From: Microcaldota archaeon
GTDB taxonomy: Archaea > Micrarchaeota > Micrarchaeia > Micrarchaeales > Micrarchaeaceae
Direction: 5' to 3'
NCBI GenBank assembly: GCA_021811605.1
Contig: JAJZNR010000012.1
Location: forward strand, 1-32,647
DNA: 32,647 nt
Shown here: positions 1 through 32,647 of the stretch, piece by piece
Position numbering within the stretch: the stretch's first letter is position 1
Layout of the letters: each line of letters starts with the position of its first letter
The notes under the pieces: model-generated
The model's input: the letters and a program-made list of their open reading frames with translations, nothing else
Told to the model about the DNA's origin: nothing
Databases searched by the model: none
Translations under genes and position numbers: made by a program

Positions 1-1
1 C

Positions 2-1096
2 ATGGCAATAATGCGCATAAACGTAGGACCGATACATCCGAGCACACATGGCGTGCTGCGCCTAGTTGTGGACGTCGACGGAGACACGGTAAAGCATGTG
101 GAGCCGCACATAGGCTTCCTGCACAGGGGAGTGGAGAAGCTCTGTGAGACGCGCATGTACATGCAGAACCCCAGCTACTTCGAGAAGCTCGATTATGTGA
201 GCCCGCTGTCGTGGGACGAGCTCTACGTGGCCTCCGTAGAGGAAGCGACCGGCGTGCAGGTGAAGGAGGCGGCGCAGTACGCGCGTGTAATAATGCTAGA
301 GCTGCAGAGGATAGCCAACCACCTGCTCTGGATAGGCACCCTATGCAACGACATAGGACAGATGTTCACGGTGTTCATGTGGTGCTTCCGCGACAGGGCG
401 AAGGTACTGAAGCTGCTCGAAGACGAGACCGGAGGTCACATGTTCTACGTGAACATGAGGCTGGGAGGCCTGCAGCGGCCGCTCTCCCCGGATTTCACTG
501 ACCGCGCCTACGCGCTTGTCGACTATCTGGAGAAGAGCGTGGCGGAATACGAAAAGGTGCTCGACAGGAACGGGATATTCAAGGAAAGGCTGGTGGGCGT
601 AGGCGTGCTCTCGAGGGAGGAGGCGATCAACTGCGGCGTTACCGGACCGGTTCTCCGCGCATCCGGAGTCGAGGAAGATGTCCGCAGGTCAAAGCCGTAT
701 TATATCTATGACAAGCTCGACTTCAGGGTTCCGGTGAAGACCGGCGGAGACAGCTACTCTAGGTACAGGATAAGGTATGAGGAGATATTCCAGAGCATAA
801 GGATAATCAGGCAGTGCCTTGACGGGATGCCGCATGGCGACATGGTAGGAGCGCCGATAAAGTTGATAGGGCAGCCTGCAAAGCCGGATGTGGTGATAAC
901 GAGAAGGGAGCTGCCGAAGGGCGAGGGGCTGATTTACATGGTGCCGGACAAGCAGAGACCATACAGGATTTCGATCAGGGCTCCCGGCTTCGTCAACCTC
1001 TCCGTTCTGTCGAAGCTGTGCGAAGGTGCGAAGTTCGCTGACATATTCGCCATACTCGGGAGCCTTGACATAGTGTTCGGGGAAACCGACAGGTAA
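2..1096 (+). CDS. nuoD: NADH-quinone oxidoreductase subunit D-like (49 kDa subunit)
   Basis: 364-aa ORF with GPIHPSTHGVLRLVVDVDGD, GFLHRGVEKL and C-terminal DIVFGETDR, typical of NuoD. The start lies at the window edge. Confidence 0.93.
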   Translation: MAIMRINVGPIHPSTHGVLRLVVDVDGDTVKHVEPHIGFLHRGVEKLCETRMYMQNPSYFEKLDYVSPLSWDELYVASVEEATGVQVKEAAQYARVIMLELQRIANHLLWIGTLCNDIGQMFTVFMWCFRDRAKVLKLLEDETGGHMFYVNMRLGGLQRPLSPDFTDRAYALVDYLEKSVAEYEKVLDRNGIFKERLVGVGVLSREEAINCGVTGPVLRASGVEEDVRRSKPYYIYDKLDFRVPVKTGGDSYSRYRIRYEEIFQSIRIIRQCLDGMPHGDMVGAPIKLIGQPAKPDVVITRRELPKGEGLIYMVPDKQRPYRISIRAPGFVNLSVLSKLCEGAKFADIFAILGSLDIVFGETDR

Positions 1097-1106
1097 GCCG
1101 TACGGA

Positions 1107-2114
1107 TCAGAGCCAGTCGGCTATGCCCTCTTCATCCATAAATTTGCGGAATGCCTCCTCTTTTCTATTTTGAGCTGCGCTCTCCTGCGCTCTCAACTCC
1201 CTGATTTCCGTTAGCAGATACGCGCTGGCTTCTTTTGGGGCGCCATTCCCCTGGAGAGCCGACGTGTCTTCATGCAGCTTTTCGCTGCGCCGCACATCCT
1301 CTTCTGTAAGCATACTGGCGATTATTGAAAAGCAGTGCCCCGCCGCGTACTCCCTGTCGTTCCTTAAGGCCGTTTCCCAGAAGTCTTTGTTGTTATTATT
1401 ATCCTCGTGCGCAGGCTTTCCGTCGACCTCGACCACGCCATACGGGTCTATCACTTTTATGACGCCATTCCTCGTTACCATTATGTTGTTTTCTTGTAGG
1501 TCAAGGTGTGCGAGCCCCCGCTTCTGGAGCTTCTTTGTGAATGATATTATCTGGTGCGCGACGTCCATGGCCTGCAAATCGTCCCTTGGGACCCACTTGG
1601 AGAGGGGGACACCTTCCACATACTCCATAAGGTATCCGGCTATACTGCCGGTCAGTGAGTTGAATAGCATTGTGGTAGGCTTGGCTACATGTTCCGGGTC
1701 TATCGCGTAGAATGTCTCCAGCATCGAGTATTCCTTCTCTAGGCTGCAAGTCACTTTTCTCCCGAAGCGGTCGTAGTTCAGTACGTGCGGTGGCTTGAAC
1801 CATATCTTGTGGCTGAACTCCCTGTTGAGAAGTATCTCTTTGGCCTCTGCTGCGATTTCATCGCATCTGTCGTCAGGAGCTTCGTTCAATGCGGAATTCA
1901 GTGCATTCCCAAAAACAGCTATGTAATTTGCATCTGAATTGATGGTGTCGACCAGTTCCCTTATCGACTCCTCTGTATGCGGAGATTTCCCGGAAAGGAA
2001 ATCCCTTACGGCCACTTCGAATGCGGCATAGCGTTCCTTCTGCTCCTTGCTGATCCCTTCGGGAAGCGGCATGACTCCGTGAAGTCCTTTCTCCGCTATA
2101 GCGTCTGGGCTCAT
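1107..2114 (-). CDS. Protein kinase-like protein with an N-terminal helical extension
   Basis: Kinase catalytic signature GLAHLDLQENNIMVTRNGVIKVIDPYG (HxD....N and DPYG), preceded by hinge-like GYLMEYVEGVPLSKW. The start overlaps the upstream gene's stop as ATGA. Confidence 0.75.
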   Translation of the reverse strand: MSPDAIAEKGLHGVMPLPEGISKEQKERYAAFEVAVRDFLSGKSPHTEESIRELVDTINSDANYIAVFGNALNSALNEAPDDRCDEIAAEAKEILLNREFSHKIWFKPPHVLNYDRFGRKVTCSLEKEYSMLETFYAIDPEHVAKPTTMLFNSLTGSIAGYLMEYVEGVPLSKWVPRDDLQAMDVAHQIISFTKKLQKRGLAHLDLQENNIMVTRNGVIKVIDPYGVVEVDGKPAHEDNNNNKDFWETALRNDREYAAGHCFSIIASMLTEEDVRRSEKLHEDTSALQGNGAPKEASAYLLTEIRELRAQESAAQNRKEEAFRKFMDEEGIADWL

Positions 2115-2419
2115 CCTCCATTCACCTGTTTCTTCCCTCCGCGGATGTAGTTCTGCGCGCCAACGGACTTTGCAGTTATGAGCGTCATCCGCGCAAGCAC
2201 CTCCTTCGATGCCTTATCTCCGACCGCGTTTTTTGCAGCTTCGGCGAATGCGCTTGCCAGAGGTTTCCACAGGCTCGGCTGCGCTTGAATCGACTGTGCG
2301 AGCCAGGACGATTCGTGCTCCTCTTTTTCGCCAGTGCTGAGATATTCGAGCGCACGCTGCTCAAATTCTAGCGGGTCAACGGAACTCGCTATCCTCCTTC
2401 CCGTCTCTGCAGTTCCCAT
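2111..2419 (-). CDS. Small helical hypothetical protein, paralogue of 3465..3740
   Basis: 102-aa ORF that aligns with the 3465..3740 product (FE.RA..YL.....E...WLA..I...P.L). ATGA overlap with the kinase, and a TATA-like ATATTTAA at 2455-2462. Confidence 0.7.
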   Translation of the reverse strand: MGTAETGRRIASSVDPLEFEQRALEYLSTGEKEEHESSWLAQSIQAQPSLWKPLASAFAEAAKNAVGDKASKEVLARMTLITAKSVGAQNYIRGGKKQVNGG

Positions 2420-2493
2420 CCCAAAGTCACCCTGTAGAAAAAGCGGTGTTTTTCATATTTAACGGTTGCGGTTCGTGTTCTGGTGAAGCAGAT

Positions 2494-3399
2494 TCATGGA
2501 GGATTCTTGCGAAGCTGAAGCTCTACCTCGTACATATCGCCGCCCTTGCAAAGCTCTACCTCGTACATCCTACCGTTGTCGAACTCTAGGACGCTTACAG
2601 ATTCACCCGTCACGTACCACGTGGTGGATACGGTAATCAGGCGGCCATCCATCTGCGTCTTTATCCCTCCGGGGGATTCGTGGCCGCGGATGACGCCTAT
2701 AAGCCCATTTCTTGAGAGGAAGTCGGCGAGCGCGGTCTTGCCGAAAGTGAACACTCCTGTGCCGCGCTTCGGGTTCTCGCCGAAATATACCGGATCTTCG
2801 GTAGGGTCGTTCCAGACCAGCTGCATGGCGGTCTGGTTGGCTACCCCTCTATCGTATATGGAAAGCACGTTGGGCCATGGAAGAAGAGATATATCGTCTA
2901 GTTTCGCTATGCCCATTGAAAGGCCGCCGTGAACGCAGAACCAGTTGTTAACCACGGCCGCGAACGGAAGCCTAGAGAAGAATCGCCCGTACACTCCGTA
3001 AGAGCCATACCCGAGCTTCTCCCCCGCTTCTCTCGTGAAACCGTACTTTTTGTTCATCTCTTCCGACTCGTGGTTGCCCCTGAGCATTATTATCTTTGTC
3101 CTGCCTCCCCGCTCGCCTTCCAGCATCTTCGAGCACAGGAGTTCCAGCACCTCGACCCCCTGCATACCTCTGTCGACATAGTCGCCGAGGAACACTATCG
3201 CGTCGGCCTTGCCGTAGAACCTGTCGAGTATCTCCTTAGTGACGGATAGAGAGCTGTGGATGTCGCTTGCGAAAATCACGTTCTTGAACTCCATCCTGCC
3301 AAGGAACGGTCCTCTGAGAAGTCGCGTAGCCTCGGCTACAGGTCGTGTACTTTCATAGCCAAGCGCGGTCTGCAGGGGCCTCTCAGTTTGCAATGTCAT
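2494..3399 (-). CDS. PPP-family serine/threonine protein phosphatase
   Basis: SDIH, GDYVDRG, LRGNHE, HGG and IRGHE motifs of PPP phosphatases. The ORF is open to 3846, but the start at 3399 (MTLQTERP) sits 22-31 bp from the TATA element at 3421-3430. Confidence 0.9.
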   Translation of the reverse strand: MTLQTERPLQTALGYESTRPVAEATRLLRGPFLGRMEFKNVIFASDIHSSLSVTKEILDRFYGKADAIVFLGDYVDRGMQGVEVLELLCSKMLEGERGGRTKIIMLRGNHESEEMNKKYGFTREAGEKLGYGSYGVYGRFFSRLPFAAVVNNWFCVHGGLSMGIAKLDDISLLPWPNVLSIYDRGVANQTAMQLVWNDPTEDPVYFGENPKRGTGVFTFGKTALADFLSRNGLIGVIRGHESPGGIKTQMDGRLITVSTTWYVTGESVSVLEFDNGRMYEVELCKGGDMYEVELQLRKNPP

Positions 3400-3464
3400 G
3401 AGAGAACGTCTGTTTATTCTGATATTTAAATGAGTCGACGAGTGAAAATGCCAGACGTGTCTTC

Positions 3465-3740
3465 CTATTTTTGCGATGCGCCGGCCAGCTGTGCACGCGA
3501 GTCGTGTATCTTTACCAGAACTGAAGACATGCGGTCGTACACCCTCATCGCGTTCCCGAGCTTTACGGTCTTTGTCGTCTCCACGTATATCTGCCTCAAC
3601 GACCGCTGCAGCTCTGGATTCGAGATTGCGGCGTTCGCGAGCCATATGCAATCTTCCTCGCTTACAGTCTCCGCTGTCAGGTAGCCCTTCGCCCTCGCTT
3701 CGAAATCGCTCTGCGTTATTGTAGCCCATCTTCCTGCCAT
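3465..3740 (-). CDS. Small helical hypothetical protein, paralogue of 2111..2419
   Basis: 91 aa from MAGRWATITQ. TATA-like element at 3768-3777. Motif FEARAKGYLTAETVSEEDCIWLANAAISNPEL is shared with the 2111..2419 product. Confidence 0.7.
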   Translation of the reverse strand: MAGRWATITQSDFEARAKGYLTAETVSEEDCIWLANAAISNPELQRSLRQIYVETTKTVKLGNAMRVYDRMSSVLVKIHDSRAQLAGASQK

Positions 3741-3844
3741 GTAATCGTAACCCTCTCTGTAGCTCCTGATATTTAAACTTGCACCCGAACACAAGAAGGT
3801 TTATATGTTTTGCAACGAGAAGGTTAGCATCTGATTGTGATATC

Positions 3845-4186
3845 ATGGACAGGCAGGAACTCGAGAAACTTACAAGAGACTACCAGACGCTTCAGGAGCA
3901 GCTGCAGGCGCTTGCCATACAGAAGGAGCAGTTCAACTCCCAGAAAGAGGAGAACAAGGAGGCGCTCGCGGAGCTGGAGTCCGCCAAGGGAAAGGTTTAC
4001 GTTGCGATAGGCGGGGCGATAGTCGAGACCGGGAAGGAAGAGGCGCTCAAGCGCGTAAAGGAACGGCAGGAGTCTGTTGAGATGAGGCTTTCCATAATAA
4101 ACAAGCAGTTCGACGACGCCTCGAAGAAGGAGAAATCCCTCAGGGAGGAGATAACTGCCGCCCTCAAGGAGCAGGGCGCGAGATAA
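3845..4186 (+). CDS. pfdB: Prefoldin beta subunit
   Basis: Coiled-coil with LQEQLQALAIQKEQ...ALAELESAKGKVYVAIGGAIVETGKEEALKRVKER. TATA-like tttatatg at ~3797. Confidence 0.9.
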   Translation: MDRQELEKLTRDYQTLQEQLQALAIQKEQFNSQKEENKEALAELESAKGKVYVAIGGAIVETGKEEALKRVKERQESVEMRLSIINKQFDDASKKEKSLREEITAALKEQGAR

Positions 4187-4219
4187 CGGACGCGCCACTT
4201 GCGTGCGCGGGTGTGTGCG

Positions 4220-5212
4220 ATGGAACGTATCAACATTGAAGCCCTTAAGTTCATCCTCAAGGAGAACAGGGACCAGAGAGTGCTGTTCACGTTCCACTCG
4301 TTCGGGGACACGGATTCGGTGTCGTCCGCGCTGGCTCTCGCCTCATACTTGAAGAATTCCACAGTCGCCACCCCCGATTTGATAACTTCCAACTGCGCCA
4401 GGATACTTAGGAGGCTTGGCGTTGACCCGGATACCACGATAGGGAGGAAGTTTGATGACACGGCAAAGCTGGTGGTCCTCCTCGACGTCAACAATTTCGA
4501 GGACTGCGGATCATTCCGTTTCAGGCTCGAAGAGTTCCGCGGACAGATACTGGTGATAGACCACCACGCGCCAAAGGGAATAGAGAAGGACGACGTGCAG
4601 GTGTTCAACGATGAAACGTTCAACTCTGCGTCGAGCATAGTGTACGAGGTGCTTAAAGGCATCGGCGGAACCATTGACCAGAAGACCGCGAAGCTCCTCC
4701 TCTCGGGGATAATATCGGACAGCGCAGACCTGAAGAACACCACTGCGGAGACGTTCGTGCAGATGGGCGAACTTCTCAAGATTGCAGAGACCGATTATGT
4801 GTCATTCCTGGAGGAGCTGCAGCACATAGCCGAGGCGCAGGCCAGGGAGAAGACATTCGAAGACCTTAAGCATGCGACAGCAGAGGTGATGGAGGGCCTC
4901 TTTTTCGTGTATGGGAGGGCACATGCTCACGCGAACCTTGCGGCTGACGCCGCGGTGAAGTACGGCGCAGACGTGGCCATATTCTATACGGAGAACAAGG
5001 AGTTCTCGGTATCCGCCAGGATGCGCCCGCCTCTCGACAAGAGGTATGGAATACATCTCGGTGTCCTGATGAAGGCGCTCGCGCCTACGGTGCACGGGAC
5101 GGGAGGGGGGCACCCGTGTGCGGCTGGGGCGTACGGACCGGAAGAGGCTGCCGATCCTTCAGAATTCATAAGAAAACTGATGTCCGAGATAATAAGGAGG
5201 GTGAAGAAATGA
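4220..5212 (+). CDS. DHH/DHHA1-family phosphoesterase (NrnA/RecJ-like)
   Basis: DHH motif VIDHHAPKG, D-rich FHSFGDTDS, and C-terminal GTGGGHPCAAGA of DHHA1. Confidence 0.88.
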   Translation: MERINIEALKFILKENRDQRVLFTFHSFGDTDSVSSALALASYLKNSTVATPDLITSNCARILRRLGVDPDTTIGRKFDDTAKLVVLLDVNNFEDCGSFRFRLEEFRGQILVIDHHAPKGIEKDDVQVFNDETFNSASSIVYEVLKGIGGTIDQKTAKLLLSGIISDSADLKNTTAETFVQMGELLKIAETDYVSFLEELQHIAEAQAREKTFEDLKHATAEVMEGLFFVYGRAHAHANLAADAAVKYGADVAIFYTENKEFSVSARMRPPLDKRYGIHLGVLMKALAPTVHGTGGGHPCAAGAYGPEEAADPSEFIRKLMSEIIRRVKK

Positions 5213-6420
5213 GGATTGCGATAGTCTCGGATCTTCATATAGGATACGAACGTTTCGAGGAAGATGCATTCCGCCAGGCCAGGGAGGCGCTCGAGAGCGC
5301 GAGCAGGATCGCAGACGCGATACTGATTCCAGGAGACGTTTTTGACAAGAGGGCGCCGAAGCCCGAGGTTATCGCCCAGGCGATAAATATCTTCAAGGAG
5401 CTTTCCGAGAAGGAGTGGAAGGCAGCGGTGGTTGAGTACGACAACAGGAGCGGAAGGAAACTCAGGACAACAGTACCTATCATTGCGATAGCGGGGACGC
5501 ACGAGCGCACCGCAGAGGGCAAGGAGAACGTTCTCGGACTGCTCGGGCTTGCCGGACTTCTCGTGGACGCGAGCGAGGCCACGGCAGTGCTGGAGCTCGA
5601 TAAAGAGAGGGTGGCGGTATTCGGACTCGGAGGGGTATCGGAAGAGCGGGTAAAGGAGGTGCTTGGTGTCCTGGACCCGAAGCCCATTGCTGGTGCATTC
5701 AACATCTTCATGATGCACCAGTCGACGTACGAACTGCTGCCGTTCAGCAGCGACATAATACATAACGAAGACCTCCCGAAGGGATTCGACCTCTACATAA
5801 ACGGACATATCCATAACAGGGTAGAGATGCAGGTGCACGGGAAGAAGTTCCTGATTCCAGGAAGCACTGTGCTGACGCAGCTGAAGGATGGCGAGCAGGA
5901 GAGGAAGGGTTTCCTTCTGTTCGACACGAAGGATTATTCGCACAGATTCGTCCCGATAAACTCAAGGGAGTTTGTTGTCGAGCACCTGAAGTTCGAGGAG
6001 GCTCCGCCTAAGGAGATTGTCAGCAGATGCGAAAAGACGTTGGAAAAGCTGCTTTCGCAGAAGGACGGGAAGCCGATAATAAAGATAGTGGTGGAGGGCA
6101 CCCTGGCAAGGGGGTTCACTAACACCGACCTTCCATTGAGGAACCTGATATCGAGGAACGCCGACAAGGCTGTGGTTGAGATAGATTACTCCAAGCTGAA
6201 GAACCCTGATGTAGAAAAGGGAGTTGAGGAGGTGCGCTCTGGAACAATGGACAGCATGTCGATAAAGGAGCAGGGCATGGTGCTGTTCCTCGCAAAGCTC
6301 AAGGAGCACAAATTCGAGAACAGGGTGGATGCGGTAACGCTGTTCGAGGTGCTGAGCAAGGAGCAGAGCAAGGAGAAGACGATCAGGGAGGCGAACGAAC
6401 TCCTTGAGAAGGGAATCTGA
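5209..6420 (+). CDS. Mre11/SbcD-like metallophosphoesterase (DNA repair exonuclease)
   Basis: MRIAIVSDLHIGYERF, GDVFDKR, AGTHER and NGHIHNR motifs. ATGA overlap with the upstream DHH gene. Confidence 0.85.
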   Translation: MRIAIVSDLHIGYERFEEDAFRQAREALESASRIADAILIPGDVFDKRAPKPEVIAQAINIFKELSEKEWKAAVVEYDNRSGRKLRTTVPIIAIAGTHERTAEGKENVLGLLGLAGLLVDASEATAVLELDKERVAVFGLGGVSEERVKEVLGVLDPKPIAGAFNIFMMHQSTYELLPFSSDIIHNEDLPKGFDLYINGHIHNRVEMQVHGKKFLIPGSTVLTQLKDGEQERKGFLLFDTKDYSHRFVPINSREFVVEHLKFEEAPPKEIVSRCEKTLEKLLSQKDGKPIIKIVVEGTLARGFTNTDLPLRNLISRNADKAVVEIDYSKLKNPDVEKGVEEVRSGTMDSMSIKEQGMVLFLAKLKEHKFENRVDAVTLFEVLSKEQSKEKTIREANELLEKGI

Positions 6421-6471
6421 TGTGTGTGTGGGTTTTCCCCGGAGGGGGGCTTCCAGATGCATGAAGTAAGT

Positions 6472-6738
6472 CTACTTCTTCCCCTTCGCCTGCTGCGCGG
6501 CCTGCGCGTGCGGGGTCTTTTCCTTTATCCCGAGAGCCTTGTTGATCGTCTCCCTGTTCTTGACGTCAATGACCTCGTTGAGGAACTCCAGATGAGCAGG
6601 GTTGCACTTCCTTTCCTTCGGCCTGTCAGCCGATACTATGCGGACGTTTCCGTCCTTCTCCGCAGCTACTATTACAGCTCGGCTTCCCGCGTCTCTTCCG
6701 TACTTCTTTATGCACATTCTTCCTGGTTCTATCAACAT
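6472..6738 (-). CDS. rpl14e: Ribosomal protein L14e
   Basis: KOW-like MLIEPGRMCIKKYGRDAGSRAVIVA...CNPAHLEFL, in the conserved archaeal adk-DUF106-L34e-cmk-L14e order. Confidence 0.88.
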   Translation of the reverse strand: MLIEPGRMCIKKYGRDAGSRAVIVAAEKDGNVRIVSADRPKERKCNPAHLEFLNEVIDVKNRETINKALGIKEKTPHAQAAQQAKGKK

Positions 6739-6748
6739 GTTTCCACCA

Positions 6749-7273
6749 TTAGAAATCTTTTTTTGAGCGCTCCAAACTCAACATCGATATCGTGGCTATC
6801 ATTTCGTCCATAGCCATCTTCTCGGTATTGAGCGTCAAGTCGAATATTGTATGATCGTCGATGTTTATCCTGTATGCGTCTGTGAAATGCCTCCTGTTTG
6901 CTTCGTCCTTCTCCGTTATTATCCTTTTTGCTTCCTTCTCCGATATCGCATGTTCCCTGGCCCACCTTTTCGCCCTCGCCTCGGCGCTCGCCACCAGCAG
7001 CACCCTGAGCGTCGCGTCCTTTATCAGCCATGGAGCGAGCCAGTTTGATGTGACGCAATCCTGCTTCTTCGCCTCTTCTATCAGCGCATCGTCGAATTTC
7101 TGGGCGAACTTCTTGTCCACATGGTGCATGAGCTCCAGGAGCCCCTCCGTGTCCTTCACGAAGTCCTTGTACGTAGGATTCAGGTGCCTTATCTTCAGGG
7201 CTTCTGCGACCTTGGCTCCGACTGTCGTCTTGCCCGTTGCTGTGAGTCCTGATATGCATATCTTCAGGACCAT
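6749..7273 (-). CDS. cmk: Cytidylate kinase (archaeal type)
   Basis: P-loop MVLKICISGLTATGKTTVGAKVAEAL, RAKRWAREHAISEKEAKR lid region, and gene neighbourhood. Confidence 0.9.
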   Translation of the reverse strand: MVLKICISGLTATGKTTVGAKVAEALKIRHLNPTYKDFVKDTEGLLELMHHVDKKFAQKFDDALIEEAKKQDCVTSNWLAPWLIKDATLRVLLVASAEARAKRWAREHAISEKEAKRIITEKDEANRRHFTDAYRINIDDHTIFDLTLNTEKMAMDEMIATISMLSLERSKKDF

Positions 7274-7284
7274 CGAAAACACCG

Positions 7285-7602
7285 TCAGTGAGCCATCAGC
7301 TGCAGCACGTACTGTCTCTGCCTCATGCCGATGTCGCTGAGCTTCATGTCGCCCTGTTCTACCCTGCTGCCGAGCTTTATCACGTCCGCGGTGCAGTTCG
7401 CGCAGAGTACGCCTCCGAAGAGCCTGCTGTTCGTTCTCCTCGTCTTGCCTCCTCCCGAGGCGCCGATCCCGTTGAGCTCTATCCTGCATATGGCGCAGTG
7501 AGGCTGGCCGGAGGGCGCTCTCCTATAATGGATGACCGTTCCACTCTTGATGTGTCGATGGGAGCGCTTGAAGCTCCTTGATCTATGCATTGGTTTTGGC
7601 AC
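7285..7602 (-). CDS. rpl34e: Ribosomal protein L34e
   Basis: MPKPMHRSRSFKRSHRHIKSG...C-x2-C...RTNSRLFGGVLCANC, with conserved neighbourhood. Confidence 0.9.
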   Translation of the reverse strand: MPKPMHRSRSFKRSHRHIKSGTVIHYRRAPSGQPHCAICRIELNGIGASGGGKTRRTNSRLFGGVLCANCTADVIKLGSRVEQGDMKLSDIGMRQRQYVLQLMAH

Positions 7603-7686
7603 GTGAGCACCTTCTTTGCTTTTGCTTTTGCTTTTACTGTTTCAAGAAGAGAAAACAGAACGATAGTATTTACCAGCGAAACCTAT

Positions 7687-8175
7687 TTATGCGCTATGCT
7701 GCGGGAGCTGCGACAGCAGGGCATCCTTCTTCGCCTTGATCCTGTCTCGCAGCATGAGCGCCATTCCGAGGGAAAATCCGAACACGAACGCCGTGGCTAT
7801 GAAAAGGCTTGAATAGCTCAGCGGCACTATGAACATTATCTGGTCACCGCCGTACACGTGGAAGAGCATCGGCAGTGCCCCGTAGTACACGGCAAAGAAC
7901 AGCGGAAGGACTATGAACATTGATTTTAGCTGCCCGTTCATGCTCTCCTTAAGCAGAGGCATCAGCTCGGCCTGCTTCGCCCTGACGTCCTGCTTCATCT
8001 TGATCATCTCGGTCATTTCCCTGTTGAGCTGCTGCATGCGCGCCTGTATTTCGCGCATCTTCTTGGGATTCGACACCTTCCTCTGTATCTTGAGGGTCGT
8101 CGACGTATAGGCGATCGCGAGCAGCACTACCGCTAGTATTACGTTGAACGGCAATGGCGCGAGCAATACTGTCAT
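7687..8175 (-). CDS. DUF106 / EMC3-TMCO1-like (Oxa1 superfamily) membrane protein
   Basis: TM segment, coiled-coil (RKVSNPKKMREIQARMQQLNREM), then TM segments. Position between adkA and rpl34e is typical for archaea. Confidence 0.85.
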   Translation of the reverse strand: MTVLLAPLPFNVILAVVLLAIAYTSTTLKIQRKVSNPKKMREIQARMQQLNREMTEMIKMKQDVRAKQAELMPLLKESMNGQLKSMFIVLPLFFAVYYGALPMLFHVYGGDQIMFIVPLSYSSLFIATAFVFGFSLGMALMLRDRIKAKKDALLSQLPQHSA

Positions 8176-8176
8176 G

Positions 8177-8752
8177 TTATTTCCCGAAGGCGTCTTTCAG
8201 GTGGTAGACGAATGTCTCCACCGTCTGTTTGAGCTTTCCTTCCTCGTTGAATATTACGTACAAGGGAATATTTAATGCTGTCGAATAGTACGACAATGCG
8301 GCAAGATTCGCATATCTCCAGTTGTTCAGCTCGAGGTCCGTGTGCCCCTCCCTTATTCTGGTCTTGTCCCTCTCGGACCTGGCCCTTATGGTGTCGTTGT
8401 CCACGTCTATAAAGAATAAGCCGCAGAGGTTCTTGAACTTCTGCATGGATTCCTGAGGCAGGCCGGGAACGTATCTCCCGGTGTGTTCGACGAAGGCGTG
8501 TGTGTCGATCATTATGTCGTCCTTCTGGTTTGCAAGGCGGTCCCACGTCTCGGCCTTTATTTCCGCATACTGTTCGTACGGCAGCTTCCTGAGGTCGTCC
8601 CTGTCTTCTGCGAGGCCCTTTTCCTTGCAGATTTCAAGCATGTAATCGGAAAAGGTCAGCTGGCGCACGCCTTTGTATTTCTTGACAACCCCTTCCATGA
8701 CGGAGCTTTTGCCTACTCCGCGTATGCCTACAACAATGACCGCCTTTCCCAT
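8177..8752 (-). CDS. adkA: Archaeal adenylate kinase
   Basis: P-loop GKAVIVVGIRGVGKSSV, IDTHAFVEHTGRYVPGLP. The start is set to 8752 because the TATA at 8783-8794 is too close to the ORF start at 8776. Confidence 0.88.
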   Translation of the reverse strand: MGKAVIVVGIRGVGKSSVMEGVVKKYKGVRQLTFSDYMLEICKEKGLAEDRDDLRKLPYEQYAEIKAETWDRLANQKDDIMIDTHAFVEHTGRYVPGLPQESMQKFKNLCGLFFIDVDNDTIRARSERDKTRIREGHTDLELNNWRYANLAALSYYSTALNIPLYVIFNEEGKLKQTVETFVYHLKDAFGK

Positions 8753-8819
8753 AGAATCCGTTAGATAGTTAGACATCTCAACATTTAAATATAATGCTCG
8801 TCACATCTAAAATGATTTT

Positions 8820-9119
8820 ATGGTTGACCGCACAGAGGAGCCTGACGTCGTGGAGCTGACCGGCCGGCTGCTTGCCCCTGGGGGCTACGACGAAGGGCTT
8901 CGCAGGATCAGGGATGGGATACGGCACGCGGAGACGCTGGTAGCAATGGGAGCGGATGCAGGTGCAGTCGAGAATGCGCTGAGGCTCCCGCACGAAATAG
9001 ACCGCAGCATAGTGGCGATATTCGAAAGCAGGCATCCTGTGCCTAACCGCATATTGGATGCGCTTCGCGTGGAACGGAGTAGAATCGACACTTTGAAGGC
9101 GGCTTCCCTAAGGCGCTAG
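8820..9119 (+). CDS. Hypothetical protein (99 aa)
   Basis: ORF starts ~26 bp downstream of ATTTAAATATAA, which fits a leaderless gene. No family recognised. Confidence 0.6.
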   Translation: MVDRTEEPDVVELTGRLLAPGGYDEGLRRIRDGIRHAETLVAMGADAGAVENALRLPHEIDRSIVAIFESRHPVPNRILDALRVERSRIDTLKAASLRR

Positions 9120-9284
9120 GGCACACGGGTCAGTGCTGCTCCTTTCCGGCTGACAAACCGCGCTGGGTAGCCCTTTGCAATGATAATTAGCGTAGTGCGC
9201 TGCGGGTTCGGTATATAGAAGGCGTATGGTTCTCCCCGTGCGCTTCCAAGCGAGTCCGTGAACAGGCAGCGAGGGGCTGAAGAG

Positions 9285-9364
9285 AAATATAGAGAAGAAG
9301 GGAAAGGAAAGAAGAAATGAAAAGAAAAAGGAAAAATAAAAGAAGAGAGGGAGTTGCTTACTCC
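9285..9364 (-). terminator. Hairpin over the thermosome stop codon plus polypyrimidine tract
   Basis: Minus strand reads GGAGT-AAGCA-ACTCC (9350-9364) across the TAA stop (9358-9360), followed by ~60 nt almost entirely C/T. Confidence 0.55.
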
Positions 9365-11025
9365 ATCTCGTGGCCATGACCGCCCATTCCCGGCATGCCG
9401 CCGCCCATTCCGCCGGCGGGTCCCTTGCTCCTCGAGCTTATCATGTCGTCGATCCTGAGGATTATCTCGGCGGCCTCGCTCGCGCTCGATATAGCCTGTT
9501 GCTTCACCTTGAGCGGCTCGTAGACGCCGTTCTTCAGCATGTCCCCGATGGAGTTCCTGAAGATGTCGACGCCGAACTGCGAACCCTCCTTGCTCTTGTG
9601 CTTGCTCCTCATCTGCACCAGGGTGTCTATCGCATCCATTCCAGCGCTCTCGGCTAGCGTCTTCGGAATCACCTCGACGGCGTCCGCGAACTTCACTATA
9701 GCGAGCTGCTCCCTTCCGCCCACATCGCTGGAATACTCCCTGAGGCCATTGGCGAGGTCTATCTCGATTGCGCCTCCGCCAAGAACGTACATGCCTGTCT
9801 CTATCACGCTGGATATGGCTCCGATTACGTCTACTATTGACCTCTCCGCTTCGTCGACAACCTGCTGTGTCCCGCCTCTCACGAATATCGTGACACTCTT
9901 CGGGTCCTTGCACTTCTCGATGAACACCATCTGTTCTCCGCCGATCTTTCGCTCTTCCACTGTGCCGGCGAATCCGAGATCCTTCTCGTCGAGATCGTCG
10001 AGGCTCGTGATTATCTTTGCGCCCGTGGCCCTTGCGAGCTTCTCCATGTCGCTCTTCTTGACCCTTCGGATTGCGATTATGCCGTACTTCGCGAGGTAGT
10101 GCTGAGCCACGTCGTCTATGCCCTTCTGCGTGACTATGACCGTAGCCTTGCTCTTCTTCACCTTATCTACCATGTCCTTGAGCATCTGCTCCTCCTGCTG
10201 CAGGAACGCCTGCATCTGGTCGGGGCTGGTTATCTCTATCTTTGCGTCGACCTCGGTCTTCTCAATCTCGAGGGCAACGTCCAGCAGCGCTATCTTCGCG
10301 TTGCTCACAGAGCGTGGCATGCCAGGGTGGGATATCTCCTTGTCCACAAGAACGCCGTTGATGAACTCGGTGTCTGATATCGCCTTGCCGGACTTCTTCT
10401 CAAGCTTTATGAAGTCGTGGTCTATCGTTATCTTGCCGGCTGCGTTCTTGTCCATTACCTGGCGGACCGCCTTGATGACAAGCTTGCACAGGTGTGACTT
10501 CGTCGCATCGTCGCCTACGTTCTTGGAGCCCATGGACACCATTGCGATCTTCTGCAGTGTGGCTTCGTCGTTTATGTCGACCTTCCTCGCCTTCTGCGAA
10601 AGTATCTCGTTGGCCTTCTCTGCCGCCATCTTGTAGCCCCTTATTATCGTTGTCGGGTGAATGCCCTGTTCTATAAGGTCGCCCGCCCCTTTGAGGAGCT
10701 CGCCGGCCATTATCACTACGCTGGTTGTGCCGTCCCCTACCTCCTTGTCCTGGGTCTTAGCTATGTCGACCATTATCTTCGCTACAGGATGCTCCACGTT
10801 CATCTCTTCCATGATCGTGGCGCCGTCGTTCGTTATGACTATGTCGCCGAGCTCGCTCACGAGCATCTTGTCCATCCCCTTCGGACCGAGAGTCGTCTTG
10901 ATGGCGTTCGCCACCGCTGCAGCCACTGCTATGTTGGTGCGCTGCGCATCCCTTCCGAGAAGCCTCGTGGCCCCCTCCGGGAGCAAAAGTACCTGTTGTC
11001 CACCTCCAATCTGAGATTCTGCCAT
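9358..11025 (-). CDS. ths: Thermosome subunit (group II chaperonin)
   Basis: [44 protein letters not shown], and Gly/Met-rich C-terminus [18 protein letters not shown]. Confidence 0.97.
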
Positions 11026-11134
11026 AGAATTCACTTTTTGTTTTATTTTTTTATCGGAAATTGCGCATACATTTTAGATGTACATATATGCATACAAAGG
11101 ATTTGGCCCTGATAATCTATGCCGGAAAAGATAT

Positions 11135-11986
11135 TTATACCTTCCTCTCTCCCGACGTTATTTTGGTTATTATCGTGTCGAATTCCTTCTCGACATCCCT
11201 GTTGGAAAGCACATGGATGGCGCCCCTGTCGGTCAGGTCCGCTACTTCCGGACGGGCCCTTATTATGCCCAACAGCTCGCTCTGCAGGGTGGATACCACG
11301 TTCTCGGTGTTCTTGCTCGGCTTGCCGTTGGACATGTTCTCTATCACCCCCAATATCGGAGCGTTCATCCGCTTCGCCATCAGCCCCGACCTGATGGAGT
11401 TCATCGCAGCGATGCGCTGCGGGTTCGTTACTATGACAAAGCCGTCGAGGTCGAGGAGCTGCATTATCGATAGCGGTGCATCAGAAGTCCCTGGGGGGAG
11501 ATCCACCACGAGGTAATCCAGCTCGCCCCAGTCCGTGTTCTCGAGGAAGTCGCTAATCATCTTCGCCACCAGCGGCCCCCTCCAGATTATTGGCCGCTTG
11601 AGCTCATCGACAAGCATAGCAGTGGACGCTACCTTTACCCCCTCTTTATCAACCGGTTTGAGCGGCATTACCGGTTCCATCTTTGTGTCCTCCATTCCGA
11701 GGAACATAGTCACGTTGGGGCAGTCTATGTCGGCGTCGAGAAGGCCCACCCTGAAGCCCTTCTTCGAGAGCGAGAACGCAAGGTTTATCGCCACCGTGGT
11801 CTTCCCTACCCCGCCCTTGGCGCTGTAGACGCCTATGCGGTGCTTTACCTTAGCCAGCTTCTGCTTTATCCTCTGCTTCTGCTGGATAACCCTAAGAAAA
11901 GATGGGTGCATGCCGGGCTGGTGCCCGTGCTGGTGTTGTGCGTGGTCGGTATGTGCGGCGTGTCCAGCGTGTTCGTTGTCTTCCAT
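11135..11986 (-). CDS. Mrp/NBP35-ApbC-type P-loop ATPase with His-rich N-terminus
   Basis: Deviant Walker A YSAKGGVGKTTVAINLA, DADIDCPN, VDLPPGTSDAPLSIMQ, IENMS. Confidence 0.9.
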   Translation of the reverse strand: MEDNEHAGHAAHTDHAQHQHGHQPGMHPSFLRVIQQKQRIKQKLAKVKHRIGVYSAKGGVGKTTVAINLAFSLSKKGFRVGLLDADIDCPNVTMFLGMEDTKMEPVMPLKPVDKEGVKVASTAMLVDELKRPIIWRGPLVAKMISDFLENTDWGELDYLVVDLPPGTSDAPLSIMQLLDLDGFVIVTNPQRIAAMNSIRSGLMAKRMNAPILGVIENMSNGKPSKNTENVVSTLQSELLGIIRARPEVADLTDRGAIHVLSNRDVEKEFDTIITKITSGERKV

Positions 11987-12426
11987 AATGACCGTTCCTT
12001 TTCATTCGTAGGTTCCGTCTATTTTGGTAGCGTTTGTTTTGCTGTGTATGCAATAAAGATAAATGATACTGATAACGTGAACGTTCTCAGGCTACGGATC
12101 CCCCTGCCCCCTTCTTGAGGGTTTTCCCGAATCCGCATACCAGATACATCAGTTCATCTGTGTATATACGCCTTTCCATAAGCCCGCCTCACGGCGGGAG
12201 CTTTGCTCGTGGTTGATTCTGCCAAGAAATCCCGAGTGTTGCTCATGGCTGTTTTTTCTGCTACCTGGACTCTTCATGGAGTGGAAGAAGGGGAGTTTAT
12301 GGGGGAGTTATGGGCCGCGTCTGCGGCGGGCAAAGATTAAAATAAGCGTATGTTCATAACATCTTTTACACCCAGTACTAGAAACGGTAACTCTGTTTAT
12401 TGGAAGGGTGTGGAAAAAGTGATAGA

Positions 12427-12777
12427 ATGAAAATATCAGAACTGAAGGCAGGCGCGAGCAATGTGACCGTGCAGGGCACGGTCTCGCAGAAGGACGAACC
12501 GCGCGAAGTCGTGACGAAGTATGGCAAGAGGCTCCAGGTATGCAACATAGTGCTCAAGGACGAGTCTGGTCAAATACCGATGTCGCTCTGGGGTAAGGAC
12601 ATCGACATGGTCGGCCAGGGAGACACGATCGAGATATCGAATGGCTACGTGAACGAGTTCAGGGGCAACCCGCAGCTCTCCACTGGCAAGTTCGGAAAGA
12701 TAAAGGTTGTGTCGAAGGGCGACGGCAGTGCTGCGCCAGCGGCAGACGAGCCAAGCGAAGAGGACATGGAGCTGTAA
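12427..12777 (+). CDS. OB-fold single-stranded DNA-binding protein (crenarchaeal SSB/RPA-like)
   Basis: VTVQGTVSQKDEPREVVTKYGKRLQVCNIVLKDESGQIPMSLWGKD...IEISNGYVNEFRGNPQLSTGKFGKI, with acidic tail EEDMEL. Confidence 0.85.
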   Translation: MKISELKAGASNVTVQGTVSQKDEPREVVTKYGKRLQVCNIVLKDESGQIPMSLWGKDIDMVGQGDTIEISNGYVNEFRGNPQLSTGKFGKIKVVSKGDGSAAPAADEPSEEDMEL

Positions 12778-12838
12778 GCTCCATCGTTTTCCTTTTCTTT
12801 TCTTCTCTTCTCCTTCTTTCCTTCCATTTTCTTTTACC
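12766..12838 (+). terminator. Hairpin over the SSB stop codon plus polypyrimidine tract
   Basis: ATGGAGCT-GTA-AGCTCCAT, a perfect 8-bp inverted repeat at 12766-12784 spanning the TAA, then ~50 nt of T/C. Confidence 0.65.
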
Positions 12839-13538
12839 TTACCTTCTCGTAGTCGCTGCTCGGCTTCTTCAGGAGGTTGTATCTGACTATGTTCTTCAGA
12901 GTGTACTTGGCATAGTACGGGATACCCCAAGCCAATGTCCGCCGTGCGGAGGTAAGCGCGAGCGCTTTGTTCAGATACGCTATCTTGCCTAACCTCTTCA
13001 CCCTCTGCGAAAGGTCCCAGTCCTCTGACGTTATGTAGCTTTCGTTGAAGCCGTGTACCCTCTCGAAGGCATCCTTCCTGACTGCGAAGTTGGCGCCGAC
13101 GAGGGAGGGCACTCCGAACATTATCGAAAGCCTGATAAGGTCGACAGTGACGAACTTGTATGCCATCCTGACCCTCCTTTTCGTTTTCTCCAGCGGGTAT
13201 ATCGGGCCGGTTGCAGCGACGTAGCCGTTATTGAGCGCCCTGTCGTATTCGGCAAGCGTCCCTGGGCTGAGCTTGGTGTCGCCGTCGAGGAACATCAGTA
13301 TCTTGCCGTGCGCGGCCCTTGCGCCTATGTTACGCGACCGGCTCACGTTCGCGCCCTTCGCGAGTATGACCTTCGCGAACTTCTTCGCCAGAGTCCTTGT
13401 CCTGTCCCTGCTCCCGCCATCCACGACTATCACTTCGAAGTCCCTGAATGCCTGGCTGGCAAGACCCTCCTGCGCATAATGGATATACTTCTCTTCGTTG
13501 AGAGTCGGTATTATAACACTGATTGCAGGTCTCTTCAT
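12834..13538 (-). CDS. Glycosyltransferase family 2
   Basis: ISVIIPTLNEEKYI, VIVVDGGSRDRT, MFLDGDTKLSPG, SEDWDLSQRV. Confidence 0.92.
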   Translation of the reverse strand: MKRPAISVIIPTLNEEKYIHYAQEGLASQAFRDFEVIVVDGGSRDRTRTLAKKFAKVILAKGANVSRSRNIGARAAHGKILMFLDGDTKLSPGTLAEYDRALNNGYVAATGPIYPLEKTKRRVRMAYKFVTVDLIRLSIMFGVPSLVGANFAVRKDAFERVHGFNESYITSEDWDLSQRVKRLGKIAYLNKALALTSARRTLAWGIPYYAKYTLKNIVRYNLLKKPSSDYEKVR

Positions 13539-14563
13539 CCCTTTCGCCTTGGTTTCCAGTAGCGCATTGTGTAGAACAGGAAAATAGAGCCGAATATTAT
13601 TCCGAACCAGAGTGTGGCGAGCCTAGCCATTATCGCGGCTGCGTAGCTGGTGGAGCTCGGTAAGTTGAGGAATGTCTGTGACAAGGCAACCAGGGAGCCA
13701 TCAGTGACGCCTATGTTGCCGGGTATGGTTGACACCATGCCGAAGAGCGTCGATGTGGAGAACACGAAGATACTTGGGCCCAGCGCGACGTGGGGGCCCA
13801 TGGCCAGAAGTGTGAAGTAGAACGCTGACGCCCAGAGGAACGTTGCCGGGATCGTGACGAGCAGCGACACCAGATAAACGGAGGGTTTGTTCAGCACGCT
13901 CTGCGACGCAAAGTATTCGTCTCCGTATATGGTGAATATCCGGAAGAGGCCGTGCTTGCTCATGAACCCCTTCGCTGCATTGAAGAACCAGTTGTTCACC
14001 AGGAAGAGGAATATAGGCGCGACGAGGACTATGTCGGCTATGACTACGTATATCACGTAGGAGTCGAAGTATACCGAGGTGAGAAATGTAAGTATTGCGA
14101 AACCTATCGCGTCTGTGAAGATGTCCATGGTGACCACGGGTATCACCTTGATTGTGTGGGACTTGGATATCCTGCTAAGGGTATACGCCGCCACCATCCT
14201 GCCTATCTGGCCCGGGGTTATGTCCATCGCATACAGGGAGAAGTACACCGCAAGGCTCTTCCAGAACGGCGGTTTGAGCTTGTACATGCGCAGGTAATAC
14301 GACCATTTTATGTACCGCAGCGCGAGCGCGACGAACACGGAGATGAATGCCATGAGGTAGAGGAACGGGTTTGCCGACAGCATTTTGTCGATGACTGTGT
14401 TGATGCCGCCGAGCCAGGCGAGGACGAAGAACACGCAAATGCTGACAAGGAGCCCGCCGCCCACGAAGAGCCGCGCCTTGTGGATCAGCCTGCGATACTG
14501 CTCATTCCCTATGTTTCGAGGGTGCGTTATCGCGTGCCAAACGGATTCTTCTTTCGCCATCAA
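13535..14563 (-). CDS. Lysylphosphatidylglycerol synthase TM-region/UPF0104-like membrane protein
   Basis: Multi-TM with TPGQIGRMVAAYTLSR and STIPGNIGVTDGSLVAL motifs. 4-bp overlap with the GT2 gene. Confidence 0.82.
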   Translation of the reverse strand: MMAKEESVWHAITHPRNIGNEQYRRLIHKARLFVGGGLLVSICVFFVLAWLGGINTVIDKMLSANPFLYLMAFISVFVALALRYIKWSYYLRMYKLKPPFWKSLAVYFSLYAMDITPGQIGRMVAAYTLSRISKSHTIKVIPVVTMDIFTDAIGFAILTFLTSVYFDSYVIYVVIADIVLVAPIFLFLVNNWFFNAAKGFMSKHGLFRIFTIYGDEYFASQSVLNKPSVYLVSLLVTIPATFLWASAFYFTLLAMGPHVALGPSIFVFSTSTLFGMVSTIPGNIGVTDGSLVALSQTFLNLPSSTSYAAAIMARLATLWFGIIFGSIFLFYTMRYWKPRRKG

Positions 14564-14571
14564 GCATCAGC

Positions 14572-15372
14572 TCAGCTCATGTTGAGTATCCTGCCTATGT
14601 AAGGCGCGTCGCATACGTTTGCGGGCTTGAACCCGTCCATCCTGCATATCTGTGCGGTGAAAACGTCGGCGCCGCCGATTATCGACTGGGCGACTGTCGA
14701 GTTGGTGTTGTCCAGCTGTGATATTATCTGTTGGTATGTGAGCGGGTTTATGAGGCTAGGGGAGTAATCCGCACCCTGCTGCACTGACCTGTTGCCGAAG
14801 TCTATGAACGGTATGCTGCCTGTTGTGCCGTACTTTTGTATTATCGCTGTCTGCTCCGCGTTAGGCTGGTTCTGCACAGCTTTGTTCTGGTCGTATATCT
14901 CGAGACCAGTGAACGAGACGTACTGGCTGGAATACGTGGTAGGATTTATCGAGTTGTAGAAAGTGAATGTGGGTGTGGAGGCGTATACGTCCGTGGAAGA
15001 GGATGTCATGTAATGGAGATTTGTGAACGTGCCGAAACGCATGAGAGCTATTATCAGGCTCCACCTCGTGGCGGCGCAGAATGGGCAGTAGTCTCCTCCA
15101 GCGTAGAACACCTCAGGGCTTCCGTTCTCCGTGAGCAGAGAGCCGTTTACCTGGCTTGGGAATACACCTATCGCCCCGACACCAATCTTGTTGGCAAGAG
15201 TCATGTTGTTGGCTGCCGCAGACAGCGCCGACATGTCTGCCTGGCTGACGGGCAGGTCCGTGAGCGCTATATTCGCGGAGTTCCCGCCAGAGCTTACGAA
15301 AGTGTAGGCCAGAATCAGCACTATGATAAGGATTACCGCGGCTGCGATGAAAATCTTGTTTCGCTTCTCCAT
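14572..15372 (-). CDS. DUF929-like membrane-anchored thioredoxin-fold protein
   Basis: N-terminal TM, then [28 protein letters not shown]...IPFIDFGN. Confidence 0.75.
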
Positions 15373-15441
15373 TCACTCACCAAAAAACGTCTTTACCGTC
15401 TATATTAAATACCAAATATTATAAGGCTTGGCAACGACGTT

Positions 15442-15948
15442 TCATCTCCTGATGTAAAGGCAGTAGAGCAGCGCGCCCAGGGAGCCTACCTCCTTTATCC
15501 TGTTCCGCTTTATGAGGGTGATTGCCCTGCTCACAGGCATCTTTATCGGCTTTATCACCTCGTCGGAGTCGAGTCTCTGCTTTGTCTTCTCCAGCCCTTC
15601 CGCCACAAAGCAGTGTGTAGTCTGCGTCTCGAGAGATGCGTCGGTGTAGAAGTCGAAAATGTGAGTGAGCCTCTTCGCCGTATAGCCGATCTCCTCCTCG
15701 AGCTCCCTCTCCGCCGCCTCCGGAGGAGTCTCCCCTTTCTCTATCATGCCAGATGGCACTTCGTATATGGTATCGTTGACCACCGGGCGGCGCTGCTTCT
15801 CCAGTATTATGCTGTTCTTGCCCAGTATCGGGACAACCATTACGGCAGAGCCGTTCTTTATCCTGCGCACCGTGGCCGGCTTGCCCCTGACCATTATGCG
15901 CTCTTCCTCAAGCGAAAACCTTGGGCACCTGTACACGACTCTCTTCAT
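15442..15948 (-). CDS. NUDIX hydrolase (ADP-ribose pyrophosphatase-like)
   Basis: Nudix box GMIEKGETPPEAAERELEEEIGY. Confidence 0.92.
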   Translation of the reverse strand: MKRVVYRCPRFSLEEERIMVRGKPATVRRIKNGSAVMVVPILGKNSIILEKQRRPVVNDTIYEVPSGMIEKGETPPEAAERELEEEIGYTAKRLTHIFDFYTDASLETQTTHCFVAEGLEKTKQRLDSDEVIKPIKMPVSRAITLIKRNRIKEVGSLGALLYCLYIRR

Positions 15949-15969
15949 GACTAGGCTAATACATACGTT

Positions 15970-15983
15970 ATTTAAATATCTGA
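15970..15983. promoter_or_regulatory. TATA element between the divergent Nudix gene and tRNA-Trp
   Basis: ATTTAAATATCTGA, ~22-35 bp from the Nudix ATG and ~21-34 bp from the tRNA 5' end. Confidence 0.55.
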
Positions 15984-16003
15984 GGTAGAATGATGTGTGT
16001 TTT

Positions 16004-16147
16004 GGGGTTGTAGCGTAACCTGGCAGCGCGGCTGGCTCCAGATATTTATACCAGTTGAGCCCCTCGGGGCGATGATGAGAATCTGGAAATACGATACGTA
16101 TAATATGAAGTGACCAGCAAATCCGGGTTCAAATCCCGGCGGCCCCA
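16004..16147 (+). tRNA. tRNA-Trp(CCA) with an intron of about 71 nt (16042..16112) at 37/38
   Basis: Acceptor GGGGTTG/CGGCCCC; D arm GCGT-AACCTGGCA-GCGC; anticodon stem GCTGG/CCAGC with loop CTCCAG^A; T arm CCGGG-TTCAAAT-CCCGG; discriminator A. Junctions AG^A and TG^A fit a bulge-helix-bulge. Confidence 0.9.
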
Positions 16148-16320
16148 AATCTCCTGTTCCTGCCTGCCTTCCTTTCGTGAAAAGCATATAAAGGTTGCAT
16201 CTGATTATCATCTCGCCGCGGTTGATCTGCCTGTCTGCCTGTTTGACAGGTTCATCCTACGCGGCAGCGGCGGTGAGCGTTTTAGATTGCGCCTGTCCGC
16301 TTCGCCTGTTGGTGGTAGAG

Positions 16321-16893
16321 ATGGCAAGAAGTAAGCGCAGAGGAAACGCAAACGGCGCCGGAGGCACGAGCAGTAAAACATACAGGCTTGACAAGAAGCC
16401 TGTGGCTGTGGTAATGCTTGCGCTTAGTCTGGTCATCATCATCTATGCGCTGACTTACACGAACTTCGACATCATACACGGTAGAGGGGCATCCGCGATA
16501 ATATTTGCATCCTTCGCGGGCAGCGGCTTCGTCCTGTTCATGGCGCCGAACACGAGGGGAGGGAACATAAAGAGATTCGTTAAGTCGTACATAGCCGCGG
16601 GTGTACTGGGCGAGCTGGGCTACTTCGCCCTGCCGTATCTTGGCATCTACATAACCACAGCTCTGATAATCCCGGCTACGGCGCTCGTGCTTGAAGGTAC
16701 AGACAGCGTGCACGCCCCGGCAATATCGCTCGCCTTCGCTTTCATAATATACGACGTCGGCTTGGACGGTATCGTGTTGGTGGCGACTGCGATGGTGATT
16801 CTCATAGTCGTCAGGATGTTCCTCGAGAGGGCAGCGTTCGTCGTGGAGCGTGAGGTAGTGAGAGGAGTGGCAAAAGTGAGGAGGGCACTGTGA
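16321..16893 (+). CDS. Integral membrane protein, possibly HPP-family-like
   Basis: Four or more hydrophobic segments. GASAIIFASFAGSGF and EGTDSVHAPAIS resemble HPP-family motifs. GGTGG is upstream of the ATG. Family call is weak. Confidence 0.5.
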   Translation: MARSKRRGNANGAGGTSSKTYRLDKKPVAVVMLALSLVIIIYALTYTNFDIIHGRGASAIIFASFAGSGFVLFMAPNTRGGNIKRFVKSYIAAGVLGELGYFALPYLGIYITTALIIPATALVLEGTDSVHAPAISLAFAFIIYDVGLDGIVLVATAMVILIVVRMFLERAAFVVEREVVRGVAKVRRAL

Positions 16894-17037
16894 AAGCAGA
16901 GCGACCTATCGGTTACTGCTTGTTCCCTTATCACCGCGCTTTTGGAGTGTTTACTGGATCGCCGACGCCTGCCGCTGATTGTCCCGGCCGTTCCGTTGGT
17001 AGTTAGAAATAAATATCAGAAAGATGTGAGCAGTTTC

Positions 17038-17667
17038 ATGTCATCTGCTAACGTCGATGCTGGCGCCAAGGGGATGGAAGGCGCTATACGCAGAGCCAAC
17101 AGCACCGCAAAGGAGCTTGAGAGGATTGTGAGGCGCCCATACGGCGCGCTCTCCTCGGATACCGACATTGAGCGCGTGAGGGGGAAGTTCTATTCACTCT
17201 ATCGGGATGTGCATTCGATTGCCGACTCTGTTACGCTCCTTAGGAAGGATAACCCTTCGGAGACATGGGGCAGGGCTAAGATAGGAACGATGTTGAGAAA
17301 CGTGGAGTCTCTCAGGAGAAGCGTGAGCGCATCTGCACGGTTCAGCTCCGTGAGCTGCGAATACATGAAGAATATAGGGACCGACGTGGAGCGGTTCGGA
17401 TCGGATTACCTGGATTTCGCTCCCACACTGGTCAAGATGGGAATTGCGGTTTTGATTTCCGAGGTGGCTGTAGATGTTGCAGCCGGGTACCTGCTGAAGC
17501 TCATTCCGCAGTACTATTGGTATGTGCCGTGGCAGCTGGGCCAGGCGCTCGGGATTGTCGGTGCGGTTGTCTTCGTGGCCGGTGGTCTTCCAGAAGGATT
17601 CGATAAGGCGTTCCGCTGGGTCGACGCGATATACGCAAAATTCAGGAGATGGCATGGAAATCATTAA
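17038..17667 (+). CDS. Hypothetical protein with C-terminal membrane segments
   Basis: ATG ~25 bp downstream of AAATAAATATC (17007-17017). Helical N-terminus and two hydrophobic C-terminal segments. Confidence 0.6.
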   Translation: MSSANVDAGAKGMEGAIRRANSTAKELERIVRRPYGALSSDTDIERVRGKFYSLYRDVHSIADSVTLLRKDNPSETWGRAKIGTMLRNVESLRRSVSASARFSSVSCEYMKNIGTDVERFGSDYLDFAPTLVKMGIAVLISEVAVDVAAGYLLKLIPQYYWYVPWQLGQALGIVGAVVFVAGGLPEGFDKAFRWVDAIYAKFRRWHGNH

Positions 17668-17717
17668 TAACATTGCGCACTAACTATACTAATGACGATG
17701 GATAGAGGGGTGGAAGG

Positions 17718-18398
17718 ATGGGAGACAAACCAGCATACCTGATAAACAGCTACAGCGTGTCGAAGGTCATGGCCAGGGGGATGTCGATGGGATATCCTCC
17801 GCTTGGCTTCAAGGACGCCAAGGGTAATGTAGTCCTCACCGCGAAGCAGGGCGGGATAGGGAGGCACGCAGTTCTTGCGGACGGGAGCGGGAACATGGTA
17901 GGCTACGTGCAGAAGAAGGGCATATCCCTTGGAAATTCGGCAACCTACCAGTTCTTTGATGGGAAGAACCAGCAGATAGGCCAGGTGAAGATAAGGGCAG
18001 GCCTCATGGGAATGAGCGAGACGATATCCATGCAGGATCCGAACGGCAATGCCGTAGCGTCGGCGACCGGCAATTTTGCGGGTTTCAACTACGAGGTGAT
18101 GGATGCAGAGGGTAAAAAGACCCTGGCAAAAATCTATCGAAACACGGGCAGCCAGAACCAGCAGGGGGGCGGTGGCGGTCTAGGCGGGCTGCTGAAGCAG
18201 GCCGCTGGCGCGATGATAAGCCAGGCGATGGGCTCTTACAATGTAGAGATATTGGACAAGTCCATAAACGACCTGTCAAGGCTCTTCATACTTGAACTGG
18301 TAGTGGTGCTCGATACCATGTACCAGCCGAACAGCGGAGGGTTCTCCAGTGGAGGAGGAATGGGTCCTGGAGGCGGGGGTTTCAACATAAAGATTTAA
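17718..18398 (+). CDS. LURP-one-related/scramblase-like protein with Gly-rich insert
   Basis: Repeated beta motifs (VLADGSGNMVGYVQKKGISLGNSATYQFFDGKNQQIGQVKI...SMQDPNGNAVASATGNF...YEVMDAEGKKTLAKI...LFILELVVVLDTMY). Confidence 0.65.
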   Translation: MGDKPAYLINSYSVSKVMARGMSMGYPPLGFKDAKGNVVLTAKQGGIGRHAVLADGSGNMVGYVQKKGISLGNSATYQFFDGKNQQIGQVKIRAGLMGMSETISMQDPNGNAVASATGNFAGFNYEVMDAEGKKTLAKIYRNTGSQNQQGGGGGLGGLLKQAAGAMISQAMGSYNVEILDKSINDLSRLFILELVVVLDTMYQPNSGGFSSGGGMGPGGGGFNIKI

Positions 18399-18412
18399 CA
18401 TGGTGTATAGAA

Positions 18413-19483
18413 ATGGGTTTCCTTAGTGCACTGTTTCCGAACATAGAACTTGGTATAAAGATATCCAACCAGGTCATAGGCACGCTCCTGAAGGACAAGG
18501 AGCTGTTCATCTACCCTGTGGTGATGGCGCTGATAGCGTTCCTGCTGCTAGTGGTAGTGTTCGTGCCCTTCATCTTCCTCGGAGGGCTGGTCGCAGGTCC
18601 GCTATCTCTCATTGCGCTCCTGATAATATACTACCTGATAACCACGTTCGTGGCTACGTACTTCCTCTTTGCGCTATATATTGCGTTCACTAACTTCGTC
18701 CAGGGAAAGAAGATAGGTATGGGAGCCGCGCTTTCGCAGGCGAAGGCGTACCTGCCGCAGATAATACAGTGGACGATATTCTACACGATTGTGATGCTGA
18801 TAGTGCGCCTCATTGAGGGCGCGGCGTCGAACAACAGGGGGGCACTTGGGTTCGTTCTCCAGCTTGTGCTGCAGGAAGTCATTGCGATAGGGCTCTTCCT
18901 CGGAACGACATTCGCGATACCCGTCATGTACGAGGATAAGGTTGGCCCGATCCAGGCAGTGAAGAGAAGCGCTATGTTCATAATCAACAACATAGGCAAG
19001 ACCTTCTCCGGAATAATCTACTTCGACATAATCGCATTCGTGATAAAGGCGGTTGGCGGCGTATTCATCGTAGCCGCGATTTTCATGGGGGTAGTGGACC
19101 TTATGATCGACAGCGGCGCGACGATACCGTTTATGGGACACGTCAGTCTGATATGGATAATTGTCACCTTCATACTCGGCCTCGCGATATACATAATAGG
19201 CGCGCTCTTCAACTACGTGACGCTGCATATCTACTACCTGGTGGTCTACGATTACGTGAGGAACCACAAGGCGCCAAAAGGCATGGACGAGACCCTGATA
19301 ACTTCATCCATAAAGCACACCACTGGAGCCACCGGCCTGCAGGGCGGAGGGAGGGGCTCCGGAAAGAAGGGAGGGAGCAGCGGCGGAGGCCAGCAGCAAG
19401 GTGGCAGTGGCGGGATCTTCGGAGGTCTATTCCAGTCTGGCGGAGGGAACAGCCCTCCTGACATGAAGGACTACGTGAAATAG
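18413..19483 (+). CDS. Multi-TM membrane protein (DUF6159-like) with Gly/Gln-rich tail
   Basis: Six or more hydrophobic segments, AVKRSAMFIINNIGKTFSGIIYFDIIAF, YYLVVYDYVRNHKAP, and tail GGGRGSGKKGGSSGGGQQQGGSGG. Confidence 0.6.
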   Translation: MGFLSALFPNIELGIKISNQVIGTLLKDKELFIYPVVMALIAFLLLVVVFVPFIFLGGLVAGPLSLIALLIIYYLITTFVATYFLFALYIAFTNFVQGKKIGMGAALSQAKAYLPQIIQWTIFYTIVMLIVRLIEGAASNNRGALGFVLQLVLQEVIAIGLFLGTTFAIPVMYEDKVGPIQAVKRSAMFIINNIGKTFSGIIYFDIIAFVIKAVGGVFIVAAIFMGVVDLMIDSGATIPFMGHVSLIWIIVTFILGLAIYIIGALFNYVTLHIYYLVVYDYVRNHKAPKGMDETLITSSIKHTTGATGLQGGGRGSGKKGGSSGGGQQQGGSGGIFGGLFQSGGGNSPPDMKDYVK

Positions 19484-19599
19484 AGTCAGGGTGGAACTGC
19501 CGGTCGTGCCGAGCCTGCTTACTCCTCTTTCGGAGCGTGGTCGTGGATGCATTAGGCGAAGGCTCTCTTCCCATGGCTTGCGCGGGGAGGGGAGCCGCA

Positions 19600-20286
19600 T
19601 CAGGACTTGTACTTGCTAACGGACCCGTACGTGCATGTGCATGGCGCGTTATGGCAGACGTGGCAGTTGTTGGGGAACTCCTTGGCGAGAATCGCGGCGA
19701 GGTCTATGCCTTCGGAGTTCAGTACTCCCATGAGGCAGGAGAAGAAGTCAGCAGCCTCTAGCTTCACCTCGTCGAGGTGCGCCTCGCTCCTGTCACCCAT
19801 GTAATACTGCACTGCCTCTGACAGTTCGCCGGACTCTTCTGCTAGATGTATGCCTGCATCCTTCACGTCCCTCCTGTCGGCAGGATATACCTTATTGAAC
19901 ATCAGCTGGAACTCCGCTATCGTCTGCGGCTTTCTGGAGCCATCGGGCACTATCTTGCGGCGAACCTCAACCTTCTCGGCCCTGCAGTTGCACGGCGCCT
20001 CGCCGCAGTACGAGCACAGGTACGGGAACCTTTCCCAGACTATATCCGATATGCTGATGTGGAGGCGGTTCATCAGGCTAGTGAACCAGCTGAACGTTAT
20101 CATTATGTTTATCTCCACCTTCTTTCTGTCGCCTTTCCTTATGCCCTTTATAGCCCGCATGGTAAAGCGCTGTATCTGCGTAAGAAGGTCCCAGTGCGTG
20201 TATGCGCGGTCGTTCGGTATGCCATAGACCGCATCCACAAAACTGGAGTACTCCGCGATGGTAGAGGCGGGGTTGAGAGACGCCAT
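19600..20286 (-). CDS. Tandem MazG-like (all-alpha NTP-PPase) protein with two Cys clusters
   Basis: C-terminal half has EESGELSEAV...EAADFFSCL. The N-terminal half repeats the layout without the acidic residues. Each half ends in C-x2-C-x4-C-x-C. Confidence 0.75.
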   Translation of the reverse strand: MASLNPASTIAEYSSFVDAVYGIPNDRAYTHWDLLTQIQRFTMRAIKGIRKGDRKKVEINIMITFSWFTSLMNRLHISISDIVWERFPYLCSYCGEAPCNCRAEKVEVRRKIVPDGSRKPQTIAEFQLMFNKVYPADRRDVKDAGIHLAEESGELSEAVQYYMGDRSEAHLDEVKLEAADFFSCLMGVLNSEGIDLAAILAKEFPNNCHVCHNAPCTCTYGSVSKYKS

Positions 20287-20329
20287 GGAATTAATTCTGC
20301 TTGTGTGATATATATTTCTTTCTGGAAGC

Positions 20330-20899
20330 TCATCCCTTAGTCAATATCGTCAGATGCAGTCTCTTCGCAAGGAGATAGAACTTCTCGCTGTAGCGGTAGA
20401 TCACATACATTATTATGAGGCTGAGCGCCACCCCGGCTAGCACGTCGGTGAAGTAGTGGACTCCCAGGTAGACCCTGCCGAAAAGGACCAGCAGCAGCCA
20501 TATCGCATAAAGTGCGAATGCTTTCCTGTACCTCCACAGGAAGAGGACTACTCCGGTAAGCACCATCGCATGGTCGCTCGGGAACGAATAGCTGTTCTCG
20601 CATCCGTTCGGCATGTTTATCCATTGCAAGGAAGGGATGCTGCACGGCCTCGGCTCTGCCACGGCGTACTTTATGCCGGAACCTATTGCAAAGAGCAGCA
20701 CCAGTGAGAATATGTAGGCGTATATTGCCTTGTCCTTCTTGAGGTAGAGGTATCCGAGCACCAGAAGGAGCACCACGTAGTAGGATTCTGAGAGTATGCT
20801 CATGAGAGGGTTTAACCACGAACCTGCTGTCGCGGCTATCCCGTTTACGAGCTGGAATGCGGCGATGTTTATTCCTATAGTGGTAGGGTCGAAAAGCAA
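20330..20899 (-). CDS. PAP2-family membrane phosphatase
   Basis: KYAVAEPRP, SFPSDHAM, GRVYLGVHYFTDVLAG motifs. Confidence 0.92.
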   Translation of the reverse strand: MLFDPTTIGINIAAFQLVNGIAATAGSWLNPLMSILSESYYVVLLLVLGYLYLKKDKAIYAYIFSLVLLFAIGSGIKYAVAEPRPCSIPSLQWINMPNGCENSYSFPSDHAMVLTGVVLFLWRYRKAFALYAIWLLLVLFGRVYLGVHYFTDVLAGVALSLIIMYVIYRYSEKFYLLAKRLHLTILTKG

Positions 20900-20931
20900 A
20901 AAAACACGCTCCTGTCTTCCGTTTGAGACTT

Positions 20932-20953
20932 GGATAAGTATGAGGATAAGTAT
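20932..20953. repeat. 12-bp-period direct repeat GGATAAGTAT(GA) x2 beside a TATA box
   Basis: GGATAAGTAT at 20932-20941 and 20944-20953, immediately before TATATAAATGG in the divergent PAP2/ZIP promoter region. Confidence 0.6.
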
Positions 20954-20989
20954 ATAAATGGTTGTAAATGAACTCCTATAACTCGGTTA

Positions 20990-21766
20990 TTGGGTGACCG
21001 CTTGATAGCGAACTATTACCTGACAGTGGGCCTCTCCATAGCGATGGGGCTTTCCATCTTCCTCTCCTTCCCGCTTGTTATGGACAGGAAGGCGAGCGCG
21101 AGGCGGCTGCTGCTCTACAACGCGATTGCAATAGGCATACTCGTGTTCCTGCTGATGGACATATATGGGGACGTTGCCGCTGTGTTCGCCGGCGACGCGA
21201 TAACGGACCCTCTGCTGCTGGTGTTCCTCGCCGGGTTCGTGATATCGTTTGCTTTCTTCATCCTGCCTAAGGGCAGCAGGGATCCTTCCGAGAACCCGAA
21301 AAGGACGTCGGTGCTGGCCGCGATCGGAATAGGATTCCAGAACCTTACCGAGGGGCTGGTGTTCGGCTCTGCGGGGGCGGCGGGCCTCCTTCCGGTATAT
21401 GTCCTGGCGGCGATAGGGTTCTCGGTGCAGAACATAACCGAGGGATTCCCTATAGCGGCGCCCCTTTTCGGGCAGCTCGAGAAGACCAGCAGGAAGTTCA
21501 TAGGCGGAGTCTTCCTTCTCGGCGGCCTGCCTACCGTGATCGGCACGGCCATAGGGCTGGTCTTCTTTTCCAGCCTCTTCATAACTTTCTTCGACTCGCT
21601 CGCATGCGCTGCGATACTTTACGTCGTACTGGTGCTCTTCCACGTGAACGTTAACAGGGGGACGAAGGACCCTGCGGGGATAAAGACCGCGATGACATAT
21701 ACTTACGGAGGCATACTGATAGGATTCGTGATCGCGTATGTTCTCAACTATTCAGTTGCGGTTTAA
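20990..21766 (+). CDS. ZIP-family metal transporter-like protein
   Basis: Eight-TM-like layout with IGIGFQNLTEGLVFG and IGFSVQNITEGFPIAAPLF at the positions of ZIP HNxxEG motifs. TTG start as supplied. Confidence 0.78.
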   Translation: MGDRLIANYYLTVGLSIAMGLSIFLSFPLVMDRKASARRLLLYNAIAIGILVFLLMDIYGDVAAVFAGDAITDPLLLVFLAGFVISFAFFILPKGSRDPSENPKRTSVLAAIGIGFQNLTEGLVFGSAGAAGLLPVYVLAAIGFSVQNITEGFPIAAPLFGQLEKTSRKFIGGVFLLGGLPTVIGTAIGLVFFSSLFITFFDSLACAAILYVVLVLFHVNVNRGTKDPAGIKTAMTYTYGGILIGFVIAYVLNYSVAV

Positions 21767-21887
21767 GTTTTAGTTTTAGTGATGGCATAGGAGCGTAGGC
21801 GTGTGGTTTGTTTGGCTGTTGAGACAGACTGTGAGGTAAGGAAAAGAACGGAGTGCGGTACAGGTACAGACAGGCCGTAAACTGGAG

Positions 21888-23120
21888 TCAGCTGCCATTG
21901 CCCGTATGTATTCCTGAAGCTGCCCCGGCCCATCCAGTAACGCCGCCGGTGCTGCTGTTGAAGGTGACAATCCCGCTGTCACTCGGATTTGACGAGAACG
22001 CGAACGCCCAGTTGCCGTTGCTTACAAGAGTCCAGCCCGGGCTTACCGAGGTTATCGTGCCGCCGCCGGTCTCCGACACGCCGCTTACCAGCAGGCCTTC
22101 GCCGCCGAAACCTGTCATCGTGTAGCTTCCTGGTGTCGTGCTGCTGGTACCGGATGCGCTGTGCGATACCTCGCTGTGGACCGTCTGGTTGATCTCCAGC
22201 ACGCCGAGTATGCCGCCGGTTACCGAGCCGGTCAGGGCGCTGATGGAATCGGCGCCGCCCGATACCGCGCTCGCCTTCCATATCGAAACATAATTGGTGT
22301 TACCATCCGAGTTCTCGCATGCTGATGACACTTTTGTAAACGTGTCTCCAAGAGTATCGGATAGCTGCGGAGTCTCGCAGGAGCCCCCTGTGGCGCTATC
22401 CGCGAATATTACATATACAGAGTCGCCAGAAGCAACAGAGCCCGGCAGAGTTGTCTTGCCTGAGGTGGTGCTGTTGGCATTGCCTCCTGTGTTCGGGAGC
22501 GATGAATAGCCACCCTGCACGAATGCACCCTGGCCCGCTATCGGAGTTGTTGTTCCGCTGCCGGAGCCTGGTGTGCCCCCACTGGGATATGAACCGTAGC
22601 CGCCGGCCAAAACCGTGCTGCCGAGTATCTGTGTGTTGATAGAGCCTATCTCAGCGATAAGGCCCGTCTTAGAAGCGGTGTTGTATTTCATCCACACGGT
22701 GCCGGAGAAGGACTGCCCGAGCTGGTTGTTGGACACCGGGCATGTAGTAGTTATTGCGTAGTTCTGCCCTGCCTGCTCTGTAAGCGTGCCGTTGCCGTAA
22801 AACGTTGAAGGTACAGACTGGTTTCCAGAACAGCCGATTCCAGTTGCTGTTATTGTGCCGACGTTCTGCGACATCAAAAGAGAGAGGGTGCCGTCACCGG
22901 TGAGGGCCGGCTGCGAGCATACGAATCCAGGTTGGGAGACGCATACGCTTGCTGGTATCCCTATATGCAACTGGAAGAGCACGGCCATTACGACCCCTAT
23001 TATGAGTATGGTCCAGCTGTAGTTCATCAGGTACTCTATGGTGGTCTGTTCACGCTCCTCTTCCGAACCTTTTTTCGCGGCGCGGGTGTGCGTTCTCCGT
23101 GGTGCGGTATTCGGGGCCAT
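21888..23120 (-). CDS. Type IV pilin-like secreted protein with large C-terminal domain
   Basis: N-terminal EREQTTIEYLMNYSWTILIIGVVMAVLFQL (class III signal/pilin helix), followed by a ~340-aa Ser/Thr/Gly-rich region. TATA TTTAAAAA at ~23151. Confidence 0.75.
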   Translation of the reverse strand: MAPNTAPRRTHTRAAKKGSEEEREQTTIEYLMNYSWTILIIGVVMAVLFQLHIGIPASVCVSQPGFVCSQPALTGDGTLSLLMSQNVGTITATGIGCSGNQSVPSTFYGNGTLTEQAGQNYAITTTCPVSNNQLGQSFSGTVWMKYNTASKTGLIAEIGSINTQILGSTVLAGGYGSYPSGGTPGSGSGTTTPIAGQGAFVQGGYSSLPNTGGNANSTTSGKTTLPGSVASGDSVYVIFADSATGGSCETPQLSDTLGDTFTKVSSACENSDGNTNYVSIWKASAVSGGADSISALTGSVTGGILGVLEINQTVHSEVSHSASGTSSTTPGSYTMTGFGGEGLLVSGVSETGGGTITSVSPGWTLVSNGNWAFAFSSNPSDSGIVTFNSSTGGVTGWAGAASGIHTGNGS

Positions 23121-23329
23121 TCAATCGTTGTTTCTGATTGGCTGACTGGATTTTTAAACCTGCTGTTAGTTCTCGGATTTTTGGCGGTTCTGCACACTCT
23201 CGGCTCAGGTATCCGACCGGGATTGGGGAATGCTTACGACACGCAAGTTTTACCTGAAATTCTGTGTCGTGATGAGAAGGAGGGGTGAACTGGTTGGGAT
23301 AGATTCCGCCAGAGAAACTTTACAAGGAA

Positions 23330-23485
23330 ATGTCGGCCGCTGCGCGAGCGCCGACCGACAGATTATATCCGGGCATTACGCGCGAAGGGCTAAGGGCGAA
23401 GGAGAGCAGGAGGCGCGACCTGAGCGCTGCCGGGCTCATGACCATCCTCACGTGGGGCATGCGTATTCTCATCATACAGCTGTGA
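23330..23485 (+). CDS. Possible small ORF (51 aa) ending in a hydrophobic segment
   Basis: Reading directly from the ATG at 23330 gives MSAAARAPTDRLYPGITREGLRAKESRRRDLSAAGLMTILTWGMRILIIQL. It is not in the supplied track. Confidence 0.25.
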   Translation: MSAAARAPTDRLYPGITREGLRAKESRRRDLSAAGLMTILTWGMRILIIQL

Positions 23486-23724
23486 ATAACATTTTCAGAT
23501 ATTTATAGCTAAGCAGAACTTTTTCGGTTTGTTAAACGGTTGGGAACATGACGCTTCGTCCAGCGACGTTGTGGCGCAATCCCTTTTAAACATGGAAATT
23601 ACACACACAGCAAGGGGAGGTACATGACAACAGACGGTTTGTCTGGACTGATTTTTGAGGGAGGCTTCCTTGATTGTATGTTTTTCCTCGTCATTACATT
23701 AATGCTCGATAGAAGGTGGGTAAA

Positions 23725-26700
23725 ATGCAATCTGTATCGTTGTACCTGGTAGTTTTACTGGCTGTGCTTGCGCCGCTGACGGTTGCTTATGCAACGTATA
23801 CGCCAATAAGCTTCGGACAGTCATCTGTCGTGCTTAGCGGTGGTGGTTGGTGGTGTTTCATACCCTTCCTGTGCAGCCCATCGTCTACTACGACCACCAC
23901 ATTGTGGCCCACTACATCAACGTCTGTCCATACCACGACAACAACCACACATACGACAACGTCCAGCGTGTACACATGGCTGACGACAGAGCCCACAACC
24001 TCATTTCATACTACGACCCCGACAACATATGTATCGTATATAGTTACTACAGCACCGCCTACCACTGCACCGCCTACTACAGTACCGCAGCAGCAGCAGT
24101 CGCAACCTGTAACCTCGTGGCACACCTACATAACGGCGTCGCCAACGTCCCTCACGGCTGGACAGACGGTAAAGCTTACAGCGACAGTAGACCACCAGCT
24201 TGGAAGTTACAATCTTGGCTTTGAGTATCAGTCTGGTCCCTGGAGCTGGACTGTGATTCCGACAAACTGCAAAGGGTATACGAATACATGCACGGCTAGT
24301 TACACCTCTTATTCTGCCGGTAGCCTGAACTTCCTCGCATATATAGCTAACAGTACCTGGTCCGGAGACGAGTCAGGTACTGCCAGCGTAACATGGAAGC
24401 CCGCATACGTATTTACCAATACCACGAACAAAACCACGACCGGAGGCACGCCGGGCTCCGGATCCGGCTCTGGAGGCACAGCGCCTCAGCCGGCTTCTTG
24501 GGGCACCACGCTCAGTGCATCGCCAACTGCGCCGGTTGCTGGAAGCACTACGACGCTTACGGCGACTGTGAACCACCAGCTTGGAAAATACACTCTCGCA
24601 TTCGAATATCAGTCTGGACCGAACACGTGGACCCTGCTGAATTCCGTGTGCAGCGGAACAGCGACAAGCTGCACAGCTAAATATACTTCAAACGCGGGCA
24701 AAACGATTAATTTCATGGCGTATGTAAGCAATAATACGTGGTCTGGCAATGTATCTAGAACAGTGCCTGTCACATGGTCGGCGCCTGTAGCCAACACAAC
24801 GGCAAACGCAACGGCAAACTCTACCGGAGGGACCAGCCCGCCACCATGGATTATCACGCTAACGGCGTCGCCAACCACGCTTTATGCCGGAAATGCGACG
24901 AGACTCACCGCAACGCTGAACCGGCCGGTAGGACGCAACCATCAACTAAGGTTCTCCGCAGGATCGAAGTGGGGCTTTACGGCTTATGGTTGTACTGGAA
25001 CAGGATGCGTTGCCACCTACTCCAGCCCTACTGCAGTTACCATGGCCATCACCGCGATAGTGAGCAACAGCAGCTGGGCGGGGGTGGACTCGAATCCCGT
25101 TTATGTCACATGGAAGACACCGATGGCTCCGCCAAACATGACGGCAAACTCCACCGTGAACAGCACAGTGAACGGAACGGTGAACTACACAGCGCCGGCA
25201 GACACGGGCTCGAACAACATCAGCTTCATCGCGTATCCGCTCCAGGCAAATGCCACCGAGCTTGGCAGTCCGTTCTCGCCTTCCCAGATAACGACACAGC
25301 TTGGCAACTGCGGAACCAATCCGCTAAGATGCGTGGTTCTGCAATGGTCTACGGTTGGAGGAGGCAGCGCCGAGAGATGCCAGATTACGGTAAACCCTGA
25401 CAACATCGGATTCGGCACTCCAGACCCGGTTCCCTGTGATTATTCGATGCGGGTGGCGCTGGAGCCGCCGCAGGGCACCGCACCGCAGCCATATACGTTC
25501 ACTCTCACGTTCTACGCCAGCCCATCATCACAGCCAGTAACGAGGTCGTTGACGGTTTACTCTTTGCCAACCGTAATCCTTCCATCGAATGCTGGAGGAA
25601 TAAATAATAGTGGAGGCCATGATTTTAGTGCCGTGGCCCTTAACTGCGGTGGACCATTCAACATGTGCAAGACGTTGGACCAGCAGGCGAGCAACAACTC
25701 CGATGGCACCCTGATCGCTGGAGGGACATTGTCATTGGGTCCAAGCGGTTATAGTAGCGAGGATAGAAACGAGTACGTCTCTGATCAGCTAAGATATCCA
25801 AGTTCTTACCTGGGCAGCGTCGTGCCGTATTCGGATAACACCGCTTATACCGTATACGTCAATACCTACCCTGCATGGAACACCGGATGCACAAGCTGGG
25901 GCGCAGGCGCCGCGATTTGGGGAGGAGCCTATATCGAGATATCGTCTGGGGACGCTTTTGGAAGCGCATTCGATCATCGTGCCTGGGTTTGCAGCACCAA
26001 ACAGCTTGACCTTTCGTTCATCCCGCTTCCGGGTCTCAGCGATTTTGCCGCATATCTTGCCGGTTTGGGTGAAGATGCCATATCAAGGCTCGTAGGAAAC
26101 TCCGCTAATAGCGATAGTTTCACTCCGATTAGCCTGTCACAGTCGTCAACGGCAATGTCGCAATTGCAGACACTGTCTGCCGACTTGCAAAACCTGAATG
26201 GCGTAAACAATTTCGAACCTGATAAGAACGGGCAGAGCATCGGAGATGTAGGTTATTGGCACATCGGTTATTTGGGATGGTCGTGGTCCACTGGTGCCCT
26301 GCCGGTGGGCACCGATTATACTGCCGGAATCACGCTTCTGGCCCACGAAGACTTACAGGAACTTTTGAATGTAGGAACCGCCAATAGCGTACTGCTGGCG
26401 GGCACTACTGTCCAGGTTGCAATGGCAGGAGTCGCCACACCTCCAGTCTCCGGTGCAGGCAGCGGCTCTTACACTCCGCCGATAATGGCGCCTCCTCCTT
26501 CGTCCGGTACAAATACAACGCAGTCCTCCCCCACGCCTGCGAACAACACCAACGCGACAGCAGGAGGTGGAAGCAGCTCCGGATCGTGGATTGTCACGCT
26601 AGTGGCTTCGCCGACAGTTCTTACCACAGGCACCGCAACTACGCTGACCGCGACAGTGAACCGCCAGATTGGTAACCACGAACTCCAGTTCGGATTCTCG

Positions 26701-28515
26701 ACAGGCAAGAATTCGTGGGGCTTTGCGGGAAAGAGCTGTACTGGAGCTGTGACCGTGTGCACAACAACGTTTACGGCCACCACGGAAAAGACCATGAACT
26801 TTACGGCGATGATAGAGAATAACAGCTGGATGGGTGTGGATTCGAATCACGTATATGTGACGTGGCAGACACAGCCGCTGAAATCGAATAGCACGTGGAC
26901 ACCGACGCCAACCTCTACAACCTCGACGACATCAACAACAACGACAACGCAGTCAACGGCTCCTACTACAAGTGTGCAGCCAGGACCGACGACCATAGCA
27001 ACGACAACCATCCCGACCCCAAGCACTCAGAATGCCTACGTCCCGATAATCATAACGAACGGGCAAGGAACCCCGACCTCGCCGGGATTACAGCAGATGA
27101 TTACATTCAATCCGTCCCAGTATTCGGGTTATGAGAGTTCCGATCTAGGCAACATAAGGTTCTACTACGGGAACACCACACTTTACTCGTGGTGCGAATC
27201 TGGATGCAGCAACTCCTCGAGCACTTCTGTGTTCTGGATTAAGCTACCCGCGCAGATACCAGGCGGGGGAGGCAGCATCCAGGTGAACATGACGTTCATG
27301 CCTGTTGGTACGGAATACGATGGTGTATACGCGGGTGAGGCTCCGCAACTCAGCCCCAGATACGCAGAGTTCGACAACGGGGCTAACGTCTTCACAGGCT
27401 ACTGGAACTTCGAAGGGACAAGCCTTCCTTCAGGTTTCACAGGAAGGACCCACGGAGATGCAACCTATACTGTAGATGATGGAGTTACGTTTATAGGGGA
27501 TGGATTTGTTACAGACGCCGGGATAGTGACTACTTCGCAGTATTCCAATCTGGTTGCAGACGTCGGTGGAATTTCAGTCTCCAATGGAGGTGACATAAAT
27601 CTAGAGTTGACGAAAACGGACCAAGTCCCAACATACAACCCGCAGAACGGTGGCTATCCGGATGCATACTTGGTCGGCACGGGTTCTACAAATCCCGGGA
27701 GCGTTACACTGTCCTATATAGACAACGTAAACAATGCATTCCCAACCCCATGTTCGGAGAGTGCGAGCCAGGCGGGCGTGCTCAGTCTGTACTGGAACGC
27801 CAGCCCTATGCAGTATTACGGAGCCGGATACCAGAATTCCAAATGCTCCGCAGCTAATGTGTCATACGCGCCGTATTACATTGGTGTATACACCGGGTGG
27901 GCGCCGACCCCCGATTCGTCGTTCCACTGGCTGCGCACTAGGGCGTATCCGCCAGGTGGAGTCATGCCAAACGCCAGCTTAGGGGGCATCGTGGGATCGC
28001 CTTCTACTTCAACATCTGCCTCTACCACCACCAGCACTGCCACCACTACGTCCACCACAACCGCGTCCACCGCGAGCACGACCATTGCCCAATCCGTTTA
28101 TTCGCCGCCTGGGCAGGCGCTGGACAGCTGGTCCTCGGATGGGATAAACGTGGACATGTACAATGACCCCAATGCGGGCTTGACGTTCGTGCTGTCGGGA
28201 AGCGGGCTCAGTGCCGGAGACAGAGTGCATGCGCAGATTATAGTGATATCCAACTGCTATTCTTGGAGCCAGGGACCTATCCCATACGCCTGGGCGAACC
28301 TAAACTTCACAGCTGGTTCGAGCAATATAAACGGATACTATGCCGCGCCGAATCAGACGGTCTTCGTATGGAACCACCCGGCCTTCAATCAGTATATCAC
28401 AGGATCTGAGCCCAACACCTGTTCAGCGTACAACGAGATTGGAGGTGCGTTTATCCACAACAGCCTTGGGATACTGTTTAACGACACCGCGAATGGGCAT
28501 CAGATACAGATATGA
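23725..28515 (+). CDS. Giant (~1600 aa) surface protein: signal peptide, Thr-rich linkers, four Ig-like repeats, DUF2341-like domain
   Basis: MQSVSLYLVVLLAVLAPLTVAYA signal peptide, Thr/Ser stretches, repeats ending in VTW, and YVPIIITNGQGTP...MITFNPSQYSGYESSDLGNIRFYYGNTTLYSWCESG resembling DUF2341. GGTGG is upstream. Confidence 0.8.
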   Translation: MQSVSLYLVVLLAVLAPLTVAYATYTPISFGQSSVVLSGGGWWCFIPFLCSPSSTTTTTLWPTTSTSVHTTTTTTHTTTSSVYTWLTTEPTTSFHTTTPTTYVSYIVTTAPPTTAPPTTVPQQQQSQPVTSWHTYITASPTSLTAGQTVKLTATVDHQLGSYNLGFEYQSGPWSWTVIPTNCKGYTNTCTASYTSYSAGSLNFLAYIANSTWSGDESGTASVTWKPAYVFTNTTNKTTTGGTPGSGSGSGGTAPQPASWGTTLSASPTAPVAGSTTTLTATVNHQLGKYTLAFEYQSGPNTWTLLNSVCSGTATSCTAKYTSNAGKTINFMAYVSNNTWSGNVSRTVPVTWSAPVANTTANATANSTGGTSPPPWIITLTASPTTLYAGNATRLTATLNRPVGRNHQLRFSAGSKWGFTAYGCTGTGCVATYSSPTAVTMAITAIVSNSSWAGVDSNPVYVTWKTPMAPPNMTANSTVNSTVNGTVNYTAPADTGSNNISFIAYPLQANATELGSPFSPSQITTQLGNCGTNPLRCVVLQWSTVGGGSAERCQITVNPDNIGFGTPDPVPCDYSMRVALEPPQGTAPQPYTFTLTFYASPSSQPVTRSLTVYSLPTVILPSNAGGINNSGGHDFSAVALNCGGPFNMCKTLDQQASNNSDGTLIAGGTLSLGPSGYSSEDRNEYVSDQLRYPSSYLGSVVPYSDNTAYTVYVNTYPAWNTGCTSWGAGAAIWGGAYIEISSGDAFGSAFDHRAWVCSTKQLDLSFIPLPGLSDFAAYLAGLGEDAISRLVGNSANSDSFTPISLSQSSTAMSQLQTLSADLQNLNGVNNFEPDKNGQSIGDVGYWHIGYLGWSWSTGALPVGTDYTAGITLLAHEDLQELLNVGTANSVLLAGTTVQVAMAGVATPPVSGAGSGSYTPPIMAPPPSSGTNTTQSSPTPANNTNATAGGGSSSGSWIVTLVASPTVLTTGTATTLTATVNRQIGNHELQFGFSTGKNSWGFAGKSCTGAVTVCTTTFTATTEKTMNFTAMIENNSWMGVDSNHVYVTWQTQPLKSNSTWTPTPTSTTSTTSTTTTTQSTAPTTSVQPGPTTIATTTIPTPSTQNAYVPIIITNGQGTPTSPGLQQMITFNPSQYSGYESSDLGNIRFYYGNTTLYSWCESGCSNSSSTSVFWIKLPAQIPGGGGSIQVNMTFMPVGTEYDGVYAGEAPQLSPRYAEFDNGANVFTGYWNFEGTSLPSGFTGRTHGDATYTVDDGVTFIGDGFVTDAGIVTTSQYSNLVADVGGISVSNGGDINLELTKTDQVPTYNPQNGGYPDAYLVGTGSTNPGSVTLSYIDNVNNAFPTPCSESASQAGVLSLYWNASPMQYYGAGYQNSKCSAANVSYAPYYIGVYTGWAPTPDSSFHWLRTRAYPPGGVMPNASLGGIVGSPSTSTSASTTTSTATTTSTTTASTASTTIAQSVYSPPGQALDSWSSDGINVDMYNDPNAGLTFVLSGSGLSAGDRVHAQIIVISNCYSWSQGPIPYAWANLNFTAGSSNINGYYAAPNQTVFVWNHPAFNQYITGSEPNTCSAYNEIGGAFIHNSLGILFNDTANGHQIQI

Positions 28516-28634
28516 TAGTTTACGCCGACAGGCTGCACGATTGCACTGTCGTTTAGTAATTCGTCTATTGCCGATTCGGTTTTAGCCTTTTTAAGCGTTC
28601 ACACCGCTACTCTCACAAGCCTGGTGGGGAGTTT

Positions 28635-29708
28635 ATGGCGACCGGAAATGAACCAACAACAGTGTTAGCCACCCCTAACATCGCGTTGGTGAAGTATTGG
28701 GGAAGGCGGGACAGCCGCCTCAACCTCCCCACAAATTCCTCAATCAGCATTACACTTGGCGAGGGCCTAAGCACGCGCACGAGCGTGCTCCTGACCAACA
28801 GGATCAGGAACGACACGCTGTACATCAACGGTGAGCGCCACAGGCTCGGCACGGCGAAGGACGAGAAGTTCTTTTACATCGGTAGGGTATTGGACGAGCT
28901 GAAGAGGATGGATGGCACGAAGAAGCGTATGCTGGTAGTCACGGAGAACAACTACCCGACAGGAGCGGGGCTGGCGTCTAGCGCGGCAGGCGCCGCTGCG
29001 CTCATCCACGCGGCCTCGGAGGCGCTCGGCCTCAACCTCGATGCCAAGGAGATGTCGCGGGTGGCAAGGCTGGTTTCCGGGAGCGGCTGCCGCAGCCTTT
29101 TCGGCGGATTCGCGATATGGCACATGGGAAAGGAAGCGGATGGCCGCGATTCGTATGCGGAGCAGCTCTATGCCCCGGAGCACTGGCCGGATATAGTAGA
29201 CATAGTCGCAATAGTTGACAGGGGCAGGAAGCCCGTGTCCACAAGCGAGGGGCACGAGCGCACACGCGCGAGCAGCAATCTCTACAAGTACAGGGCAGAC
29301 CATGCAGAGGAGAGGTCGATGAGGCTGATGGATGCGCTTAAGCACAGGGACTTCGAGAGCATGGCGCACATAACCATGAGGGACAGCAACAGCATGCATG
29401 CCTGCTGCCTGGATTCATATCCGCCCATCAACTACCTCAACGACGACTCGGTGAGGATAATGCGCGCGGTCCACATGTTGAACGACGCGCATGGGGAGAT
29501 GGTGGCCGCGTATACGTTCGATGCGGGGCCGAACGCGCACGTGATCACCACCAGAAGGAACGCGGAGAGAGTGATGGCTGCGTTGAAGGATTCGCTCGGA
29601 AAGAGGGCGGAGCTCATGCTCTTGGGGCAGGGAAGCGGCCCGAGAATCCTCGGCGCGAAGGAATCGCTTATAGACATGGAAAGGCTCCGCCCCGTAGCGC
29701 ATGAATGA
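28635..29708 (+). CDS. mvaD: Diphosphomevalonate/phosphomevalonate decarboxylase
   Basis: ATPNIALVKYWGRRDSRLNLPTNSSISITL, NNYPTGAGLASSAAGAAAL, SGSGCRSLFGGFAIW, TFDAGPNAHV. Confidence 0.93.
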   Translation: MATGNEPTTVLATPNIALVKYWGRRDSRLNLPTNSSISITLGEGLSTRTSVLLTNRIRNDTLYINGERHRLGTAKDEKFFYIGRVLDELKRMDGTKKRMLVVTENNYPTGAGLASSAAGAAALIHAASEALGLNLDAKEMSRVARLVSGSGCRSLFGGFAIWHMGKEADGRDSYAEQLYAPEHWPDIVDIVAIVDRGRKPVSTSEGHERTRASSNLYKYRADHAEERSMRLMDALKHRDFESMAHITMRDSNSMHACCLDSYPPINYLNDDSVRIMRAVHMLNDAHGEMVAAYTFDAGPNAHVITTRRNAERVMAALKDSLGKRAELMLLGQGSGPRILGAKESLIDMERLRPVAHE

Positions 29709-29827
29709 GGCTCCATACGTCTATAAACGAACGGGTTTTGAACCTATAAATATGAGCCTTGAGAGATGGTATGTGCCGTGCAGGACAGATGCAAGAGCAG
29801 CGGGATGCAGGATGCGCGGCGGTAAGC

Positions 29828-30637
29828 ATGAACGACCTATATTTCATAAAGCTTGGGGGCTCCGTGATTACTGACACGGAGAAGCCCAAGACACCGAAAA
29901 GGGAGGAGATAGCCAGGCTCCTGAACGAGATACTCTCGGCGCAGGCGGAAAACAGCTTCACTGTAGTCATAGGCCATGGGAGCGGCTCGTTCGGCCATAG
30001 CGTGGCAAAGCAGTACAGGGTGCAGGAGGGGCTCTGCCACGGCGAGAGCAAGAAGGGAGCGGCCGAGACAAGGCAGGTGGCCAGGGAACTCAACAGCATA
30101 TTGATAGAGACGGGCCTGCATTACGGGATGCCCCTTATGGCGTTCTCGCCTTCGAGTTTCGCGGTCGCGAAGGGCAGGAGGCTTGTGCAGGGCACGTCAA
30201 AACACATAGACCACGCCATTTCGCAGGGGTTCATCCCTGTCGTGTACGGGGATGTGGTGACAGATCTCGACCAGGGCGTTTCGATAGCCTCTACTGAGGA
30301 GGCGTTCAGGTTCCTGACGCAGGAGATAAAGCCCACGAAGATCGTGCTCGGCACAGATGTAGACGGCGTGTTCGACAGCGACCCCACTAAGAACCCCGGA
30401 GCCCGGCTTATCAAGGAGGTGAACGGAAAGAACATAGAGACTGTGCTGAGCGGCGCGGCGGGTGCGCACAAGATCGACGTGACCGGCGGAATGAAGACCA
30501 AGCTCAGCATACTGTACGAGATGGTGAAGGCCACCGGAGCTACGGGCTACATACTAAATGCCTCGAAGCCGGGCACGGTGAAGAAGGTGCTCGCCGGAAG
30601 GGAGAACGAAGTGCTTTGCACGAGGGTAGTGGCTTGA
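29828..30637 (+). CDS. ipk: Isopentenyl phosphate kinase
   Basis: Amino-acid-kinase fold: FIKLGGSVITDTEKP, VVIGHGSGSFGHSVAK, PVVYGDVVTD, VLGTDVDGVFDSDP, DVTGGMKTKL. Confidence 0.92.
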   Translation: MNDLYFIKLGGSVITDTEKPKTPKREEIARLLNEILSAQAENSFTVVIGHGSGSFGHSVAKQYRVQEGLCHGESKKGAAETRQVARELNSILIETGLHYGMPLMAFSPSSFAVAKGRRLVQGTSKHIDHAISQGFIPVVYGDVVTDLDQGVSIASTEEAFRFLTQEIKPTKIVLGTDVDGVFDSDPTKNPGARLIKEVNGKNIETVLSGAAGAHKIDVTGGMKTKLSILYEMVKATGATGYILNASKPGTVKKVLAGRENEVLCTRVVA

Positions 30638-30697
30638 AAGCGCAGCAGGCGGATTATGCTCCCCTGAGCACCTCTATTTTAGGTGTGGTCTCTTTCG

Positions 30698-30735
30698 ATA
30701 TCAATTAATGGCAATTGATATACTTTGATATACTT
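30698..30735. repeat. Inverted repeat plus tandem direct repeat
   Basis: ATATCAATT-aatggc-AATTGATAT (30698-30721), and TGATATACTT twice in tandem (30716-30735). Confidence 0.75.
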
Positions 30736-30777
30736 CACTTCGTGTGGACTTCAACTCGATCGATGTGGAGTTATAGT

Positions 30778-31536
30778 CTATTTTCCCGGCTTCTCAAGGG
30801 GTTCTGAGTGGATTACTGTTTTTGTAATTTTGACTGTTTCTACTATCTTTATCTTGTCAGAATCAAATATCACATAAGAGTCATGGTTCCCCTGCCCTTC
30901 ACCTCCCTCGATTGCAAGTATGCCATCAAAGCTTAGCCCTTTTAGATAATTTGAGAATAGGTTTCCAACGCCGTGCAGGACATCTTTTGGGGTGATAATT
31001 TCAGTTTTTACTCTGCCTCTACCAAACTTTGAGAACTGTCGATATTCGGAGTCAGTGCCCTCTAATATGTCTATAGTTCCTATTGCTGCTTTTACGGTGC
31101 CCTCCCACCACCATGTAAGTTTTCCGCTTTTTTTCTCTTTCTCAAGCTCGTTTACCAGGTACTCTCTGAATCCTTTAGCTACCTTCCTTAGCTTCTCGTT
31201 ATTGACATCGTCTCTGATGTCAACGAAGTCCATGTTTTCAACTTCTACCTCATAAACTACTGGAATTCGTTTACCATTGTGCAGAACAATGTGCTGTCTC
31301 AAATCTTTTGCAGCATCCTTATCGTATTCCAACGCTTGCCCTCTGTCGCTTCTTATCAATGCATAATACTCAGCTTTGCCCCTTTCAGAAGTAAAATATG
31401 TTCCTTGCCCAACGGTGGAATCTAATGCTTTCAGCAAAACCTTTATTCCTCCAGTTGCTGATCCGTGATAAAGAGTCGCATGATCAACATGTACATATGG
31501 TATGTTCTGCTTCGAAACTTGCGTTGCCGTCGCCAT
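30778..31536 (-). CDS. Predicted ADP-ribosyltransferase-fold protein
   Basis: TLYHGSATGGIKVLLKALDSTVGQGTYFTSERGKAEYYAL...VYEVEVENMDFVDI...FDGILAIEGGEGQGNHDSYVIFDSDKIKIVE follows an ART (H-Y-x) layout. Confidence 0.55.
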   Translation of the reverse strand: MATATQVSKQNIPYVHVDHATLYHGSATGGIKVLLKALDSTVGQGTYFTSERGKAEYYALIRSDRGQALEYDKDAAKDLRQHIVLHNGKRIPVVYEVEVENMDFVDIRDDVNNEKLRKVAKGFREYLVNELEKEKKSGKLTWWWEGTVKAAIGTIDILEGTDSEYRQFSKFGRGRVKTEIITPKDVLHGVGNLFSNYLKGLSFDGILAIEGGEGQGNHDSYVIFDSDKIKIVETVKITKTVIHSEPLEKPGK

Positions 31537-31567
31537 CCAGTAACCCTAATGCTATTGCGTCATTTTA

Positions 31568-31577
31568 GATATTTATA
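31568..31577. promoter_or_regulatory. TATA element upstream of the ART-like gene
   Basis: GATATTTATA (minus TATAAATATC), ~32-41 bp from the ART ATG at 31536. It is near-symmetric and could also fire rightward. Confidence 0.5.
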
Positions 31578-31587
31578 CCTTAGTGCA

Positions 31588-31700
31588 TGCCAGAGCGGTG
31601 CGAGGGCTTGTAGCTGAGGCGGTCGCTGCGAGCGAGCCGGGAGGCGACAGCTACTGGGCGAGTCGAGCGGCGGGAACCGCCGAAACGCTGATTCTGGGCA
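31588..31700. ncRNA. Candidate structured RNA in an AT-rich island
   Basis: GC-rich segment with closing stem TGCCAGA.GCG / CGC..TCTGGGCA, stem GTAGCTG/CAGCTAC enclosing TCGCT-GCG-AGCGA, and hairpin CGGCGG-GAA-CCGCCG. Strand undetermined. Confidence 0.5.
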
Positions 31701-32606
31701 TTAGGATTTAGATGGTGGCGTCTTCGCGTATCTGCCGTACTCTTTTTCGTACCTCCTAAAGAACCACGAAACAAACACTAAATCATTCCTTTTAACCTGA
31801 GCGCGTTCTAGTGAGGTGTAGTAACCAGCCCTATTAACATAAGGGATATTAAGCATAGGATAGCCGTGCTTATTTAAAACAAAGTTCATCAAAATCCTTG
31901 ACATACGACCGTTCCCATCCACAAAGGGGTGGATCGTCACAAACTTTAGATGCACAAGCGCAGCTAATTCTACTGGATGTATCTTGTCCTTGTTTTTATT
32001 GTACCATTTGAAAAAATCGTTCAATTCGGCAGGTACAACAGCGGGAGAGGGAGGTACAAATTTCGTTGCAACTATCAGCACTTGCCTAGTCCTCACTTTT
32101 CCAGCAATATCTGGCTTCGTGTCCCTAAAAAGTAGGTAATGCCAACCCAGGACTGTTTGCAGATTTAAGTCCTTTTTGTAATCGAGCATTTCGTAAAATA
32201 GTTTTGAATGTGCTTCTGTTTCCTTCACATCCCTACTCGGTCTGTTTGACGGGGTTATTCCATGCTGTAGTAGATTTGCAGTTTCCTTGAGATTTAACGT
32301 GGAGCCCTCTATTCTCTGCGTATCATAGGTAAACTTTATCATGAACCCCTCAAGCTCTTTCTCTCTTTCTGATACAGTTGCGGATCTCATATCCTTTTTG
32401 TAATTCGCTTTTATCCGGTCTAACAGAACATACCACTTTTGGTTGTAAACTTCCTGAAGAAACTTTGCCTTTATGCTGTCTATGTTCTTTGGTATCTGTT
32501 TGCCCAAGTAAAGCTCCTTCTTCACAACCTTTCCATTAAGCCTGAAGGAGTGCTCCAGATAGTAATACGTGTTATTTCCCGTTTTCCTCTCCCTTATTTC
32601 TACCAT
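31701..32606 (-). CDS. Fic-domain protein (predicted AMP/NMP transferase)
   Basis: Fic motif HPFVDGNGRMSR, N-terminal inhibitory-helix-like TQRIEG, and RPSRDVKETEAH. Confidence 0.92.
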   Translation of the reverse strand: MVEIRERKTGNNTYYYLEHSFRLNGKVVKKELYLGKQIPKNIDSIKAKFLQEVYNQKWYVLLDRIKANYKKDMRSATVSEREKELEGFMIKFTYDTQRIEGSTLNLKETANLLQHGITPSNRPSRDVKETEAHSKLFYEMLDYKKDLNLQTVLGWHYLLFRDTKPDIAGKVRTRQVLIVATKFVPPSPAVVPAELNDFFKWYNKNKDKIHPVELAALVHLKFVTIHPFVDGNGRMSRILMNFVLNKHGYPMLNIPYVNRAGYYTSLERAQVKRNDLVFVSWFFRRYEKEYGRYAKTPPSKS

Positions 32607-32647
32607 GATTATACTTACCCCTACACATTTATATATATTTGTTATTT

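Follow-up and report, generated by a model that had tools for sequence, protein, structure and literature searches.

A small kinase, a PPP-family phosphatase and two paralogous helical proteins at a variable chromosomal spot in a Micrarchaeota genome

Gene order, reading frames and promoter boxes

The window analysed here, 32,647 nucleotides long, is the whole of contig C3 of a Micrarchaeota MAG whose genome is 63% complete. Four genes lie on its minus strand within 2.6 kb in the order B-PPP-A-kinase, encoding small protein B, a PPP-family phosphatase, small protein A and an atypical small kinase (Table 1). They stand between a nuoD-like gene on the left and prefoldin-beta-like, DHH and Mre11-like genes on the right, the latter three named by sequence inspection. 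The four same-strand open reading frames called in an earlier sequence-only reading were confirmed: codon usage in these frames matches that of the surrounding window genes and scores +60 for the kinase, +16 for A, +67 for the phosphatase and +18 for B, and it is negative for all five other frames of each gene. The kinase ATG and the stop codon of A overlap as ATGA at 2114-2111, so that the coupling of A to the kinase described in that reading also stands.

Table 1 Features of the four-gene locus and its boundaries (window coordinates).
Feature	Position	Strand	Remarks
nuoD-like gene, left boundary	2..1096	+	genus-wide conservation; 76-85% identity in same-genus genomes
Kinase gene	1107..2114	-	335 aa; atypical small kinase
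Small protein A gene	2111..2419	-	102 aa
TATA box TTAAATAT	2455..2462	-	predicted promoter of the A-kinase unit; 8/9 match to TTTAAATAT
PPP-family phosphatase gene	2494..3399	-	301 aa; Arn/PP2A clade
TATA box TTTAAATAT of the phosphatase gene	3422..3430	-	about 31 bases before the ATG
Small protein B gene	3465..3740	-	91 aa; paralogue of A
TATA box TTTAAATAT of gene B	3769..3777	-	exact match
Prefoldin-beta-like gene, right boundary	3845..4186	+	58-79% identity in same-genus genomes
DHH and Mre11-like genes	after the prefoldin-beta-like gene		genus-wide synteny

The phosphatase frame is open as far as 3846, and 3399 is its best start; this is also the natural start, because a perfect TTTAAATAT lies 31 bases upstream, and the transcript is probably leaderless. 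The TATA box of A begins 44 bases ahead of that gene's start. Exact copies of TTTAAATAT number four in the 32.6-kb window against 0.18 expected, and since exact or near copies also precede other window genes, the element has the appearance of an ordinary promoter box. The two exact boxes outside the locus are on the plus strand, at 8784-8792, upstream of a 99-aa ORF (8820-9119) without a Pfam match, and at 15971-15979. Because there are three predicted TATA boxes, the locus is best described as three transcription units, with B, the phosphatase and A-kinase each suggested to have a promoter of its own; a single operon of four genes was rejected, as the three boxes count against it.

Two further stretches of the window were recorded in passing. 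At 30778-32606 on the minus strand, an ART-PolyVal-like gene (a sub-threshold ADP-ribosyltransferase match) adjoins a Fic/DOC gene, G+C falls to 45%, and the stretch looks horizontally acquired. A protein of 1583-1599 aa encoded at 23716-28515, with Thr-rich linkers, recurring units of ~90 aa and no Pfam match, is likely a large surface protein.

The small helical proteins and the kinase

The similarity of A and B noted in the sequence-only reading held up well, with a BLASTP E-value of 3e-7 (30% identity across 67 aa) and a local alignment 10.5 sd over shuffled sequences, and judged by sequence the two are true paralogues. Four helices are predicted in A (residues 16-29, 34-46, 48-64 and 68-94), and its AlphaFold model, mostly confident at a mean pLDDT of 78, also has four helices; the model has no significant match among solved or viral structures (best Foldseek E 0.74). 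Profile searches with A and B assigned them to no family, returning nothing above chance from Pfam, NCBIfam, PHROGs or PADLOC, where B gave one off-family NCBIfam match far below cut-off, and no natural protein in the PDB was convincingly matched. Neither protein matched a known substrate, adaptor or phospho-binding domain, and a known phospho-binding fold (FHA etc.) was not found in these Pfam-less proteins with their all-helical model. Across 301 genomes of the phylum no relatives of A or B scored beyond chance level, and scans of GTDB contigs and of viral contigs, in which the patterns reach only relatives that keep a short motif, found none. Two candidates were not accepted: an A-like protein near the kinases of genome G042 (L041 2283-2573), at E about 0.04, and a PDCD5-like protein in G233, whose E of 0.014 for one genome amounts to chance over 301 genomes.

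The kinase consists of a helical N-terminal extension of ~95 aa, which exceeds that of most relatives in length, a core at ~100-235 and a ~100-aa C-terminal extension. The extension might itself be a third A/B copy fused to the kinase, with A and B as free-standing versions of a regulatory domain, since the best alignment recurs in one register (A F19 with kinase F32, FEQRALEYLS / FEVAVRDFLS) and both regions are predicted as four helices. This origin is nonetheless very improbable: the alignment is not significant (p=0.38 for A, 0.11 for B), hhalign gives the extension a probability of 0.3% and several of 150 unrelated micrarchaeal proteins score higher, the helix pattern fits no more closely than random helical ones do (p=0.96), and the single-sequence structure model of the kinase, at pLDDT 45, is too poor for use. 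We rejected the proposal as unsupported by sequence, profile and helix-pattern tests.

The kinase call itself was borne out by the retained catalytic residues, the motifs comprising FK107, E128, GYLMEYVEG (160-168), H203-x-D205-x4-N210 and I222-D223-P224. With RIO/Bud32/Kdo-type kinases the protein shares a small core, H-x-D..N and the metal-loop D, and it scores 27.9 bits against Pfam RIO1 (cut-off 22). It differs in lacking the ATP-binding loop of RIO (STGKEA/STGKE), which four RIO1-like genes in relatives do encode; its metal loop reads IDP in place of DFG; and it stays far under the cut-off of the NCBIfam Bud32 equivalog (22.9 bits versus 188). The Pkinase profile scores 23.9 bits, under its cut-off of 31.7. 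Assignment as RIO1, Bud32 or a canonical Hanks kinase was thus rejected by profile or motif. The anti-phage PD-T4-6 profile also reached the kinase, with E down to 5e-9, in matches confined to residues ~160-240; a defence system was rejected, as these matches cover the generic kinase core alone and the whole PD-T4-6 profile was not matched.

In an alignment of 45 micrarchaeal kinases the catalytic K, E, HxD, N and IDP are conserved. The hallmarks of a ~200-aa IDP kinase family among them are FxK, the helix-C E, P..P, GYxxExxxG, HGDxxxxN and IDP; the window kinase shares these columns, with HGD reading HLD, and scores 174.8 bits against the family profile, which includes the window sequence. 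On this evidence the window kinase is a derived member of a patchy kinase family (HGDxxxxN…IDP) of the micrarchaeal order. Clear members occur in about 35/164 genomes of the order, and weaker matches to the family profile are for the most part other kinases, probably Bud32. IDP kinases are found in variable islands of ORFans, sometimes in tandem runs. Tight spacing to the upstream gene, as in the A-kinase pair, was rejected as a family rule, being no more frequent for small kinases (10/42) than in the background (164/709).

The patchy family is expanding, and we found no described function for it. One run, in L133 (G193:C1) at 7629-12602, comprises five related IDP kinases of ~200-260 aa on one strand with a sixth one gene away; smaller clusters occur in L046, L047, L048 and L041/L049.

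The phosphatase and the variable spot

The phosphatase call of the sequence-only reading agrees with a Metallophos match at E=4.7e-25, and the best PDB relatives are calcineurin, BSU1, PP1 and PP2A. All ligand and catalytic residues are kept (D46, H48, D73, R77, N109, H110, H157, H240), the PPP motif set (GDxHG, GDxVDRG, GNHE, H, H) is present with GDxHG degenerate as SDIHS, and the protein classifies by sequence as a eukaryotic-like PPP-family phosphatase. Plasmid relatives came to one weak bacterial match. In a midpoint-rooted tree sampled from the 80 best loci, it falls within a 24-leaf clade (support 0.994) of micrarchaeal, Bathyarchaeota and Sulfolobales PPPs, which is the clade of the PPPs of FHA-PPP-vWA(ArnB_C) operons. 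Its closest relatives outside the phylum are those of Bathyarchaeota and Sulfolobales, in which the PPP gene is flanked on one side by a (zinc-ribbon/)FHA gene and on the other by a vWA gene that encodes an ArnB C-terminal domain; in nine Bathyarchaeota-type contigs a gene for a Ser/Thr kinase of 708-773 aa lies beyond the FHA gene, on the side away from the PPP. FHA (ArnA) and vWA/ArnB_C (ArnB) proteins were found in 0/10 micrarchaeal genomes, of which the window genome is 63% and the others up to 92% complete, and the Sulfolobus control was positive. The micrarchaeal genomes with this PPP that were searched thus lack FHA and ArnB, and other partners would therefore be needed. A related PPP occurs in six other micrarchaeal genomes of the order, never with a small kinase, A or B next to it.

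Gene order is kept throughout the genus for nuoD on the left and for the prefoldin-DHH-Mre11-like genes to the right, and the junction between them holds, in other species, ORFans, pilin-like genes, a glutamine-synthetase-like gene or a repeat protein, or is direct. Among 13 same-genus genomes the PPP was found in 0/13, and no relative of A or B scored beyond chance level. Because same-genus junctions hold other genes or nothing, without PPP, A or B, the four genes form an insertion specific to this lineage at a variable position. The sequence-only reading had named a lack of co-conservation in relatives as an outcome that would refute it, and this was observed; in no other micrarchaeal genome carrying both are PPP and small kinase linked. 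A viral origin was rejected: pattern scans returned no viral relatives of A/B, the kinase or the PPP, and A and B have no PHROG match.

In a sister genome, the same junction encodes a 441-aa protein (L083 of G006, 6326-7651) with ~ten near-identical 'AAKIWLQLDNKxRAAEAYEKxGxY' repeats.

A candidate phospho-switch and its relation to known systems

The proposal of a phospho-signalling module found partial support. Four genes that sister genomes lack at this place stand on one strand between genus-conserved genes, and both enzymes retain their catalytic residues. The main argument for a unit is the flanking of the PPP by one paralogue on either side, together with the coupling of A to the kinase; the second is that the PPP clade in Bathyarchaeota adjoins a kinase and partner proteins; the third is a weak co-occurrence at genome level, a clear small kinase being present in 4/6 other PPP-bearing genomes of the order versus 34/163 overall (p=0.018, kinship ignored). 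Against a unit stand the occurrence of the set in a single genome, without co-conservation, the three predicted promoters, the background level of tight spacing upstream of small kinases, the failure of A and B to match any substrate, adaptor or phospho-binding domain already described, and the record of the locus as a collecting place for unrelated genes.

The most likely reading, which we put forward tentatively, is that an Arn-clade phosphatase was re-partnered: beside it now stand a small kinase and two helical proteins confined to this lineage, the latter as substrates or adaptors. The locus could then be, with the same reserve, a phospho-switch that this lineage alone put together, at a variable site of the micrarchaeal chromosome. 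Nearly as likely, and itself short of an even chance, is simple accretion, in which the nuoD/prefoldin junction serves as a landing spot for unrelated genes that are neighbours by history and not by function. Accretion fits a junction whose content differs, or is absent, in each same-genus genome, the finding of PPP and small kinases each alone elsewhere, the three predicted promoters and the unremarkable spacing upstream of the kinases. Opposite enzymes together with paralogues flanking the PPP in 2.6 kb are, however, much to ascribe to chance: two given single-copy genes would fall within two gene steps in a ~900-gene genome with a probability of about 0.4%, a figure that flatters the link, as the pair was picked after the fact.

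A narrower reading takes A and the kinase alone as a functional pair, with A an obligate activator, inhibitor or chaperone, B a diverged relic or active elsewhere, and the PPP unrelated. The ATGA overlap and common promoter, the separate promoters of B and PPP, and the long helical kinase extension as a plausible docking site all speak for it; B, however, still shows coding potential and has an exact promoter box in front of it, close spacing to the preceding gene is nothing out of the ordinary for a small kinase, and we regard a pair of this kind as improbable.

The enzyme activities, interactions, use of A and B as substrates and cellular role that we infer for the four genes under the re-partnered reading would be as follows. 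The small kinase would phosphorylate A, B or both, or else a third protein held by A/B, at the expense of ATP, and the phosphatase would take the phosphate off. Through translational coupling A would be made in step with the kinase, and with B and the phosphatase on their own promoters the balance could be set separately. A and B might fill the role that ArnA and ArnB have for PP2A in Sulfolobus, as a phosphorylation-dependent partner or scaffold between kinase and phosphatase. A bolder version, which we consider rather unlikely, is that a Micrarchaeota lineage rebuilt an Arn-like switch from an Arn-clade PP2A that had lost its FHA/vWA partners, a member of a fast-evolving family of minimal IDP kinases and a duplicated helical protein, lacking known relatives, as the substrate/adaptor pair.

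Ser/Thr phosphorylation has hardly been studied in DPANN archaea, and a 2021 survey listed only three DPANN PPP sequences and described eukaryotic-like ones as nearly absent (PMC8249667). An Arn-clade PPP is present in several Micrarchaeota without the usual FHA/vWA partners, and in the window it adjoins a member of a tiny-kinase family expanding within variable islands. Should the four genes cooperate, then tiny genomes are able to rewire signalling with parts born locally; should they not, the locus still illustrates clearly how genes turn over at such a variable spot.

Among known systems, bacterial Hanks kinase and phosphatase pairs of the PrkC/PrpC type resemble the locus in encoding a kinase and an opposing phosphatase together. 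The phosphatase of such pairs is of the PPM/PP2C type, whereas the window has a PPP, an atypical kinase and ORFans. The Arn phospho-module of Sulfolobales comprises the FHA protein ArnA, the vWA protein ArnB, PP2A and the kinases ArnC/ArnD (PMC7472852, PMC6509490, PMC10470591), and Sulfolobus PP2A binds ArnA and ArnB and opposes kinases (PMC7472852, PMC10470591). The window phosphatase belongs to the same clade and likewise has a kinase and small proteins encoded beside it. In contrast to the Arn module, the window genome and nine other micrarchaeal genomes searched lack an FHA protein and ArnB, the candidate partners in the window are all-helical ORFans, and the kinase is small and atypical.

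The Bathyarchaeota-type locus constitutes an Arn-like module outside Sulfolobales with a kinase gene alongside. Its kinase/zinc-ribbon-FHA/PPP/vWA-ArnB_C arrangement was seen in L151, L153, L154, L156-L159, L161 and L168, with the PPP at 8001 in most, at 4730 in L154 and at 6348 in L161. Unlike the window, these loci have FHA and vWA genes, and their kinase of 708-773 aa is eukaryotic-like (Pkinase 83 bits in L153), has a hydrophobic N-terminal half and is divergently oriented. As in the window, the PPP is kinase-linked, and it shares 40-43% identity with the window phosphatase.
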